From Ruminococcus sp. HUN007 (lineage in GTDB: Bacteria; Bacillota; Clostridia; Oscillospirales; Ruminococcaceae): 64,000 nt of DNA. The DNA lies in the NCBI RefSeq assembly GCF_000712055.1, contig NZ_JOOA01000002.1:1550001-1614000 (forward strand). Reading direction: 5' to 3'. The notes below the pieces were generated by a model. The model had not been told where the DNA came from and ran no database searches. It was given only the letters and a program-made list of their open reading frames with translations. The translations under genes and the position numbers were made by a program. Shown one piece after another: positions 1 through 64,000 of this stretch; the first letter of the stretch is position 1; the number at the start of each line of letters is the position of its first letter.

Positions 1-37
1 CTGCTGCCGCAGCAGATCTTAAATATTTTTTCTGCAT
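1..37 (-). CDS. 5' end of a CDS running off the window, probably secreted protein
   Basis: An ATG at 37-35 on the minus strand opens MQKKYLRSAAAA and runs off the left edge. A ribosome site (AAGGCGGTGAG on the minus strand) lies just upstream, and the gene starts 15 nt after the Yip1-like gene ends. A basic start followed by Ala residues fits a signal peptide. It would be the next gene of the sugar-transport operon. Only 12 codons are visible, so no function can be given. Confidence 0.5.
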   Translation of the reverse strand, partial: MQKKYLRSAAAA

Positions 38-52
38 TTCCGCTCACCGCCT

Positions 53-682
53 TTAAACCTTGATCCTGTACTGGATCTCAGTATAGATAGAATAAATAAA
101 AAGTCCCGCCTTCTGGAAAAGTGAAAGAACAAGCACCAGAAGAAACATCATTATAAACATTGAAACGATCGTAAGAAAAACCGCTGATACCGTCTTTGCC
201 GCCGTGTACTGATGCACAGTTTTGACCGCATTGAAAAGAAGAACTCCGCTCCACAGTACTGCCGTACCGTAAACACATGAAATAAACACACCCTCGTCAG
301 CTATGAGCACATTCGACATAAGTGTGGTGATAAACAGAGAAGCCACATACGGTATCAGTGCGTAGGCACTGAAAATACAGATACGGCGCAGCGTGCCCTC
401 ACCGTCAAGCAGAGTACAGACTGACCAGTTACCGACGACCCAGGCCGCAAACAGTACGATACTCTTTACTATGTAGGGAATTATGTTGAATATCCTGTCA
501 TAGCTGTCATGAAACTGAAAGCCGTACAGCCTGTCATGGATCACCGTTCCGGCAAAAAACAGAAAAACAATAATAAAAGCGTATTTAAGTGAACCGCTTT
601 TCTTCCAGCGCATATCCTCAAAACCTTCGAAGGGATGGAATACCGCATGGCTCACCCACTGCTTTTCCGAAAGGTCCATCAT
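53..682 (-). CDS. Yip1-family integral membrane protein
   Basis: A 209-aa protein with about five hydrophobic segments, resembling Yip1/YIPF-type membrane proteins. The start is the ATG at 682, giving MMDLSEKQ. It overlaps the TGA of the upstream NHL gene (ATGA, 4 nt), and AAAGGAGG lies inside the end of that gene, so translation is coupled. Yip1-like and NHL genes beside sugar permeases and a large binding protein form an arrangement I recall from other Firmicutes, which suggests a role with the transporter. The molecular function is unknown. Confidence 0.7.
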   Translation of the reverse strand: MMDLSEKQWVSHAVFHPFEGFEDMRWKKSGSLKYAFIIVFLFFAGTVIHDRLYGFQFHDSYDRIFNIIPYIVKSIVLFAAWVVGNWSVCTLLDGEGTLRRICIFSAYALIPYVASLFITTLMSNVLIADEGVFISCVYGTAVLWSGVLLFNAVKTVHQYTAAKTVSAVFLTIVSMFIMMFLLVLVLSLFQKAGLFIYSIYTEIQYRIKV

Positions 683-2160
683 AGAGCTTTTCCTCCTTTC
701 TGCCGGCTGTCCGTCTTTTTCCTGAAACGCAGTACTGCGCACAGCACCACAGCCGCAGTTATAAGAAATGCAAGCAGCGGAAAATGTTCACTTATCCATT
801 TTTCACGCGCGCCTTCAAAAGCACGGTCATAGCGCCATCCTGAATCGGCAAGCTTTGCGTATTTCATCGCTTCTTCATATCTGCCCTGATTTATATAGGC
901 ATCAGCTATTCCGATAAATGCTCTCCGGTAGCTGCCATCTCTTCCAAGCACCTCGAACCACGGTCCGAGAGCCTCGTCGTAATATCCGGCGTTGTAAAGG
1001 CGTTCGGCTTCATGCACTTTCCCGCCGAAATCAGTTTTTTCAAAAACAGTTATGGTATTTTTCTGCGAATCGGAAACGTAAACACATTTTTCCGTTGATT
1101 CAATGGCCGATACCTGTCTGAATGTCCCCGTCTGACTTCCCTTTCCGCCGAAAATAAAAAGCAGTTCGCAGTCTTCATCGTACTGGAACACTCTTCCGTT
1201 GGTGTAGTCGAGACAGTTCATATTACCGTAAGGATCAGTATCAATATCTATAAAAGAATTCTGAGGATAGTCGCTGTAGTCAGCCGTCGGTCTGTCACCG
1301 AATTCCGTGTAGATGCCCTCAAACAGATTGTAACCGGCTGCGTTTACTTTCTTGATCCTGTCAGTGTCCTGGGAAAGCGAGCTGCTGCATGTATAGATAA
1401 AGCCTTTACTATCAATGTCAAACCCTGAAACAGCCGAAGGGACTGTATTTGTCATATACTTACGCATTTCCTCACCGGCAAACAGCTTAAAAAAATGATC
1501 CTTAATGACTTTGCCGGTCTGTCCTACCCTGTTCGCACCGTAAAATCCCCTGAAACTTCCGTCAGGAGAAAACATAACAGCACCGGTATTTACATTTGAG
1601 TCAACTGCGTAGATGAATCCGGCCTTGTCACACAGCACCTTTTTCGGCATGAATGTTACCGCAGTGTACTGGTCTGAATCCGGTCGGGTGATGACAAGAT
1701 CAGTCTTTCCTGTCTGGTCGCAGCGAATAATACGCGAATTATCCGTATCAGCAATGTAGATCATGCCTTCAGCGGAAACGTAAACTCCGCCGGGACTGCT
1801 TAAGACAAGCTTTTCTCCCTCATAATCAAACTCGGTCAGAACAGCAGACGCTCCTTCAAGATCACCGTCAGCTATTATGATACGGTCATTTCCGCTGTCT
1901 GCGATGTAAAATTTTCCGTCCTGCGCTATAAAAAGATCTGAGATCTCTGAAAATCCGGAAATTCCGAGATCTTTTCCGTAAACGCTTCGTACCGCTTCAT
2001 AGCCGGCCTGTGACGGTATCGCATCTCCCCAGCGGTCATAGCTGTACGTGGCACTTGTCTGCTGAGCGGAAGCAGGATATGCATAAGAAAAGCAAAGCCC
2101 TGCCGCAGATAATGCTGCTGCTATTTTCTTTATCCTGTGCACATCCTCACTTCCTTTCAT
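679..2160 (-). CDS. Secreted, membrane-anchored NHL-repeat beta-propeller protein with TPR-like segment
   Basis: A protein of about 493 aa. The start is the ATG at 2160 (MKGSEDVH), preceded by AGAGGAAAG; in-frame sequence further upstream lacks a ribosome site. An N-terminal signal peptide (to about residue 33, ending ASA) is followed by NHL-type repeats with the phrases FYIADSGNDRI and IYIADTDNSRI. Next comes a TPR-like helical segment (YNAGYYDEALGPW, YINQGRYEEAMKYA). A C-terminal transmembrane helix is followed by RFRKK. It probably forms an extracytoplasmic beta-propeller tethered to the membrane. Its place after the permease genes suggests an accessory role in sugar capture or sensing. 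Confidence 0.75.
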   Translation of the reverse strand: MKGSEDVHRIKKIAAALSAAGLCFSYAYPASAQQTSATYSYDRWGDAIPSQAGYEAVRSVYGKDLGISGFSEISDLFIAQDGKFYIADSGNDRIIIADGDLEGASAVLTEFDYEGEKLVLSSPGGVYVSAEGMIYIADTDNSRIIRCDQTGKTDLVITRPDSDQYTAVTFMPKKVLCDKAGFIYAVDSNVNTGAVMFSPDGSFRGFYGANRVGQTGKVIKDHFFKLFAGEEMRKYMTNTVPSAVSGFDIDSKGFIYTCSSSLSQDTDRIKKVNAAGYNLFEGIYTEFGDRPTADYSDYPQNSFIDIDTDPYGNMNCLDYTNGRVFQYDEDCELLFIFGGKGSQTGTFRQVSAIESTEKCVYVSDSQKNTITVFEKTDFGGKVHEAERLYNAGYYDEALGPWFEVLGRDGSYRRAFIGIADAYINQGRYEEAMKYAKLADSGWRYDRAFEGAREKWISEHFPLLAFLITAAVVLCAVLRFRKKTDSRQKGGKAL

Positions 2161-2342
2161 ATTTCTTTCCTCTGGCTGCGAAATTTCTTTTACTGAAGGG
2201 GCGTGGGGGCGAAGCCCCCACATATCCTCCCCCTCCCTCAGAGAGCGTGTTACCCCAATTAAATCTTTATTTTGGTAATACGCTTCTGTGCTGCCTTCCC
2301 CCCTCCCTTGAGGGAGGGGGCAGGGGGTGGGTGATCCCGGCT
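2161..2342. repeat. Intergenic GC-rich palindromic repeats
   Basis: This gap between a permease gene and the NHL gene holds two perfect hairpins. TGGGGGC-gaa-GCCCCCA spans about 2204-2220, and CCCCCTCCCT-tg-AGGGAGGGGG spans 2299-2320. A related CTCCCTCAGAGAG piece lies between them. The gggg-cttcg-cccc style resembles the elements at 28367 and 35471. The gap interrupts an otherwise tight operon, so it looks like a small inserted repeat element or an mRNA-processing hairpin. Confidence 0.6.
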
Positions 2343-3215
2343 TTAATCTTTAATTCCGGAGTGCGCCATAGTTTCAATTACGTTCTTCTGCGCTGCAACA
2401 AAGAATATCACCGGCGGTATCAGCATGAACACTGCCGCTGCCATTGCAACGCCCTGACGTGCTATACCGGAGGCCGCTGCCTGAGCGACTGCCGTCGGCA
2501 GAGTCTTGAGCGATTCGTCGAACACGTACGATCCGGACTGTATGTTCCACGCCGACTGGAAGGCAAATATCATAAGCGTCATAAGCGCCGGTTTCTGGTT
2601 CGGCATTACAATATTCCAGCAGGTGCGGAACATTCCGGCTCCGTCTACCTTTGCCGCTTCTATCATGGCATCCGGTATCTGGCTGATGGACTGCCTCATC
2701 AGGAATACGCCCATCGGGGTCGCAACTGACGGAAGTATCAGCGCAGCGTAGGTATCTATCATGCCAAGTTTCGCGATGACCATGTACTGGACTATGTAAA
2801 TGACATTGCTCTGGTAGAGCAGTGATACGACAATAACTGAATTAAGGAATCTGCTTCCTTTGAATTTTCCCTTGGCAAGCACAAACGCCGCCATCGATGC
2901 GGTAAAGCACTGAGCCAGTGTTACTGCTGCCGTTACGAAAACGCTGTTTGCGACATATCTTGAAAAAGGCACCCACAGCTGTCCGGCCGCCCTGAACATC
3001 TCGCGGAAATTGTCGAGAGTCGGGTCCATGGCGTAGAATTTCGGCGGAAAAATGAACCATTCCTGCGACGGCTTTATCGACATTACCACTGCAAGGTATA
3101 TCGGAAGGGCCATAAACAGAGCGAGAACAAACAGAAAAATGAAAATGCAGACTGTTCCGCCGTTCTTTCTGCCGGCTCTGCCGGATGAGGCCTTAAGTTT
3201 TTTTGCATCTGTCAT
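2343..3215 (-). CDS. Carbohydrate ABC transporter permease, MalG/LacG family
   Basis: A protein of about 290 aa with six hydrophobic segments and the EAA loop (IEAAKVDGAG, about residue 187) typical of MalG-type permeases. The start is the ATG at 3215 (MTDAKKLK), preceded by GAGGAGG. It overlaps the stop of the upstream permease by one base (TAATG). It pairs with the MalF-type permease upstream and the binding protein at 4293-7187. No ATPase gene is present; such importers often share a MsmK-type ATPase encoded elsewhere. Confidence 0.9.
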   Translation of the reverse strand: MTDAKKLKASSGRAGRKNGGTVCIFIFLFVLALFMALPIYLAVVMSIKPSQEWFIFPPKFYAMDPTLDNFREMFRAAGQLWVPFSRYVANSVFVTAAVTLAQCFTASMAAFVLAKGKFKGSRFLNSVIVVSLLYQSNVIYIVQYMVIAKLGMIDTYAALILPSVATPMGVFLMRQSISQIPDAMIEAAKVDGAGMFRTCWNIVMPNQKPALMTLMIFAFQSAWNIQSGSYVFDESLKTLPTAVAQAAASGIARQGVAMAAAVFMLIPPVIFFVAAQKNVIETMAHSGIKD

Positions 3216-4126
3216 TAAACCTGATCCTCCTCTGCCAGAACTCTGGTAATGAGCTTGTTCACACCGTACATCACAAGGAACAGCACGGTGCATATAGCTG
3301 AGGAATATCCCATCTCATAGCGGACCCAGCCGTAGTCGTAGGCATGGGTCATAACAGTATGCGCCGCATAATCCGTACTCGGAAATCCAACAAGGTTTCT
3401 TCCGACGATATCAGCGGTGAAAGCAGCGACTATCTGCATGACAGCGGCAAAAAGCATCTGAGGCTTCATTGCCGGAATGGTGATGTAGACAAGTTCCTGC
3501 CAGCGGCTCTTTATCCCTTCAACTGCGCCTGCTTCATACAGGCTTTTGTCGATATTCTGGAATCCGGCACGAAGTGCAAGAAATCCCGCGCCAAGGCTTA
3601 TCCAGAGCTGAACGAGTATGACCACGAAAAGGATGTAACGTGAATCCGTGAGCCACTGTCTGGCCGATGTCAGTATACCGAGATCCATGAGAACCGAGTT
3701 GACGTATCCGTACTGGTCACCGCTGAAAATGAGCTGCCATACCGTGTAGACGCTCGCCATGGACGGTATGTAGAATATCAGCGTGAACACCGTCTTCAGA
3801 CGTTTCGGAAGCTCGTTTATAAGCCATGCCAGCATAAAGCAGAGCACGTAGCTTACCGGTCCCGAAAATATCGCAAATATAAGCGTCGTCCTTATTGAGC
3901 GGATGAATATTCTGTCCGAAAGAAACAGATTTTTGAAATTGGAAAGTCCCGTAAAATGAGGCATATTGATCATATCAAAGTCCGTAAATCCCACCGGCAG
4001 TGAAATGAGCACCGGTATCACGGTAAACAGCACAAAAAACGCAAGAAACGGCGCCAGCATGAGCCAGCATTCGATGCTTTCAGATCTGTTGTAAGACCGC
4101 TTTTTTTTATTTTTTTCCGGCTTCAA
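3215..4126 (-). CDS. Carbohydrate ABC transporter permease, MalF/UgpA family
   Basis: A protein of about 303 aa with six membrane segments and an EAA loop (YEAGAVEGIKSRW, then IPAMKP), which is the MalF-type half of the importer. I chose the TTG at 4126 as start because AAAGGAGG sits 7 nt upstream. The in-frame ATG at 4147 has no ribosome site and would overlap that Shine-Dalgarno sequence. It has its own promoter/operator at 4172-4211, a near copy of the one before the binding-protein gene, so the permeases can be expressed as a separate but co-regulated unit. Confidence 0.88.
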   Translation of the reverse strand: MKPEKNKKKRSYNRSESIECWLMLAPFLAFFVLFTVIPVLISLPVGFTDFDMINMPHFTGLSNFKNLFLSDRIFIRSIRTTLIFAIFSGPVSYVLCFMLAWLINELPKRLKTVFTLIFYIPSMASVYTVWQLIFSGDQYGYVNSVLMDLGILTSARQWLTDSRYILFVVILVQLWISLGAGFLALRAGFQNIDKSLYEAGAVEGIKSRWQELVYITIPAMKPQMLFAAVMQIVAAFTADIVGRNLVGFPSTDYAAHTVMTHAYDYGWVRYEMGYSSAICTVLFLVMYGVNKLITRVLAEEDQV

Positions 4127-4171
4127 GCTTTCGCCTCCTTTACACATGGTTTTAATGCGTACAAATTCACA

Positions 4172-4211
4172 TATACTCTTTTAGTATACAATATTTCATG
4201 GGATTAATCAA
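4172..4211 (-). promoter_or_regulatory. Promoter overlapping palindromic operator (permease unit)
   Basis: On the minus strand the -35 is TTGATT (4206-4211), the spacer is 17 nt and the -10 is TATACT (4183-4188). The -10 is one arm of the palindrome TATACT-N5-AGTATA (4172-4188). The same promoter and palindrome occur at 7250-7289, which predicts one repressor controlling both units. Confidence 0.75.
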
Positions 4212-4243
4212 TAACATTTCATACTTAAATCAGATTAAAATAA

Positions 4244-4278
4244 AAAAAGCTTCGCACCATCACGGTATGAAGCTTTTT
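4244..4278 (-). terminator. Rho-independent terminator after binding-protein gene
   Basis: AAAAAGCTTC (4244-4253) pairs with GAAGCTTTTT (4269-4278). On the minus strand the stem is followed by a T-rich tract (TTTTTTTATTTT). It lies 15-50 nt after the stop of the binding-protein gene. Confidence 0.8.
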
Positions 4279-4292
4279 GGCGTAAACTGTAG

Positions 4293-7187
4293 TTATTCTG
4301 CAAGATCTTTAAGTTTGCGTTTTATTTCAGTATTTATGTCGCGGTTGTACCACATAATCGTGTCACGCGGGTTGCGGTGGCTGTTTACTGTTTCACGGAA
4401 GGCAGTCATGATGTTTCGGGTAACTGCGTAGGATGCCGGGATGACCGGGATCTCTTTGAGTTCACTCCGCTGGGCTTCGAGGATCTTAAGTTCCGAAGGG
4501 GTCCAGGAGAGATTTGAAAGTGCCTCCGTGTTTGCTGTGTCATAGCGTCCCATTGTTCCTAGCAGACCTTCGACCAGAGTGCCGTATTCCGACTGTACAT
4601 CTGTCGATGTGAACCATTTAAGGAACTGCCATGCGTCGTCCTTGTTCTTTGTTTTCGTGAAGACAACCGCTCCGCTTCCTGCTGAGTTTGCCGCATGTGA
4701 AACTGTGCCGTCCGGGAGTTCGGTGCCCGGAACGAGAGTAAAGCCCCACAAGCCGTTGAGTTCAGGTGCAGCCGACTTCAGCTGATTGCAGAAAGTGTAG
4801 TTCTGTATCACGATCGGATAGGTTCCGTCGCGGAAACGGCTGAACGGGTCGTAGACCTGCTCGAAACGGTAGTCAGTGTACAGGTCAGTCCATTTTTCAA
4901 AGGACTGCACCGCACTTACGCTGTCGAACGTTGTGGAACTCATGTCGTCGTTATAGTAGCCGAGCCCGTTCTGTAGCATGAGAAGGGCAAATGTATGTCC
5001 CGGTTCAGTCGAAGCTGAGATATTCGAGGACGGGAGCACCAGACCTGCGTGAAGATTATTACGCTGCAGGGCAGGCATCATTTCCACAAGGTCGTCCCAG
5101 GTCTCAGGAAGCGTGGTTATTCCAGCTTCGGTGAGGATATCCTTGCGGTAGAACATAACCGGAAAGCTCTGTGAAAGCGGCATTCCGTATACTCCGCCGT
5201 CGTAGGTGTACTGGGTCATGGCTTCTTCCTGGAAGTTTTGTTTTGCATCTTCAAAGCCGTCTTTTTCGTCAAGTCTTTCAAGAAGTCCTCGTGCAGCAAG
5301 GTTTACCGGAAACTCACCGCCAAGGAACAGCGCCACGTCCGGACCTTTTCCGGCAAGAGCCGCTTCAACAACTCCGCCCTGAACTATGCTTATATTGACC
5401 GGTATGTCGTATACCGGAGTAAATTCCGATTCGACCAGCTCCTTTACCGCAAGGGCCTGATCACGTCCGAGACTCACCCAGACATCCAGTGCGTCTTTCT
5501 TCTCCGAGCCGGAAACGAGACTGTAATCCTGATCAAACGACGCAAAAAAGGCCTTTGCTCCGAACGCAAGAGACGAGAAGAAGTTTTCCTTTACCGGTGA
5601 AAACTCCGCATCTGCAGAAGCTATCTCAATATAGTCGATCTCAAGCGGCTGATCGCGGTAGTCACGTATCCACGATGAAATGGCCGCAATGTTGTCCTTT
5701 AACTGTGAAAGATACATCGGAATACGTGCCGGTTTTTCGGTACATTTATCGAGAATAACGTACATACGCTCGATGCCCGCAGCTTCGGATCCGGTAAATC
5801 CGGTAAGATTCTCTATGCTTTTCTTTATCTCCTTCAGCCTGCCGGAAATGTTCTTAAAATCGCCGGTTATTTCCGGAATTACACGGTCAACATTGTAGTC
5901 CGTGTACTTGTCAGGCGAAGGGCCCGTGATCATAAGTATTCTTCTGTAGTATTCATTAAGTTCGCCCACCACCGGTTCAAGGCGCCTCATAGGCTCACCT
6001 ATATCGCCCGGAACGGCTTCCATGGTGATGGTATGTGTGTTTCCGGCAGTAAGATAAACGTAAATATCTTCGCCGCCGTCAGTCTGCGGAATGACGTTCT
6101 GCCAGTCGTTGTCATACCTGAAACGGACATTTTCAAATTCACTGCACGGAACCGTGCCGTCAATGTATATGCGCCTTGCAGAATTGAATCCGCGCATGTA
6201 GCGCTGTCTTGCTTTAATACCGAGGCGGTACCATCCGTCCGACTTTATCCCGCCGGCCGGTATTTCCCAGGTGATGGTCTGAAACGCCTTCTGCCAGTTA
6301 TTGTCGCCGATCGTGTTGTAGACAAGATGTCCCGGATCAGCCGGTGAAGCAAGATAGCTTGCATTGTCCGAAGTAGGATAAAGTGTTGAATCCGACTTGA
6401 ACGCCGCATCCTCGCCCTCTATACGTATCAGTGCGGATACCGTACCGTTTATTTCATCCGCAGAAGGCTTCGTTTCCTTATAGGACGGGATCTGCTTTCT
6501 GCCGTAAAATTTTATATATTCAAGAGCAATGTACGCCCTCGATGCTTCAAAAGTTATTTCGTGAGTTCCCTTTGTAAGATAAAACAGAAGCGGAGCGTTA
6601 TAGAGTCCGTCCGGATCGTTAAGTGAAGTCTCACACCATCTGCTCTGCTGGACCTGTGCAGGTCTTATCTGGTTTCCGGATGAGTTTACAGTTATCTCCT
6701 TTTCATTTACCCAGACTCTGTTAAGGGTTATGCGCGAAGCAGCGTCGAACGGCACTTCACCGTCGACGGAAACCGAAAGCTCCGTAGAAGCCGCATTTCC
6801 CACCGGTGCATAGGAAAGATCCATACAGTATACCGCCGTTTCCGGTATTTCAACTTTATACGAAAGCGTTCCTTCAGCCGAGTTCCAGACAAGCGCGTCC
6901 TTAGTCACACCAGCCGCATCGGTAAATGCCTTCTTCGTAAAATCCCCGTTTTCAGCTTTCAGATGATCTTCCGCCTTTACGATAACTTCTGCGGATGCAG
7001 GTTTCTGCGATGAATACTCGCTGTAGTAATCATGATAACTGCGCTTTTCAGTGTATTCTATTTCATACGAAAGCGGATCATCAGAAGCAGAGACTACATT
7101 GAAAGTACAGAGTGATGCATTTGAAAAAGCAAACACAAAAGCAGCAGACAAAGCTGCATATCTTCTGATTTTTCTTGTTTTGTCCAT
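4293..7187 (-). CDS. Large extracellular sugar-binding protein with N-terminal beta-sandwich region
   Basis: A protein of about 964 aa. The start is the ATG at 7187 (MDKTRKIRR), with GGAGGTGA 7 nt upstream; a GTG just before it is less likely. It has a Sec signal peptide. The N-terminal half (about residues 60-410) contains two stretches that read like carbohydrate-binding beta-sandwich domains. The C-terminal 400 residues are a family-1 extracellular solute-binding domain (KGPDVALFLGG, YGMPLSQSFPVMFYRKD, TWDDLVEMMPAL). It is more than twice the usual length of a sugar-binding protein. No clear lipobox is seen, so the anchoring is uncertain. It probably captures oligosaccharides for the two permeases downstream. 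Confidence 0.85.
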   Translation of the reverse strand: MDKTRKIRRYAALSAAFVFAFSNASLCTFNVVSASDDPLSYEIEYTEKRSYHDYYSEYSSQKPASAEVIVKAEDHLKAENGDFTKKAFTDAAGVTKDALVWNSAEGTLSYKVEIPETAVYCMDLSYAPVGNAASTELSVSVDGEVPFDAASRITLNRVWVNEKEITVNSSGNQIRPAQVQQSRWCETSLNDPDGLYNAPLLFYLTKGTHEITFEASRAYIALEYIKFYGRKQIPSYKETKPSADEINGTVSALIRIEGEDAAFKSDSTLYPTSDNASYLASPADPGHLVYNTIGDNNWQKAFQTITWEIPAGGIKSDGWYRLGIKARQRYMRGFNSARRIYIDGTVPCSEFENVRFRYDNDWQNVIPQTDGGEDIYVYLTAGNTHTITMEAVPGDIGEPMRRLEPVVGELNEYYRRILMITGPSPDKYTDYNVDRVIPEITGDFKNISGRLKEIKKSIENLTGFTGSEAAGIERMYVILDKCTEKPARIPMYLSQLKDNIAAISSWIRDYRDQPLEIDYIEIASADAEFSPVKENFFSSLAFGAKAFFASFDQDYSLVSGSEKKDALDVWVSLGRDQALAVKELVESEFTPVYDIPVNISIVQGGVVEAALAGKGPDVALFLGGEFPVNLAARGLLERLDEKDGFEDAKQNFQEEAMTQYTYDGGVYGMPLSQSFPVMFYRKDILTEAGITTLPETWDDLVEMMPALQRNNLHAGLVLPSSNISASTEPGHTFALLMLQNGLGYYNDDMSSTTFDSVSAVQSFEKWTDLYTDYRFEQVYDPFSRFRDGTYPIVIQNYTFCNQLKSAAPELNGLWGFTLVPGTELPDGTVSHAANSAGSGAVVFTKTKNKDDAWQFLKWFTSTDVQSEYGTLVEGLLGTMGRYDTANTEALSNLSWTPSELKILEAQRSELKEIPVIPASYAVTRNIMTAFRETVNSHRNPRDTIMWYNRDINTEIKRKLKDLAE

Positions 7188-7249
7188 CACACTGTCACCT
7201 CCGTCCGATCAGAACAATGTCAGATTTTGTCCGGATCTGCATTATTCCA

Positions 7250-7289
7250 TATACTTAATTAGTATACAATATTTTATAGGATCAATCAA
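7250..7289 (-). promoter_or_regulatory. Promoter overlapping palindromic operator (binding-protein gene)
   Basis: On the minus strand the -35 is TTGATT (7284-7289), the spacer is 17 nt and the -10 is TATACT (7261-7266), fused to the palindrome TATACT-N5-AGTATA (7250-7266). Flanking bases match the copy at 4172-4211, including TATTGATT before the -35 and AAATATTG before the -10. Confidence 0.78.
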
Positions 7290-7399
7290 TAGTTTTCGCA
7301 AGACTTTCATATATGGAAATGCTGATCAGTTATTAAAGCATAGTCATGTCCGCAGTCCGGGCTTCGCTGTCATCATTTACGTATTTCCGGCGAAAAAAA

Positions 7400-7431
7400 A
7401 CCGGAAGCAGATTTGATTTTCTGCTTCCGGT
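7400..7431 (-). terminator. Terminator of the RiPP-like operon
   Basis: The 12-bp stem ACCGGAAGCAGA / TCTGCTTCCGGT has an 8-nt loop and is followed on the minus strand by eight T residues. It lies about 65 nt after the nucleotidyltransferase gene stops. A near-identical stem is reused at 18626-18659. Confidence 0.85.
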
Positions 7432-7495
7432 AAATGTGTTTTATGTTATGATCACTATCCTGCTGATTTTTTTAATTCAGTTTCCCGCCGTTTTC

Positions 7496-8605
7496 TTATC
7501 GCTTGCAAAGCAGTTTAAATTCAGATAAAACCTTTTTTCTGTTCTTTGTAAGTCCCATAACAGCACGGTAGAAAGGAAGGAACGGTATGAGCCATTTGTG
7601 TCTGTAAAAGAACGGGTACCACGACTGGATGAACTCCATAGGGATGAAGATCCTGCTAAAAATATATTTCGCCTTTGAACCTCCGCTCTTTGTCATGAGA
7701 TTTCCGATATTATTGGCGACTGTTCCGTATGATCCGGAAAAGATATGGTAATCAAGAAGCTTTGTTTCCTCTTCGGTCAGATCATCTGTTTCAAGGAACT
7801 TAAGTGCAAGCTCACGGTTGTTCTTTTCATACTCTTCAATGCCGAGTTTTTTTAATTCTTCAGCAATGTAGTCCCAGTCCATGGAATCGCTGAACTTTTT
7901 TAAGAATACATAAGTATCCACAAGCGAACGCACACCTGTTCCGCCGGCTGCAAAATGTTTGTATTCATGTGCTGTTATATAAATATAAAAATCTTCTGTT
8001 CTGAAATGATAGCCGTAATCATTGTTCTCATCTTTTATAAGGCGGTCTTTCACATCGCCATAGTATTCGTGGAGATTACCAGCATTTGCGGTATGGAAAA
8101 GTTCATTGTGCATTTCGAAATTGCAGACCGGCTCCTTGTGATAGGCATCGTCGTTGCCTTTTCCGTAGTGCTCACATTTAAAGCCCAGATCTTCCATGAT
8201 CTCCTTTATACGCGCACGTTTGCTGCCGTCACATAAAATATCATTGTCGGACATCTGACGCATACCAAGTCTCGGATACCAGTCCTTTAACAGTGAGCCT
8301 TTAAGCGGCATGTACCAGATCTTTTCCTTTTCAAGGCGGTCAAGTATCTTCTTACGTTCAGTATCCATAAGAATATTCTTGCGTATCGCCTTTTCCTTTG
8401 CCTGACTGAAGTTTTCGTCTTTAATTCCTGCCGATTCAAGTGCATACGCTACACAGGCGGTAAGAGAGTGTTTCTGACACACGTAAAACAAGCCTTTGAG
8501 ATCAATCTCGTAAAGTCTTTCCTGATCATGTGATGTTCCTCTCAGTACGCATGAAGTCAGCCAGATCATGTCAAGTGCGTTTTTTCTGTATTCATTCTGT
8601 TCCAT
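7496..8605 (-). CDS. NTP_transf_5-type nucleotidyltransferase family protein
   Basis: A 369-aa protein of the uncharacterised nucleotidyltransferase family found in some peptide-maturation clusters (for example, beside HPr-kinase-like genes in Paenibacillus lasso clusters). The segment MPLKGSLLKDWYP, then GMRQMSDNDILCDG (about residues 98-128), carries the Lys-Gly and Asp-x-Asp features of the catalytic core. The N-terminal 100 residues are closely matched by the short protein at 11006-11347. It is the last gene of the operon and overlaps the ABC exporter gene by 14 nt. The substrate is unknown; modification of a peptide is an inference from context. Confidence 0.78.
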   Translation of the reverse strand: MEQNEYRKNALDMIWLTSCVLRGTSHDQERLYEIDLKGLFYVCQKHSLTACVAYALESAGIKDENFSQAKEKAIRKNILMDTERKKILDRLEKEKIWYMPLKGSLLKDWYPRLGMRQMSDNDILCDGSKRARIKEIMEDLGFKCEHYGKGNDDAYHKEPVCNFEMHNELFHTANAGNLHEYYGDVKDRLIKDENNDYGYHFRTEDFYIYITAHEYKHFAAGGTGVRSLVDTYVFLKKFSDSMDWDYIAEELKKLGIEEYEKNNRELALKFLETDDLTEEETKLLDYHIFSGSYGTVANNIGNLMTKSGGSKAKYIFSRIFIPMEFIQSWYPFFYRHKWLIPFLPFYRAVMGLTKNRKKVLSEFKLLCKR

Positions 8606-10313
8606 GTTTTTCGATTACTCCGTTTTCTGTAAACTGCAGTATCCTGTCGCATATGTCAAGTGCCGCAGGACGGTGTGTGACTATGACAACTGTTTTGTCA
8701 GTCATTGTTTTAAGGTTTTCAAGTACTTTTCTTTCCGTCTGTTCGTCAAGCGCACTTGTTGCCTCATCAAGAAGAAGCACAGGGCAGGCTGAAAAAACTG
8801 CTCTTGCAATGGCGATTCGCTGCATCTGTCCTTCAGAAAGTCCTGCACCGCGTTCGCCGAGAAGAGTATCAGCGCCCTGTTCAAGTTCAGACACGAACTC
8901 ATCGGCACAGGCGATCTTCAGTGCTTTATTCAGTCTTTCGTCATCGGTGGAAGCTTTTTTTTCGGCAAATGAGATTATCTCCCTTATTGTACCGCTGAAA
9001 AGCTGGTTTCCCTGCGGAACATAGGCAAAAAGCCGACGCCATTCCGGTGAAAGCTCCTTTTCACCTTCCGTGGATTCAATATACCTAATTCCTCCGTCAA
9101 GTCTGTAAACACTCATAAGGAGCTTTAATACTGTAGATTTTCCGCATCCGCTGTGTCCGGTAAACGCAACATATTCACCTTTTCGTATGTCAACACTGAT
9201 GTTTCTGAACACAAGCGGCATTTCTTCCTTGGTAAGGTCGCTTATTCTGTCAACTACAGGATAGTAGGTAAACTCCGCGTTCCTTATTCCGAAACCCTTC
9301 ATTTCTTTTTCGTAGAATGAGTTTACTTCCTCTGCCGTAAGAACAGTGTTTTCGCTGTCATCAGTGAATTTTTCTATTTCCATTATTCGTTCAGCACTTG
9401 CCGTCATTGCGTAGAACTTCGGCAGGTAGCCAGTTATATTGGCAAACGGAGACTGTATCTGGGAAATGAGCTGGGTAACGGCTGTGAGTGTACCGTAGCT
9501 TATTGTTGAAGTAAGAATACCGTAACCGCACCAGCATACTCCGAGAAGATACATTCCCTGCATTCCGGTCTGAAAGCCCATATTGCATATGTTCGAAAAC
9601 CGGTTTTTCTTCATTCTTGCGGCCTTGTGCACTTCCATTTTCTCTGTTGATTCTGATTCAGTCTGATCTTCGGCTGCAAAGGAACGAATCATCATCATAC
9701 TGCCGATGTGCTCCTGAAGAAAAATACGGAGTTTTCCGTCTTTCTCCTGGATCTGCCGGTGAAGGCGCTTGATATTTTTACGAAAGGCATAAGTGAAAAA
9801 GAGCATCACACATCCGGCAGGAATAAGGAGTGCCGCAAACTTTGGTTCAAGAGCAACTATCATGACAGCTGCACTCACAAGCTTTACCGTCATGCCGGCT
9901 GCTCCCGGAAGTATTTCAGTAAAATTATTAGCCACTACCATGCAGTCATTTGTCAGACGGTTCATCCATTCTCCGGAATGTACTGCACTAACAGAGGAAT
10001 AGTCCTTGCAGAGCAGGTTATGAAACAGTCTGCTTTTAAACCGGTTTTCAAGCGATGAACGTGACTGTTCCTCAAGGTAACGTATCATGGCACTGAGCAT
10101 TACCTGCCCGAGAACAAGAAGTGCGGTGTAAATGCAGTTTCTGAAAAATCCTTCCCGGTCATGCGCCACTGCACTGTCTACAATGTTTCTGAGAAACAGT
10201 GCGTACAGCACACCGGATCCGCCGTTCAGCGCCTGCACCAGCATAAGTGCTGCAACGTAATATTTCTTTTTACCGGTAACGTGCCAGAGCCATTTTAGTG
10301 AGTTGTTTTTCAT
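8592..10313 (-). CDS. ABC exporter, fused membrane and ATPase domains
   Basis: A 573-aa half-transporter. Six membrane segments occupy about residues 15-320. The ATPase domain has Walker A GHSGCGKST (about 384-392), signature LSEGQMQRIAIARA (about 485) and Walker B VLLLDEATSALDE. No C39 peptidase domain is fused to it, so any leader removal would need another protease, such as the S26-like protein encoded just upstream. The start ATG at 10313 overlaps the upstream gene by 4 nt. It most likely exports the product of this locus. Confidence 0.88.
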   Translation of the reverse strand: MKNNSLKWLWHVTGKKKYYVAALMLVQALNGGSGVLYALFLRNIVDSAVAHDREGFFRNCIYTALLVLGQVMLSAMIRYLEEQSRSSLENRFKSRLFHNLLCKDYSSVSAVHSGEWMNRLTNDCMVVANNFTEILPGAAGMTVKLVSAAVMIVALEPKFAALLIPAGCVMLFFTYAFRKNIKRLHRQIQEKDGKLRIFLQEHIGSMMMIRSFAAEDQTESESTEKMEVHKAARMKKNRFSNICNMGFQTGMQGMYLLGVCWCGYGILTSTISYGTLTAVTQLISQIQSPFANITGYLPKFYAMTASAERIMEIEKFTDDSENTVLTAEEVNSFYEKEMKGFGIRNAEFTYYPVVDRISDLTKEEMPLVFRNISVDIRKGEYVAFTGHSGCGKSTVLKLLMSVYRLDGGIRYIESTEGEKELSPEWRRLFAYVPQGNQLFSGTIREIISFAEKKASTDDERLNKALKIACADEFVSELEQGADTLLGERGAGLSEGQMQRIAIARAVFSACPVLLLDEATSALDEQTERKVLENLKTMTDKTVVIVTHRPAALDICDRILQFTENGVIEKHGTE

Positions 10314-10756
10314 CCTGATCGTAATTTCTTTCTTTTCATTCTTTTAAGTTTAGATACAACATGGGTGATCAGTGCTCTGACAGGGAAAAAATCACACCAC
10401 AGGTGGACGTAGAGTTTGTATTTCCAGTTATCAACGGAAACTTCCTTTCCGTTGCGAATGACCGCAGAAAGCACACCTATTATGTGTCTGTCGGAAATGC
10501 CGTATTCCTTTACCCAGCGGTTATCACCGCAGATAACATAATCGTCCTTCCTGACTTTTAATATTCTGTGAAGAACGTACTGACCGCTGTCACGCCTGTA
10601 AAGCGGAACGTCATACTTCTTCAGCCTGCCGTTTACAGATTTTATTACCAGAAGATCACGGTCCTGCTTGATAAGGGGCATCATGCTGTCGCCCTTGTTG
10701 GTGTAGATGAGCTTCCCGTTCTGAGAAAGCTGCTCCTCAAAGGTGGATTTATTCAT
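10310..10756 (-). CDS. S24/S26-family signal-peptidase-like protein
   Basis: A 148-aa protein. KGDSMMPLI (about residues 22-30) is the GxSMxP serine motif, and YVLHRIL followed by DYVICGDNRW matches the HR and GDN boxes of S26 signal peptidases. A His takes the place of the usual Lys, as in SipW-type enzymes. The N terminus lacks a membrane helix; a hydrophobic stretch near the C terminus may associate with membranes. It overlaps the PqqD gene by 8 nt and the exporter gene by 4 nt. It is a candidate peptidase for the small peptide encoded at 12190-12291. Confidence 0.75.
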   Translation of the reverse strand: MNKSTFEEQLSQNGKLIYTNKGDSMMPLIKQDRDLLVIKSVNGRLKKYDVPLYRRDSGQYVLHRILKVRKDDYVICGDNRWVKEYGISDRHIIGVLSAVIRNGKEVSVDNWKYKLYVHLWCDFFPVRALITHVVSKLKRMKRKKLRSG

Positions 10757-11009
10757 CTATCGCTCCGATTTTTCTAAGCTGGTCGATTATTTTTAAGGCA
10801 TCACGTTCAAGTACATCACGCGGAGCATCGTATTCCCTGGCCATCTTTGCTACGATCTCCTCCGGTGTAGTTTCAGTTTCAAGACAGTTTATAATAAATC
10901 CCGCTGTCGGATTTCCTCTTACAAGTCCTGAAAACTTTGCTGCCCCTGTTGAAACGAGAAGCTTTTCGTTTCCGTCTTCGTGTGCTATAAACTTATTACT
11001 CAGTTTCAT
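10749..11009 (-). CDS. PqqD-family peptide-recognition protein (RRE)
   Basis: An 86-aa protein with the PqqD fold signature: an N-terminal beta-rich part (VSTGAAKFSGLVRGN), GFIINCLETETTPEEIV, then a helix with YDAPRDVLERDALKIIDQL. PqqD-like proteins bind the leader of ribosomally made peptides and deliver it to modifying enzymes. It overlaps both neighbours by a few bases, so it is strictly co-translated with the truncated protein and the S26-like peptidase. Its presence is the strongest argument that this operon processes a peptide. Confidence 0.85.
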   Translation of the reverse strand: MKLSNKFIAHEDGNEKLLVSTGAAKFSGLVRGNPTAGFIINCLETETTPEEIVAKMAREYDAPRDVLERDALKIIDQLRKIGAIDE

Positions 11010-11347
11010 AATTTCAACTTCTTTCTTATACTTATAATATATTTTTCAAGCCGTTTTCTCTCTTTTTCACTTTCAAAAAGATACTTTCCGGCTGTTTTTT
11101 TCACTTTTTCAAAATTACCGTCGTGAACACCTGCCGATTCAAGTGCACAGGCAACACATACTGTAAGTCCGTGCTTCTGACATACGCCGAACAGATTGGC
11201 ATCAAGGTCTTCGAGAAGTCCTTTATCGGGAATAACACCGTTCAGTGCACATAAAGCAAGAATGATCATATCGGCTTCACTTTTCCTTATTTCATTCGCG
11301 GCGCATGTGATCAGAAAATCAGGATCTTCGTTAATTTTACTTATCAT
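11006..11347 (-). CDS. Truncated paralogue of the nucleotidyltransferase N-terminal domain
   Basis: A 113-aa protein. The start is the ATG at 11347 (MISKINEDP), overlapping the TGA of the kinase-like gene (ATGA). The block LFGVCQKHGLTVCVACALES matches LFYVCQKHSLTACVAYALES in the full nucleotidyltransferase at 7496-8605, and similarity continues through the next helix. It stops just before the catalytic KG...SDND region. It is therefore either a relic of a duplicated gene or a retained stand-alone N-terminal domain. The intact overlaps with its neighbours favour retention. Confidence 0.75.
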   Translation of the reverse strand: MISKINEDPDFLITCAANEIRKSEADMIILALCALNGVIPDKGLLEDLDANLFGVCQKHGLTVCVACALESAGVHDGNFEKVKKTAGKYLFESEKERKRLEKYIISIRKKLKL

Positions 11348-12078
11348 TCTTTCATTGCACTGTAAGCGACTTTCGCCGCTTCGATGTCCATATTGCACGC
11401 AAGTCTGTAAAGTCTGACGCTGTCAGCCATTTCGTCGATAAGTCTGAGAGTTTTCGCCATCTGTAAAGCATCTTTCGGACGGTACACCTGCTGCAGGAGC
11501 ATAGCGTAGGCATCGGATTTGCTAATACGGACTATCTCATTTTTCTCACCGCGTTCGAGAATGCAGATTGCCTTAAGCGGAACCGAAATGTTTGTACCCA
11601 GTCTGTGTTTTCCGTTGTACGGAGTGCCGTATACGGTAACGCCATCATCGGTAACTTTAATTATAGGCTTGTCGTCATTTACCATGACAGCCTTTTCTCC
11701 GAAATATTCACGCCAGAGACGTGTATGAGTAGACTTGCCTGTTCCCGATTTTGCAGTAAACAGATAACCTTCGCCGTCAACAGCAATAACTGAACCGTGG
11801 AATACGAACGAATCGTAGTCCGGCATTTTTTCAGCTATTTTACGGTAGACTGCGGTCGATTCATAGACACCGTCGGAATAAGCAGGTACGGGTTTGCCTT
11901 CGAATTCATATTCCTTTCGGGTTATTTCTTTTTCATTTTCAATGTCTTTTTCATTTGTTTCGACTGAAAAATCCGTCGCATTTTCTGATTCATAACCTGC
12001 ACAGTATTTCTGCACTTTATCGTTTACTGATTTTATTTCAACAACTTTTTCTGCAAATTTATATTTTCCTTTGAACAT
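11344..12078 (-). CDS. HPr-kinase-like P-loop protein
   Basis: A protein of about 244 aa. The start is the ATG at 12078 (MFKGKYKFAEK), preceded by GGAGGAAAG. It contains FHGSVIAVDGEGYLF, the P-loop TAKSGTGKSTHTRLW (about residue 107) and VMVNDDKPII, the layout of the HprK C-terminal kinase domain. The HprK N-terminal domain is absent. Short HprK-like proteins occur in lasso and other RiPP clusters, where a homologue phosphorylates a Ser of the precursor peptide. Here the peptide encoded upstream carries Thr and Ser residues, so a peptide kinase role is plausible but unproven. Confidence 0.82.
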   Translation of the reverse strand: MFKGKYKFAEKVVEIKSVNDKVQKYCAGYESENATDFSVETNEKDIENEKEITRKEYEFEGKPVPAYSDGVYESTAVYRKIAEKMPDYDSFVFHGSVIAVDGEGYLFTAKSGTGKSTHTRLWREYFGEKAVMVNDDKPIIKVTDDGVTVYGTPYNGKHRLGTNISVPLKAICILERGEKNEIVRISKSDAYAMLLQQVYRPKDALQMAKTLRLIDEMADSVRLYRLACNMDIEAAKVAYSAMKE

Positions 12079-12132
12079 CTTTCCTCCATAAAGCAAAGAA
12101 TTAGTAACAATTTGCTTTTTTAAACAAAAAGG

Positions 12133-12170
12133 AATAGACACCACACCCCCGAAGGAGCATGATGTCTATT
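12133..12170 (-). terminator. Strong hairpin between peptide gene and kinase-like gene (attenuator or mRNA stabiliser)
   Basis: On the minus strand AATAGACATCATGCTCC pairs fully (with G-U pairs) to GGGGTGTGGTGTCTATT across a UUCG tetraloop, about 17 bp in all, followed by CCTTTTTG. It sits between the stop of the peptide gene and the next start. Such a site would let the peptide mRNA exceed the enzyme mRNA. Confidence 0.75.
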
Positions 12171-12189
12171 ATTTTAATCTGAGTGAAAA

Positions 12190-12291
12190 TTATTCAGCGT
12201 CACCGCCATCTTCATTAACGTCAGATGTTGTGATAACATCTTCAGCATCGAAGTTGATGATTCTGAGCTCAGCTTCTGTGTACTTCTGCAT
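12190..12291 (-). CDS. Small acidic peptide, candidate RiPP precursor
   Basis: A 33-codon reading frame with a very strong ribosome site (GGAAGGAGGAGAAATCC-ATG). The product begins MQKYTEAELRIINF, continues DAEDVITTSDV and ends NEDGGDAE. It is strongly acidic and has no signal peptide and no Cys. An amphipathic leader-like half followed by a small polar tail with Thr-Thr-Ser fits a precursor peptide for the downstream PqqD, kinase-like, peptidase and exporter proteins. I recall short clostridial proteins with a similar xDVIxTS segment, but this could not be checked. It might be transcribed from its own promoter or by read-through from the gene 64 nt upstream. Confidence 0.72.
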   Translation of the reverse strand: MQKYTEAELRIINFDAEDVITTSDVNEDGGDAE

Positions 12292-12355
12292 GGATTTCTC
12301 CTCCTTCCAACCTTGGGCGTTATATATTCAGGCTTTTGCCGGAATAATCAGTAAA

Positions 12356-15300
12356 TTAAGGGGTAACAGGATTGTCTTCTACATTTGCTGTGATATTATC
12401 AGCATAAATGTACTGTTCAATTCCAGTCTTGTTATCCTTAACCTTTACAAAACCACGAACGTATACCTTGTTATTATCAACCTTCTTGATATTAAGTGAA
12501 TAGGTTACGCCGTTAGTGCTGATAGCACTTCCTGCTTTCTTATTGATCTTAAATGCATCAGTAGCACTTACGTTAGCTTTTTCTACTGTAAAGTCTGTAG
12601 TATCAGGCGCACTGTCAAGACCGTTAGCATAAATGAAGCCGTACTCACTTACAGTAACATCACTCTCTGCTGCGCTTTCGTCTAACTTACGAGTGCTTTC
12701 GAATCTTGCAGCTGGCTTACCATCGTTAGCTGTTGTATTTCCATTTACACATTCATCTGTAACTGTTACAAGCTTCTTAAGCTGCTTAATGCTGATATCT
12801 GCAAAGTTGTAGTTTGCGCAAGTTACATCTGCACCATAATTTGCTGTATTATCACCAACATAGTTAATATACTTTATGAATCTTGCACCGTCTTCGTTCT
12901 CAACAACGATGAATGCACGATATCTTACACCGGCACCATTGTCAACAAACTTAACAGTATAAGAACTCATATTAGCTGTTGTCTTGGATGTCTTCTTAAT
13001 GAATGTATTTGCTGTATCGTTTGCAGCTTCCAGAGTCATATCCTGCCACTTACTGATATCAGCTGCTCCTGCAGGTTCAGCAACATTAGAATAGATGTAA
13101 CCAGCTTCTACTACCTTTAAGTTTTCTGAAGCATTAGCATTCTTTGTTATTGTAAACTTTGCCTGAAGCTTGTTCTTGCTGCTTTCAGTGTATGCAACCG
13201 GAGGAGTCTGTACTTCTGCAATTTCAAATGCATTTGTCATCTGAGCATTAACAGCAGATGCATAATCTGTTCTCATGATATCAGCTGCATAATCATCAGT
13301 ATATACAGTCCACTCTGTGTTTGTCGCAACATTCTTAAGTGTTACAAACGCTCTTGCAGTTACGCCAAAGCCTTTGTCTGCAATTGAAAGTGAATAGTTT
13401 CCGCTGAAGCTTGGAGTTTTAGCATTGTAAACCTTGATTGTGTTGCCATTCTTCTCCTTGCCTTTATTCTCAACAGTAAGATCAGCCGCAGTTAACTGGT
13501 TATTATTCTCCTGATTAGCATAAACATAACCAAGTGCTGTTACTTCAAAACCTTCAGAGAATTCCGGTACTTCCTTTCTGTTAAATGTAAACTTAACAGC
13601 CGGATTACCACTACCATTTATCACACCTGTTGTTGGCATCCATGATAAAGCAATAGCTTTCTTAAAGCTTACCCCGTCAATTACAGACCAATCAAGCTTA
13701 AGTGTACCTGTGTAGTTATTCTTACCCTGAATCTTAGTAGTATAGTTGCCTTCCTTATTAGCACTGATAGTACCAGCTAAGTAGAAATCATATCCCTTAA
13801 AAAGTTCGGTGCCTTCTGCAGTTGTAACCGTAATATTCGGCTTTCTGTAATTGGTTCCACCAGTAGTAACCAGTACAGTTTCAGGAGCACTTGCTGTTGC
13901 AAAACCGTTAAGATTAATAGGGTCAACCTTTGCGGTAATCGTAATAGCACCATTATCAATGTTATTTAATAAAGCGTAATTAGTTCCAAGTGCCTTAACT
14001 ACTTCTGCAGGTACTGCTTTAAACTCATATTTGAGGGCATTGACCATTGGCATCTTTTCTGTATCTGTGTCGCCGCCAAGTGTGATTGCTATTTTACCAA
14101 GTTCAGCATTTACTGCGTCAGCATCCTTTTCAAGAACCTCATCAGTAAAAAGCTTAAACTCTGATCTGTGATCTTTTCCATCATAAGTAACAGATTCCTT
14201 ATTGAATGAAACCTTTACTTTTTTAGCTACAACGGTGATATCAGCTGTAGCAACTGTCTCTTCTGCATTTACAGCAGATACAGTATACTCATTGATGTAA
14301 TCACGCAGTTCTGTAATTACTTCTAAATTGTCAGCATTCTCGTTATAGTTAATGCCTGTTAAGGTATTAATAGCCGCCAACGTACTTGTTTTATCGTTTT
14401 CTAACTTTGCCATAATACCAGCAGCATCAAATGTTTTAACATCAATTAAAAGATCTTCAGTCACATTTACAGATTCCGGAAGCGCTGTAGGAGGAACAAA
14501 ATTGCCAAATACTGTTTCGTAAGCTGCTCTGAAAACAAGCTTTTGTTCCTGATCGGCAACTAAATATTTTTCAGCTAACTCTTTCTCAAAAACAGGTGTA
14601 AGCTTGTATGTAACGCCTGACTGATCGCCTTCAAATTCATCTAATGCGAAATCAAAGCTGTCACCATATTCATAGTCAAGACCATTCACCTTCACCGGAT
14701 CTTCATCTTCAACTGAATCTGCGCGAATGATAGCAGATTTGAACGCAGCATCTGAATACCACTTAAATTCCTGTACTATACCATCATAATCATTGATGCC
14801 TACAATTACAAGTGTATGAATACCTCTTTCTGTTGAAGTTACTTCACCTTCGATTATATAGTCTTCATTTTCATCTAATGTTTTTTCGCCGTTCTTAACT
14901 GTAATTCCTGGTCTTACCCAAGCTCCATCCTGGTCTTTAGGTTTCTGAAGAATCTCAAGATTTGGATACGCTACATATACGCCTTCCACTGAGTTAATTG
15001 TCCAGCCATCCACAACGCTAACATTAAGATTATCGTCTATCGGTGAAATCTTAAATTCCTTCTCGATGTGGTAATCACCAATGCCTTCTGTTGAGCACGC
15101 ACCCTCTTCGTCGTAGAGATAGATATCAGCTACTGCTTTATAGCTGCCAGCGTTTTCCGGCTGAGCATCAAGAACATTTCCATTCTTGTCCTTATAACTG
15201 ATAACTATCTGGCATGAAAGAGTTGACCAAACTGCAGCAGCTTCACCGTTTTCAGAATTATCAGCATTGCCAATTGGTTTTACTACAAAATCATAAGGGC

Positions 15301-16498
15301 TTCCAGCAGTAATTGGATTACTTGTATCAAAACCGAAATGATAAACAACATCTTCATCAGTGATCTCAGTACTTGTAGCTGTGATTTCTTCGCCGTTTTC
15401 TGCTACGGCGAAATTCCAGTTCTGGTCAGCATGTGTGATGAATATATCGTTGTAAGGAGCTGTGAATGTATACTCATATTCATTTGTATTTGAATTAAGT
15501 GATCTCGGAGAAGACACTCTTAAGTCTTTGTTTTCACCTGTAAGATCAAGTACACCATTACCGTTTGTATCCTCAAACACTGCAATATCTTTTATAGTTG
15601 AACCGATCTTATAACGGTTATCCGGGTAAACCGTTGAATTAGGGAGTATTGCTGGATTTTCACTATTGGTTACATCGTATATGGATGTATTCTTATCATC
15701 TCCTGAAATTTTGATCGGTTGTGCATTAGGATCTATGCTTTGAGCAACGCTCCATTCTGTTGCCCTTTCCGCTATTATTACATCTTTTCTTCCGACAACA
15801 AATGTATAAACATACTTTGCGCCGTCAGCAGCGTTTTCTTCAGCTTTTTTAACGTAAGCGCTGAATCTGACATCGTTCTCGTTTTGTAAAACAACAGGTG
15901 TAATGTTTAAAGCCTTCTTTGATCTGATTACATACTCATAACCGGTCTTTACTTTAGTAAATTCCTGATCTATACCTGTTATGTGAACCTCACTGCCATT
16001 CTGCTTAATAGATATTATATCATCCCACACAGGTTCAAAATTAATATGAAGTCCTTCATTAACAACTGGATCTTCCCATGTGAGTGTGAGTTCCTTCTTT
16101 TCTGCATCAATAGAATCAACGTAGATGCCTAAACCTGAAGTTATATTTGTATTATCTTTATCATCATCATCTCTGAAAGTTGCGACAGGTAATGCACCAT
16201 TATCATCGCTGTCAAAAATACCTGATTCGTTTATTTTAACAACACCTGTGTAGGTCTTGCTTTCAGCATTTGTTCCGTTAGTTTCATCCTTAACTGTACC
16301 AGGAAGTACGGTTACTGTCCATGTTTCACCTGGTCCGGCTGTGATTGTTTCAGGCAGCTCAGATCCTGCACTTAAATTTATCTCATCCGCATGAACAATA
16401 CTTGTAACAATTCCGCTTAAATCACTCGGAAGCATTGTTGTTGTCATAGCCAGTGATGTTACAAAGGCTGCAGTTCGTTTCCAACTCTTTCTTTTCAT
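12356..16498 (-). CDS. Giant secreted protein with Ig-like/MBG-like domains and three C-terminal repeats
   Basis: A 1380-aa protein with a signal peptide (MKRKSWKRTAAF... to about residue 38). RBS AGGAGGAAACTACG precedes the ATG. The middle contains beta-sandwich units with MBG-like phrases (VTYDGKDHRSEF, GINDYDGIVQEFKW, GKNNYTGTLKLDW) and one calcium-loop-like stretch (DTNGNGVLDLTGE). The last 430 residues hold three repeats of about 150 aa, each with a core near 984, 1131 and 1284: GYVYAN, GYIYSN, GFIYAN, followed by RAF(V/I) and RGFV strands. No LPxTG, S-layer or dockerin module is seen. By eye the gene is more A/T-rich than its neighbours. The function is unknown; surface adhesion or a structural role is likely. 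Confidence 0.72.
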   Translation of the reverse strand: MKRKSWKRTAAFVTSLAMTTTMLPSDLSGIVTSIVHADEINLSAGSELPETITAGPGETWTVTVLPGTVKDETNGTNAESKTYTGVVKINESGIFDSDDNGALPVATFRDDDDKDNTNITSGLGIYVDSIDAEKKELTLTWEDPVVNEGLHINFEPVWDDIISIKQNGSEVHITGIDQEFTKVKTGYEYVIRSKKALNITPVVLQNENDVRFSAYVKKAEENAADGAKYVYTFVVGRKDVIIAERATEWSVAQSIDPNAQPIKISGDDKNTSIYDVTNSENPAILPNSTVYPDNRYKIGSTIKDIAVFEDTNGNGVLDLTGENKDLRVSSPRSLNSNTNEYEYTFTAPYNDIFITHADQNWNFAVAENGEEITATSTEITDEDVVYHFGFDTSNPITAGSPYDFVVKPIGNADNSENGEAAAVWSTLSCQIVISYKDKNGNVLDAQPENAGSYKAVADIYLYDEEGACSTEGIGDYHIEKEFKISPIDDNLNVSVVDGWTINSVEGVYVAYPNLEILQKPKDQDGAWVRPGITVKNGEKTLDENEDYIIEGEVTSTERGIHTLVIVGINDYDGIVQEFKWYSDAAFKSAIIRADSVEDEDPVKVNGLDYEYGDSFDFALDEFEGDQSGVTYKLTPVFEKELAEKYLVADQEQKLVFRAAYETVFGNFVPPTALPESVNVTEDLLIDVKTFDAAGIMAKLENDKTSTLAAINTLTGINYNENADNLEVITELRDYINEYTVSAVNAEETVATADITVVAKKVKVSFNKESVTYDGKDHRSEFKLFTDEVLEKDADAVNAELGKIAITLGGDTDTEKMPMVNALKYEFKAVPAEVVKALGTNYALLNNIDNGAITITAKVDPINLNGFATASAPETVLVTTGGTNYRKPNITVTTAEGTELFKGYDFYLAGTISANKEGNYTTKIQGKNNYTGTLKLDWSVIDGVSFKKAIALSWMPTTGVINGSGNPAVKFTFNRKEVPEFSEGFEVTALGYVYANQENNNQLTAADLTVENKGKEKNGNTIKVYNAKTPSFSGNYSLSIADKGFGVTARAFVTLKNVATNTEWTVYTDDYAADIMRTDYASAVNAQMTNAFEIAEVQTPPVAYTESSKNKLQAKFTITKNANASENLKVVEAGYIYSNVAEPAGAADISKWQDMTLEAANDTANTFIKKTSKTTANMSSYTVKFVDNGAGVRYRAFIVVENEDGARFIKYINYVGDNTANYGADVTCANYNFADISIKQLKKLVTVTDECVNGNTTANDGKPAARFESTRKLDESAAESDVTVSEYGFIYANGLDSAPDTTDFTVEKANVSATDAFKINKKAGSAISTNGVTYSLNIKKVDNNKVYVRGFVKVKDNKTGIEQYIYADNITANVEDNPVTP

Positions 16499-16556
16499 CG
16501 TAGTTTCCTCCTAATAATCATAAATCATAAACGATTCGTATTTATAATACAAAAAA

Positions 16557-16599
16557 GCGTGCCGCGGCGAGGCAGTTCAGTACTGTCTGCGGGACACAC
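16557..16599 (-). terminator. Terminator-like hairpin inside the 5' leader of the giant secreted protein gene
   Basis: On the minus strand a GC-rich stem (inner GACAGT-actga-ACTGCC, outer GTGTCCCGC with GCGGCAC) is followed by TTTTTT. It lies about 60 nt upstream of the start codon and downstream of the likely promoter. That position suggests premature termination controlled by the leader. Confidence 0.65.
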
Positions 16600-16601
16600 T
16601 T

Positions 16602-16854
16602 GTATTACCGTTATTAACTTCCGAAAAGGTCAGAATCATACCGTGAAAATCATTATTATATTCTGATATAGCTAATGATACAAAATTAAAATTACCCCTC
16701 ACGGTCATTCTCCCCTTTCCTCATAATCTCTGGCTGAAAGCCTGACTGAATTTCCCTGGTTTCCTGCCAGATACGCTGTACCATTTTCAATTCTTATAGA
16801 CCCGAATATGGTGCAGTGGATTTCAAATTGTCATATCCATGAAATGAATATGTT
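16602..16854 (-). promoter_or_regulatory. Long structured leader, possible cis-regulatory RNA
   Basis: Between the promoter and the leader terminator lie about 250 nt with no reading frame. They contain purine-rich conserved-looking blocks on the minus strand (GGCAGGAAACCAGGG, CAGGCTTTCAGCCAGAG, GAGGAAAGGGGAG) and short stems (GGCTTTCAGCC, CCGTGAG/CTCACGG-like). I could not match it to a riboswitch class I know, including cobalamin, TPP and c-di-GMP-I. A regulatory RNA is inferred only from position and the downstream terminator. Confidence 0.4.
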
Positions 16855-16883
16855 CATATTGTAAATCTTTTTTTTTTTGTCAA
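16855..16883 (-). promoter_or_regulatory. Likely promoter of the giant secreted protein gene
   Basis: A perfect -35 TTGACA (16878-16883, minus strand) is followed by an A-rich spacer and -10-like AATATG/TATGAA at 17-19 nt. It implies a leader of about 350 nt. The -10 is weak, so the exact start is uncertain. Confidence 0.5.
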
Positions 16884-17221
16884 CAGTAATTTCAAAACTA
16901 TTTATTATTTTGTAGCAAACTACAATCATTCGCTCATCATTTTAGTAACATTAACAAAACAATTTCATGATTTATCGCTCATATTATGTCATTTCAGTTA
17001 AAACTCACAAAAACTGATTACAATCTGAAAACGTATTTTTGTTCCGTGTTCGGACTATTTTCTGACACATATATCATATGAAGCTTATATATGGCAATAG
17101 GCTGAATTCTGTTTATCGGCATATTTGTTATAACTGTTGCGTTTGACAAAAACACTCTTTTATCATTTTTTCAGTTCGTTTTCAAGGTGAAGCTCTGATT
17201 GTATTTCATAACTCGTTCTTA

Positions 17222-17285
17222 ACATTTGCTGCGGTAGCAGCAAATTATCAATAGCACAGGTCAGCTCGGAGAGGTGGGCTGTACC
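17222..17285 (+). repeat. 64-bp direct repeat, left copy, flanking the nuclease gene
   Basis: The sequence starting ACATTTGCTGCGG and ending GGTGGGCTGTACC recurs at 18517-18580 with 3 mismatches in 64 positions. The copies bracket the DUF1016 gene with its promoter region. The stretch between 17286 and 17459 holds nothing else that I recognise. Confidence 0.85.
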
Positions 17286-17459
17286 ATTGTCTCGGGAAAG
17301 CAAAACAGAAAATGCCTGTGCTTACCTGCGCACTATACAGGAATTCTAGCGTGAACCTTCAAAACAATATTGCATTTTTCAAGCCTTATATGATATAATA
17401 ATTCCAATACTTTCTGTGATGATAACTTCATCACATGAATCTCTAAATGAGGTATTGTT

Positions 17460-18485
17460 ATGAATGAAATAGATGTAACAGATAGAAATGATCCTGAATA
17501 TACTGCTCTGCTCAACAACGTGAGCAACGCAATAGAAAAAGGCAAAGGAAAAGCTGCTGCCGCAATCAATTCTGCAATGGTTCAAACATACTGGCAGATT
17601 GGTCAGTATATCGTTGAATTTGAACAAAGTGGTCATGAAAAAGCCGAGTATGGTTCAAACACCTTGAAAATGCTTGCCGCTGACCTCAGCATCCGTTATG
17701 GTAAAGGTTACAGTTGGAGCAATATATATCGTATGCGACAGCTATATCTCTCTTATGAAAATTTTGCGACACTGTCGCAAAAATTGAATTGGAGTCATTA
17801 CGTTGAGCTTTTGAAGATTGATAACAGTGCCGAGAGAGCATTTTATGAGAGAGAATGCATCGCCGAGAACTGGGGCGTTCGTGAACTGAAACGTCAGATG
17901 AAAAGTATGCTCTATCATCGGTTAGCTCTGAGCGGTGATAAGAGTGAAGTGATGCGGCTTTCACGTGAAGGTCAGATCATAGAGAAGCCAGAGGATATTA
18001 TAAAAGAGCCTTATGTACTTGAATTCACAGGACTTCCTAATCTGCCTGTTTACAAAGAGGGTGATCTTGAAGAAGCACTCGTTAATAATCTAAGCCAATT
18101 CTTTCTTGAACTCGGCAAAGGCTTTACCTATGTCGGCAGACAGCAGAAGATGGTCATTGCAGGCAGGACATACAAAGTAGATCTGGTGTTCTATCATCGT
18201 ATCTTGAAATGCTTTGTACTTATTGACCTGAAAATCGGTGAAGTTCAGCACGAGGATATTGGGCAGATGAATTTTTATCTTAACTATTATAAGCAGGAAA
18301 TGAACACTGAAGGTGACTCTGAACCGATAGGCTTGATACTCGGTGCTTATCAGGACAAACTGGTCATGCAATACGCTCTCCAGAATATCACCAATCAATT
18401 ATTCGTAAGCCGTTATCAGTTATATCTTCCAGACAGAGAACAGCTTGAAGCTGAGTTTCGCAGATTTATGAATGATGAGGAATGA
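17460..18485 (+). CDS. DUF1016 (YhcG-type) PD-(D/E)XK nuclease domain protein
   Basis: A 341-aa protein. The N-terminal half has the DUF1016 N domain (INSAMVQTYWQIGQYIVEFE, YGKGYSWSNIYRMRQLYL, LNWSHYVELLKI). The C-terminal half has the nuclease core: FTYVGRQQKMVIAG, then KVDLVFYH and FVLIDLKIGE (about residues 240-262), giving the Asp...Asp-x-Lys catalytic set. It has the usual length for the family. Members often lie beside restriction systems or in defence islands, but this one stands alone, on the opposite strand to its neighbours, between 64-bp direct repeats. This suggests a mobile cargo gene. The start ATG follows GAGGTATTGTT. Confidence 0.88.
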   Translation: MNEIDVTDRNDPEYTALLNNVSNAIEKGKGKAAAAINSAMVQTYWQIGQYIVEFEQSGHEKAEYGSNTLKMLAADLSIRYGKGYSWSNIYRMRQLYLSYENFATLSQKLNWSHYVELLKIDNSAERAFYERECIAENWGVRELKRQMKSMLYHRLALSGDKSEVMRLSREGQIIEKPEDIIKEPYVLEFTGLPNLPVYKEGDLEEALVNNLSQFFLELGKGFTYVGRQQKMVIAGRTYKVDLVFYHRILKCFVLIDLKIGEVQHEDIGQMNFYLNYYKQEMNTEGDSEPIGLILGAYQDKLVMQYALQNITNQLFVSRYQLYLPDREQLEAEFRRFMNDEE

Positions 18486-18516
18486 ATGTTACAGAATAAA
18501 TTCTTTTTATATTTTT

Positions 18517-18580
18517 ACATTTTCTGCGGAAGCAGCAAATTATCAATAGCACAGGTCAGCTCGGAGAGATGGGCTGTACC
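18517..18580 (+). repeat. 64-bp direct repeat, right copy, flanking the nuclease gene
   Basis: It matches 17222-17285 at 61 of 64 positions in the same orientation and starts 32 nt after the nuclease stop codon. Neither copy is an obvious inverted repeat or tRNA end. Confidence 0.85.
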
Positions 18581-18625
18581 GTTTGTGAGCTGTGAGGAAC
18601 ACTCTCATTTTTACAGTAACAAAAA

Positions 18626-18659
18626 ACCGGAAGCAGATTTTGCATTTTCTGCTTCCGGT
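18626..18659. terminator. Bidirectional terminator between nuclease and cellulase genes
   Basis: The stem ACCGGAAGCAGA / TCTGCTTCCGGT has a 10-nt loop. T tracts follow on the minus side (TTTTTTG) and, less strongly, on the plus side (CTTGTTTT). It serves the convergent nuclease and GH9 genes. The same stem ends the RiPP-like operon at 7400. Confidence 0.82.
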
Positions 18660-18692
18660 CTTGTTTTATAATTTGATCTTACCTTTACTTTA

Positions 18693-21320
18693 TCAAAACT
18701 TCGTTATCTTCTTTGAAAGATACTGTCTGAGTCTTGCAAGGTCTGTAAGTGCTACTGTTCCGTCGCTGTCAACGTCGGCTGCCTTGAGTCCGTCTTCTGT
18801 TACCCCTTTCTTATCGAGGAGATAGATTGAAAGAAGTGAAAGGTCTGTAACGTCGATGCTTCCGTCACTGTTTACGTCGCCGATCATGAATTTGACTGCA
18901 GTCGGTGATGTTGTTGGTTTAGGTGATTCTGTCGGCTTTGGTGATGCTGTCGGCTTCGGTGATGCTGTCGGCTTCGGCGATGCTGTCGGATCTGCCTTCG
19001 GGATATTGGTATCGCCTTCTATCGGTTCACCGTAAACGAGTTTGCCATTGTAGAAGAGCGGGATCTTGTGTGTCTCGCCGAAGAAGTCGCTCTTTTCGAG
19101 GCCCTCACGGCTGTAGTCGTTTGTCGGATCCCAGTTGCTCTTGAACTCGCTGTCCTGAGCTGCGATAAGTCCGAGCTGGATGTCTCTTGTTCCGTAGAAC
19201 TTGTAGTCGCCCCAGTCCATTTCGATGTAGTAGTTTTCATCATCCACCTTAAACGGACCTGTAACGTTCGACTTGTATTCGCCCTTTGTATCTGACTCGA
19301 TCTGGTCGTAGTAGATCTCAACGCTTACGTCGTCAATACTCTGACCGTGTTCAAGAAGCTCGCTGATATTGAAGTAATATCTTGCCTTGAAACCGTTGAT
19401 GTATGCTGGAGGTGATACCTGAGCACCTGTTACTCTTACAGTAAACTGTGTTCTTTCCTTGTTCTCCTGGTTGATGAGTGCCTCAACGAAATAGGCTGTT
19501 GTTTCTTTCTCCTTCGGAGGGAAGATTTCGTCAGCCTTCATGTCATCTGTGCCGAAGTAGTTGTAAAGGCCGGCACATGCACCGGTAAATCCGGCATTGT
19601 AGTCAACCGCAACTTCATTGTAAACGAAGTCGGCCGTGATATCTCTGTGGTAGTCACCGTCATCAGGACCGCCTACGAGAGCGCCCCAGAGTACATGTAC
19701 GTCATCAACAGGATCGTCCATTGAAAGTGTTGTAGATGCATGGGCAGCTCTGTGATGCGGATGTGAAGCTGAATTGTCAGCGTATCCGACGATGTAGCAG
19801 CGGTTCATAGGGTTCTTGCCCATGATGTATTCCATCTGACCTTCAGCCCATTCAGAGAACTGTGAGTCCTCCTCACCTCTTGCTGCTGTTTCCTTCTGGT
19901 AAACGAGAGCGCAGAGCTGAGCTGCTGTGTTGTAACGTGCTGAACCGTAAGGGTTGAGCACTGCGAATCCTGCAGGTGAAGTAGGAAGCTTGTCAGTGTC
20001 GTTGCCTATCTTGCCTGTAGGCTTGTACTCAGTCTCCCAGAGATGATCGGCAAGAACGCCTGTATCAGCATGAGGAAGTCCTGACCAGTATTCAAGGTTC
20101 CATCTGAAAATGTACCAGTCACGTGCTGTGTTTGTAATAGGTGCGAGCTTTGCAAACACGCCGCCCCATACTGTATCCCAGCAGTGTACCCATATGTTCT
20201 GCCAGATGTTGCCTGTGTTTCTGATGATACGCTTCATATAGCCTGTGTATTCATAGAAGCCTTCTGCATCAGGTGTATCGGAAATACTGATGATGGAGTC
20301 AATGTAGCTCTTTTCACCTGTACATTCATAGAGCCATACTGCAGCCCATGAAAGTTCGTCCCAGGCATAGCTTGAATCGTAGAAGCTGCTGCCGTAGCCG
20401 AGGCTCTCCTTGTCGTTGAACTCCTCATCGAAGTCATCGATATAGTGATGTGTCTCGACTGCAAAGTCATAGAGTGCAAGAGCAGTCTTCAGTGATTTTT
20501 CAGCATATTCAGGATCAGTATCCTTAAAGTTTAAGTAGTTGATCGCAAGTGAAGCAGCGGCACCTGCACAGCAGTCCGATGCCGGCTTGTCAGCTGTGGC
20601 AAAATACGCCGGTCTTGCAAAATCGTCGAAATGGGCCATATCCTGAAGTTCCGGAGGATTCCAGTAGTTATGGTCGTTGTCGCCCTCTGCCACCTGATAG
20701 CAGTAAGCGATGACCTTGCCGTCCTTGTCCATGAAAGTTGCTTTCATGTAGAAGTCGTTGAACCATCTGAGAATGTCCTCAACGTGTTCCTGCTCACCGG
20801 TCTTGATGTAGGCGTCACGGAATTCATAGTAGCCCCAGCCTACTGTTGAAGCGGCATAGGAACCCGGAAGTCCGAACTTAACGTGGTCGCCGGCGTCGTG
20901 CATACCACCGCCGAGATCAACTGTTCCGTCGCCGTCCGGATCGAGAATATCCTTGTACTTGTCGATAAAATCCTGTTCAAGGTCAGTACCGATGTACATG
21001 TGCTTCTTTTCATTTACGATCTCCAGCGGCTGAAGAGGAATGTTATAGTCCTCTACGTGACAGTCACCGCGCCATTCGAGATAACCGTCAGTTATTCCCG
21101 CACCGCACTTGTTGGCGTCGTAGAATGTAAGGGAATACTGGAGCGCCTTGGCGAAGTTTACTTCAACGTCATCGTAGCTGAAGGAAGAAGGATCAGGCAT
21201 GTCCTTGCTTGTTATCGGAGGCGGATCCTCACCGGCTGAAGCTCCGACTGACTGTACTGCGCATCCTGCCGTCATGGAAAGACTGAGGATGAGAGCGAGT
21301 ATTCGGTCAAACTTTTTCAT
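18693..21320 (-). CDS. Secreted GH9 cellulase with CBM3c and dockerin
   Basis: A protein of about 875 aa. The start is the ATG at 21320 (MKKFDRIL), preceded by AAAGGATG; it has a signal peptide. GH9 catalytic domain: MHDAGDHVKFG (about residues 139-149) carries the catalytic Asp pair, HPHHRAAH is the substrate-binding His motif, and YNEVAVDYNAG (about 565) holds the proton-donor Glu. A CBM3c-type module (FVEALINQENKERTQFTV ... DPTNDYSREGL) follows directly, the GH9 'theme B' layout of processive endoglucanases. A TASPKP repeat linker leads to a dockerin with two calcium loops (GDVNSDGSIDVTDL, DVDSDGTVALTDL). It acts outside the cell on cellulose, tethered through cohesin. It is the second gene of a tandem pair. 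Confidence 0.95.
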   Translation of the reverse strand: MKKFDRILALILSLSMTAGCAVQSVGASAGEDPPPITSKDMPDPSSFSYDDVEVNFAKALQYSLTFYDANKCGAGITDGYLEWRGDCHVEDYNIPLQPLEIVNEKKHMYIGTDLEQDFIDKYKDILDPDGDGTVDLGGGMHDAGDHVKFGLPGSYAASTVGWGYYEFRDAYIKTGEQEHVEDILRWFNDFYMKATFMDKDGKVIAYCYQVAEGDNDHNYWNPPELQDMAHFDDFARPAYFATADKPASDCCAGAAASLAINYLNFKDTDPEYAEKSLKTALALYDFAVETHHYIDDFDEEFNDKESLGYGSSFYDSSYAWDELSWAAVWLYECTGEKSYIDSIISISDTPDAEGFYEYTGYMKRIIRNTGNIWQNIWVHCWDTVWGGVFAKLAPITNTARDWYIFRWNLEYWSGLPHADTGVLADHLWETEYKPTGKIGNDTDKLPTSPAGFAVLNPYGSARYNTAAQLCALVYQKETAARGEEDSQFSEWAEGQMEYIMGKNPMNRCYIVGYADNSASHPHHRAAHASTTLSMDDPVDDVHVLWGALVGGPDDGDYHRDITADFVYNEVAVDYNAGFTGACAGLYNYFGTDDMKADEIFPPKEKETTAYFVEALINQENKERTQFTVRVTGAQVSPPAYINGFKARYYFNISELLEHGQSIDDVSVEIYYDQIESDTKGEYKSNVTGPFKVDDENYYIEMDWGDYKFYGTRDIQLGLIAAQDSEFKSNWDPTNDYSREGLEKSDFFGETHKIPLFYNGKLVYGEPIEGDTNIPKADPTASPKPTASPKPTASPKPTESPKPTTSPTAVKFMIGDVNSDGSIDVTDLSLLSIYLLDKKGVTEDGLKAADVDSDGTVALTDLARLRQYLSKKITKF

Positions 21321-21342
21321 AAATTCATCCTTTCTGTAAAAC

Positions 21343-21370
21343 GGGTTACTCCTGACTACAGGGGTAACCC
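21343..21370 (-). terminator. Intercistronic hairpin between the two GH9 genes
   Basis: The 12-nt arms GGGTTACTCCTG and CAGGGGTAACCC are separated by ACTA. Only a short T tract follows (GTTTTACAG), and it lies 23 nt before the downstream start codon. It is more likely an mRNA-processing or stabilising hairpin, or a partial attenuator, than a full stop. Confidence 0.6.
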
Positions 21371-21412
21371 GCCTTATGTTTACTGATTTACACAAGCTAT
21401 GCTGTGAATTAA

Positions 21413-24133
21413 TTACTTCTTGTCAGGACCAAGCTTTGTGATCTTCTTTGAGATGTACTGTCTGAGTGTTGCAAGGTCTGTAAGAGCTGTACTTCCGTCG
21501 CCGTTTACATCGGCTGCCTTGAGTCCGTCTCCCTTGATACCTGTCTTGTCGAGAAGGTAGAGTGAAAGGAGTGAAAGGTCTGTTACGTCAACTTTACCGT
21601 CAAGGTTTACGTCACCGTAAATGATCTCACCTGTAGTGTTCTTTGAAGGAGAAGATGATGGTGTGGCTGTAGCCTTTGGTGTTGATGTCGGCTTTGGTGA
21701 TGCTGCAGTATTTGACGAAGCCGCCGGCCTTGATGATTTAGCTCCCTCAGGTATCGGCGGAGCATATCCTGTCTTGGCAACATCTTCAGGAGCGACTGCC
21801 TTGTCACCGAACGGTGTTGTACCGTAAACGAGAGTATCGCCGAGGTAAAGCGGAATGCATTCTGTCGGGCCGTAGTCGTCGCTTATTTCGAGTCCCTTAC
21901 GGCTGAAGTCGTTTGTCGGATCCCAGTTTGAATTGTATTCAGCATCCTGAGGAGCAATGATACCGAGCTGGAGTTCCATAGCACCGCGGAACGGGATGCC
22001 GCTCCAGTCCATTTCAACGTAGTAGATGTTTCCTTCTGCCTGGATCGGCTTTGAAACTGCTACGTTCTGCTTTGCATCAGAGCTTGCGCTTACCTTGTCG
22101 TAGTAAACTTCAATCTTGAGGTCTTCTGCCTTCTGTCCGTGTTCAACGAGCTCGGAAATGTCGAAGTAGTAACGGCACTTGAGGTTGTCAACATATCTCG
22201 GAGGCTGTGATGTGTCAGCGTGTAATCTTACTGTGTACTGTGTTCTTTCCTTGTTCTCCTGATTTACAAGAGCTTCAAGCCAGAATTCCTGAGCCGGTTT
22301 TTCCTTCGGCGGGAAGTCTTCGTCAGGCTTCATGTCATCAGTTGCATAGTATTCGTAAAGACCTGCGAGAGCACCGGTAACTGCTGCGTTGTAGTCAACG
22401 GCAACTTCGTTGTAGATGTAGTCCTTTGTGATGTCTCTGTGCCAGTCTGTTGCGTCAGGACCGCCTACAAGAGCACCCCAGAGTACATGTGTCTGATCCT
22501 TCGGATCGTCCATTGAGAGTGTTGATGAGCCGTGAGCTGCACGGTGATGCGGATGTGAAGCCGCTGTCGGTGAATAACCAACGATGTAAGGACGGTTCAT
22601 AGGGTTCTTACCCATGATGTATTCCATCTGACCTTCTGCCCAGTCAGAGAATCTCTTGTCCTCTTCGCCGCGTGCAGCTGTTTCCTTGCGGTAAACAAGC
22701 GCACAGAGTTCAGCTGCTGTGTTGTAACGTGCTGAACCGTACTCGTTGAGCATTGAGAATCCTTCCGGAGTCTTTGCGAGGAATGTTGTATCCTTTTCGT
22801 CGAGCTTATCAGTATATTCATACGGCATATTCCAGATCTCGTCTGCCATGCCGCCCGGATATGTGTGAGGGATTCCTGACCAGTATTCAAGATTCCATCT
22901 GAAAATGTACCAGTCACGTGCTGTGTTTGTTATAGGTGCGAGCTTTGCGAATACGCCGCCCCATACTGTATCCCAGCAGTGTACCCAGATGTTCTGCCAT
23001 GTTGAGCCTGTTGTCTTGATGATACGCTTGATGTAGCCTGTGTATGTTACATGGCCCATATCATCCTTGATGGATTCATCAACTGAGATGATGTCGTCGA
23101 TGTACTTCTGTTCGCCTGTACATTCATAGAGCCAAACAGCAGCCCATGCAAGTTCATCGTAGTCGTAGCTTGATGTATAGAAACCGCCGTCGTAGCCAAG
23201 ACTGAGAACTGACATTCCTTCGTCTTCCTCATGTGTCTTTACAGCAAAGTTGTAAAGAGCGATGGCCTTCTTAAGGCTTTCCTCAGCATATTCAGGTTCT
23301 GTGTCCTTGAAATTGAGGTAGTTTACAGCGAGTGAAGCTGCAGTACCTGCACACATGTCTGAAGCAGGAGTATCTACTGTTGCGAAATAAGCCGGTCTTG
23401 CAAAGTCAAGAAGCATTTCAGAATTCTGAAGCTCCGGCGGATTCCAGTAGTTGTGGTCGTTGTTACCTTCACCTACCTGATAGCAGAAAGCGATAACTTC
23501 GCCGTTCTCATCAAGGTAAGTACCGTTCATGTAAAAGTCATTGAACCAGTGAAGAATATTTTCAACGTGTTCCTGCTGGCCTGACTTTTTATATGCATCT
23601 CTGAATTCGTAGTAGCCCCAGCCTACCGTTGAAGCTGCGTAAGAGCCAGGAAGTCCGAACTTTACGTGGTCTCCGGCATCATGCATACCGCCGCCGCAGT
23701 CGATGAATCCGTCACCGTCCGGATCGAGAATATCCTTGTATTCATCAATGAATTCCTGTGAAAGGTTTGTTCCGAACTTGGCATCGGCACCTTCCTTGGA
23801 CATTGGTTTAAGAGGAATGTTGTAGTCTTCGGTGTGACAGTCGCCTCTCCACTCGAGCCACTTGAGACCCGGTTCTCCGTTCGCGTCAACGTCATATCCG
23901 CACTTGTTGGCGTCGTAGAAGTAAAGCACGTACTGAAGTGCCTTGGCGAAGTTTACTTCAACGTCGTCATAGCTGAAGGAACCCTTCTCAGGAAAAACTC
24001 TTTCCTCTTCAGTTACCTCCGGCGGCTTTTCACCTGCATCGGCACTTACGGAAATGCCGGTCCCTGCAAAGCTTCCGATCATCGAAATGCTTAACAGTGA
24101 AGCAAGCAGTCTTTTAAGTTTTGTTTGTTTCAT
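21413..24133 (-). CDS. Secreted GH9 cellulase with CBM3c and dockerin (paralogue)
   Basis: A 906-aa protein with a signal peptide (MKQTKLKRLLASLL). It has the same order as the gene at 18693: GH9 (MHDAGDHVKFG about 149-159; HPHHRAAHGS; YNEVAVDYNAA about 573), CBM3c-type module, Ser/Pro/Thr linker and dockerin (GDVNLDGKVDVTDL, DVNGDGSTALTDL). Long stretches are identical to the neighbour, which indicates tandem duplication followed by divergence in loops, linker and the residues around DADANGEPG. It has its own consensus promoter at 24203-24231 and probably leads a two-gene cellulase transcript. Confidence 0.95.
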   Translation of the reverse strand: MKQTKLKRLLASLLSISMIGSFAGTGISVSADAGEKPPEVTEEERVFPEKGSFSYDDVEVNFAKALQYVLYFYDANKCGYDVDANGEPGLKWLEWRGDCHTEDYNIPLKPMSKEGADAKFGTNLSQEFIDEYKDILDPDGDGFIDCGGGMHDAGDHVKFGLPGSYAASTVGWGYYEFRDAYKKSGQQEHVENILHWFNDFYMNGTYLDENGEVIAFCYQVGEGNNDHNYWNPPELQNSEMLLDFARPAYFATVDTPASDMCAGTAASLAVNYLNFKDTEPEYAEESLKKAIALYNFAVKTHEEDEGMSVLSLGYDGGFYTSSYDYDELAWAAVWLYECTGEQKYIDDIISVDESIKDDMGHVTYTGYIKRIIKTTGSTWQNIWVHCWDTVWGGVFAKLAPITNTARDWYIFRWNLEYWSGIPHTYPGGMADEIWNMPYEYTDKLDEKDTTFLAKTPEGFSMLNEYGSARYNTAAELCALVYRKETAARGEEDKRFSDWAEGQMEYIMGKNPMNRPYIVGYSPTAASHPHHRAAHGSSTLSMDDPKDQTHVLWGALVGGPDATDWHRDITKDYIYNEVAVDYNAAVTGALAGLYEYYATDDMKPDEDFPPKEKPAQEFWLEALVNQENKERTQYTVRLHADTSQPPRYVDNLKCRYYFDISELVEHGQKAEDLKIEVYYDKVSASSDAKQNVAVSKPIQAEGNIYYVEMDWSGIPFRGAMELQLGIIAPQDAEYNSNWDPTNDFSRKGLEISDDYGPTECIPLYLGDTLVYGTTPFGDKAVAPEDVAKTGYAPPIPEGAKSSRPAASSNTAASPKPTSTPKATATPSSSPSKNTTGEIIYGDVNLDGKVDVTDLSLLSLYLLDKTGIKGDGLKAADVNGDGSTALTDLATLRQYISKKITKLGPDKK

Positions 24134-24202
24134 ACTACACTACCTTTCTTAGTATCTGCGCCTGTGCCATCCCGAACCAGCGGACGACACTCTACAGAAT
24201 AT

Positions 24203-24231
24203 ATTATACCACTGTACTGAATTTCTTTCAA
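24203..24231 (-). promoter_or_regulatory. Promoter of the GH9 pair
   Basis: On the minus strand the -35 is TTGAAA (24226-24231), the spacer is 17 nt and the -10 is TATAAT (24203-24208), about 70 nt before the start codon. The rest of the gap to 24459 shows no gene, and I see no clear operator in it. Confidence 0.8.
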
Positions 24232-24459
24232 CATCCGCACCTGCACCATTTTAGATGAATTTACACCCCTTTATATAGTCAAATACACAATGGCGTCACT
24301 CTTTTTTCACAAAATCGTCACAGTTAATCCACGTAAATACGAGCTTTGTCGATAAAGTCCATCAATGGACGAATCAGAGCCGAAAGGAAACAGATGTTTT
24401 ACGGCATCATGCATACATTGCTTTTTTTACATATAGTTTATACGATTTTTACTATAGAA

Positions 24460-24507
24460 AACGGTCCTTTGTCACATGTAAAAAAACAACAGTGACAAAG
24501 GACCGTT
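24460..24507 (-). terminator. Terminator after the GT-C gene
   Basis: AACGGTCCTTTGTCAC pairs with GTGACAAAGGACCGTT, about 16 bp, across a 16-nt A-rich loop. It begins 12 nt after the stop codon of the glycosyltransferase gene. On the minus strand the tail is TTTTCTATAG. Confidence 0.8.
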
Positions 24508-24519
24508 ATTTACAGACAA

Positions 24520-25983
24520 TTATCTGATCATCGTATACATGAGTACCGAGAACAGTGCATAGACAGGAACGGCGCTAGCATAAAGCGTACCGATCCACTT
24601 CTTTCCGTTTTCTTCACAGTATTTACCGGCAAGAACTGCGGCCGGAGCTACTATGAATGTCATGTAGCGGAAGTCCATGCTGCATCCGTTAGGATACTTT
24701 ATGTAGAAATAAACTATAGATGCCATAAACACGATCACGGAAGCTGATACAAGAAACTGATCCCTGTTCTCCTTTATTCTGAAGGCGCCTTTTAAAACAC
24801 CTGTAACAGCCGGTACCGTAAGTGCTATGGCTGCCAGCATAAGGCCTATCGGAATTATCGAAGGAACATCGAATTTGAATTCACCGAAAAGTGATGACTT
24901 GACCATGTATGTCCAGAGATTGTAGTCATCGAAAACCTCCGCATACGGTTCGGTCACAAAGTTAGGAATGTCAGGAAGTATGATCCTCTGGAAGAAGGAA
25001 TGATCACCTGTGTAAAGTTCGTGGTCACTCGGGATCTCGAGAACATAGCCGAAAGGCTGGTCAAATCTTCTGTAGTTTCTTACGCTGTACCAGAGGCCGA
25101 GCGGTAGGCTTATCAGAGCGAATACAATGAATTTCGGAATGTACGGACCGAATTTCTTTTCCTTTACCGATCCGAAAAACTTCCATGCAAACACACCTGC
25201 GGTAAACAGAGCAAGTGAACCAATGGACAGCTTGGTCATAACACCGCATCCGTAAGTAACGGCAAGTATTATTGTATTCTTCCAGTCAGGACTTCTGTAC
25301 CATCTGAGAGTGTAAACGAGCGCTATTGTCATAAACAGCGTACAGAGCATGTCCGGCGTGATTCGTTCGCTTAAATAGAACGCCGGGCAGAAAGCGACAA
25401 ATCCCACTGCTGCCGCACGGTACTTTCCCTTAAGATCAAGTTCCTTACAGAATGTATCTGTCATAAGAAGAACGATGCATGAAGCAGCGCTGCTGATTAT
25501 TTTGCCGGTATCAACGATCATTTCAGGATCATGACCGCCGGTTCCGCCGAGGAATGAATTGATCGGTGCTGAAACAAGAGCACAGAGAATGTAGAAGAAA
25601 GGCTGCTGGTAATACTGCCTTGTGTTTGTCTGCGGAAGCATTTTATCTTCAATGAGAGTAAGTATATATCCGGCATGGCCGTATCCGTCCTTTTCAAACT
25701 CCCACATGTCATGTGACCTGACAGAAGCCGGTGTGTAGAGCATGTATCCTATGCGCATGACAAATCCGGCAAATATTATCGATGCGACAAGCACATCGGC
25801 AGTGAGTTTCTTCTTCTTTAACATAATGAGATCAAACACTGCTTCACCGGCTATCAGTATTCCCATAAAAATCCTTATGCCGTTTTCATTAGGAAGCATG
25901 AGTCGCCACATTACGTAGATAAATGATATAAGTACGAACACTGCTGCGTACTGTAATATCTTTTTTTCTTTAAAAAGTTTCAT
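24520..25983 (-). CDS. GT-C fold membrane glycosyltransferase (GT39/ArnT-like)
   Basis: A 487-aa protein with about 11 membrane segments. The first outer loop carries RSHDMWEFEKDGYGHAGYI, with the acidic residue expected in GT-C enzymes, followed by QYYQQPFFYIL. Such enzymes use polyprenyl-phosphate sugars on the outer face of the membrane. The start ATG has AGGGGG upstream and follows the PMT-like gene by 12 nt. It is related in layout to the protein at 62065-63630. Together with the PMT-like, FAD and GtrA proteins it suggests surface glycan or protein glycosylation; the acceptor is unknown. Confidence 0.78.
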   Translation of the reverse strand: MKLFKEKKILQYAAVFVLISFIYVMWRLMLPNENGIRIFMGILIAGEAVFDLIMLKKKKLTADVLVASIIFAGFVMRIGYMLYTPASVRSHDMWEFEKDGYGHAGYILTLIEDKMLPQTNTRQYYQQPFFYILCALVSAPINSFLGGTGGHDPEMIVDTGKIISSAASCIVLLMTDTFCKELDLKGKYRAAAVGFVAFCPAFYLSERITPDMLCTLFMTIALVYTLRWYRSPDWKNTIILAVTYGCGVMTKLSIGSLALFTAGVFAWKFFGSVKEKKFGPYIPKFIVFALISLPLGLWYSVRNYRRFDQPFGYVLEIPSDHELYTGDHSFFQRIILPDIPNFVTEPYAEVFDDYNLWTYMVKSSLFGEFKFDVPSIIPIGLMLAAIALTVPAVTGVLKGAFRIKENRDQFLVSASVIVFMASIVYFYIKYPNGCSMDFRYMTFIVAPAAVLAGKYCEENGKKWIGTLYASAVPVYALFSVLMYTMIR

Positions 25984-25995
25984 TCGTGTACCCCC

Positions 25996-28326
25996 TTATT
26001 CAAATATCCATGTAGGTACGAGCTCAAGAACATGCTTGATATACGTTCTCGGAACAGCAATACCTGTGGACTCAGGAAGGAACATGAAGAATACAGCAGC
26101 CGAAACCGCCATTGTAATTATCTCCCTTTTCCTTGCGCTGCCCTTCATGCTGCGGAGCGAATTGCATATGAGAAGGATCATGATAAGCAGGCATCCGAAA
26201 TACTGATAGATAAATACAGTTCTGTGGATAAAGAGCCATGGCATGAGCATTGCGATGTACGAGATCGAAAGATACTGTGCAGCCATGCTCTTTCTTGTTC
26301 TCCAGAGAAATACGTTGTGGAAGAAAGCTGCAAGTCCTGCAAACGCAATGAAAGGATTCATAAATGTCGCAACTGAACTTACCCTGTCCCCGTCAAAGCT
26401 GTTTATTGCATCGAGAAGAGGCTTCTTGTCAGTGATCCATTCATACCATTCTGACTGGTACGGATGAGAATCGGTGACGTTCGAATGGTAAGAATACATT
26501 GACTTTGAATTCTCAATGGCATGATGGATAATATCCTTGTCGGTATATACCTGAGCGAATTCAATGTATGATAAAACATAAGTTACAGATGGAATCACAA
26601 TGAATGAGATAACGCAGACCACAAAAAGTTTCAGAAGATACGGCATCGATTCCTTCAGCGTCTTCTTTTCAGCACAGTGCTTTATAAGGAAAGTGAAGAA
26701 GATGACTGCTATACCAGCTGCCGCGTAAAGGCCGGTCCACTTTGTTGCGATTGCAAGAGCGGTCGAAACTCCGCAGAGGAAGATCCAGAGTATCTGCTTT
26801 GAAAGTTTTCCCCCTCTAAGCATCTCATCGACGAAACAGTACATGAAGAAGAACATCATCACGATGAACTGTGCTACGATAATGTCGATTGTAGCGATCC
26901 TTGAAAGGGTGAGATGCATGCTTTCCGTTGCAAGAAGCACACCGCCTGTCAGCGCACTGCCTGAACGGTGGCTGATCTTCCACGCAAAAAGATACATGAG
27001 CGGTACCATTAACGTTCCGAATACTGCTACTGTAAATCTCCAGCCGAACGGATTCATGCCGAAAGCTCTTATGCCAAGGCCGATAAGTGTTTTGCCGAGC
27101 GGCGGATGTGTGTTTTCATAAATAGGAAGGTTATGAATAAACTCATATCCTGTTCTTCCGTGATAGATCTCGTCGAACATCATTCTGTAGTAGTAAGATG
27201 CTTCAGTTCCCGGGAATTCATCCTGTTCATCGAAAAGTTCAGGATATGCCGAAGTGTTCACCGGTGTGATCACACTGTCATCGCTTCCGAGAACAATTAC
27301 TTCATTGAAATGAGTATCCTCATGGCTGAAAACAATGCCGATATATCTTACGCTCCATGAAAAATCAACACGGTTCCACGCAAAAGCAGTCTTGAGTTCC
27401 TCGCCTTCCTTTATTACCTTCCACTCACGTTCAACTTCATCGTAAGCAGAAACGCTTATCTTTCTTAAACTCTCAGGTCCGAGGAAGATCTGAAGGCCGG
27501 AAACGTTCTTATATTCGCCGAGATCGATAATTATTTCGGAATTGTCCGGATCATTCGAATTGAATTTTCTTGATGTTTCAGGTGAAGTGTGTGATCCGAG
27601 CTGAAAGAATACCACGGCAGCATAAAGTGCTGTAAGTATTATGATGTGGATAAAATTCTTTTTTCCGAATTTTTCAGGTGCTTCGGAAGAAATCGCCGGA
27701 ACATCTTCGCCGTTGCCGGAAGTACTGCCCTGTTTACCGTAATTCCTTATTGCCGGGAAAAGCATTACAAGTCCGGCTGTTATCAGAAGCAGCCCCGCCA
27801 CAAGAAAGGTAGGGAAATAGTGTTTGTTGTACAGTTCGGAAAATGAATGACGCTGCGCAAACAGTGAATAGCCTCCGAAATGAATGCCTGTACAGATCGT
27901 TACATAACTGCGCATAAACGAAGAAGGCGAAGAAAGCGGATATTTGCTGCTCATAATGCCTGTCACCACAAGTGCAGCCGCAGTCACAGCAATGTTTGCG
28001 ATGATCATCTTTGTCCCGCCGACTGCAATACAGATCACCGGAAGCGGACTGAAGATATACAGAGCCGCCGCAATACTTTTGCTCCTTGTCATTCCCGACG
28101 CAGCAAAGCATACTGCTGCAAGTACCACTGCGTCCAGAATACAGGCTACGTAATTTGAAGTTCCTCTTTCCTGCATCATGAACAGCGGAACGAGCCTCAT
28201 AAGCACGTAAAACGGTACGAGCTCTGCAGGTGAATATCCTTTGATCATGTTATGCCTGTCGCGGTACGAATATATGCACCAGAACAGAGCACAGGATATT
28301 ATTGTGTAGATAAATACCGATGTCAA
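25996..28326 (-). CDS. Protein O-mannosyltransferase-like GT-C enzyme with inserted discoidin-like domain
   Basis: A 776-aa membrane protein. The GT39 motif FDEIYHGRTGYE (about residues 383-395), followed by NTHPPLGKTLIGLGIR, is typical of PMT-like transferases and places the catalytic acid outside. Before it, about residues 255-345 read like a soluble F5/8 type C beta-sandwich (IIIDLGEYKNVSGLQIFLG ... RYIGIVF) between membrane segments, an unusual insertion. The start is probably the TTG at 28326, with AGAGGA 8 nt upstream; starting at the next Met would remove the first membrane helix. It is transcribed with the GT-C gene downstream. Confidence 0.8.
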   Translation of the reverse strand: MTSVFIYTIISCALFWCIYSYRDRHNMIKGYSPAELVPFYVLMRLVPLFMMQERGTSNYVACILDAVVLAAVCFAASGMTRSKSIAAALYIFSPLPVICIAVGGTKMIIANIAVTAAALVVTGIMSSKYPLSSPSSFMRSYVTICTGIHFGGYSLFAQRHSFSELYNKHYFPTFLVAGLLLITAGLVMLFPAIRNYGKQGSTSGNGEDVPAISSEAPEKFGKKNFIHIIILTALYAAVVFFQLGSHTSPETSRKFNSNDPDNSEIIIDLGEYKNVSGLQIFLGPESLRKISVSAYDEVEREWKVIKEGEELKTAFAWNRVDFSWSVRYIGIVFSHEDTHFNEVIVLGSDDSVITPVNTSAYPELFDEQDEFPGTEASYYYRMMFDEIYHGRTGYEFIHNLPIYENTHPPLGKTLIGLGIRAFGMNPFGWRFTVAVFGTLMVPLMYLFAWKISHRSGSALTGGVLLATESMHLTLSRIATIDIIVAQFIVMMFFFMYCFVDEMLRGGKLSKQILWIFLCGVSTALAIATKWTGLYAAAGIAVIFFTFLIKHCAEKKTLKESMPYLLKLFVVCVISFIVIPSVTYVLSYIEFAQVYTDKDIIHHAIENSKSMYSYHSNVTDSHPYQSEWYEWITDKKPLLDAINSFDGDRVSSVATFMNPFIAFAGLAAFFHNVFLWRTRKSMAAQYLSISYIAMLMPWLFIHRTVFIYQYFGCLLIMILLICNSLRSMKGSARKREIITMAVSAAVFFMFLPESTGIAVPRTYIKHVLELVPTWIFE

Positions 28327-28366
28327 ATGTGATTCCTCTTTTCTTTGTATAGTTTACTGTATATAA

Positions 28367-28475
28367 GGAAACACTGATTAAATCGGAAATCCGGCTTCGC
28401 CGGATTTCCGAAAGTGGGATTTGCGGGGCTTCGCCCCGGAGCCCCACGCTGATTTATGAATAAATCAGCGTTTCC
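28367..28475. repeat. MITE-like palindromic element (109 bp)
   Basis: The ends are inverted: GGAAACACTGATT at the left and AATCAGCGTTTCC at the right. Inside are two hairpins, CGGAAATCCGGC-TTC-GCCGGATTTCCG and GGGGC-TTC-GCCCC. A second copy lies at 35471-35577, and a decayed relative at 30741-30796. No coding capacity. Confidence 0.82.
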
Positions 28476-28550
28476 ATAAGAACATACAGATATATAATAA
28501 CATATTTTCAGATGTAGTTCAATGATTTTATGGCGTTATTGACAAAAAAA

Positions 28551-28587
28551 GATCCTTAAGCGATATTTTACTGCATCGCTTAAGGAT
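28551..28587 (-). terminator. Terminator after the FAD oxidoreductase gene
   Basis: The 14-bp stem GATCCTTAAGCGAT / ATCGCTTAAGGATC is followed on the minus strand by TTTTTTTG. It is the end of the GtrA-FAD transcript. Confidence 0.88.
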
Positions 28588-28605
28588 CTTATGAAGACTG
28601 ATTTA

Positions 28606-30156
28606 TCAGCTGTTCTTTTCTTCGTGGTATTCCTTCTCGGTATTGACATTCCAGATGTTGTCCTTTGAAGTTTTGCCTGAAATAATATTCTTTGCTGTTT
28701 CAAAGGCTGTGACCATGGAGTGGTCCATGTTGTTGTAGCGGTGCTGTCCGTTACGTCCGACACAGTAAAGATTGTCAAATGAATCGAGATATTTTACAAG
28801 TGTATCGATCTCGCTGTATGTATCGAAATAAGCCGGATAAGCCTTCTTTACGCGTTCCCTGTGTGAATCAAGAACTTCACCTGCATTGTTGATAACACCC
28901 ATTGAAGCAAGTTCTCTGGTAGCCATTTTAATGCATTCCTCATCGGAAAGATTCCAGAAGTCGTCATTTTCATTGCAGAAGTATTCAAGACCGATCCATA
29001 CTGTTTCCTCAGGCTTTTTAACCATGTAAGGTGACCAGTTGTTGAATATCTGTATTCTTCCGAGTTTAACGCCTGTATCCTGAACGTAGATCCAGCAGTC
29101 AGGAACGATGTTTCCGAGTGTCTTTATATCTGTTTCGTTCTTAAGATTGAGCTTGTTTACGAGAAGACCGACTGTAACGAAGTCTCTGTACGGAAGGCCT
29201 GCAGCGATCTTTGCAATGTCGTCCGGAACATCATTCATACCGCCGACAAGATCCTTGAGCGGCATTGATGAGATGAAAATGTCACCGTCAACAGTTGATC
29301 CGTCAGCAAGTTCAACTGAGTTTATCTTTCCGTCTGCAGTGTTTATCTTTACAACTTCAGAATTCATTCTGATCTCGCCGCCGAGCTTCTTTACTTCCTC
29401 AGCAACTGTTTCCCAGAGCTGACCCGGACCGTACTTAGGATAGATGAATTCCTCAATAAGGGAGGTTTCAACCTTTCTGTCCTTGTTTCCGCCGCCGATC
29501 TTTGAGAACATATCCTTGAGAACGGCTCTGATCGAAAGACCCTTTACACGCTGTGCACCCCAGTCTGCGGAGATGTCGCGCGGATGTCTGCCCCAGAGCT
29601 TTTCAGTGTATCCTTCAAAGAACATAGAGTAGAGCACCTTGCCGAAACGGTTGATGTAGAAGTTTTCAAGTGAATCCTCTGGCTTCTTGGAAATACATGA
29701 GCCAAGGTAGCTGCATCCTGCTGAAACAGTTGATGCAAAGCCCATGTTCTTAATGGTCTGCATCTTCATTGAAATAGGATAGTCAAAAAACTTTTTCCTG
29801 TAGTAAATTCTTGAAACACGGTTCCTTACGAGCATTACCCTGTCAGTTTCCTCAGGGTCAGGACCGCCGGCTTTGAGTTTTTTTACTCTGCCGAGCTTGA
29901 TGTCATCAAATGAAGGCTTGCCCTGTGTAGGCATCATATTTTCCCACCAGTTTGTTACATCTCTGTCCTTTGAGAAAAATCTGTGTCCGCCTATATCCAT
30001 ACGGTTGCCGTTATGCTTAACTGTTCTTGAAATACCGCCTATTTCAGATGATCCTTCAAGAACGGTCACACTGTACTGATCATTCGCCTTGCTTAAAAGT
30101 TCATATGCAGCAGTAAGTCCGGCAGGACCTGCACCTATAATTACAATATTTTTCAA
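28606..30156 (-). CDS. FAD/NAD(P)-dependent oxidoreductase, amine-oxidase/UDP-galactopyranose-mutase-like
   Basis: A 516-aa protein with an N-terminal Rossmann motif ([17 protein letters not shown], residues 4-20), then [15 protein letters not shown] and [11 protein letters not shown], typical of FAD proteins near surface-polysaccharide genes. A C-terminal [15 protein letters not shown] box likely contacts flavin. The start is probably the TTG at 30156, with GAGGG 8 nt upstream, one base after the GtrA stop. It may act on a nucleotide sugar or polyprenyl-linked substrate in the glycosylation module; the exact reaction is not determined. Confidence 0.78.
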
Positions 30157-30157
30157 T

Positions 30158-30634
30158 TTATTTTCCCTCTGTCTTTCGTGATGGTGTGTAGAGAATTATC
30201 TTCCTTGCGAGATAGTTATAAACGAGAACGATTATGGCAACGATGATCTTGGCTGCATAACGGTTCACTGAAAGCATCTCGGTGGCAAGATACATAAGAA
30301 GCATGTTGAGTCCGAACCCCACAAGACCGATGAGGACATATCCGATAAACTCACCGTATCCTGATTTTGCACTGGACTTCTCCTGAAATACAAATTTCTT
30401 GGAAAGTATGAAATTAGTGATGATACCTGTGACAAATCCGGCTGTTGTCGCAAGTGCTGTGATCTGCCATGATGAACCTGCCTGACAGACAAGTGTGTAG
30501 GTCGCAAAATCCACAACAAAGGCAATACCGCCGACAAACGCATATCTGAAAAACTTTATAAGTCCGTTTTCTGTCGGAGCAAAAAACAGCTCCTTAAACT
30601 TAAAAGCAAATATCAGATCAAGTAACTCTTTCAT
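30158..30634 (-). CDS. GtrA-family membrane protein
   Basis: A 158-aa protein with four membrane segments and the GtrA pattern [19 protein letters not shown] near residue 28 and [18 protein letters not shown] near 85. GtrA proteins are thought to help move polyprenyl-linked sugars across the membrane, providing substrate for GT-C enzymes such as the two encoded downstream. AGAGGT precedes the ATG. It is the first gene of the transcript with the FAD protein. Confidence 0.88.
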
Positions 30635-30673
30635 TTCATCTACCTCTTAAAAATTATTACCCACGTATTTTTT

Positions 30674-30702
30674 ATTATACAATAAATTTCACTGAATGTA
30701 TA
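30674..30702 (-). promoter_or_regulatory. Promoter of gtrA-FAD oxidoreductase
   Basis: On the minus strand the -35-like hexamer is TATACA (30697-30702), the spacer is 17 nt and the -10 is TATAAT (30674-30679), about 40 nt from the GtrA start. Confidence 0.6.
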
Positions 30703-30740
30703 GTATTTTTCTGAAATTTAATAAAAAAATCATGATTTAA

Positions 30741-30796
30741 CTGCAGATTCGGCTTCACCGGATCTGCAGTTGGAGTGAAAACGGGGCTTCGCCCCG
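30741..30796. repeat. Degenerate member of the palindromic repeat family
   Basis: CTGCAGATTCGG-cttc-aCCGGATCTGCAG (30741-30769) is followed by CGGGGC-TTC-GCCCCG (30782-30796). This is the same two-hairpin design as 28367 and 35471 but without the GGAAAC...GTTTCC ends. Confidence 0.6.
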
Positions 30797-30834
30797 CCCC
30801 CCACGTGAATGTTAAGAAACTCTCCTTAAAAGCA

Positions 30835-30883
30835 GATCAGCATATCCAAACCTACGTATTTACGTAAGTACGATATGCTGATC
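30835..30883 (-). terminator. Inverted repeat after citrate synthase, possible terminator
   Basis: GATCAGCATATC (30835-30846) pairs with GATATGCTGATC (30872-30883), with a nested TACGTA stem in the loop. The minus-strand tail has only CTGCTTTTAA, so termination may be weak. Confidence 0.55.
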
Positions 30884-30923
30884 ATGTTGTATTCAGAACT
30901 TTTTTAACAGTCCATTTCTTTGA

Positions 30924-32288
30924 TTATCGGTCTGACATTTTAGTGTATTCAATGTGATCTGCAACCGGTCGGTATGCAGGACGTATTATCTTGCCGGCAC
31001 CTATAAGCTCCTCAATACGGTGTGCTGACCATCCCGATATTCTTGCAACGGCAAAAATAGGCGTGTACAGTTCAGCCGGCAGTCCGAGCATACGGTAAAT
31101 GAGCCCGCTGTAGAAGTCGATGTTCGCACTTACGCCCTTGTAGATCTTTCTCTTTTCGCCGATAACGACAGGAGCAAGACGTTCAACGAGGGTGTAGAGC
31201 TCGTATTCCTTCTCCATGCCCTTTTCAACTGAAAGATCCTTTACAAACTTCTTGAGCACTCTTGCACGCGGATCTGATATAGAATAAACTGCGTGTCCCA
31301 TGCCGTAGATAAGACCGGAGTTGTCGAAGCCGCGCTTTTCAAGAAGCGCAACAAGGTATTCCTTTATTTCTTCTTCGTCAGTCCAGTCCTTCACCTTTTC
31401 CATAAGATCATCGAACATACGCACCACCTTGATGTTGGCACCGCCGTGCTTAGGTCCCTTGAGTGAGGCAAGTGAAGCAGCAGTAGAAGAATATGTGTCC
31501 GTACCGGATGATGAAACGACATGTGTCGTGAAAGTCGAATTGTTTCCTCCGCCGTGTTCTGCGTGAAGAACAAGGGCAAGGTCGAGTATCTTCGCTTCGA
31601 GCTCAGTGTATTTTGAATCACTTCTTAAAGTGTAAAGAATGTTTTCAGCCGTTGAAAGATCCGGACGCGGTCTGTGAATTATAAGGCTTCCGCCCTTTTT
31701 GTAGTAATTGTATGAGTGGTAAGCGTAGACAGCCATTACCGGAAGAAGTGCTATCAGTTCAAGGCACTGTCTTAAAACATTCGGAATGCTGGTGTCATCC
31801 GGCGCATCGTCATAGGCATAGAGTGTGAGAACGCTTCTTGCAAGAATATTCATCATGTCGTTGCCCGGCGACTTCATTATAATGTCCCTTACGAACGTGG
31901 TAGGAAGCTTTCTGAAACTGCCTATAAGCCCGCTGAAATCCTTAAGTTCATTTTCTGACGGAAGCTTTCCGAAAAGAAGAAGATATGTCGTTTCCTCAAA
32001 CCCGAAGCGGTTCTCGGAAATGAAGCCTTCAACAATATCCTCCACATCGATGCCCCTGTAGTACAGCTTTCCGTCACACGGAACTGACTCACCGTTCACG
32101 ATCGTACTTGAGCATACTTCACTGATGTCTGTAAGTCCCGCAAGCACGCCTTTACCGTTCAGATCACGAAGGCCCCGCTTGACATCATACTTAACATAGA
32201 GTTCCGGATCAATATTGTGGCAGCTTACACATTTTTCCGCAAGCTGATCGATAGCCGGAGTAACTTTTGAAAAATTGTAGTTTGACAT
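30924..32288 (-). CDS. Citrate synthase
   Basis: A protein of about 454 aa catalysing oxaloacetate plus acetyl-CoA to citrate. The start is the ATG at 32288 (MSNYNFSK), preceded by AAAGGAAG; a longer upstream frame has no ribosome site. Active-site regions are visible: LHAEHGGGNNSTF and GLIYGMGHAVYSISDPRA (catalytic His blocks) and SANIDFYSGLIY with the catalytic Asp. An N-terminal extension of about 60 residues has VSCHNIDPELY. It is a single-gene unit and probably supplies 2-oxoglutarate for amino acid synthesis in an anaerobe. Confidence 0.95.
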   Translation of the reverse strand: MSNYNFSKVTPAIDQLAEKCVSCHNIDPELYVKYDVKRGLRDLNGKGVLAGLTDISEVCSSTIVNGESVPCDGKLYYRGIDVEDIVEGFISENRFGFEETTYLLLFGKLPSENELKDFSGLIGSFRKLPTTFVRDIIMKSPGNDMMNILARSVLTLYAYDDAPDDTSIPNVLRQCLELIALLPVMAVYAYHSYNYYKKGGSLIIHRPRPDLSTAENILYTLRSDSKYTELEAKILDLALVLHAEHGGGNNSTFTTHVVSSSGTDTYSSTAASLASLKGPKHGGANIKVVRMFDDLMEKVKDWTDEEEIKEYLVALLEKRGFDNSGLIYGMGHAVYSISDPRARVLKKFVKDLSVEKGMEKEYELYTLVERLAPVVIGEKRKIYKGVSANIDFYSGLIYRMLGLPAELYTPIFAVARISGWSAHRIEELIGAGKIIRPAYRPVADHIEYTKMSDR

Positions 32289-32608
32289 TTGAACCACTTC
32301 CTTTATAATGAATTGAGATAAAAACACCTGCAAACGTTCCGCGCTTTCTCTGATCCGGTGAAAGCATTTCAGCAGAAACGCTATAATGCTAAACAAGTAT
32401 TTTCATAGTCTAAGTACTTTATATTATATCACATCGGCAAATGTCTATTTGTTAACAAACTGTAAACAGGTCCGTTCCTGCATCGAAATTTTATTTCTGC
32501 ATTTTTCAGTTTCCGCGTTTTCACTCAGATGCCCCGCCAGTAATACGACGCTGATTTTTCACTGCGATCCGGCTTAAATTACGTATGAAGTTTTTATGGA
32601 ACAAAAAA
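32289..32608. other. Intergenic region upstream of citrate synthase
   Basis: I see no gene here. On the minus strand a TATAAT -10 (32423-32428) precedes citrate synthase by about 135 nt, without a good -35. The remainder, including GC-richer sequence near 32525-32560, shows no hairpin or repeat that I can support. Confidence 0.4.
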
Positions 32609-32632
32609 TCCCTTTGGTATAAACCAAAGGGA
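32609..32632 (-). terminator. Terminator of the tRNA cluster
   Basis: TCCCTTTGGT-ataa-ACCAAAGGGA is followed on the minus strand by TTTTTTG, about 20 nt after tRNA-His. Confidence 0.9.
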
Positions 32633-32652
32633 ACATTATCGTTATTTATTAA

Positions 32653-32728
32653 GGGTGGATAGTGGGATTCGAACCCACGGTCTTCAGGACCACAATCTGA
32701 CGCGTTAACCAACTACGCTATACCCACC
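32653..32728 (-). tRNA. tRNA-His (anticodon GTG)
   Basis: The acceptor GGTGGGT pairs with ATCCACC, with a C discriminator. The D arm region is GCGTAGTTGGTTAACGC, the anticodon loop is TTGTGGT and the T arm is GTGGG-TTCGAAT-CCCAC. The 3' CCA is not encoded. Third and last tRNA of the cluster. Confidence 0.93.
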
Positions 32729-32734
32729 ATTTAA

Positions 32735-32810
32735 ATGCATCTTGCTGGATTCGAACCAGCGGCTTACTGCTTAGAAGGCAGTTACTCTATCCAACTGAGT
32801 TAAAGATGCA
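32735..32810 (-). tRNA. tRNA-Arg (anticodon TCT)
   Basis: The acceptor TGCATCT pairs with AGATGCA. The anticodon stem-loop is ACTGC-CTTCTAA-GCAGT and the T arm is GCTGG-TTCGAAT-CCAGC. CCA is not encoded. Middle tRNA of the cluster. Confidence 0.93.
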
Positions 32811-32833
32811 TAGTACTTCTTAACAGAAGTCTA

Positions 32834-32904
32834 AGCGGGTGATGGGAATCGAACCCACGTGTTCAGCTTGGAAGGCTGACATTCTACCATTGAACTACAC
32901 CCGC
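32834..32904 (-). tRNA. tRNA-Gly (anticodon TCC)
   Basis: The acceptor GCGGGTG pairs with CACCCGC. The anticodon stem-loop is TCAGC-CTTCCAA-GCTGA and the T loop is TTCGATT. First tRNA of the three, directly after a consensus promoter. Confidence 0.93.
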
Positions 32905-32940
32905 ATTTAATTTTTGCCGCCTTTCTCAGTCGGCTTTATT

Positions 32941-32969
32941 ATTATACTACAACGGAGATCGTTTGTCAA
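32941..32969 (-). promoter_or_regulatory. Strong promoter of the tRNA cluster
   Basis: A perfect TTGACA (32964-32969), 17-nt spacer and perfect TATAAT (32941-32946) on the minus strand, 37 nt before tRNA-Gly. Confidence 0.92.
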
Positions 32970-33021
32970 CACTTTTTTTTAATTTTTTTAAAATTTATTT
33001 CGCCGTCGTACTGTAACGCAT

Positions 33022-33054
33022 AAAACGGGCGTCTCATAATGAAACACCCGTTTA
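33022..33054 (-). terminator. Terminator after clpE
   Basis: AAACGGGCGT pairs with ACACCCGTTT (G-U allowed) across an 11-nt loop, followed on the minus strand by a short T tract. It begins about 20 nt after the clpE stop. Confidence 0.7.
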
Positions 33055-33072
33055 ATATAAACATATTTATTT

Positions 33073-35430
33073 TTACTTGCTTAGATCGATCCCTGAAGCC
33101 GCAGCTTCCTTTTTGTCTGACAGTTTTTCGCCGGCAGATTCGAATGAAACCGTGATCTCGTTCTTTTCCTTATCGGCTGTTATGATAAGAGCTGTGATCA
33201 CGCTTTCAGGATTGTCGATTATTGTACCTGCCACCTTGTCCTCAACGTTGTCACGGATAACTCTGCGGATGTCGCGGGCTCCGGATTTTCTGTCGTAGGA
33301 CTTTTCTGCTATCACTTCAAGAACAGTATCGTCATACTTAAGTCCGATATCCTTTTCAGCAAGAGCTTCTCTCATCTCTTCGAGCATGAGACCTGCGATC
33401 TTTGCGTAGGAATCCTTTTCAAGAGGCGAGAATGTGATGACTTCATCGATTCTGCTCATGAATTCCGGACGGAGGAATTCACGGAGGCCCTTCATCGCTC
33501 TTTCCTTTGAAATGTCCTCGGTAGTCTTGTTGAAGCCGACACCTGTGGACTTGTCTGCAGATCCTGCATTTGATGTCATTACAACTATCGTGTTTTCAAA
33601 GTTTATGTTTCTGCCCTGTGAATCGTTGAGCTTGCCTTCGTCAAGTATCTGAAGAAGGATATTCATAACATCAGGATGTGCCTTTTCGATCTCATCGAAC
33701 AGAATTACCGAGTATGGCTGTCTTCTTACCTTTTCAGTGAGCTGACCTGCCTCATCGTAGCCTACATATCCCGGAGGAGAACCGATAAGTTTTGAAACCG
33801 CATGCTTCTCCATGAATTCAGTCATGTCGAATCTGATAAGCGGTTCTGTCGAGTCAAACATTTCGGAAGCGAGTACCTTTACAAGCTCAGTCTTGCCGAC
33901 ACCTGTAGGTCCGACAAAGATGAATGAAGCCGGTCTGCGTCTCTTGGAAAGCTGGACTCTCTTTCTTCTTATAGCCTTTGCAAGTGTTTCAACTGCTTCG
34001 TCCTGACCGATGACTCTCTTCTTAAGAGCTTCTTCAAGATGCGCTATCTTCTGAAGTTCCGGTCCGACTACCTTGTTGGCCGGAATGCCTGTCCAGAGTT
34101 CGATGACTCTTGCAATGTTTTCTTCTGAAACCCTTGCATTATCCTTCTTCTTTGCTGCGTCGTCAAGTTCTTCCCCGACTCTGATTATATCAGCCTTTAT
34201 TTTTGCAAGCTTTTCGTAGTCTACTTCATCTTCCTCTTCAATTTCACGGGCTTTTTCGACAAGATCATCGAGTTCGGCTGACTTGCTGTCGTATTCGGCA
34301 AGTTCCCTGCTTTCGATAGCCGCAAGAGCACAGCCCTCGTCGAGAAGGTCTATCGCCTTGTCCGGAAGGAATCTGTCGTTTATATAACGTTCTGAAAGAA
34401 CTGCACACATTTTCAGGAGTTCATCGTTTATCCTTACACGGTGGAATTCCTCGTAGTGTCCCCTGATTCCCTTGAGTATCTCGAATGTCTCATCAACAGT
34501 CGGCTCATCTACAGTTACCGGCTGGAAACGTCTTTCAAGCGCGCTGTCCTTTTCGATGTATTTTCTGTATTCAGCAAATGTGGTGGCACCGATGACCTGT
34601 ACCTCGCCTCGTGAAAGGGCAGGTTTAAGAATGTTGGCGGCGTTCATTGAACCTTCGGAATCACCTGTACCTACGAGACTGTGTACCTCGTCGATGAAAA
34701 GAATTATATTTCCCTCTGATCTGACCTCATCAACAAGTCCCTTCATACGGCTTTCAAACTGTCCGCGGAACTGTGTTCCTGCCACCAGTGATGTAAGGTC
34801 CATAAGATATACTTTCTTATCCTTAAGGCTGAACGGAACATCACCCTTGTTTATACGCTGTGCAATACCTTCGGCGATAGCTGTTTTACCTACACCCGGT
34901 TCACCGATAAGGCACGGATTGTTCTTGGTCCTTCTTGAAAGGATCTGTACGACACGGCTTATTTCCCTGTCGCGTCCGACGATATTGTCTATCTTGCCCT
35001 CTTCAGCTCTTCTGCTGAGATTCGTACAGTAGTTTTCCAGAAACTTGAGTTTCTTATCTTTTTTCTTTGATTCGCTTTTCTTCTTCGATTCTGATTTTTC
35101 GAATGCATTTCCGAAAAGCGATCCGAATCCGCCCTTTCCGTTCTTCGGATCTGACGAACCGTTGATCATGTCCTGAATAAAAGGAGGAAGAACTGTACTT
35201 GCTCCGCCCGGTTCAAACGAATCACCGTCAACAAGTTCCATCATCTGTTCTGAAAGCTGATCGATCTCGTCATCGGTAATACCGAGCTGCTCCATGTAAT
35301 CCTTTATCTGCGGTATCTGAAGTTCCCTTGCACAGTACATGCAAAGCCCCTCGTTTTTCTGTGTACCGCCGTTCATCGCTGTTATAAAAACAACAGCCGG
35401 TCTCTTTTTACATCTGTTGCATAAAATCAT
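33073..35430 (-). CDS. clpE: ClpE-type Hsp100 ATPase with N-terminal zinc finger
   Basis: A 785-aa unfoldase that feeds proteins to ClpP. The N terminus has a four-Cys zinc finger (CNRCKKRP ... CMYCARE), the ClpE hallmark, in place of the Clp N-domain repeats. Two AAA+ modules follow: Walker A GEPGVGKTAIAEG (near residue 172) and GPTGVGKTELVK (near 510), Walker B FIDEVHSL and LFDEIEKAHPD, with a coiled segment in between. CGGAGG precedes the ATG. No CtsR gene or clear CtsR operator is visible. A MITE-like repeat lies just upstream (35471-35577). Confidence 0.92.
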   Translation of the reverse strand: MILCNRCKKRPAVVFITAMNGGTQKNEGLCMYCARELQIPQIKDYMEQLGITDDEIDQLSEQMMELVDGDSFEPGGASTVLPPFIQDMINGSSDPKNGKGGFGSLFGNAFEKSESKKKSESKKKDKKLKFLENYCTNLSRRAEEGKIDNIVGRDREISRVVQILSRRTKNNPCLIGEPGVGKTAIAEGIAQRINKGDVPFSLKDKKVYLMDLTSLVAGTQFRGQFESRMKGLVDEVRSEGNIILFIDEVHSLVGTGDSEGSMNAANILKPALSRGEVQVIGATTFAEYRKYIEKDSALERRFQPVTVDEPTVDETFEILKGIRGHYEEFHRVRINDELLKMCAVLSERYINDRFLPDKAIDLLDEGCALAAIESRELAEYDSKSAELDDLVEKAREIEEEDEVDYEKLAKIKADIIRVGEELDDAAKKKDNARVSEENIARVIELWTGIPANKVVGPELQKIAHLEEALKKRVIGQDEAVETLAKAIRRKRVQLSKRRRPASFIFVGPTGVGKTELVKVLASEMFDSTEPLIRFDMTEFMEKHAVSKLIGSPPGYVGYDEAGQLTEKVRRQPYSVILFDEIEKAHPDVMNILLQILDEGKLNDSQGRNINFENTIVVMTSNAGSADKSTGVGFNKTTEDISKERAMKGLREFLRPEFMSRIDEVITFSPLEKDSYAKIAGLMLEEMREALAEKDIGLKYDDTVLEVIAEKSYDRKSGARDIRRVIRDNVEDKVAGTIIDNPESVITALIITADKEKNEITVSFESAGEKLSDKKEAAASGIDLSK

Positions 35431-35470
35431 AATTGCCTCCGAATACCATTTTTATATACCGTTTTTCTCA

Positions 35471-35577
35471 GGAAACACTGATTAAACCGGAAATCCGGCT
35501 TCGCCGTATTTCCGGAGGCGGGATTGCGGGGCTTCGCCCCGGACCCCACGCTGATTTATGAATTGATCAGCGTTTCC
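35471..35577. repeat. MITE-like palindromic element (107 bp), second copy
   Basis: GGAAACACTGATTAAA at one end and TGATCAGCGTTTCC at the other, with the same two internal hairpins as 28367-28475. It sits between the clpE start and the CvpA-like gene. Nothing else is recognisable in this gap. Confidence 0.82.
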
Positions 35578-35642
35578 CTTACATATTACTTACCGGCATA
35601 AATTTATCAATATTATAAAGATATTTAAACACATAGGAATTA

Positions 35643-36491
35643 TTAAGTGTTTTTTTCATCCATAATGTTTTCAATACTTATACCTGACCAGATAATTATC
35701 TTGACAAGAACTGCAAGAATAACAATTACCATAAGTCCGTTCAGGATCTCAACTACTGCACCGGCAGCTGAATCACCTGCACCCATTGCATCCTGATCCT
35801 TGTTTCTGAAAGCGATCGAGAATATGATACTTGTAAGTATCATAAGAACTGCTGAAGCTATAACGAATGACATGAGCTTTACAAAGCTGAACATAACATC
35901 ACTTACACAGTTTTCAGTTATATACCTGGCAGCGCTCTTGCGGTCGCTGTATATCATGCTTATGAGCTTATAGGTTTCTTCTTCATTTGCTTCGTTGAAT
36001 TTTTCAAAGAAATGTCCGGAGCACGGCGGAAGCTTCTTTGCGATTTCATTCTGAAGCGACACCCTTATTATGTTGTTAAGTCCGGTAAAGCAGGCAGATT
36101 CATTGACCTGGTTGCCCACGCCGGATGTGCTGTCGATAAGCTTCCAGAATTTCTTGTCCATATCAGTCTGTGAACTGAGCACGCGCTCTGCCTCATCTTC
36201 CGAAACTTCTTCAATAAGAGTAAGTTCCTTGTATTCCTTGTTGAAATAACCGTTCAGATCAAAGTTATCAACTGCTTCCTCAACCGACAGGCTGACAGAA
36301 TCACTTATCATCGCCTCATACAGAGTTGACGCAATTATACCTGACATGAAAAAAGACAGAACAACGAACACAAGATTTACAACAAAAGGGATCAGCGTTC
36401 TCGCAGTACCCTTTCTGATACCGTGTACAAGAAACAAAACAAGCAGAACACCTGCTGCAGCATCAAAACACCAGTTAAAATTACTCATCAT
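35643..36491 (-). CDS. CvpA-like multi-pass membrane protein
   Basis: A 282-aa protein with two N-terminal and two C-terminal hydrophobic segments flanking an acidic extracytoplasmic or cytoplasmic loop of about 120 residues. The opening AAAGVLLVLFLVHGIRKGTARTL resembles the CvpA family. AGGAG lies 7 nt before the first of two ATGs. It is the last gene of the ruv-ecf-truA unit, after the DUF5711 gene. The function is unknown. Confidence 0.6.
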   Translation of the reverse strand: MMSNFNWCFDAAAGVLLVLFLVHGIRKGTARTLIPFVVNLVFVVLSFFMSGIIASTLYEAMISDSVSLSVEEAVDNFDLNGYFNKEYKELTLIEEVSEDEAERVLSSQTDMDKKFWKLIDSTSGVGNQVNESACFTGLNNIIRVSLQNEIAKKLPPCSGHFFEKFNEANEEETYKLISMIYSDRKSAARYITENCVSDVMFSFVKLMSFVIASAVLMILTSIIFSIAFRNKDQDAMGAGDSAAGAVVEILNGLMVIVILAVLVKIIIWSGISIENIMDEKNT

Positions 36492-36536
36492 TTACACACT
36501 CCTGTTATATAAGAGAAAACACCGGCCGGCATTTTC

Positions 36537-37691
36537 TTAAAATTCTTTCTTCTCTATTGTTCTGTGGCCTTCAAGATAAATGTATTTTCCGGTTTTCTCA
36601 AAACCGCTGAAAGGCTGGTCAAGTTCCAGCGCCTTTATCGCCTTTCCGTCATACCCGTAGGATTCAAGTACCGTTTCGGAAAGCATATAGATCCTGTCGT
36701 TCCACGCAGTTACATGTCTGAACTTCTCGTTGAGCTTTGCCTCTGTGACACCGCCTGTCGAAGGATCGGTTATTATGGAAAGTGTTGTACTTCTTCTTTC
36801 CTTGTTTTCAAACATCATTACTGCTCCTGCAGATGAACAGGAAGCATCAATAAGCGCTCCCGGATAAGGATATTCCATGACCTTTGTTCCGTCTCCCGCA
36901 AAGCATACATACATCGTGTCGCCGAAAAGCACAAGTCCGTTTTCTCCGTACGGACAAGCCTTTACCGGACAGGTCTCAATGCTGCTGACTGTCCACTCTG
37001 TGTCCGGACTGCTGAAATTCACCGACATTATCTCTGAAACCAGATTTCCTTCGGAAACATTCAGCGAAACTATACAGCACCCGCTGCAGTCGGCCTTAAA
37101 GACAACGTCAGTCACTCGCTGACTGCATCCGCGGAAATATATCTCGTCACCTGAATTGTCATAAACATGAAGCTCACATACGTACTGATCAGACTGAGTT
37201 ATAACTGCAGTATAGCCTCTGCTGCCAAGGCAGGCAACATAGATCGGATCATCCATCTTTTTTTCATACTGCAGGGAACGCTTTGAGTCCACCCTGAGAC
37301 TTGTACCGTTCTGCTCATACATAAGTGTGCGCTCGTCACTGCTTTTGAGTATCGCATTGGAATAAGCGTGCGATTCAACTTTTTCGGTATCTCCTGATGC
37401 CGTGTAGGTGTATCTTCGCGTATCAGTCAGTACTATCAGCCTTTCACCGAGAGTACAGGCCTTGTATTTTGTTCCCACTGCGATCTTCAGCGGAAATGAA
37501 CCCACCGTTATCTCGTCGTCAGTGTAACCTGAATTATCTATTTTAAAATTAGGCATCCAGCGGTCCTTGGAAACGTAAAGTCCGAGAATAACGATCACGA
37601 TCGCAACAAAGCCCAGAAACTTCTGCATGCTCCGCTTTTTCTTCTTCTGTCTCCTGATCTCCGCCAGTCCCCTTGCGCTGTATTCTTCCAT
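36537..37691 (-). CDS. DUF5711-type membrane-anchored beta-propeller-like protein
   Basis: A protein of about 384 aa. The start is the ATG at 37691 (MEEYSARGL), with TGGAGGT upstream. A Lys-rich cytoplasmic start (RRQKKKKR) is followed by one membrane helix and a large extracytoplasmic domain made of repeated beta strands with Tyr/Val-rich blades. I read it as DUF5711, a family common in clostridia and often near truA or ecf genes. The function is unknown. It lies 16 nt downstream of truA. Confidence 0.68.
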   Translation of the reverse strand: MEEYSARGLAEIRRQKKKKRSMQKFLGFVAIVIVILGLYVSKDRWMPNFKIDNSGYTDDEITVGSFPLKIAVGTKYKACTLGERLIVLTDTRRYTYTASGDTEKVESHAYSNAILKSSDERTLMYEQNGTSLRVDSKRSLQYEKKMDDPIYVACLGSRGYTAVITQSDQYVCELHVYDNSGDEIYFRGCSQRVTDVVFKADCSGCCIVSLNVSEGNLVSEIMSVNFSSPDTEWTVSSIETCPVKACPYGENGLVLFGDTMYVCFAGDGTKVMEYPYPGALIDASCSSAGAVMMFENKERRSTTLSIITDPSTGGVTEAKLNEKFRHVTAWNDRIYMLSETVLESYGYDGKAIKALELDQPFSGFEKTGKYIYLEGHRTIEKKEF

Positions 37692-37707
37692 TGTACCTCC
37701 AGAATGA

Positions 37708-38442
37708 TCAGTAGAAAACACGGTTAAGATAAAGTCCGTGTGCCTGTGCCGTTTTGCCGGCAAGCTTTCTGTCCGATCTCTTCATTATTTCCGGTATATC
37801 TTCCGGAGTGATCTTCCCTTCATTCACCCAGAGAAGCGTTCCTACGATTATACGCACCATATTGTAAAGAAATCCGTTGCCGCTTATCCTGATTTTCACA
37901 AGATCGCCTTCACGGGTTATACCGAGCTCGTGAACGGTTCGTATGGTACTCGCCTTTTCAGAAGCCTCTGAGCAGAAACTGCTGAAATCATGTGTGCCGA
38001 CAAAATATTCCGAAGCCCTTCTCATAAGCTCCAGATCCATTTTTCTCCGGTAATGATATTTCAGATCTTCGGCAAACGGATCACGGCATTCGCTGTTATG
38101 TATCAGATAGACATACTCCTTGCCGCGGCTGGAAAAACGTGCATGGAAATCCTCCGGGACTTCCTCGCATGAAAGCAGCGTTATATCCGAAGGAAGATAT
38201 CCGTTGGTGCCTCTTACAATATTGCGTACCGGTACCTGTCTGTCAGTTTTGAATGAAAAGCAGTACCCGTTTGCATGTACGCCGGCATCAGTCCTGGAAC
38301 ACCCGCATATATCCACCGGAGTGTCAAGGACCCGGGAAAGGCATTTCTCGACGGTTTCCTGTATGGTCACGCCATTGGCCTGCTTCTGATAACCGTGATA
38401 AGCCGTTCCCCTGTAAGCCATTAAAACTTTTAAATTTCTCAA
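37708..38442 (-). CDS. truA: tRNA pseudouridine(38-40) synthase TruA
   Basis: A 244-aa protein. The catalytic Asp lies in GCSRTDAGVHA (near residue 53). YRGTAYHGYQKQ at the N terminus and GNGFLYNMVRIIVGTLL near residue 195 are TruA signatures. It modifies uridines 38-40 of the tRNA anticodon arm. It follows ecfT and a small membrane protein gene, the common Firmicute order ecfA1-ecfA2-ecfT-truA. Confidence 0.95.
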   Translation of the reverse strand: MRNLKVLMAYRGTAYHGYQKQANGVTIQETVEKCLSRVLDTPVDICGCSRTDAGVHANGYCFSFKTDRQVPVRNIVRGTNGYLPSDITLLSCEEVPEDFHARFSSRGKEYVYLIHNSECRDPFAEDLKYHYRRKMDLELMRRASEYFVGTHDFSSFCSEASEKASTIRTVHELGITREGDLVKIRISGNGFLYNMVRIIVGTLLWVNEGKITPEDIPEIMKRSDRKLAGKTAQAHGLYLNRVFY

Positions 38443-38457
38443 AATAAATATCCTGCT

Positions 38458-38946
38458 TTACTGTTTTCTGTATTTTTCAAGTGTACGCTGCAGTTCTGCA
38501 AGCGCATCGCCTTTTTTGTTTTTCTGACCCGAACTGCCGAGCATAGCATTGACAGTCGCAAGTGCTTTTTCACGTGAAAGCCTTTTATTCTTTTCCTCTT
38601 CTGTTTCCTCAGTCTCAGCAGCCGGCTCATCTCCCGGTTTTGCAAGTGAGACCCTGCCCTGCTTTTCAGAGGTGTCTGATTCATCTTTCTCCATTACATC
38701 GACAGCGGTCACATTGCCGTATGGGTCTTCCGAGATCTTTTTCGCAAGTGCAATACGTTCATCCTCGGTAAGTGCTCTTTTCGGTTTTTCCGGAACAAGA
38801 CCGTATTCTTCACGCAGTGCCTCGTAAAATCTTCTGCTTGCACCTTCATCCACTTTGTGAGTCTCAAGTCTGTGAAGAAGCTGAAACACGGCAAACACCG
38901 GTACAGCAATGAACAGCAGCAGACAAATCGTTGCCAGGGCTTTCAT
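38458..38946 (-). CDS. Small single-pass membrane protein, acidic/charged tail
   Basis: A protein of about 162 aa. The start is the ATG at 38946, with GAGGTG 8 nt upstream; a GTG at 38955 is less likely. One N-terminal membrane helix (ALATICLLLFIAVPVFAVF) is followed by a charged, probably disordered tail with EETEEEKNKRLSREKA and a C-terminal helix. I do not recognise a family. It sits between ecfT and truA and may be translationally coupled to ecfT. Confidence 0.6.
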   Translation of the reverse strand: MKALATICLLLFIAVPVFAVFQLLHRLETHKVDEGASRRFYEALREEYGLVPEKPKRALTEDERIALAKKISEDPYGNVTAVDVMEKDESDTSEKQGRVSLAKPGDEPAAETEETEEEKNKRLSREKALATVNAMLGSSGQKNKKGDALAELQRTLEKYRKQ

Positions 38947-38956
38947 CCAAAACACC

Positions 38957-39757
38957 TCAATTCATTCTGTCAATAGCAAACACACAGGCAAGAAACACAA
39001 AAGTGATGACCAGTGCGACAGTATCAGCAGTTCTGATCTTCATCTGTTTCATTCTTGTCCTGCCCTCACCGCCGCGGTAACAGCGGCATTCCATTGCAAG
39101 TGCAAGTTCTTCGGCACGTCTGAATGCCGAAATAAAAAGCGGTACAAGCACCGGGACTACCGCACCGGCACGTTCCTTCAGCGAACCCGTTTCAAAGTCC
39201 GCTCCGCGCGCCTTCTGTGCTGAAATGATCTTATCCGTTTCCTCGATGAATGTCGGTATAAAACGGAGTGCGATAGTCATCATCATTGCAAGTTCATGCA
39301 CAGGAAATTTAAAGATCCTGAGCGGTGCAAGCAGCTTTTCGATCGCGTTGGTAAGTTCTATCGGTGAGGTAGTATAGGTGAGCACCGAAGAACCCACGAT
39401 AAGAGCTGTCACACGTACAAGCATGAATGCTGAATTTATAAGTCCTCCGTCAGTAACGGATATAAATCCGAGACGGAATATCTCATTGCCTTCAAAAAAG
39501 AAAATATTTATCAGTGCTGTAATGAGCAGCACCGGCACCACAGGTTTAAGGCTCTTTGTGATCAGAGACGGACTCAGTTCCGTCAGTGTATAGGCCATTA
39601 TCAGGAAAATGACTCCGGCGGACAGTGAAAAAACTCCGTCTGCGGAAAAAAGCATAACAATGAACAGCATTGTTATTATCAGCTTTACCCTTGCATCAAG
39701 TCTGTGCACCGTACTTTCGCCGGGAAAATACTGACCAATGGTAATATCCTTCAGCAC
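38957..39757 (-). CDS. ecfT: ECF transporter transmembrane subunit EcfT
   Basis: A 266-aa protein with several membrane segments and the paired coupling motifs SAQKARGADF and AMECRCYRGG (the two A-R-G boxes that dock onto the ATPases). It forms the energy module with EcfA1 and EcfA2 for vitamin or micronutrient S-components; no S-component gene is in this window. It overlaps ecfA2 by 7 nt. Confidence 0.94.
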   Translation of the reverse strand: MLKDITIGQYFPGESTVHRLDARVKLIITMLFIVMLFSADGVFSLSAGVIFLIMAYTLTELSPSLITKSLKPVVPVLLITALINIFFFEGNEIFRLGFISVTDGGLINSAFMLVRVTALIVGSSVLTYTTSPIELTNAIEKLLAPLRIFKFPVHELAMMMTIALRFIPTFIEETDKIISAQKARGADFETGSLKERAGAVVPVLVPLFISAFRRAEELALAMECRCYRGGEGRTRMKQMKIRTADTVALVITFVFLACVFAIDRMN

Positions 39758-40632
39758 GGTGAATCACCGCCTTTTTTACCCAGACGCTCCATTATGCAGT
39801 TTACAGCCTGCCCGACTGTATAAATACTGTCATCTTCAGCGAGACCTATTTTCTTAAGTCCTGAAAACACTCTGGTGATCTGCGGGACATCAAGTCCCAT
39901 GGCGGTCAGCTCATCAGAACGTGAAAAAACCTCATCAACAGGACAGTGGCAGAAAAGGCTTCCCTGATTCATGACAATGAGTCTGTCGGCAATGCCCGCC
40001 ATATCCTCCATGCTGTGTGATACGATGATGACAGTGCATCCCGTTTCACGGCTGTATTTTTCTATAAGTTCAAAAACTGACCGGCGTCCCTTCGGATCAA
40101 GCCCGGCTGCCGGTTCATCGAAAATGATCACTTCCGGCCGCATTGCCATAACTCCGGCAATAGCAACACGCCTTTTCTGTCCGCCTGAAAGTTCAAAAGG
40201 CGACGAAGAAAGCATTTTTTCATCTATTCCGAAAAGCTCTGCAGCTTCATGCACCCTTGCATCGATTTCAGCCTGGTCAAGCTTCATGTTTCCGGGACCA
40301 AAGGCTATATCCCTGTACACGGTCTCTTCAAAAAGCTGATACTCAGGATACTGAAACACAAGTCCAACCCTGAAGCGAAGTCCGGGCATTATTTTTCCGC
40401 CTTCCCAGATATCCTTACCATCCAGCAGCACCCTGCCTGAGTAAGGTTTCATAAGGCCGTTGAAATGCTGTATGAGAGTGGATTTACCGGATCCTGTATG
40501 ACCAATTATGCCGGTTATTCCGCCTTTTTCTATCGTAAGGGAAACATTATTGACTGCAGTCCTTTCGTAAGGCGTGCCCTTTCCGTATATACAGGTCAGA
40601 TTTTCTGTCTTCAGTATGCTCAAATTTTTCAT
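39751..40632 (-). CDS. ecfA2: ECF transporter ATPase EcfA2
   Basis: A protein of about 293 aa. The start is the ATG at 40632 ([11 protein letters not shown]), overlapping the ecfA1 stop as ATGA. It has an A-loop Tyr ([10 protein letters not shown]), Walker [11 protein letters not shown]-loop [10 protein letters not shown], signature [14 protein letters not shown] and Walker [16 protein letters not shown]-terminal extension probably mediates dimer contacts with EcfA1. Confidence 0.94.
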
Positions 40633-41469
40633 TCCTTTAATACAGCTGCCAGCGCACTGATGCATTCCTCTTCAGTAAGCACATCAGGATCTATGCTGAC
40701 CCCGCGCTTCCGAAGCTCACAGACAAACTCAGTTACCTGCGGAACATCAAGTCCGGCTTTTTTCAGTACTTCCACCTGTGAAAATACTTTTTTCGGAACG
40801 CCGTCAAGAATTATGCGTCCCTCATCTATTACTATCACACGGTCAGCCTGTACGGCTTCATCCATGTAATGTGTTATAAGAAGCACGGTTATACCGTACT
40901 CCGTACAAAGCTTCTTTATGGTTTTCATTACATCTCTGCGTCCGGCAGGATCAAGCATCGATGTAGACTCGTCAAAAATGATGCATTCAGGCCTCATTGC
41001 GATAATACCGGCAATGGCAACTCTCTGCTTCTGACCACCCGAAAGCATTCCGGGTGAATGCTTCCTGTATTCATACATTCCGACTGTCCTGAGGGCGTCA
41101 TCCACCCTCTGTCTTATCTCTTCCGGCGGAACACCGATGTTTTCAAGTCCGAATGCGACATCTTCCTCAACGACCGCAGCTACTATCTGGTTGTCAGGAT
41201 TCTGAAACACCATTCCGGCTTTGCGTCTTATATCATACAGATTATTCTCGTCGGATGTGTCACTGCCGAGAACGTATATTTTCCCGGATGTGGGGAGAAG
41301 TATCGCATTTATGAGTCTGGCAAAAGTAGATTTTCCTGATCCGTTGCGGCCGAGGACCGCAGTGAACTTTCCTTTTTCTATCCCGGCGGTGATACCTTTA
41401 AGCACCTCGTTTTTTTTCATCATATGAGAAATGCACGTTCTCCGCTTCGATCATTTTTTCGGTAGGCAC
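40629..41469 (-). CDS. ecfA1: ECF transporter ATPase EcfA1, frameshifted near its start
   Basis: The open frame 40629-41423 carries Walker [11 protein letters not shown]-loop FQNPDNQI, signature [14 protein letters not shown] and Walker [14 protein letters not shown]. It lacks the family's opening strand. That strand, [14 protein letters not shown], is present just upstream in another frame and meets the main frame at a run of eight A (41410-41417). Removing one A gives a continuous protein ...[14 protein letters not shown]. The likely true start is the GTG at 41469, with GGAG 8 nt upstream. The aromatic Tyr of the ATP A-loop lies in the shifted part. It could be a sequencing error, slippage at the A run, or a real mutation. 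Confidence 0.85.
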
Positions 41470-41474
41470 TGCTT

Positions 41475-42347
41475 TCACTCCTGCTTCTGCCAGATCGCAG
41501 TTGAACCGCACGGAAGCGGCATCCCGCTTGATTCAACGGGGAGTCCGATCTCATCCGAGGAAACCTTTCCGCCGAATTTCTTTACCAGAATACTGTCAAG
41601 AATATATGCCATTACGGCAGGGGAAAGTCCTGTGGTGTAACTGTTCAGAAGGAAAAACAGCGGTTCATCGGCAAGCACCTGCGAACAGAGTTCCACGAGA
41701 TCGTAGATGCTGTCCTCAAGTTTCCATATCTCGCCGCCGGAGCCTCTTCCGTAGGACGGAGGGTCCATTACGATACCGTCATATTTTTTTCCGCGTCTTA
41801 TTTCACGCTTTACGAATTTTTCACAGTCATCAACTATCCATCTTACCGGACGGTCTTCAAGTCCTGAAAGAGCCGCGTTTTCACGCGCCCAGGCTACCAT
41901 TCCCTTTGAAGCATCCACATGACATACAGCTGCGCCTGCCTCTGCACACGCAAGAGTTGCTCCGCCTGTATAGGCAAAAAGGTTGAGAACATTCACCTGT
42001 CTGCCGCTTTCACGTATCTTTTCACGCATGAAGTCCCAGTTCACTGCCTGTTCAGGGAAAAGTCCGGTATGCTTGAAGCCTGTAGGCTTTATCCTGAATT
42101 TAAGGTCCCCGTAGGACATCGTCCATGAATCCTTAGGTTTGCTGTTCCTGTAATCCCAGCTTCCGCCGCCGCTGGAGGAACGATGATAGTGTCCGTCCGC
42201 ACTCTTCCAGAGCGGTTCATTTTTCGGAGTTTTCCAGATTATCTGAGGATCAGGTCTTATAAGCCTTACGCCGTTCCAGTCCTCAAGCTTTTCTTCCGTT
42301 GATGTATCAAGTATTTTATACTGTTTCCATTTGTCTGCTATTCTCAA
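41475..42347 (-). CDS. Class I SAM-dependent methyltransferase, RlmI-like C-terminal type
   Basis: A 290-aa protein. SAM-binding motif I is NLFAYTGGATLACAEAGA (near residue 121); the catalytic loop VMDPPSYGRG is the DPPxY type seen in rRNA cytosine/guanine methyltransferases of the RlmI/RlmK group. No PUA domain is present. The start is the TTG at 42347, with CGGAGG 7 nt upstream, overlapping the upstream gene by 32 nt. It ends 5 nt before the proposed ecfA1 start. The rRNA target is inferred from family only. Confidence 0.82.
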   Translation of the reverse strand: MRIADKWKQYKILDTSTEEKLEDWNGVRLIRPDPQIIWKTPKNEPLWKSADGHYHRSSSGGGSWDYRNSKPKDSWTMSYGDLKFRIKPTGFKHTGLFPEQAVNWDFMREKIRESGRQVNVLNLFAYTGGATLACAEAGAAVCHVDASKGMVAWARENAALSGLEDRPVRWIVDDCEKFVKREIRRGKKYDGIVMDPPSYGRGSGGEIWKLEDSIYDLVELCSQVLADEPLFFLLNSYTTGLSPAVMAYILDSILVKKFGGKVSSDEIGLPVESSGMPLPCGSTAIWQKQE

Positions 42348-43737
42348 ATCCAGTCCTCCGGTCAGTTGATTTTCTGAGCACCGGCATCATTCCGGTCTCT
42401 TCCTTTATCATATCTGAGATCTCATTGGCGTAGCGGTTTATCTTCTCGAAGCTTCTTCCCTCGACCATTACCCTGATAACAGGTTCATCGCCGGATTCCC
42501 TGACGAAAATGCGTCCGTCATCTCCGAGGCCGTACTGCCTTCTTTCAATGAGATCGGTAATATTGTGATTGTTTTTCCAGAGTTCCTTGTACTCCGGAAG
42601 TATGCCGACATTTATAAGCACCTGCGGATATTTCTCCATTACCACTGTAAGTTCGGACAGTTTCTTTCCGGATTTTTTCAGTGCATCAAGGAGTTCCATT
42701 GCTGTGAGCAGGCCGTCAGCTGTGGTGGACAGCTCAGGAATGATCACCTTTCCGTTCTGCTCTCCGCCGAGAGAGTAACCTCCGTCAAGGAGTTTCTCGT
42801 TTATGCATCTTTCACCGGGTCTTGAAGTTATGACTTCTATTTCATTAGCCTCGGCAAAGTGCCTGAATCCGAAGTTCGAAGTGTCGGTAATGACCACCGT
42901 GTCATCCTTCAGCTTGCCTTCGTTCTTGTAGTGCAGCGACAGAACCGCCATTATCTGATCGCCGTCGATAACATCGCCTTTTTCATCAAGTGCCAGGCAT
43001 TTTCCGACATCACCGTCAAACACCAGACCTATGTCAGCGCGTCTTTCAGTTATCAGCTTGGCCATCGAAGTCGTGTTGAGAACTCCGCAGCGGCTGTTTA
43101 TGTTGATGCCGTCCGGCTTGTCATTTATCATGATGCATTTGACACCCAGTGCCGAAAACAGCTTTTCCGCCGTGGATGAAGCGCATCCGTTGGCACAGTC
43201 GATCACGGCCCTTATGCCTGTAAAATCATACCGTCCTGTTTTCAGAAGGTGCCTGATATAGTCCCACTCTGCATTCTTGTAGGCTATGGCTTTTCCGACT
43301 CTCTCGTGTGACACGAGAGGAATAATCTCAGGATGACGGCATACCGTGTTCTCAAGTTCATCCTCAACGTCCTCGGATATTTTGTATCCCGCTCCGGAGA
43401 AGATCTTAAGTCCGTTTATCTCGTAACTCCTGTGTGAGGCCGTGACCATTACACCGGCATCAGCTTTGCTTGACCGTGTAAGATACGCCACTGCCGCCGA
43501 CGGTATTTCGCCAAGTCTTACAACGTCAGCCCCTGCTGAACAGATACCGGCAACAAGAGCACTTTCAAGTATGCCTGATGACAGACGTGTATCCATGCCC
43601 ACAAAAACCGTTACCCTGTGCTGAAGCTTTCTCGAAAGCGCGAGCACAAGTGCTCTTCCGGTGTTCATGACCATTTCACATGTTATGTCGGTTATGGCTG
43701 TGCCGACTATTCCGTCAGGTGTAAATAATCTGTCCAT
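42316..43737 (-). CDS. GlmM-like phosphohexomutase paralogue with degraded active site
   Basis: A 473-aa protein aligned by eye over its full length with phosphoglucosamine mutase. The phospho-Ser loop reads TASHRS (Ser101) instead of ASHNP. The metal loop reads DGDVGK (241-246) instead of DGDxDR, losing the third metal Asp and the Arg. The N-terminal GTDGVRG reads TPDGIVG, GGEQSGH reads GGEQNGK, and the phosphate-binding RPSGTEP reads RESGDEP. The fold core is otherwise well kept. It is therefore probably a non-canonical or regulatory homologue and not the cell's main GlmM. It follows ruvB by 21 nt. Confidence 0.82.
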   Translation of the reverse strand: MDRLFTPDGIVGTAITDITCEMVMNTGRALVLALSRKLQHRVTVFVGMDTRLSSGILESALVAGICSAGADVVRLGEIPSAAVAYLTRSSKADAGVMVTASHRSYEINGLKIFSGAGYKISEDVEDELENTVCRHPEIIPLVSHERVGKAIAYKNAEWDYIRHLLKTGRYDFTGIRAVIDCANGCASSTAEKLFSALGVKCIMINDKPDGININSRCGVLNTTSMAKLITERRADIGLVFDGDVGKCLALDEKGDVIDGDQIMAVLSLHYKNEGKLKDDTVVITDTSNFGFRHFAEANEIEVITSRPGERCINEKLLDGGYSLGGEQNGKVIIPELSTTADGLLTAMELLDALKKSGKKLSELTVVMEKYPQVLINVGILPEYKELWKNNHNITDLIERRQYGLGDDGRIFVRESGDEPVIRVMVEGRSFEKINRYANEISDMIKEETGMMPVLRKSTDRRTGFENSRQMETV

Positions 43738-43758
43738 AGTAAGGAACTCATCCTTTCA

Positions 43759-44817
43759 TCAGAATGATAGCTGTTTACCGTTTTCCTGCTCGTCCGGACG
43801 TGAAAATCCGAGATGTTCATAGGCAAGCTTCGTAGCACATCTTCCCCTCGGTGTCCTTGCGAGGAATCCGAGCTGCATGAGGAACGGTTCGCACATGTCC
43901 TCAAGAGTGACCGCTTCCTCGCCGATCGCGGATGCAAGCGTATCGAGACCGACAGGTCCTCCGTTGTAGCCTTTTATTATCATTGTAAGCATTCTCTTGT
44001 CGATGCTGTCGAGTCCGAGAGGATCGATCTCAAGACGGTCAAGCGCAATGGATGCAATGTCTTTTGTGATGACTCCGTTTCCGATGACATCGGCAAAATC
44101 ACGCACACGTTTGAGAAGGCGGTTGGCAATACGCGGCGTTCCGCGCGCACGTCCGGCGATCTCTGCTGCTCCGTCCGGATCACACGGTATACCGAGGATC
44201 ATGCTGCTTCGTCTGATAATGTCGCAGAGCTGTTCGCTGCTGTAAAGTTCAAGCCTGAGCACGACACCGAATCTGTCACGAAGCGGCGGAGTGAGCTGTC
44301 CCGCTCTTGTTGTGGCACCAACAAGGGTGAATTTAGGAAGGTCTATACGAATTGAGCGTGCAGACGGTCCCTTTCCTATCATAATATCCAGCACGTTGTC
44401 CTCAAGTGCGGGATAGAGTATTTCTTCTATTGATCTTGAAAGACGGTGTATCTCGTCTATGAAAAGTACATCGTTTTCTGAAAGGTTGGTAAGAAGCGCT
44501 GCCAGATCACCCGGCTTTTCGATCGCCGGACCGGATGTTATTCTGAGGTTCGAACCCATTTCATGAGCAATGATACCTGAAAGTGTGGTCTTTCCGAGTC
44601 CCGGAGGGCCGTAAAGAAGGACGTGGTCAAGAGGCTCGTTTCTCCTTTTTGCTGCTTCTATATAAACGGCAAGGTTTTCCTTCGCCTTGTCCTGCCCGAT
44701 GTATTCGGCAAGGCATTTCGGTCTGAGGGAAACTTCAATGTCGCTGTCATCACCCGTGACTTCCGGTGTCACCACACGGTCGTCATTTTCAAAAATCTTT
44801 TCACTTGTTTCGATCAA
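43759..44817 (-). CDS. ruvB: Holliday junction branch-migration ATPase RuvB
   Basis: A 352-aa AAA+ motor. It has [20 protein letters not shown], Walker [10 protein letters not shown], Walker [11 protein letters not shown], sensor GATTRAGQL with the PLRDRFG arginine region, and a C-terminal winged helix ([10 protein letters not shown]). It drives branch migration with RuvA. The start is the TTG at 44817, with GAGGTGG upstream, 15 nt after ruvA ends. Confidence 0.96.
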
Positions 44818-44832
44818 AGCGTTACCACCTCA

Positions 44833-45444
44833 TCAGTTCATTTTCTGAGCCATTATCTTCAGTGACTGCCTTATGAGTTCAGCAGAAGGCAGCCGCTGGT
44901 CAAGTCCCGCAAGAACAGGAGCCACCTCGGACTGTGTATAGCCGAGTACGAGCAGGGCTGAGAAAGCCTCGGAAACTGATGATCCGTCGGATGCCGGTAT
45001 CGCCGGTCCGCCTGCCGCTGCAGAAAAATCTATATTGTTTTCCTTTACTATCTTGTCTTTCAGTTCCAGGACGATCCTCTGAGCTGTCTTTGCTCCGATG
45101 CCCTTGGTCTTCGTAAGAGTTTTGCTGTCCTCTGAAGCGACCAGAAGAGCAAACTGCTCGGAATTAACATCAGAAAGAATGGAAAGGGCAGCCTTTGGTC
45201 CCACGCCGGAAACAGAGATCAGCATCTTAAAACAGTTCAGTTCCTGTTTTGTGGCAAATCCGAACAGTTCCATGCAGTCTTCCCTGACATGAAGATGGGT
45301 ATAAAGAGTGACCTCGGAACCTTTTTCCCCCAGAGACGCAAGCGTCTGAAGCGTAGTCCTGCAGGCATATCCCACACCGCCGCATTCTATCACCGCAAGT
45401 TCCGTTTCTCTGAGTATAAGTTTTCCTCTTACGCTATATATCAT
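44833..45444 (-). CDS. ruvA: Holliday junction protein RuvA
   Basis: A 203-aa protein with an N-terminal OB fold (MIYSVRGKLILRE), helix-hairpin-helix segments (LISVSGVGPKAALSIL, LTKTKGIGAKTAQRIV) and a C-terminal RuvB-binding domain. It recognises four-way junctions. GAGG lies before the ATG, and the gene overlaps the end of ruvC by 11 nt. Confidence 0.96.
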   Translation of the reverse strand: MIYSVRGKLILRETELAVIECGGVGYACRTTLQTLASLGEKGSEVTLYTHLHVREDCMELFGFATKQELNCFKMLISVSGVGPKAALSILSDVNSEQFALLVASEDSKTLTKTKGIGAKTAQRIVLELKDKIVKENNIDFSAAAGGPAIPASDGSSVSEAFSALLVLGYTQSEVAPVLAGLDQRLPSAELIRQSLKIMAQKMN

Positions 45445-45934
45445 ATTTTTTCCTCATTTCCGCTCCGTTTGAACAGTGTCCGTGACAAATCGCTATAGCA
45501 ATGGCATCGGCGGTATCATCCGGCTTTGGTACTTCCGCAAGTTTCAGTATCCGCTTTACCATGTCCATGACCTGTTTCTTTTCAGCTTTACCGTAACCGA
45601 CAACCGACTGTTTCACCTGAAGCGGCGTGTATTCGTAAACAGGCAGATCCGCAAGTGCCGCTGCAAGATTAATGACTCCTCTTGCCTGTGCAACATCGAT
45701 AGCTGTTTTCTGATTAGTTGTAAAGTAAAGCTTTTCGACTGCCATGCAGTCCGGTTTGTATCTTTCAATAATGTACTGCATGTCGGTAAAAATATTTTTC
45801 AGTCTTCCGTTGAAATCTGTGTGTGCCTCAGTAAAAATAGCACCGTATTCCACAGGCGTAAACCTGAATTTATCATAATCAAGAACTCCGAATCCGACTA
45901 TTGCGTAGCCCGGATCAATCCCGAGTATTCTCAA
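45434..45934 (-). CDS. ruvC: Holliday junction resolvase RuvC
   Basis: A 166-aa protein with catalytic acidic residues in ILGIDPGYAIVGFG (Asp7), MAVEKLYFTTN and PDDTADAIAIAICHG. It cuts junctions bound by RuvAB. The start is probably the TTG at 45934, with GAGAGG upstream. It is the first gene of a long unit reading through ruvAB, glmM-like, ecf and truA. Confidence 0.96.
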   Translation of the reverse strand: MRILGIDPGYAIVGFGVLDYDKFRFTPVEYGAIFTEAHTDFNGRLKNIFTDMQYIIERYKPDCMAVEKLYFTTNQKTAIDVAQARGVINLAAALADLPVYEYTPLQVKQSVVGYGKAEKKQVMDMVKRILKLAEVPKPDDTADAIAIAICHGHCSNGAEMRKKYDI

Positions 45935-45991
45935 AACCTGTTACCTCTCTGTCAGTGATCATTTTTCAAAAGTGTATACACAACCAAATTA

Positions 45992-46020
45992 ATTATAGCA
46001 TATACAAAGAGAAGTTTCAA
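45992..46020 (-). promoter_or_regulatory. Promoter of the ruvC-ruvA-ruvB unit
   Basis: On the minus strand TTGAAA (46015-46020), 17 nt and TATAAT (45992-45997), with the start codon about 58 nt on. No LexA-like box is evident around it. Confidence 0.82.
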
Positions 46021-46044
46021 TCTATTTTTTACTGCAAAAAGAAA

Positions 46045-46068
46045 CCGGAGACTCTTTCGGGTCTCCGG
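46045..46068 (-). terminator. Terminator after the PP2C gene
   Basis: CCGGAGAC pairs with GTCTCCGG across TCTTTCGG, followed on the minus strand by TTTCTTTTTG. It separates pheA-PP2C from the ruv promoter. Confidence 0.88.
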
Positions 46069-46083
46069 ACATCTTCAGTATTC

Positions 46084-46833
46084 TTACGGCATATATGTTA
46101 CTGCAACAACGGAAATATTGTCTCTGCATCCCTTGTTCAGTGAACGTTTCACCATTTCTTCAAGTCGTTTCATCATCGGCATCGGCATTGAAAGTATTTC
46201 TTCTATCTCAGATTTTACTATATAATCTGAGAGGCCGTCTGAACATATGAGGAAAACATCACCGTGCTGTGCAGGCTCCCTGATCAGATTCACGTCAATG
46301 TTCGGCTGAGCCGTTGTGTTTCCGAGAACCGGCATGATTATGTTTCTGTGAACATGATTACGTTTTTCCTCGTAGCCGATCTTTCCCTGCTCATAAAGCA
46401 TCTCAACCAGGGACTGATCCTTGGTGAGCTGTTTCAGCTTGGTGTCCCTGAACCGGTAAAGTCTTGAATCACCGACGTTCATACAGTTCATATTATTGTT
46501 TTCGTCAACTGCTATACCGCATATGGTAGTCTGCATGTTTGATGAGTTCTTGTGAAAAGTCCCGTAGCGCTGAAGCAGCTTGTGGATCCTGCTTATCTCG
46601 TTTGTCAGATTGACCTGACTGCTGTACTCCTGCTTTGCAAGCTCCGCAAGACACATCTTTGAGGCAATGTCGCCGGATTTTTCACCGGAAACACCGTCAC
46701 ACACCGCGGCTATAAAAGGTTTGTTGACTTCGATCTCCATTGTTCCTTCGGTCAGGACTGTGTTATCTATGAGGACTGCATCCTCGTTTCTCTCCTTAAC
46801 GCCCTGCTCTGTTACTGCGCAGCAATAAAACAT
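46084..46833 (-). CDS. PP2C-family serine/threonine phosphatase
   Basis: A protein of about 249 aa. The start is the ATG at 46833 (MFYCCAVTEQG), with AAGGAG upstream. PP2C metal motifs are present: KERNEDAVL, AAVCDGVSGEKSGD, NVGDSRLYRF, LICSDGLSDYI and GCRDNISVVAV. It removes phosphate from Ser/Thr proteins, usually opposing a PASTA kinase, which is not in this window. It follows pheA by 65 nt. Confidence 0.92.
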   Translation of the reverse strand: MFYCCAVTEQGVKERNEDAVLIDNTVLTEGTMEIEVNKPFIAAVCDGVSGEKSGDIASKMCLAELAKQEYSSQVNLTNEISRIHKLLQRYGTFHKNSSNMQTTICGIAVDENNNMNCMNVGDSRLYRFRDTKLKQLTKDQSLVEMLYEQGKIGYEEKRNHVHRNIIMPVLGNTTAQPNIDVNLIREPAQHGDVFLICSDGLSDYIVKSEIEEILSMPMPMMKRLEEMVKRSLNKGCRDNISVVAVTYMP

Positions 46834-46898
46834 GGGTTTTTCTCCTTTTCTGTCTGACGGAAGCAAAGCTCCTGCAGACGCTCAGTCAAAAAGATCTG

Positions 46899-48020
46899 TT
46901 ATTCTATATCTTCGCTGTAGTTTCCAAGGAATCTGAAATCCTTAAGTTCGTTCTGAAGCGAAACAAGAAGAGCGTTTACACGTTCGTCATCAACGCTTCC
47001 TTCAAAATCAAGATAAAAAACAACGTCAAAATTTCCCTGATGACGCGGACGGCTTTCGATTCTCAGAAGGTTCAGTCCGGCAACACGGAATTTGGTAAGC
47101 ATTCTGTACAGAGAGCCCTCGTCATCGGAAAGTGACATTATAACTGAGACTCTGTTGGCATCTTTCTCGACCATAGGATCGCGGGCAATGCAGACAAATC
47201 TCGTAAAGTTCGATTCCTCGTCGGAAATATTGCTCTGAAGTACTTTAAGGCCGTAGATCCTTGCGCATTTTTCTGAACATATCGCAGCAAGTTTCCTGTC
47301 GCTCTTCGAAACATACTTAGCGGCAGTAGCCGTACTTGCATAGTGGATCGTTTTTAAATCGTTCTTACGCAGGAACTCAGAACACTGCATGATAGCCTGT
47401 GAATGCGAATATACTGCTTCAACATCACTTACAGAATCTGCATTTGCCGAAGCAAGACAGTGTCTGATATTTATTCTTACCATTCTGTTTATATATACCT
47501 TATATTTTCTCATAAGGTCATATACTGCCGTGATGGATCCCGTACTTGAATTCTGGACCGGTACAATACCGAAATCCACCGTTCCTTCCTGAACTGCGCG
47601 GAAAAGATCTTCAAACTCGCGGTAGAATTCGATCTTTTTACGGTTGCCGAATATCCACTTGGTCGCTTCCTCTGAATTTGAGCCTTTAGTACCGTAGCAT
47701 CCGACTTTGCAGTCAAGCGGCGCGCTGAAATCGATATGATCGACGAATGTAACCCCCTTGTTTATCTCGCACTGCTGATAGCTCTTGCTTATATCCATAA
47801 TGTTGGAGAAAAGCACAGCCGCACTGTCCTCAAACCTGTCTTCCGACATTTCCTTTATACGGTCGATGATCTGCTGTTCTCTTCCGGTCTGAAGAACAGA
47901 AACGCTGTTCTTCTTCTTGTAATCAGCGACCTGAAGGCAAAGATCCATTCTTTTCTGGAACAGCTCAAGCAGTTCACTGTCCACACTGTCGATCTGGTCT
48001 CTGAGCTCTTTTAAATCCAT
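46899..48020 (-). CDS. pheA: Bifunctional chorismate mutase / prephenate dehydratase
   Basis: A 373-aa protein of phenylalanine synthesis. An AroQ chorismate mutase domain covers residues 1-85 (LRDQIDSVDSELLELFQKRM). The prephenate dehydratase domain has VPVQNSSTGSI, AVYSHSQAIMQCSEFL and the catalytic SNFTRFVCIA (Thr-Arg-Phe). A C-terminal ACT domain (DEGSLYRML, NLLRIESRPRH) allows feedback by phenylalanine. AAAGGA lies 8 nt before the ATG. Confidence 0.94.
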   Translation of the reverse strand: MDLKELRDQIDSVDSELLELFQKRMDLCLQVADYKKKNSVSVLQTGREQQIIDRIKEMSEDRFEDSAAVLFSNIMDISKSYQQCEINKGVTFVDHIDFSAPLDCKVGCYGTKGSNSEEATKWIFGNRKKIEFYREFEDLFRAVQEGTVDFGIVPVQNSSTGSITAVYDLMRKYKVYINRMVRINIRHCLASANADSVSDVEAVYSHSQAIMQCSEFLRKNDLKTIHYASTATAAKYVSKSDRKLAAICSEKCARIYGLKVLQSNISDEESNFTRFVCIARDPMVEKDANRVSVIMSLSDDEGSLYRMLTKFRVAGLNLLRIESRPRHQGNFDVVFYLDFEGSVDDERVNALLVSLQNELKDFRFLGNYSEDIE

Positions 48021-48058
48021 AAATAAAGTCCTTTCCGGGATATCATACTACAAAAATT

Positions 48059-48093
48059 GCTGTGAAGTCATACATACCCTATAGCTTCACAGC
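48059..48093 (-). terminator. Terminator between the 48107 gene and pheA
   Basis: GCTGTGAAG pairs with CTTCACAGC across a 17-nt loop, followed on the minus strand by AATTTTTG. It ends the transcript of the membrane protein gene. Confidence 0.75.
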
Positions 48094-48106
48094 ATCATTT
48101 CTGCTT

Positions 48107-49450
48107 TTAATCAAGTTTCTTCTTTTCTTCTTCAAGGATCCTGATAAGATCATCGATCGAGTCTGCATTGAGTTTCTTTGCAGGCTTTGACGGTTTCTTT
48201 TTAGCAGGAGCCTTAGCCGGTGCCGGTTTTCCTGCAGGAGCAGGTGCAGGTGCAGCTTCAGGTTCTGTCGTGTGTCTTACTTCAGCAGCTGAAGTAAGAT
48301 CCTGAATCATCTGTTCGTATCTGTAGGAAGGTCTTACGCTGAGAGGTACTTCCTGGAATGCAGGAACATCTTCGTTTTTCTCTTCTTTTTCAGGTGCTTT
48401 GACAGTCTCCGGAGCTTTTTTCTCCTCAGGTTCTGCTGTAAATTCAGTGAATTCGTATTTATTGACCGTTTCAGCAGCCGGTGCATGTGGTTCCTCTTTT
48501 ACAGGTGCCGGTGCCGGAGTTTCTGCCGGTACAGGAGCCGGAGCTGCAGGAACCGGAGCTGGTGCAGGTGCTGGATTTATTACCGGTTCTGCTGCAGGTA
48601 AAGGAGCCTGCTTCTGTACAGCTTCGTTAAATTCTGCGTCAGCCTTCTTTTTGTATTCTTCAAAACTGAACGGTGCCGGATCAGGATCCGAAACAGGTGC
48701 TTCAGGTACAGCGTTCTGAGCCGCTTCAGCTTCGCGTACGGCAGCTTCAACTCTTGCTCTTGCAGCCATTGCGCTTTCAGCTTCGGCAGCTGCTTTTTCA
48801 GCCATGAGTTTTCTGTGTTCTTCAGCTCTCTTTTCTTCGTTTCTCTTCTGCTTTCTCTTTTCTTCGATGAAAAGTTCAGCTTCAAGAAGATCGTCGTCAT
48901 ATCTGAGTTTCTTTGCACGGATAGTTGCGATTGACAGAATTATAAGAAGAAGTGCCGGAAGCACCATAAGTGCGATAATGCCCCTGAATTCTGTTGAATA
49001 AGCGAGGATCTCACCCATAAGGTCGTCCTTGTTGTATACTGTTCCGTATATTTTTGAAGCCGGTACGGAGTAAACAGTATCAAGTGAAGCCATAAGGTCT
49101 GATCTGAGGTTATATGAAAGTGAACCGTTGTCATTCTGTGTTATTGATTCAAGGCAAAGGATCCTCTTGCCTTCTTCGCCTGTGGAACAGAGAACGTATG
49201 TCGCTTCCTTCGGCTTGTCAGTGTGATCGATAAAACAGAGTGAATTCTCCGCGATGTTCTTCGCATCAGTTGAACGGTTTATAAAAAAAGTCATGTGATA
49301 ATCAAGAAAATCGATCCTCGGTGCACTGTCCTTATTACGGAAAACAAGGTTAGCTCCTACAGAAACGACGAGAACAAGGAACAGAATAAATGAGATCAGT
49401 CCCCTGATAAAACCTAAAAAAACAGAGCCGAAACTTCTTCTTCTAGCCAT
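48107..49450 (-). CDS. Two-helix membrane protein with degenerate S26-like ectodomain and Pro/Ala/Lys-rich tail
   Basis: A 447-aa protein. One membrane helix is near residue 20. An outer domain of about 120 residues (ending SKIYGTVYNKDDLMGEILAYS) is followed by a second helix (IALMVLPALLLIILSI). A charged coiled stretch leads into a long Pro-Ala-rich, probably disordered tail that ends in a Lys-rich helix. The outer domain's order and spacing recall SipW-type signal peptidases, but the Ser and Lys/His residues are not visible, so any relationship would be to an inactive form. The function is unknown. Confidence 0.55.
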   Translation of the reverse strand: MARRRSFGSVFLGFIRGLISFILFLVLVVSVGANLVFRNKDSAPRIDFLDYHMTFFINRSTDAKNIAENSLCFIDHTDKPKEATYVLCSTGEEGKRILCLESITQNDNGSLSYNLRSDLMASLDTVYSVPASKIYGTVYNKDDLMGEILAYSTEFRGIIALMVLPALLLIILSIATIRAKKLRYDDDLLEAELFIEEKRKQKRNEEKRAEEHRKLMAEKAAAEAESAMAARARVEAAVREAEAAQNAVPEAPVSDPDPAPFSFEEYKKKADAEFNEAVQKQAPLPAAEPVINPAPAPAPVPAAPAPVPAETPAPAPVKEEPHAPAAETVNKYEFTEFTAEPEEKKAPETVKAPEKEEKNEDVPAFQEVPLSVRPSYRYEQMIQDLTSAAEVRHTTEPEAAPAPAPAGKPAPAKAPAKKKPSKPAKKLNADSIDDLIRILEEEKKKLD

Positions 49451-49561
49451 GATTTTCTTCCTTTCATTTTGCTTATTAATTTACTATAACAAGAGTATTG
49501 TCTCTCATACTTCTCATTCACGTCAGGGCACAGAAACCCCGTCATAAAAACGTATATTCAT

Positions 49562-49590
49562 AATTATATCATACATCTTTTTAAAAAACA
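49562..49590 (-). promoter_or_regulatory. Promoter of the 48107 gene
   Basis: On the minus strand TTGTTT (49585-49590), 17 nt and TATAAT (49562-49567), about 110 nt before the start codon. Confidence 0.68.
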
Positions 49591-49649
49591 ATTTCTAAAA
49601 CAAAAAAATAAATTTTTTTCTGCAAATTTATTAATTGTGTCAAAACCGC

Positions 49650-49678
49650 TTGACGATTAAAGCTGTTTATGGTACAAT
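49650..49678 (+). promoter_or_regulatory. Promoter of the tRNA-Thr array
   Basis: TTGACG (49650-49655), 17 nt and TACAAT (49673-49678). Transcription should start near 49685, about 14 nt before the first tRNA-like repeat, so both interrupted copies and the intact tRNA lie in one transcript. Confidence 0.85.
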
Positions 49679-49698
49679 ATCAATTGTGATTTTTTATT

Positions 49699-49882
49699 GC
49701 TGGTGTAGCACAGTCGGTAGTGCAGCTCATTTGCTGAACAGACGAGCGCTGCCTGCGGCAGATGAAGCGAGTCTGTGAAGGGCAGAAATAACGAGTAATG
49801 CAAGGCGAACGCCGCAGCAGTACGACTATATTTCTGATCGTATATGAGCAGGTCGCACGATTCAACTTACAATTTAATAAAT
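49699..49882 (+). repeat. Interrupted tRNA-Thr copy 1 (184-bp repeat unit)
   Basis: The first 33 nt equal the 5' part of the intact tRNA-Thr up to the anticodon loop (ending GCTCATT). A 107-nt insert follows (49732-49838), then CGTATATGAGCAGGTCGCA, resembling the 3' anticodon arm. The sequence then diverges, so no T arm or acceptor 3' strand remains. Insert stems: ACAGAC/GTCTGT, CTGCC-TGC-GGCAG, CAGAAATA/TATTTCTG. Confidence 0.85.
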
Positions 49883-50066
49883 GCTGGTGTAGCACAGTCG
49901 GTAGTGCAGCTCATTTGCTGAACAGACGAGCGCTGCCAGTGGCAGATGAAGCGAGTCTGTGAAGGGCAGAAATAACGAGTAATGCAAGGCGAACGCCGCA
50001 GCAGTACGACTATATTTCTGATCGTATATGAGCAGGTCGCACGATTCAACTTACAATTTAATAAAT
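49883..50066 (+). repeat. Interrupted tRNA-Thr copy 2 (184-bp repeat unit)
   Basis: Identical to copy 1 except for two substitutions, both in the hairpin loop CTGCC-AGT-GGCAG (TGC in copy 1). Direct tandem, exact 184-nt period, ending at the first base of the intact tRNA. Confidence 0.85.
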
Positions 50067-50142
50067 GCTGGTGTAGCACAGTCGGTAGTGCAGCTCATTC
50101 GTAATGAGCAGGTCGCAGGTTCGAATCCCGTCACCAGCTCCA
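50067..50142 (+). tRNA. tRNA-Thr (anticodon CGT), CCA encoded
   Basis: The acceptor GCTGGTG pairs with CACCAGC, the discriminator is T and CCA is encoded. The anticodon stem-loop is GCTCA-TTCGTAA-TGAGC and the T arm is CGCAG-GTTCGAATC-CCG. It is preceded directly by two interrupted copies and followed by a terminator. Confidence 0.94.
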
Positions 50143-50150
50143 TAAACACA

Positions 50151-50189
50151 AATAACTACGTAGTCTGATAACTGCGTAGTTATTTTTTT
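50151..50189 (+). terminator. Terminator of the tRNA-Thr unit
   Basis: AATAACTACGTAG pairs with CTGCGTAGTTATT (one G-U) across an 8-nt loop, followed by TTTTT. Confidence 0.9.
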
Positions 50190-50200
50190 AGTGCAGATTC

Positions 50201-50246
50201 AAAAAAGCCGCTCTTTCAGATAAATAACTGACAGAGCGGCTTTTTT
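50201..50246. terminator. Second, symmetric terminator
   Basis: AAAAAAGCCGCTCT pairs with AGAGCGGCTTTTTT across an 18-nt loop, 11 nt after the first terminator. The stem works in both directions. Confidence 0.8.
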
Positions 50247-50311
50247 GTTAAATATTGCAAAGGTCCGCATCTGAAATTTCCACATATTTTATGAATTATA
50301 TTAATCGGTTA

Positions 50312-50340
50312 TTTACTTTTTCACTAAACCGTGATATAAT
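50312..50340 (+). promoter_or_regulatory. Promoter of the GGDEF-like/EAL gene
   Basis: TTTACT (50312-50317), 17 nt and TATAAT (50335-50340), about 95 nt before the start codon. Confidence 0.65.
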
Positions 50341-50435
50341 TAATATACAAGGCTGGGGTAACAGCTTTCAGATCAAGGGTCAGAAAATTACGGATCGTTG
50401 TTTCCGTAAAGTTTACAAACGGGGATGTGAAAAAT

Positions 50436-52259
50436 ATGGCATCTGTCAGGCGCAAAGATAAGCGCACTTATCTTACGAGCAAATCTACAGTTATAATACT
50501 CATAGCAGCCGCACTGTGCTTCAGTGTACTCGGCTTCTTTATATACAAAACTATCAGCGGAGGTATTCTTGACAAAAGGAAAGCCTCGGCCATGGACGTT
50601 ATCGCAGTTGTTTCCGACGAGCTTAACCGGGAGTACGGCGACAAATTTGAAAAGATAACATCGGCAGGCGATCCTGAATACAGCGAGATAATGGACGTCC
50701 TTTCGAAATATGAAAAATCAAGTTCGGTAGACTACATTTATACTATGAAAATGCAGGGCGATGAACTGGTATTCGTCGTTGACGCAGACCCGTCCGAAGA
50801 GAACCGCGCTCTCTTCGGTGAAAAATATCCTATGACCGAATACATCGAGCCGGCGTTCCGCGGTGAGATCTGCTGCGACAAAAAAATATCTTCAGACAAA
50901 TGGGGATCTTACATCAGCGCCTATGCTCCTGTAATGAATTCACAGGGTAAAATAGTCGGCATAGTCGGTGTCGACACCAAGACAGATAAGATATACCGTG
51001 AATTCGGTATTCTGAGGATCCAGATAATCCTTCTGGTAGCTGCATTTTTCGGCATATGTGCAGCATTCCTTTTTACCTTCTGGTCTTCATTCGCCAAAAA
51101 GGATCTGCTCACCGGGATAATGAACTACGACAGTCTGGTCGAAAAAGGCGAAAGCCTCAGACGCAAAGGCGTTCTTTCAGATTATTCAGTAGTTCAGCTC
51201 AACATTAGAAACTTCAAATTTATAAATTCAAAAATAGGCACAAGCCTCGGCGACATTCTTCTTATCCAGTACGCCGGAATAATCTCCGGACATCTTGAAC
51301 CGGGTGAATACTGCGCACGTACCGGAAGCGACAACTTCATCCTTCTTGTAAAGAAAGGCCACGAGGACGATCTCATAGAAAAGCTTTCCGAGACATGGAT
51401 CAATCTTAAAGCTTACGGTGTAAGCGACCTTATACAGATATCGATACGAAGCGGTATTTATGAAATCGACAGTAACGACAGCGTTCAGGACTCAATAAAC
51501 TACACATCAGTCGCACTCAAGAACGCACGTCTTTCAAACAACAACTTCATAATCCGGTTTGAAAAATCAATGCTGGATTCAATGGTGGAAAACAACCGTA
51601 TAATCACCGACTTCCGCCGCGCAATGAGCGAAGGCGAATTCCAGGTGTACTACCAGCCGAAAGTAAACATTTCGACCAACGAACTCTGCGGTGCGGAAGC
51701 ACTTATCCGCTGGATAAAGGACGGAAGGGTGATCTCACCTGCTGAATTTGTTCCTGTCCTTGAAAACGAAGGACTTATCACAGAGATCGACTTCTTCGTG
51801 TTTGAGACCGTGTGCCAGAACATATGCGAATGGGAGATCAAGGGTATAAAACCTGTAACGATCTCATCCAATTTCTCAAAAATAAATCTTGCAAATCCTA
51901 ACTTTGCCGATTCAGTTCTTGCAATTATGAGAAAATACGGTGTTGATCCTGATCTCCTCGAGGTTGAACTCACAGAATCATCAGGATACACCGACTACGA
52001 AGCGCTTATCGTCTTCGTTGAAAAGATGAATCACGCAAAAATACGTACTTCAATAGATGACTTCGGAACCGGATATTCATCACTTTCGATGCTCAAGAAT
52101 ATCAACGTGGACGTTGTCAAGATCGACAAGTCCTTCCTTGCAAAGACCAACTCCGACGATATTCATCAGGAAAAAATGCTTGAAAACGTCATTCAGATGA
52201 TTAACGATCTGGACAGAACGGTCATCTGCGAAGGAATTGAAAAACACGGTACAGCTTGA
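50436..52259 (+). CDS. Membrane sensor with degenerate GGDEF and EAL domains (c-di-GMP phosphodiesterase), frame broken near C terminus
   Basis: About 607 codons before the stop. The start is the ATG at 50436 with GGGG upstream (a GTG at 50427 is possible). Two membrane helices flank a Cache-like sensor of about 150 aa. The GGDEF site reads RTGSDNF, so cyclase activity is unlikely. The EAL domain keeps GAEALIRW, VELTES, SIDDFGTGYSS, VVKIDKSFL and CEGIE, so it should cleave c-di-GMP if intact. The frame ends after EGIEKHGTA, but the missing end (QLDFLKKASC, QGFLFDKPL) is encoded in the next frame. Removing one A from the run at 52239-52243 restores it (EGIENTVQLDFL). Confidence 0.85.
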   Translation: MASVRRKDKRTYLTSKSTVIILIAAALCFSVLGFFIYKTISGGILDKRKASAMDVIAVVSDELNREYGDKFEKITSAGDPEYSEIMDVLSKYEKSSSVDYIYTMKMQGDELVFVVDADPSEENRALFGEKYPMTEYIEPAFRGEICCDKKISSDKWGSYISAYAPVMNSQGKIVGIVGVDTKTDKIYREFGILRIQIILLVAAFFGICAAFLFTFWSSFAKKDLLTGIMNYDSLVEKGESLRRKGVLSDYSVVQLNIRNFKFINSKIGTSLGDILLIQYAGIISGHLEPGEYCARTGSDNFILLVKKGHEDDLIEKLSETWINLKAYGVSDLIQISIRSGIYEIDSNDSVQDSINYTSVALKNARLSNNNFIIRFEKSMLDSMVENNRIITDFRRAMSEGEFQVYYQPKVNISTNELCGAEALIRWIKDGRVISPAEFVPVLENEGLITEIDFFVFETVCQNICEWEIKGIKPVTISSNFSKINLANPNFADSVLAIMRKYGVDPDLLEVELTESSGYTDYEALIVFVEKMNHAKIRTSIDDFGTGYSSLSMLKNINVDVVKIDKSFLAKTNSDDIHQEKMLENVIQMINDLDRTVICEGIEKHGTA

Positions 52260-52680
52260 TTTTCTTAAAAAGGCTTCGTGTTCAGTTGTTCAGGGATTCC
52301 TGTTCGACAAACCTCTGACACATGATGAATTTGAACTTCGTCTGAGATCTCCGCAATACAATGTGGATGAAAACGGAAACATCACGGTGGAAAAACCGGA
52401 ATACGAAGAACGCTGGGAAACAGTTGACCTCGTGGAAAAACCGAAAGATGAAACCATTATCGTCGGAAAAGCGGAAGACACAGATGACAGTGACTACTCA
52501 GAGATCGCAGAATCTGAGACAAAACCGGCACCTGAACCAGCCGGAGAGTCCGAAACGGCTGTTACAAAGCCGGAAAGGAAAACTGAGATCGATGAGTCTG
52601 CTAAAGCTGAAAGTTTTGCCATGGCAAAGGAAAAGAAAAAAGCCAACAAGCGGCAGAAAAACAAAAGCAAAAACGGCTAA
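52237..52680 (+). CDS. C-terminal end of the EAL protein in a shifted frame, plus charged tail
   Basis: This frame supplies the final EAL segment (VQLDFLKKASCSVVQGFLF, DKPLTHDEFELRL). A tail of about 100 aa follows, acidic first (EDTDDSDYSEIAESE) and Lys-rich at the end (KKKANKRQKNKSKNG). It has no plausible start or ribosome site of its own. It is best read as the 3' part of the preceding gene, giving a protein of about 745 aa if the one-base shift is an artefact. Confidence 0.75.
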   Translation: MKNTVQLDFLKKASCSVVQGFLFDKPLTHDEFELRLRSPQYNVDENGNITVEKPEYEERWETVDLVEKPKDETIIVGKAEDTDDSDYSEIAESETKPAPEPAGESETAVTKPERKTEIDESAKAESFAMAKEKKKANKRQKNKSKNG

Positions 52681-52698
52681 ACCCCTCCATTTAATAAA

Positions 52699-52735
52699 AG
52701 CGGCGGATATTTCTTAAAACGAAATATCCGCCGCT
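52699..52735. terminator. Bidirectional terminator between convergent c-di-GMP genes
   Basis: The 15-bp stem AGCGGCGGATATTTC / GAAATATCCGCCGCT has a 7-nt loop, with T-rich flanks on both sides. Confidence 0.88.
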
Positions 52736-52752
52736 TATTTGTTTCCGTATGC

Positions 52753-54325
52753 TCACTGTGAAACGTCATGTATTTCAACATCAAGGTCAGTTACTGAAAC
52801 TGCACCCTTCGTGCTGCTCCGCATAATATTCTTGAGTGTCGGAAGAACCGATATGTTTACATTTCTGCTCTTTGAAGCCACTGCCGCTTCAAAAGGAACA
52901 GTTATCTTTTCGTCCCCTATTTCAAAAGGCTTTGAAAGGCTTAAAAGTGCGATGTTTATATTATTGAGAAATTCAGTCTGACCTGCAAGGTCCTTTTTCT
53001 GCTTTCTTGCTACCAGAAACTCATCTGATCCTGTACGGTAAACATCTGCGTCCGGGAAGAAACTGTGTATGAGCTTGGCTGTAGTGATAAGGATCATGTC
53101 GCCCGCTTCCTCACCGTAGGCAATGTTCACACTGCTGAAATCCTTTATATTGAAAAGCGCAAAGTAATAGGCCTCATCTTCTGCAAGTTTAACCTTACCC
53201 TCTTCAAAATCGCTGGAAAAAGAAATACGGTTGCGTAATTCTGTAAGAAAATCATTATAAACCGCATTTGCAAGTGATTCTCTTGTTTTCTCGTGCTTTT
53301 CCACGGCGTTATCAAGGCTTATGGCAGTATCTTCACGTTTCTTGTTCAGAACGTTGAACAGAACAATGAGAATGAAACAGAAGATGCTGAAAACTATCAT
53401 GTAACCGCGCATGCTGCCGGAAAGTCTGTACACGCCGGATTCCGTCGCATCGACCATAAACAGCCAGTTGAATTCACTCATGTACGAGTAAAATGACACG
53501 TACTTTTTTCCGTTTTTAGTATAGCTGAATTTGCCGCTGTGATCTTTTCCGGAAGACTTGAGCTTTGAACACAGTGAATCAAGTTCCGCCGAATCTGCCT
53601 CTGTGTTTACCTTTGATGTGTCTTCGTGGAAAATGTATTTCATGTCCGAAAGATCGAGCATAGTATAGAACGCATCGTTCATATCGCGGCTGCTTACGGA
53701 CTCGAGCTGTGACGCAAGACCGTCAGTGTAAATTCCGAGACCGACAAGGCCTGACGGCTTGTTTTCTCCTGTGTAAACAGCTTTGTACATTGATACTATC
53801 TGTTTCTGTGAAGCAGGAGAGGTAATGATGCCGGTGTTGTAAACCCCGTCGCCTTTTTCAGTGAGGATCTGCTGAAGCTCCTTAAGATAGTCGCCGGTTC
53901 TTGTGGTAACGCCCGCTTTCGACCGGTCTGTATGTGCAAGGACTCTGGTGTTCCAGTCACTTACATATAACCCTTCAAGGTTTTCCACATCAGCGGAAAA
54001 TTCCTCAGTATAATTCATGGCAGCTTCAGCAGCTGCTTTATCGTCTGGATTTTCAGTTACACGGCGTATTTCACCTGCGTGACTGTATGCACTCAGAATA
54101 TTCTCCGCACTTTTTACATAATTTCTGATGATCCTGCTGCGTTCATCAGCTATCGTGATCATGTAGCCGTCAGAACTGCGGGCTGCACTCGAACTTATGA
54201 TCTGGGTTATCCCCATCGAAAGAATAAACATAAGGACCAGCTGAAGCAGCAGAAAAAAATTGAGCGCTGAAACTGAACGCCCGGCCTTTTTTTCTGCCGC
54301 CGGACTTCGGACCTGATCTGCTCAT
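52753..54325 (-). CDS. Membrane sensor diguanylate-cyclase-like protein (Cache + GSDEF), frame broken near N terminus
   Basis: The main frame (52753-54231) has a dCache-like extracytoplasmic sensor (YVSDWNTRVLAHTD, GLVGLGIYTDGLASQLES), a membrane helix, then a GGDEF-type domain with YRTGSDEFLVA. The main frame lacks the first membrane helix. An ATG at 54325, overlapping the stop of the upstream gene (ATGA), opens MSRSGPKSGGRKK. After a run of seven A (54287-54293) the other frame gives AGRSVSALNFFLLLQLVL and joins MFILSMG. Dropping one A makes one protein of about 523 aa. Cyclase activity with GSDEF is plausible but unproven. Confidence 0.82.
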
Positions 54326-55068
54326 ATCTGTTTAGACTCCTCTGCATCGGTATCTTCGAATAGTGTGTTAAGCTTATTCTTAAGCAGATTATTTACTCCG
54401 CTCTGGTTCGGGCGAACAGCAGCTCTCATTGAAACAGGAGCATTGGAACGCATGTTTCCCGACATCATACCATACTGGCCTGATACATAGGACATATTTG
54501 ACTGCATGGCATTCGATCTGAGATATACTGGGTTGTTACGTGACACAGGCGAACTCATGCCTGTATTCGGCATACCCTGAGGGGCCATGTAAAGAGATGC
54601 TCCCCTGTTTGATTCAGGCACAGTGGTATAAACGCTGTACCCTTTTGACATTCCCGGCATCATACGGTCCGGAACTGCTGCATAACGGCCTACATCGGTT
54701 ATCGGAATGTTGCCGTTTGGTGTAACTATAAGAGCACGGGAGTTTTCCGGATTAATACCCATAATATATGAAATACATCCGTTGCACGGCAGAATAGGTA
54801 TGACCGTACATGAATTGAAAACTGTAACCGCCTTTATTTTTGTGATCCCGTCAGCCTGCATTTTTTTCAGTGCGTTTATTTCTGCATGAACGTTTTCGGA
54901 AGAATCGTCCTTTACAACATATTCGTTATATGCCGTATATACATTTCCGTTTCCTGCACATATAACACAGACCGTATCTCCGGCAAGAGGATTATGCCTT
55001 TTGTCGTATCGTTTTCTTATTACGTCTATTGCTGTGTCGATCATAAATCTGTAGTTCATTGTACGCAC
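54322..55068 (-). CDS. Cytidine-deaminase-fold protein with long Met/Asn/Ser-rich tail
   Basis: A 248-aa protein. The zinc site of the CDA fold is visible: NVHAEINALK (His-Ala-Glu, near residue 60) and ILPCNGCISYI (Cys-x-x-Cys, near 93). The first 130 residues match a CDA-like domain. The remaining 115 are low-complexity, rich in Met, Asn, Ser and Pro (MPGMSKGY, NTGMSSPVSRNNP). The start is probably the GTG at 55068, with GAGAGG upstream. It is co-transcribed with the GGDEF-like gene downstream (4-nt overlap). The substrate is unknown; it is unlike a housekeeping Cdd. Confidence 0.75.
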   Translation of the reverse strand: MRTMNYRFMIDTAIDVIRKRYDKRHNPLAGDTVCVICAGNGNVYTAYNEYVVKDDSSENVHAEINALKKMQADGITKIKAVTVFNSCTVIPILPCNGCISYIMGINPENSRALIVTPNGNIPITDVGRYAAVPDRMMPGMSKGYSVYTTVPESNRGASLYMAPQGMPNTGMSSPVSRNNPVYLRSNAMQSNMSYVSGQYGMMSGNMRSNAPVSMRAAVRPNQSGVNNLLKNKLNTLFEDTDAEESKQI

Positions 55069-55173
55069 TTCATCCTCTCCGGAAAAAATTTTTCTGATAT
55101 TCCCTGAAAATTTTAATGTTATCAGCTAATTGCACATTTTCTCAGCTAATATCTTGCATAATTCTACATATAT

Positions 55174-55202
55174 ATTATATCATAGCAAAATTTTAATATC
55201 AA
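55174..55202 (-). promoter_or_regulatory. Promoter of the CDA-like/GGDEF-like unit
   Basis: On the minus strand TTGATA (55197-55202), 17 nt and TATAAT (55174-55179). Downstream in the leader, TCAGCTAAT occurs twice at 20-nt spacing (55122 and 55142), a possible regulator site. The rest of the 55203-55335 gap has no gene. Confidence 0.75.
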
Positions 55203-55335
55203 TATGCATAACACAAAAATATCCGTTTATAATTTGTACGCAATTGCAGAAAAGCAGATAATACCGGAAATAACCGTTTCCGGATCACTTTTGAGAACGC
55301 GGCCGGCTGACACTGCGGATTTTTTTCAGAAAAAA

Positions 55336-55364
55336 TTGATTATTCCGCCGTCATGTGCTATAAT
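55336..55364 (+). promoter_or_regulatory. Promoter of thrH
   Basis: TTGATT (55336-55341), 17 nt and perfect TATAAT (55359-55364), about 75 nt before the thrH start. Confidence 0.82.
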
Positions 55365-55439
55365 TACATAGACAGTGCACGCTTACGGCAGCAGGCCGGC
55401 AGCGGAAATAACAAACAACATTTCAAAGGAGTTTTTATC

Positions 55440-56048
55440 ATGTCTATGTACATTACTTGTCTCGACCTTGAAGGCGTACTCGTTCCTGAGATCTGGATCG
55501 CTTTTGCTGAAGCATCAGGTATTCCGGAGCTTAAGATCACAACCCGCGAGGAGCCTGACTACGACAAGCTTATGAAATACAGGATCGGTATTCTGAAGGA
55601 ACACGGTCTCGGCCTTAAGGAGATCCAGGAAACTATCGCAAAGATCGATCCGATGCCGGGCGCAAAGGAATTCCTCGACGAACTCCGTTCATTCACACAG
55701 GTCATCATCATCAGCGACACATTCTCACAGTTTGCAGGCCCGCTCATGAAGAAGCTCGGCTACCCTACTATTTTCTGCAACACTCTTGAAGTAGCAGAAA
55801 GCGGCGAGATCACAGGTTTCAAGATGAGAGTTGAAAATTCAAAGTTCACAACTGTAAAGGCTTTACAGTCCATCGGCTTTGAAACTATCGCAAGCGGCGA
55901 CAGCCACAACGACCTCGGTATGATCAGAGCAAGCAAGGCAGGTTTCCTCTTCAAGAGCCCTGACAGCATCAAGGCAGAAAACCCTGATCTTCCGGCTTAC
56001 GAAACATATGATGAACTCATGAATGCTATAAAGAAGGCTATGGATTAA
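55440..56048 (+). CDS. thrH: ThrH-type HAD phosphatase / phosphotransferase
   Basis: A 202-aa protein. The start is the ATG at 55440 (MSMYITCLDLEG), with AAAGGAG 8 nt upstream. HAD motif I is CLDLEGVLVPEIW, the variant typical of ThrH, followed by IIISDTFSQFAGP (motif II), the Lys region and GDSHNDLGM (motif IV). ThrH acts as a phosphoserine phosphatase and can pass phosphate to homoserine. Single-gene unit with its own promoter and terminator. Confidence 0.9.
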   Translation: MSMYITCLDLEGVLVPEIWIAFAEASGIPELKITTREEPDYDKLMKYRIGILKEHGLGLKEIQETIAKIDPMPGAKEFLDELRSFTQVIIISDTFSQFAGPLMKKLGYPTIFCNTLEVAESGEITGFKMRVENSKFTTVKALQSIGFETIASGDSHNDLGMIRASKAGFLFKSPDSIKAENPDLPAYETYDELMNAIKKAMD

Positions 56049-56090
56049 TCCTTAAACGCCAAACGTAAATCAAAACACCTCAGTAATGGT

Positions 56091-56140
56091 GGCGCCTGCG
56101 GCGCAATTGTGAAACGAGCTGTCTCGAAAGACAGCTCGTT
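56091..56140 (+). terminator. thrH terminator with attached GCGCC palindrome
   Basis: GGCGCCTGCGGCGC (56091-56104) is followed by ACGAGCTGTCT-cgaa-AGACAGCTCGT (56114-56139) and TTTTTTCT. The same two-part design recurs near 58030 and 59527. Confidence 0.85.
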
Positions 56141-56152
56141 TTTTCTATATTG

Positions 56153-57244
56153 TCAACCACCATGTCGACTAATCTCCTGCATGTATTTCGCTCCTGTAAC
56201 TGTCGCAGGTATGCGGTAGGCAGGCGGAAGGTTAGAAAGCACCACCACAGCCAGCTGATTTTCAGCATCAAAAGCAAGATAACAGTTGTAGTCACCGGTG
56301 CCGCCATTGTGCCAGCAGTAGCCATTCTTTTCGTCAATCATCCATCCCATACCGATGCTGTCCATGTTTATATCCATCGACTTGTACATACCCGAAGATG
56401 CATTTATCATTTTAAGCTTCTCACGGCATCTGCCGAAATGCTCGTCATCATTCATAAGCAGCTGTGCATAGCGCATCATGTCTTCGATATCAGATGTGAC
56501 CGCACCTGCCGGGATATATGCATCACCGTCAGCCCAGTCCCAGTAATTATCGAGATCACCCTTCGTTTTCGAGATGCCGGTATGACCCAAGCCGAGATCA
56601 CCACTTATAAAATCGTTAAGGAGTGTGGTGTAGTCCTTTCCGTAAACACTTTCAAGCACAAGGCCGAGTGTTGCATAGCCGAAATTTGAATATTTAAAAC
56701 CGTATTCTCCGTTTCCGGTGTTCAGTTTATTTAACCTGTTTAACAGCATATCCTTGCTGACACCGTAAAAATCATTGCGACCGTTAAGATGATTTGAAAT
56801 CATCGGCTTTTCAAAATAATATCCCCTGAACCCGGAAGTATGGGTAAGCAGTTTCTCAATGGTCGGATAGCTGTTCGAAGGTGTAAGTTTCAGATATTTA
56901 TCGACCGTATCGTTAAGATCAATAAGCCCCTCTGAACATGCCCTGTTCACAAGAGCCGCGGTCATGGTCTTGGTTAGCGACCCTACCTCATAGATGTGAT
57001 TTGTGTCAGTTACCAGTTCCTCGCCGTTCTGTCCGTACACTTTGACTGTCATCTGCGATCCCTGTATCAATCCCACGGTAACGACCGCATCCGCCCTGTC
57101 CTTCGTCGTGTATTTTATGGTATCAAGTGCGGTCATTTCAGGTATTTTATCAAGTTTCGACTTCATAAAAGCAACTGCGCCTACCGCCGCTAATGCCAGT
57201 ACACCAGCTGTTATGGCAACTGCCTTCTTTTTTGATTTTTTCAT
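56153..57244 (-). CDS. Serine hydrolase, class C beta-lactamase fold, membrane-anchored
   Basis: A 363-aa protein with an N-terminal membrane anchor (AVAITAGVLALAAVGAVAF). The active-site Ser-x-x-Lys is EVGSLTKTMT, the Tyr-x-Asn is KYSNFGYATLG, and the third box is CWHNGGTGDY. The family includes D-aminopeptidases, esterases and penicillin-binding-like proteins; the true substrate cannot be told. It lies 32 nt after the PPTase gene and is probably co-transcribed. Confidence 0.85.
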   Translation of the reverse strand: MKKSKKKAVAITAGVLALAAVGAVAFMKSKLDKIPEMTALDTIKYTTKDRADAVVTVGLIQGSQMTVKVYGQNGEELVTDTNHIYEVGSLTKTMTAALVNRACSEGLIDLNDTVDKYLKLTPSNSYPTIEKLLTHTSGFRGYYFEKPMISNHLNGRNDFYGVSKDMLLNRLNKLNTGNGEYGFKYSNFGYATLGLVLESVYGKDYTTLLNDFISGDLGLGHTGISKTKGDLDNYWDWADGDAYIPAGAVTSDIEDMMRYAQLLMNDDEHFGRCREKLKMINASSGMYKSMDINMDSIGMGWMIDEKNGYCWHNGGTGDYNCYLAFDAENQLAVVVLSNLPPAYRIPATVTGAKYMQEISRHGG

Positions 57245-57276
57245 TCAAACCTCTCTGCTTATTAAACTGTGTTTTG

Positions 57277-57930
57277 TTATTTCAGAAGCATTCCCTTTAA
57301 GCTTTCAAAAAGTTCATCAGCTGTTATCATCTTAAGAACAGTCTCTTCGTCAGTGTCCTGACAGGATGTAACCGTCATGCCGCTATCAACGTCAAAGGAA
57401 ACAAACCGGCATCCGGTAGAATCATCGAGAACGTCGAAGGTGTTAAGGCCTTTTGAAAGTCCGGTGCCGAGATATTTCACGTAGGCTTCCTTGGCTGTCC
57501 ATATCTCTGCAAACGTTTTTTCTTTACGTGTATAGATAGCCTCATATTCATTTTCCGTAAAATGCCTGCGGGCAATGTTTTCTTTTTCACGGTCGGTGCG
57601 TTCGATATCCACTCCGACTGAACGTTTACCGCAGACAAATGCTACATATCCTCCGGCATGAGAGAAGGAAAACTGGAAGTCATCCCTTCCGTGAAGAAAC
57701 GGCTTTCCGTGTTCGCCGTAGTCGAAACGGATATCTTCATTTTTCATTCCGGTATGAAGGATGATCTGAATCCTTACGGTAAGTTCCGCCAGAACGGATG
57801 TTATCCTGTCCCGCTCCGAACGCATTCTTTCCACTCTTTCACGCCGTTCCGGCGAAATATATTTTACGAATCTTCCGCAGTACGAATCAAAATCCGCCTC
57901 CGGATCCGCTTTCACCACAAGTATCTCCAT
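57277..57930 (-). CDS. 4'-phosphopantetheinyl transferase (Sfp-like)
   Basis: A protein of about 217 aa. The start is the ATG at 57930 (MEILVVKADP), with AGAGGGAG upstream. Motifs are FSFSHAGGYVAF, SVGVDIERTDR (Mg-binding Asp and Glu) and WTAKEAYVKYLGTGLS, the Sfp-type signature. It loads phosphopantetheine onto carrier proteins. No carrier protein or NRPS/PKS gene is in this window. Confidence 0.9.
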   Translation of the reverse strand: MEILVVKADPEADFDSYCGRFVKYISPERRERVERMRSERDRITSVLAELTVRIQIILHTGMKNEDIRFDYGEHGKPFLHGRDDFQFSFSHAGGYVAFVCGKRSVGVDIERTDREKENIARRHFTENEYEAIYTRKEKTFAEIWTAKEAYVKYLGTGLSKGLNTFDVLDDSTGCRFVSFDVDSGMTVTSCQDTDEETVLKMITADELFESLKGMLLK

Positions 57931-58026
57931 CTGTCTTCTCCCTCTGCAATTGTTTTCGTTATTTTTATTATAAAGGTTTAACTGTTTTATTTCAATACTT
58001 TTCTTATATCTCAGGATCATAACGGC

Positions 58027-58239
58027 TGCGCCTGCGGCGCAGTTATAAAACAAGCTGCCTCAAAAAGGCAGCTCGTTTTTCTATAGCAGTCTTCGGCCGG
58101 AACGGGTGAAGACTACTTTTTCGGCATCATATACACCAGAACTCCTTTTACTATAAACAGCAGAAACATCACCGTGACCGCATAGGGCAGTCTTGCAGCT
58201 GTGAGAAACAGTACCGAAACAATGCTTAAAACAAACGAG
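58027..58239. repeat. Repeat copy A: GCGCC palindrome, terminator stem and 164-bp block duplicated at 61790
   Basis: TGCGCC-TGC-GGCGCA is followed by AGCTGCCT-caaaa-AGGCAGCT (58053-58073, minus-strand terminator of the HTH gene). From 58076 a 164-bp block covers the last 42 codons of the HTH gene and recurs at 61790-61953 with only four mismatches and no gaps. Confidence 0.85.
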
Positions 58240-58724
58240 ATTACCGTCAGTGTATTCCTTCCATTTTCGATATACCTTCGGTTCATGACCAGTTTTGCCG
58301 TACCGGTGACCATCAGCAGAACGAATAAAGCAAAGCAGATACACGCCGGAGCAAATGATTTCTGTGCAAATTCAAACAGACTGACCGCTGAAAAGCTGCC
58401 GCTCACTTTTTCAGGATAAAGAGGCAGAAGCAGCGGCAGTACACACATTATATCAGCAAATCCTGCAAGCATGTCAAGCAGATCACTGATATTTTTACGG
58501 TTCTCATCCTGTGCAGCATTTATAAGCTCATCAGATGACAGCAGTTCATCTACCGAAACCGAAAAGAATTTTGAGATCTCCTTTAAGGAATCAATGTTCG
58601 GATATCCCCTGCCGGATTCCCATTTGGAAACAGCCGTCCTGGATACAAACAGCTTCGCGGCAAGTTCCTCCTGCGTAAGGCCATGCTGTTTCCTTAAGTT
58701 CTGTAGTTTTTCGCTGAAATCCAT
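58113..58724 (-). CDS. XRE-family HTH regulator with C-terminal membrane helices
   Basis: A 203-aa protein. The HTH covers residues 5-60 (LRKQHGLTQEELAAKLFVS, RTAVSKWESGRGYPN). A linker and four membrane segments fill the rest. This layout is common in clostridia, where a membrane-tethered repressor senses envelope state. It starts directly at the stop of the PAP2 gene (TAA-ATG), so the two are translationally linked. Its 3' end exists as a duplicated fragment at 61827. Confidence 0.85.
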   Translation of the reverse strand: MDFSEKLQNLRKQHGLTQEELAAKLFVSRTAVSKWESGRGYPNIDSLKEISKFFSVSVDELLSSDELINAAQDENRKNISDLLDMLAGFADIMCVLPLLLPLYPEKVSGSFSAVSLFEFAQKSFAPACICFALFVLLMVTGTAKLVMNRRYIENGRNTLTVISFVLSIVSVLFLTAARLPYAVTVMFLLFIVKGVLVYMMPKK

Positions 58725-59381
58725 TTATTTTTCCTCCATCATGTTCACAGTACCGTGATAGATCAGATATAACCCGGCACTGAGCAGCAGCGCACCAATA
58801 ATATCTGTCAGCCAGTGCACTCCGGATACTGTTCGTCCGATTACCATAAAAGCTGTAAAAACGACTGTAAATACGTACAGAGCGCATCTCAAAGCGGTAT
58901 TTTTCATCCTGCGGCGAACTTCAAATGCAAGTGTCGGCATCACACTGACCACAAGAAGCGTGGTGGATGACGGATAAGAGGCTTCCATACGTCCTTCGAT
59001 CAGCACCGGCCGGTAATTTAACGGTATCATCTCAAATATAAGATATCCTGCAATCACAAGTATATAGTATACGCCAAGAAGAAGGATGTCGCCGTCTACT
59101 TTAAAGAGATTTTTCCTTTTTACAAGCTGGATAAGTCCCATCACACCGAACACCATACACACTGCGATTGGAACCAGTCCAAGCCAGTCTGTTATAGTAT
59201 AGATGCTCATATGCACTCCCGTCAACCTGTGAAATGCAAGATTCATCGCAGCAAATCCGATATCTGTTCCGTTCTGACCCGCAGGCCGGACATCCACGGT
59301 CTGTATAAGCATAGTCCAGATGACAAATGCCGCCATCATAATAAGTCCTGCGATAAGTAATTTCCTTCCGTCCTTTTTCAT
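58725..59381 (-). CDS. PAP2-family membrane phosphatase
   Basis: A 218-aa protein with about six membrane segments and the PAP2 boxes SYPSSTTLL and GRTVSGVHWLTDIIG, holding the catalytic His residues. The first box (KxxxxxxRP) reads LNYRPVL. It probably dephosphorylates a lipid phosphate such as undecaprenyl pyrophosphate or phosphatidate. It is first in the unit with the HTH membrane regulator. Confidence 0.83.
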   Translation of the reverse strand: MKKDGRKLLIAGLIMMAAFVIWTMLIQTVDVRPAGQNGTDIGFAAMNLAFHRLTGVHMSIYTITDWLGLVPIAVCMVFGVMGLIQLVKRKNLFKVDGDILLLGVYYILVIAGYLIFEMIPLNYRPVLIEGRMEASYPSSTTLLVVSVMPTLAFEVRRRMKNTALRCALYVFTVVFTAFMVIGRTVSGVHWLTDIIGALLLSAGLYLIYHGTVNMMEEK

Positions 59382-59471
59382 AATTCATTCTGTATCCTTT
59401 CTGTTATTGCCTTCCGGCTGATTTAAGAATAATACAGAACTGATAAACAGTAAAGAATTGCTTCGTCACAT

Positions 59472-59620
59472 CGGTGACACGAAGCGTGTCACCGCGTAAA
59501 TACGGCGTTTGCGCCCTTTAAAAGGATGCGCCTGCGGCGCAGTTATAAAACAAGCTGCCTCGAAAAAGGCAGCTTGTTTTTTTCCATAGCAGTCTTCAGC
59601 CGGCACGGGTGAAGACTGCA
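59472..59620. repeat. Cluster of palindromic repeats
   Basis: CGGTGACAC-gaagc-GTGTCACCG (59472-59494), TGCGCC-TGC-GGCGCA (about 59527-59541), CAAGCTGCCT/AGGCAGCTTG (59551-59576) with T tract, then a partial copy of the 58076 block (CATAGCAGTCTTC...GGTGAAGACTGC). Confidence 0.8.
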
Positions 59621-59621
59621 T

Positions 59622-59795
59622 TTAATTCAAATAATTATCCAGATACTCCTGCGGTAATATTGCCTTGACTCTGCTGTTAGAAAAATCCTCAATATTTCGA
59701 GTAATAATGTAATCAGCATCAAATGAGAAAGCGCACTCCATCTGGAGACAGTCTTCAAAATCAATGAATTTCTCATTTTTCACAGCCAAGTACTC
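59622..59795 (-). pseudogene. C-terminal remnant of a PIN-domain (VapC-type) toxin
   Basis: Fifty-seven codons directly after the stop of the upstream antitoxin-like gene read EYLAVKNEKFIDFEDCLQME, then DADYIITRNIEDF and end near LPQEYLDNYLN. The DFEDCLQ and ADYIITRN blocks are typical of the C-terminal half of PIN toxins. The N-terminal half with the first catalytic Asp is missing. The ATG overlapping the antitoxin stop opens MRVLGCEK, the usual PIN start MRVL, before ending. An internal deletion is the simplest explanation. Confidence 0.75.
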
Positions 59796-60041
59796 TCATA
59801 GATCATATTTCTCCCTAAAATAATCATCAAGAGCTTCTTCCTCATCGACTTCAAATGGAGGAATATTTTCTATAAGTTTATCAAGTCTGTTAAACGCTTC
59901 AATTGAACTGCGATTTTCCGTATCGGTTTCTGATTCATCATCCTGCTTCGGATACAGTCTTCCGAATAATGATAAAAACAGCTGCAAATCACTTTCTGTC
60001 ATATGTTCTATCAATGTAAATGCCATTTCTCTTGTGCTCAT
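59796..60041 (-). CDS. Antitoxin-like small protein next to PIN remnant
   Basis: An 81-aa acidic protein beginning MSTREMAFTLIEHMTESDL and ending DDYFREKYDL, in the position and style of small antitoxins found before PIN toxins in clostridia. GGAGCTGG precedes the ATG. Its former partner toxin is only a remnant, so it may be an orphan antitoxin. Confidence 0.6.
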   Translation of the reverse strand: MSTREMAFTLIEHMTESDLQLFLSLFGRLYPKQDDESETDTENRSSIEAFNRLDKLIENIPPFEVDEEEALDDYFREKYDL

Positions 60042-60152
60042 AGAACCAGCTCCTTTCCATATTCATTCTGCTAATGTGTTTCTATAATTATTATACTATA
60101 ATTTACAATGAAAATCTATACTGATTTTTTTCAGTCTCAGCATTGCTTTGTC

Positions 60153-60200
60153 ACCGCAAAATCGCAAAATTTAAAAAACCGGTTTTACCGCAAAATCGCA
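60153..60200. promoter_or_regulatory. Tandem 14-bp repeats upstream of Uma2 gene, possible operators
   Basis: ACCGCAAAATCGCA occurs at 60153-60166 and 60187-60200 (34-nt period). Between them lies the palindrome AAAACCGGTTTT (60175-60186), and a looser TGCGAAATCACA follows at about 60223. They sit about 55-100 nt before the Uma2 promoter and may bind a regulator. Confidence 0.45.
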
Positions 60201-60254
60201 TTTTTTATAAAACTGATTATAATGCGAAATCACATTCCTGTCAATGCAAAATGG

Positions 60255-60283
60255 TTGAAAGGCATCCGATTTTATGGTACAAT
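60255..60283 (+). promoter_or_regulatory. Promoter of Uma2 gene
   Basis: TTGAAA (60255-60260), 17 nt and TACAAT (60278-60283), about 29 nt before the ATG at 60312. Confidence 0.75.
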
Positions 60284-60311
60284 AATACAAACAATCATCG
60301 GAGGTGTTACT

Positions 60312-60854
60312 ATGCCACTACATCAGGAAAACAGATTTACTGCCGACAAATACTTTGCCCTGACTCCTCAGTCTTCTGAACGCACAGAACTCATCGGCGG
60401 AAAAATAGTAACACAGACAGCTTCCGGAGTTATCCACCAGGATATAGCCGGCGGTATTTACGCTGAAATAAGACAGTTTATCAGAAATAAAAAAGGAAAC
60501 TGCAAACCGTTCATCGCTCCGTTTGACGTTAAACTTACCGATGATACAGTTGTCCAGCCAGATGTTCTGGTTGTCTGCGATACTTCCCGCCTTGACGATA
60601 AACGCTGCTACGGCGCGCCGGATTTCATCGCCGAGATCGTTTCATCAAACCGGTTTGATGACTACAACAGAAAACTTGAACTTTACAAACTGTCCGGCGT
60701 ACGCGAATACTGGGTCATCGATCCGATTGAACGTAAAACAACCGTATTCACATTTGAAGATACTGTGAATATTTCTTTCTATCCGTTTGAAACACCGGTT
60801 CCGGTAAATATCTATAAAGGTGAATTATCGATCGTTATTGCTGATCTGCTATAA
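60312..60854 (+). CDS. Uma2-family PD-(D/E)XK-fold protein
   Basis: A 180-aa protein. The start is the ATG at 60312 (MPLHQENRF), with CGGAGGTG upstream; the longer upstream frame would run over the promoter. Uma2 features are visible: YFALTPQSSERTELIGGKIV, VVQPDVLVVCD, GAPDFIAEIVS and KLELYKLSGVREYWVIDP. These place Asp, Glu and Lys as in the PD-(D/E)XK nuclease fold. The family is abundant in some genomes, but its cellular role is uncertain. Confidence 0.88.
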   Translation: MPLHQENRFTADKYFALTPQSSERTELIGGKIVTQTASGVIHQDIAGGIYAEIRQFIRNKKGNCKPFIAPFDVKLTDDTVVQPDVLVVCDTSRLDDKRCYGAPDFIAEIVSSNRFDDYNRKLELYKLSGVREYWVIDPIERKTTVFTFEDTVNISFYPFETPVPVNIYKGELSIVIADLL

Positions 60855-61080
60855 TTTCAGTTGCAGCATTTAAATCAGATTTCGATTTTTCAATAACAGA
60901 TAAATGCCGCAGGCGTGCTATATAAAAGGTTGCGCCAAAGGCGCAATTCAATATATAAGTCTTATAACACTTTTGAGCGTTTCTTTATTCACAGCTCATA
61001 CCGTATACTACACATACGCTGACAATTTTCAAAATGATTTTGCGGATTCAGTAGATTTACGATTACAGATATGGTATAAT
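60855..61080. promoter_or_regulatory. Intergenic hairpin and promoter before toxin-antitoxin pair
   Basis: TTGCGCC-AAA-GGCGCAA (60930-60946) is a member of the local GCGCC hairpin family, without a T tract. An extended -10, TGGTATAAT (61072-61080), with a weak TAGATT -35 precedes the antitoxin by about 40 nt. Nothing else is seen. Confidence 0.5.
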
Positions 61081-61120
61081 ATTAACAAGAAAAAATCAAA
61101 TCTGAAAGGACGTGAGCCAT

Positions 61121-61342
61121 ATGTATGCAGCAGTATCTGGATATTACGACGGTAACCATATAGTAATGAACGAAGCCATGGATCTTTCTGTTGGTCAGGA
61201 AGTGATTATAACCATTCTTGATACGAAAAAAAGCAGAAAGAAAAATATAGACCTGAACAAATATGCCGGTCGTGGCAGAAAAATGTTTGACGGCAATGCT
61301 GACGAATTTATAAAGGAGCTCAGAGACAGTGACCGGTTATAA
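61121..61342 (+). CDS. Antitoxin-like protein of a PIN toxin pair
   Basis: A protein of about 73 aa. The start is the ATG at 61121 (MYAAVSGYYDGNH), with AAAGGA 10 nt upstream. The N terminus reads like a short beta-rich, AbrB-like or DUF2281-type DNA-binding part (GNHIVMNEAMDL), followed by a charged tail ending KELRDSDRL that would wrap the toxin. It overlaps the PIN gene by 14 nt, the usual toxin-antitoxin layout. Confidence 0.72.
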   Translation: MYAAVSGYYDGNHIVMNEAMDLSVGQEVIITILDTKKSRKKNIDLNKYAGRGRKMFDGNADEFIKELRDSDRL

Positions 61343-61760
61343 AAAGATATTTCTCGACACTACTCCAATAATCTATTACCTTGATCAGGATCCGAACTTT
61401 GGAATGATTACGCAGAATCTTTTATCTGATTTTCTTGACGGCGGTTCTGATTTCGTAACATCATCAATAACATTCACTGAATATCTCACATATCCATACA
61501 GAACAAATAATACTGATAAAATAGATGCCTTTCTGGAATTCATTAATGACTGTGAAATACCTGTTCATAAAATTGATATCATTACAGCTCAAAAAGCTGC
61601 CAGAATACGTGCAGAATACAAACACTTTAAAACAATTGACTGTCTTCAGATTGCTTCAGCATGTATAACTGAATGCGATTTATTCCTTACAAACGATAAA
61701 CAGCTTAAACAATTCAAAGAACTTCCATGTCTGACAGTTGAAGATTTAACGACCTTGTAA
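61329..61760 (+). CDS. PIN-domain toxin (VapC-like)
   Basis: A 143-aa ribonuclease-type protein. Acidic residues are placed as in PIN domains: FLDTTPIIYYLD (Asp near 9), TFTEYL (Glu near 50), TIDCLQIASA (Asp near 103) and FLTNDKQL (Asp near 121). The start is the GTG at 61329, with AAAGGAG 10 nt upstream, inside the end of the antitoxin gene. All key acidic residues are present, so it should be active, unlike the remnant at 59622. Confidence 0.85.
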   Translation: MTGYKKIFLDTTPIIYYLDQDPNFGMITQNLLSDFLDGGSDFVTSSITFTEYLTYPYRTNNTDKIDAFLEFINDCEIPVHKIDIITAQKAARIRAEYKHFKTIDCLQIASACITECDLFLTNDKQLKQFKELPCLTVEDLTTL

Positions 61761-61761
61761 A

Positions 61762-61794
61762 ACAAGCTGCCTTTTCGAGGCAGCTTGTTTTTTC
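61762..61794 (+). terminator. Terminator of the toxin-antitoxin unit
   Basis: AACAAGCTGCCT-tttcg-AGGCAGCTTGTT, 12 bp, followed by TTTT and C. It belongs to the same stem family as 58053 and 59551 and starts right after the toxin stop. Confidence 0.88.
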
Positions 61795-61826
61795 TATAGC
61801 AGTCTTCGGCCGGAACGGGTGAAGAC

Positions 61827-61953
61827 TACTTTTTCGGCATCATATTCACCAGAACGCCTTTTACTATAAAAAGCAGAAACATCACCGTGACCGCATAGGG
61901 CAGTCTTGCTGCTGTGAGAAACAGTACCGAAACAATGCTTAAAACAAACGAGT
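61827..61953 (-). pseudogene. Duplicated 3' fragment of the HTH-membrane regulator gene
   Basis: It codes for the last 41-42 residues of the protein at 58113-58724 with the same stop codon and no start. The whole duplicated block is 61790-61953, 160 of 164 bases equal to 58076-58239. The break is abrupt at ACAAACGAG, after which unrelated sequence follows. Confidence 0.85.
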
Positions 61954-61997
61954 AACTGACCGGAACTTCCCTGTAATAAAAAAATCGTAATCATAAC

Positions 61998-62026
61998 TTG
62001 TATGCGGCTGATTTTTATGATAAAAT
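61998..62026 (+). promoter_or_regulatory. Promoter of the GT-C/tadA unit
   Basis: TTGTAT (61998-62003), 17 nt and TAAAAT (62021-62026), about 39 nt before the ATG at 62065. It starts just beyond the duplicated block. Confidence 0.6.
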
Positions 62027-62064
62027 AGATAATGTACGTAAAAAAACAGTACAGGAGAGTTATA

Positions 62065-63630
62065 ATGAAGTTTAAATTTGACATAATGAAGTCAGAAGAA
62101 TATATACGCAATATCATCTGCGGACTGATGGCAGTAATACTCGGTTTTCTGTTTGTCGAAAGCTTTATGCATACAATGGTGCTGACAAACACTCAGGAAA
62201 TGTTTGAAGGGATAAGCTATCACCACGACAATTTTATTTTCAACGCCGTTTACATGGCAGCTGCGCTTCTCATATTACATCTGCTGCTTCCGAAGATGGA
62301 AAAGGCGCCGGTACATCTGTACACAGCACTGCTGATGATCACAACTCTCATCGCCGGAACAGCCTGGGTAATATCGTCACAGGCCGGGCAGCAGGCGGAC
62401 CAGTACATGGTATCCCACGCAGCATGGCAGGCAGCGCACGACGATCTTTCATTCATGGAAGACCGGTACTTCAGCAACTATTCGTTTCAGCTGGGCATGG
62501 TACTCTTCTACGAGATACAGCTCAGACTTTTTGCGGCCAACAGTGACACCTTGATATGTATACAGATAATCAACGTCATTTATCTCGCTGCTGCATATCT
62601 CGCACTCATTCTGATCATGGGAAAGCTTTTCGGGAGCAAAAGGATTCAGATAACTGCAGCAGTTACTATGATGTTCTCGGTACAGCCTCTTCTTTACACC
62701 ACATTCGTATACGCTGTAATTCCTGGCATTGCAAATGTTCTTTTTTCTCTCCTTTTTGAAATAAAATACTTTGAAACCAAAAGCAAAAAGAAATACATCT
62801 ATGCGGCACTGTCTGTGTTTTTCATGGTTTTTGCTGTCATGATCAAAACAAACAACTACATTGCTCTCATAGCACTGGCCGGCACTGCCCTTGTGAAATT
62901 CATCACAAGACGCAAATGGACCGATCTGGTTTATATCATCATCATGGTCGTATTCTCGCTCAGCATAGTTTCCTGCGCTTCTTCATATTATGAAAACAGA
63001 AGCGGAAAAAAGCTTGAACCTTCCGTACCGATGATCGGATACGTTGCAATGGGACTCGATGATCCGAAGGGTGTTCTCGGATGCAACGCTAAGGGATGGT
63101 ACAGCAGCCACTACACAACATCGAACTACGCCTCCCATGATTACGACATTGAAGCCACAAAGGAATTCGCAATGGAAGGAATAAAGGATTCCGTGCACAA
63201 ATTTATGACCGACTACAGCTACGCCAATGATTTCTTCTACGAGAAAAACACATCGCAGTGGAATGAGCCAAGCTTTGCTTCGCTGTGGATCAATCTGGTT
63301 GTAGGCAGATACGGCGGAAAAGAAGCCGGAAAGCTCTGTGACAAGGTACTTAACACAAACGGCGGCGACAGTCATTCGGGCCTTCTGGAATACATGAACG
63401 TATGCCATCTTTTCGTTTTCGCCGGAGCTTTTGCCGGTGTGTTCGTATGCTTCAGGAAAAAGGACCTTCTGTGTTCAGCACTGATCCTTATTGTCCTGGG
63501 AGCATTTCTCTACCACATGATATTTGAAGGCAAGTCACAGTACATCATGCCTTATTACATAATACTCACAGGTTTCTCTGCCGCAGGCATCGATCTCATA
63601 TTACAGAAAATTCCGGTAAAGAAAAGCTGA
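62065..63630 (+). CDS. GT-C fold membrane glycosyltransferase-like protein
   Basis: A protein of about 521 aa. The start is the ATG at 62065 (MKFKFDIMKS), with AGGAGAG upstream. It has about 11-12 membrane segments. The first outer loop includes AAHDDLSFMEDRYFSNYSFQ, with acidic residues as in GT-C enzymes, and there is a large outer region near residues 325-430. It is similar in layout to 24520-25983. No lipid-sugar donor can be named. tadA follows with a one-base overlap. Confidence 0.72.
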   Translation: MKFKFDIMKSEEYIRNIICGLMAVILGFLFVESFMHTMVLTNTQEMFEGISYHHDNFIFNAVYMAAALLILHLLLPKMEKAPVHLYTALLMITTLIAGTAWVISSQAGQQADQYMVSHAAWQAAHDDLSFMEDRYFSNYSFQLGMVLFYEIQLRLFAANSDTLICIQIINVIYLAAAYLALILIMGKLFGSKRIQITAAVTMMFSVQPLLYTTFVYAVIPGIANVLFSLLFEIKYFETKSKKKYIYAALSVFFMVFAVMIKTNNYIALIALAGTALVKFITRRKWTDLVYIIIMVVFSLSIVSCASSYYENRSGKKLEPSVPMIGYVAMGLDDPKGVLGCNAKGWYSSHYTTSNYASHDYDIEATKEFAMEGIKDSVHKFMTDYSYANDFFYEKNTSQWNEPSFASLWINLVVGRYGGKEAGKLCDKVLNTNGGDSHSGLLEYMNVCHLFVFAGAFAGVFVCFRKKDLLCSALILIVLGAFLYHMIFEGKSQYIMPYYIILTGFSAAGIDLILQKIPVKKS

Positions 63631-64000
63631 TGGAAAGATACATGAAAAGAGCCGTGAAACTTGCAGAACTTGCAGGTTCCACGGGTGAGATACCAGTCGG
63701 TGCGGTAGTCGTAAAGCGTGATACCGGCGAGATCATAGCAGAAGGATACAACCGCCGCGAGTCAGATAAAAACGCTCTTGCCCACGCAGAGCTCATTGCA
63801 ATAAACGAAGCCTGTAAAAAACTCGGTGGCTGGCGGCTTATCGGATGCGATCTTTACGTGACACTTGAACCATGTCCGATGTGCTGCGGAGCAATAATAA
63901 ACTCCCGTGTTGAACGTGTTATCTACGGTGCGGATGACAGCAAAGCGGGTTCGGTCTTCTCGGTACAGCAGATGTTTGAAATGCCGTACAATCACAAACC
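63630..64000 (+). CDS. tadA: tRNA-specific adenosine deaminase TadA (3' end outside window)
   Basis: The ATG at 63630 overlaps the TGA of the preceding gene by one base (TGATGG). The product opens MERYMKRAVKLAELAG and has the deaminase zinc site ALAHAELIAINEA (His-Ala-Glu) and LEPCPMCCGAIINSR (Cys-x-x-Cys), followed by VIYGADDSKAGS. It converts A34 to inosine in tRNA-Arg(ACG). The frame is open to the right edge, about 123 codons visible out of the usual 150-160. Confidence 0.93.
   Translation, partial: MERYMKRAVKLAELAGSTGEIPVGAVVVKRDTGEIIAEGYNRRESDKNALAHAELIAINEACKKLGGWRLIGCDLYVTLEPCPMCCGAIINSRVERVIYGADDSKAGSVFSVQQMFEMPYNHK

Follow-up and report, generated by a model that had tools for sequence, protein, structure and literature searches.

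Which product is made by an operon of Ruminococcus sp. HUN007 that places genes for a kinase, a RiPP recognition element (RRE), a peptidase and an exporter behind a 33-residue open reading frame (ORF), and what might that product do? In the window, i.e., the whole stretch of 64,000 nucleotides that was analysed, a check of ORFs and translations confirmed all seven ORFs of the operon on the minus strand. Their order is precursor, terminator, HprK-like kinase, 113-residue fragment, PqqD/RRE, SipW-like S26 peptidase, ABC exporter, and NTP_transf_5 protein.

12190..12291, minus strand: precursor peptide of 33 residues, MQKYTEAELRIINFDAEDVITTSDVNEDGGDAE (own-genome profile match with E 1.4e-12, the profile including the precursor itself)
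12193..12231, minus strand: predicted core TTSDVNEDGGDAE with the conserved Ser23, placed by the LPP cut (Ser is the third core residue) and the family alignment
12133..12170, minus strand: hairpin terminator in the gap between precursor and kinase (17 pairs plus a T tail; fold z -5.7)
11344..12078, minus strand: HprK-like kinase (LppK-like), 244 residues (Walker A and NDDKP kept; Lys115, Thr117, and Asp136 in 106/106 aligned homologues)
11006..11347, minus strand: fragment of 113 residues, similar to the N-terminal part of the NTP_transf_5 protein (49% over 90 residues, E 4e-20; no Pfam or NCBIfam match)
10749..11009, minus strand: PqqD/RiPP recognition element (LppB-like), 86 residues (PF05402, E 1.4e-14; Asn33 and Asp70 at LppB positions)
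10310..10756, minus strand: SipW/S26-like serine peptidase (LppS-like), 148 residues (weak matches to TIGR02228, archaeal signal peptidase I, with E 2e-4 and to PF00717 with E 0.009)
8592..10313, minus strand: ABC exporter without a peptidase domain (LppD-like), 573 residues (ABC_membrane, 1e-29; ABC_tran, 2e-26)
7496..8605, minus strand: NTP_transf_5 protein (LppN-like), 369 residues (PF14907, E 1.1e-41; Gly103, Asp120, and Asp122 in 45/45)
7400..7431, minus strand: terminator at the operon end (12-pair stem with a T tail)

The precursor ATG sits behind AAGGAGGAG, and from the kinase onward every stop overlaps the next start by 4 to 14 nt, as read from the coordinates. The seven genes described in the initial annotation stand, but its single terminator does not, since there are two on the minus strand near the operon, one at 7431-7400 and a second, between precursor and kinase, at 12170-12133. 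For the kinase, we preferred the ATG at 12078 to an upstream GTG at 12144 because near homologues are mostly 243 to 245 residues long and the GTG lies inside the hairpin. The ATG of the 113-residue ORF at 11347 overlaps the kinase stop (the ORF list gives an upstream GTG start), and the fragment ends ahead of the NTP_transf_5 motif Gly103...Asp120-x-Asp122.

The kinase belongs to a large family, with 7947 of 7998 scored candidates matching. Its matches to curated models were weak (TIGR04249 ScmC, E 9e-9; Hpr_kinase_C, E 0.008), and a PDB sequence search with it returned nothing useful. Named relatives, the named loci being the best 80 of 558, are mostly from Ruminococcus, Oscillospiraceae, Lachnospiraceae, and unplaced Clostridia, many of them from rumen or gut samples. 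In profile comparisons the RRE scored better with the lasso RREs TfuB1 (E 5e-4) and TbiB1 (1e-3) than with LppB (9x8z; 0.18). The S26-like peptidase matched the PDB signal peptidase I 4nv4 with a profile E of 0.009; its Ser24, His63, and Asp78 are present in 80/80 aligned homologues, the Ser/His spacing equals the 39 of LppS, and the equivalence of Asp78 to LppS D93 is tentative. No peptidase domain was found among the exporter's Pfam matches. Co-occurrence of the HprK-like, PqqD, and S26 genes was scored in 112 kinase loci (including L039 and L150 on one contig and the near-identical pairs L040/L041 and L096/L104), where profile matches within 9 kb were found for PqqD in 89, S26 in 80, ABC in 60, and NTP_transf_5 in 51, many contigs ending early.

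We next consider the peptide itself. The precursor family shares the leader Y..PEMEV..F..EDVI-TTS, followed by tiny, variable, acidic cores that extend 5 to 25 residues past the Ser (DVNEDGGDAE in the window). The N-terminus is conserved and the C-terminus variable, as in LPP precursors, with a mean pairwise identity in the family alignment of 0.47 for the leader and 0.10 for the core. The leader carries Tyr or Phe at the Tyr position in 44 of the 48 aligned precursors, and the RRE-binding Pro in 25/48 (Ala in the window). Ser is found in 48/48, partly by construction because the filter, with which the alignment dropped two of the 49 profile matches (L061 and L063), itself demanded Ser; it is also found in 21/21 distant precursors, which were detected with profiles built from Ser-bearing sequences. 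The precursor profile gave 49 further matches in 40 of the 112 kinase loci and none in a reversed-sequence control. At the family level, precursors occur in 13 of 148 genomes, all 13 among the 23 that bear the kinase (Fisher, 7e-13), and at the genus level in 7 of 11, each of these being one of 8 kinase-bearing genomes. The initial annotation had staked its reading on a small peptide conserved beside homologous operons, and a conserved-leader peptide is what we found, in these 40 loci and elsewhere in kinase-bearing genomes. Could the enzymes nevertheless act on another substrate, the 33-residue ORF being a regulator or a chance ORF? The precursor has its own terminator downstream, and 72 of the 112 kinase loci show no precursor within reach, as this would predict. 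However, the clean reversed-sequence control, the strict co-occurrence of precursor and kinase across genomes, the RRE-type motif in the conserved leader, and a radical SAM gene found only with Cys cores (see below) make it very improbable.

These features point to a clostridial branch of the pathway for linear polyphosphorylated peptides (LPP), a reading to which we assign a probability of about 80%. Sequence analysis itself shows the gene set, active sites, leader/core pattern, genome association, adjacency, and co-variation. The better scores of the RRE with lasso RREs, the partial fit of the leader to the published motif, and the 72 kinase loci with no precursor within reach speak against the reading. 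Peptides of this kind were first described in a May 2026 paper on the lpp genes of Paenibacillus alginolyticus DSM5050 (PMC13381572), which reports, by experiment, that LppK adds several phosphates to core Ser3 and that the SipW-like LppS, with LppB, removes the leader, in a cluster without a cyclase. Phosphorylation and leader cutting, demonstrated for that relative, would take place here by analogy. The RRE would hold the leader, probably via Tyr4; the kinase would phosphorylate Ser23, probably more than once; and the NTP_transf_5 protein may attach a group to the phosphate. The SipW-like peptidase would then cut near the DVI/TTS junction, and the exporter would release a linear acidic peptide, presumably TT(p)SDVNEDGGDAE or a near variant. 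A phosphorylated or nucleotidylated peptide system with leader removal by an S26 peptidase had been guessed from the operon alone, and the guess is supported by the same set and order doing so in P. alginolyticus (PMC13381572). Since set and order are those of LPP clusters, it was right in kind, and the enzymology is already published. What it missed is that this kind of system has been described and that the upstream giant is apparently part of it.

Since PqqD, HprK-like kinase, and NTP_transf_5 proteins accompany paeninodin-type clusters, a lasso peptide pathway with its cyclase and B2 protease elsewhere in the genome had to be weighed. Some family cores do start with Gly after TTS, and three large PF00733 proteins are encoded elsewhere in the genome. 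Yet these PF00733 matches lie far from the operon, and no PF13471 (B2 protease) match exceeds the cut-off genome-wide (best E 0.36), in agreement with the absence of both enzymes noted in the initial annotation. The window core lacks Gly1 and does not follow the lasso rule, which asks for a Gly-type first residue and Asp/Glu at positions 7-9, and family cores are as short as five residues past the Ser. Moreover, the Asn-synthetase motif SGGxDS was found in 0/1446 called genes of the 112 loci, while three Asn synthetases of the own genome show it, and the operon has a SipW-like peptidase, like LPP clusters. We therefore rejected the lasso pathway with a distant cyclase as very improbable.

In relatives, a membrane-anchored stalk often terminates in a copy of the peptide core; in the ELP-type locus L127, for instance, the peptide GELPFVPAE goes with the stalk tip IELPFVPAF. 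Pairing of stalk tip and core from the same locus beats shuffled pairs, with 0/20000 shuffles scoring as high (23 pairs), 3/20000 without near-duplicates (20 pairs), 2/20000 with four adverse rows added (24 pairs), and 304/20000 once near-duplicates and the two most conspicuous pairs are removed. The first test omitted L051, L056, L093, L113, and L137; a later one restored all except L137, the "stalk" of which is a precursor ORF. Stalks unlike their own cores were seen in L056, L093, L113, and L116, as were such neighbours in L195, L199, L201, and L204, and own stalk tips ranked low in L038, L052, L123, and L132. No stalk gene was found in the window, nor in many of the loci. The DNA of the own genome encodes the pattern [DE][DE]GG[DE] in 15 places, versus 5 for the reversed pattern. 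The sole candidate of the right sort among the 15, L221, a 221-residue lipoprotein-like ORF ending in TDTDDGGEQ beside what is presumably a uracil-DNA glycosylase, was not counted as a tip for the window core, its body looking globular. Tailoring varies as well: in a table compiled by hand from locus listings, the radical SAM gene family c1 occurs in 5/7 Cys-core loci versus 0/33 others (p 3e-5), PF04055 being confirmed in two of the five genes. L116 carries a different CxxxCxxC protein outside cluster c1, which we take to be RlmN-like.

Directly upstream of the precursor lies a further ORF.

12356..16498, minus strand: giant protein of 1380 residues, probably secreted and, judging from relatives, a candidate partner of the peptide; 65 bp separate its end from the downstream precursor, which shares its strand

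No terminator-like site was found in this 65-bp gap, so the transcription unit may start at the giant's ORF. Judged by eye, its N-terminus, MKRKSWKRTAAFVTSLAMTTTMLPS, resembles a signal peptide, but with a hydrophobic peak of 1.4 that is under the 1.8 threshold, and a Pfam search of the protein at E 0.01 gave no match. A large secreted protein is encoded directly upstream of the precursor in 34/58 cases versus 23/474 in the control, counting 58 of 71 precursors, with the window and 12 precursors having less than 1 kb upstream set aside. Similarity between cores follows that between giant C-terminal domains after control for kinase identity (partial Mantel r 0.27; 9/2000 permutations as high), and between L096 and L104, whose flanks are near-identical, C-terminal domain, precursor, and radical SAM gene change jointly. 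The body of the window giant is weakly similar to the L096/L104 giants (E 2e-6); its C-terminal 200 residues gave nothing significant against other giants (best E 0.09). A helical C-terminal domain is associated with the LP-type core (21/29 versus 1/14, p 6e-5), which is supportive only because the core regular expression was written after viewing the cores. This domain had no match in the window genome, and a PDB sequence search with it returned nothing useful. One genome has 8 ORFs that match the giant C-terminal domain, and a second genome has 6.

These data bear on the peptide's role, which the one LPP paper found (PMC13381572) gives as unknown. An LPP-type peptide might be an antimicrobial or a signal, with the stalk lipoprotein as immunity protein or decoy and the giant as a mere neighbour; a tip copying the core is what an immunity decoy might show. 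We consider this unlikely in view of the covariation of core and giant C-terminal domain, the joint change in L096/L104, the window and the many loci without a stalk, and the giant's adjacency even to precursors far from the enzymes (13/18). We tentatively favor, at somewhat below even odds, an extracellular role for the peptide, which would be matched to the giant's C-terminal domain as its partner. The lack of a stalk in the window, the sub-threshold hydrophobic peak of its giant, the giant's C-terminus without a significant match, and the stalks unlike their cores weigh against it. In relatives, the stalk tip would be an unmodified copy of the peptide, and since it copies the peptide, the two may compete for a common binding site or occupy it jointly. 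A wider scheme, possible but rather doubtful, is polymorphic surface recognition, in which the secreted phosphopeptide would be the cognate ligand of its own giant's C-terminal domain, the stalk would show the unmodified copy, and peptide, domain, and tailoring enzyme would be swapped as cassettes, serving self/non-self recognition or gating the docking and release of several domain-sharing surface proteins. The surroundings of this branch offer LPP-type peptides a concrete candidate partner in the C-terminal domain of the giant secreted neighbour. Should the two pair physically, phosphate-tagged RiPPs would be surface-protein ligands rather than antibiotics.

How does this locus compare with known systems? 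SynChlorMet ScmC (TIGR04249) is the best curated match of the kinase, and two listed kinase relatives bear that name in UniRef, but the kinase reaches 35.1 bits where the cut-off is 125. Paeninodin-type lasso clusters also carry an exporter. They share with the window an RRE, an HprK-like kinase (PadeK, PsmK), and an NTP transferase (the nucleotidyltransferase-like PsmN). In contrast, the window has an S26 peptidase instead of cyclase and B2 protease, its leader motif has Tyr rather than Trp, and its conserved Ser lies where leader and core meet rather than at the C-terminal end.

The closest likeness is to LPP clusters, with the same gene set in the order A-K-B-S-D-N, i.e., precursor, HprK-like kinase, discrete RRE, SipW-like peptidase with equal Ser/His spacing, MsbA-like exporter, and NTP transferase, no cyclase, a YxxP-like leader motif, and a single conserved Ser right after the predicted cut. 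We found no account in print of a giant neighbour, stalks, or core/domain co-variation around an LPP-type operon, and the words lipoprotein, surface protein, secreted, radical, and Clostridi- are absent from the main text of PMC13381572. Past YxxP, the leader of the window family diverges from the published motif YxxPxVLxHQxIxFETxxS, with HQ and FET not retained in the 48 aligned rows and a Tyr-to-Ser spacing in the window of 19 versus 18. Its cores, with 5 to 25 residues past the Ser, differ from the 45-residue core of LPP, and it is this branch that has the giant secreted neighbour, the core-copying stalks, and the radical SAM variants.

All seven ORFs that the initial annotation had assigned to a RiPP-like operon were found on the minus strand, with stop/start overlaps from the kinase onward. 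Pfam identified the PqqD protein (PF05402, E 1.4e-14) and the NTP_transf_5 protein (PF14907, E 1.1e-41), while Pfam/NCBIfam identified the ABC exporter and gave a weak HprK-like match for the kinase. The S26-like protein matched weakly an archaeal-type signal peptidase (TIGR02228, E 2e-4, NCBIfam), and the 113-aa ORF 3' of the kinase is similar to the N-terminal portion of the NTP_transf_5 protein, without the catalytic motif. There are two hairpin terminators, a strong one separating the precursor from the kinase and a second at the operon end. Across the window genome, we found no B2 protease above the cut-off, Asn-synthetase homologues that are all distant from the operon, and a single match to PqqD. 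The precursor, too, is clearly matched only once, another match at E 0.52 being noise. The window finding is sound.

Kinase relatives number in the thousands, and the kinase was found in 8/11 genomes of the same genus and 23/148 genomes of the family. We analyzed 112 loci, i.e., 32 regions and 80 further loci, the latter being the best 80 of 558, which biases the sample to near relatives. Profiles detected PqqD (89 loci), S26 (80), ABC exporter-like (60), and NTP_transf_5 (51) proteins at most 9 kb from the kinase, with many contigs ending early. Key residues are kept throughout: Ser24, His63, and Asp78 of the S26 active site in 80/80, Lys115, Thr117, and Asp136 of the kinase in 106/106, and Gly103, Asp120, and Asp122 of NTP_transf_5 in 45/45.

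A precursor profile, built from ten seeds and then iterated, recovered 49 ORFs, spread over 40 of the 112 loci, and none when the sequences of these loci were reversed. The leader consensus is K.[YF]..PEMEV..F..EDVITTS, followed after the conserved Ser by 5 to 25 residues (median 12) with a median net charge of -3; mean pairwise identity is 0.47 for the leader and 0.10 for this core. Ser and the Ile at -3 are conserved in 48/48 aligned rows and the Asp at -5 in 47/48, the Ser count being partly built in since a Ser-requiring filter removed 2 of the 49 matches. Ser is also present in 21/21 distant precursors, which were found with profiles of the same family. Precursors occur in 13/148 family genomes, all among the 23 bearing the kinase (Fisher 7e-13), and in 7 genus genomes, all among the 8 bearing it. 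Since many precursors are located far from the enzyme genes, one enzyme operon may serve several of them. At L137 (7131-7910), a single enzyme operon is preceded by four tandem precursors with cores that are all different. One radical SAM family is present in 5/7 loci with Cys cores vs 0/33 others (PF04055 was confirmed in the two of the five proteins that were scanned), and this fit between tailoring enzyme and core supports the precursor ORFs as real substrates. At L065, L066, and L068, distant kinase homologues adjoin another CxxxCxxC, radical-SAM-looking gene (cluster c12), with PqqD also present in L065 and L066; these three loci are probably a different RiPP type.

Precursors are often encoded directly downstream of a large secreted-looking protein, hereafter giant. 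In the window, the upstream neighbour of the precursor is as follows:

12356-16498, minus strand, 1380-aa ORF, the window giant

Its N terminus is signal-like, yet below the threshold that we used (1.4 vs 1.8). Leaving out this pair and requiring 1 kb or more of upstream sequence, 34 of 58 precursors lie at most 150 bp behind a same-strand protein that looks secreted and has 300 aa or more, vs 23/474 other genes in the same regions (p 4e-23); the same holds for 13/18 precursors far from the enzymes. A Pfam scan of eight giants revealed BspA-type leucine-rich repeats in three, a papain-like protease and a lectin-like domain in one, and no match in four, including the window giant. Many giants end in a shared C-terminal domain (...YSPMSYAYxVL...LVKALYLYNxAAxAY) with no match in Pfam or PDB, which is present in 13/148 genomes, including 10 of the 23 that bear the kinase (p 2e-7). 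It occurs on several large proteins per genome in G122 and G126 (e.g., L190 4663-7956 and L191 8186-14851); the matches number 8 in 8 ORFs for one genome and 9 in 6 ORFs for another. An LP-type core, defined by a regex written after the fact, adjoins 21/29 giants with this domain vs 1/14 without. Among 325 pairs from 26 loci, core similarity tracks that of the last 130 residues of the giant when kinase identity is held constant (partial rank r 0.27, with 9/2000 permutations as high), vs 0.03 for core and kinase similarity when these residues are held constant.

Giants and precursors can also change together. L096 and L104 are 97.6% identical across 5.2 kb, for the most part the giant's body, and 98.5% identical across 2.1 kb beginning at the kinase start, with nothing but short patches (74% and 89%) in between. 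They differ in the giant end and the precursor (GCPDYVYGEDED vs KDIDEGSEEE), in the radical SAM gene, present in L096 only, and in an N-terminal giant part, present in L104 only. In L105 and L093, giant and precursor are replaced between flanks of 92% and 81% identity. Such joint changes resemble polymorphic modules, where specificity pairs travel together, two cases being too few for a rule.

At 29/112 loci (28 distinct), the motif [ED][LT]Pxx[IVF]P lies near one end of a protein that we term stalk, mostly low-complexity and lipoprotein or membrane-anchored by appearance. The motif is usually C-terminal (IELPFVPVE); in L038, L081, and L145 it directly follows a signal-like stretch, and the opposite end of the protein bears a hydrophobic stretch. 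Of the 1446 called genes, the only others with the motif near an end are three precursors, which have it in the core, and one that encodes a radical SAM protein. Some further stalk tips copy the core of their own locus where that core is unusual: SPEGELLDPFE for PPEGKQVDPFAG in L082, GGAGTED for GGAGNED in L156, and IELPEI for ITTPEI and ITMPEI in L151 and L153. Same-locus pairs outscore shuffled ones, with scores as high in 0/20000 shuffles (23 pairs), 3/20000 without near-duplicates, 2/20000 with four adverse rows added, and 304/20000 for a set of 14 from which near-duplicates and also both of the most striking pairs had been removed. Tip and core resemble each other little or not at all in L056, L093, L113, and L116 or in the four rows added, and the own tip ranks low for the core in L038, L052, L123, and L132. 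No stalk is present at the window locus and none was accepted elsewhere in its genome; a lipoprotein-like ORF ending in TDTDDGGEQ (L221 856-1521, ~0.8-1.5 kb past the window end) was judged a weak candidate, its likeness to the window core being faint.

Other window genes include a YhcG/DUF1016-type PDDEXK nuclease gene divergent from the giant (17460-18485, plus strand), two permease genes (2343-4147) adjoining that of a 965-aa solute-binding protein whose binding domain begins only at ~residue 580 (4293-7190), and two genes with PMT-type mannosyltransferase matches (24520-28326). Near the operon, genes for two GH9 cellulases that carry CBM3 and type I dockerin domains (18693-24133) make the host look like a Ruminococcus-like bacterium with a cellulosome.

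We propose that the precursor, encoded behind its giant, would be bound by the RRE, phosphorylated on Ser23, cleaved from its leader by the SipW-like peptidase, and exported, and that the peptide may then meet the C-terminal domain of its own giant outside the cell. Where there is a stalk, the unmodified core copy on it would occupy the same site, so peptide and stalk would compete. Docking and release of surface proteins, self-recognition, and immunity by decoy would each fit the data, which favour none of the three.

The enzyme system is already known, having been published in 2026 as that of linear polyphosphorylated peptides (LPP) (PMC13381572, Nat Commun, May). As described there, the cluster encodes LppA precursor, LppK HprK-like kinase, LppB RRE, LppS SipW-like peptidase, LppD MsbA-like exporter, and LppN NTP transferase, expressed in A-K-B-S-D-N order without a cyclase. 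This gene set and order are identical to those of the window operon, and the phosphorylated or nucleotidylated peptide with S26-type leader removal that the initial annotation had suggested thus appears right in kind. LppK adds several phosphates to core Ser3, but not to Thr or Tyr substituted there, and cleavage by LppS with LppB makes this Ser the third core residue (PMC13381572); two residues would likewise precede window Ser23 after the predicted cut DVI|TTS. LppN showed no activity in the host used, and the paper assigns LPPs no biological role (PMC13381572). By analogy with PsmN of a related lasso system, described as linked to hexoses on phospho-Ser (PMC9266682), the NTP_transf_5 protein could possibly act similarly. 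LppB Asn33 and Asp70 occupy equal positions in the clostridial RRE. However, window and family precursors match the published leader motif only in part, the RRE-binding Pro is replaced by Ala in the window leader, and TfuB1 outranks LppB when scored with the clostridial RRE profile, so we classify the system as LPP-type, with its RRE a candidate member of the LPP clade. Neither literature searches nor a word search of the LPP paper's main text (PMC13381572) turned up the coupling of an LPP-type system with giant secreted proteins and with stalks that copy the core, and this coupling is new.
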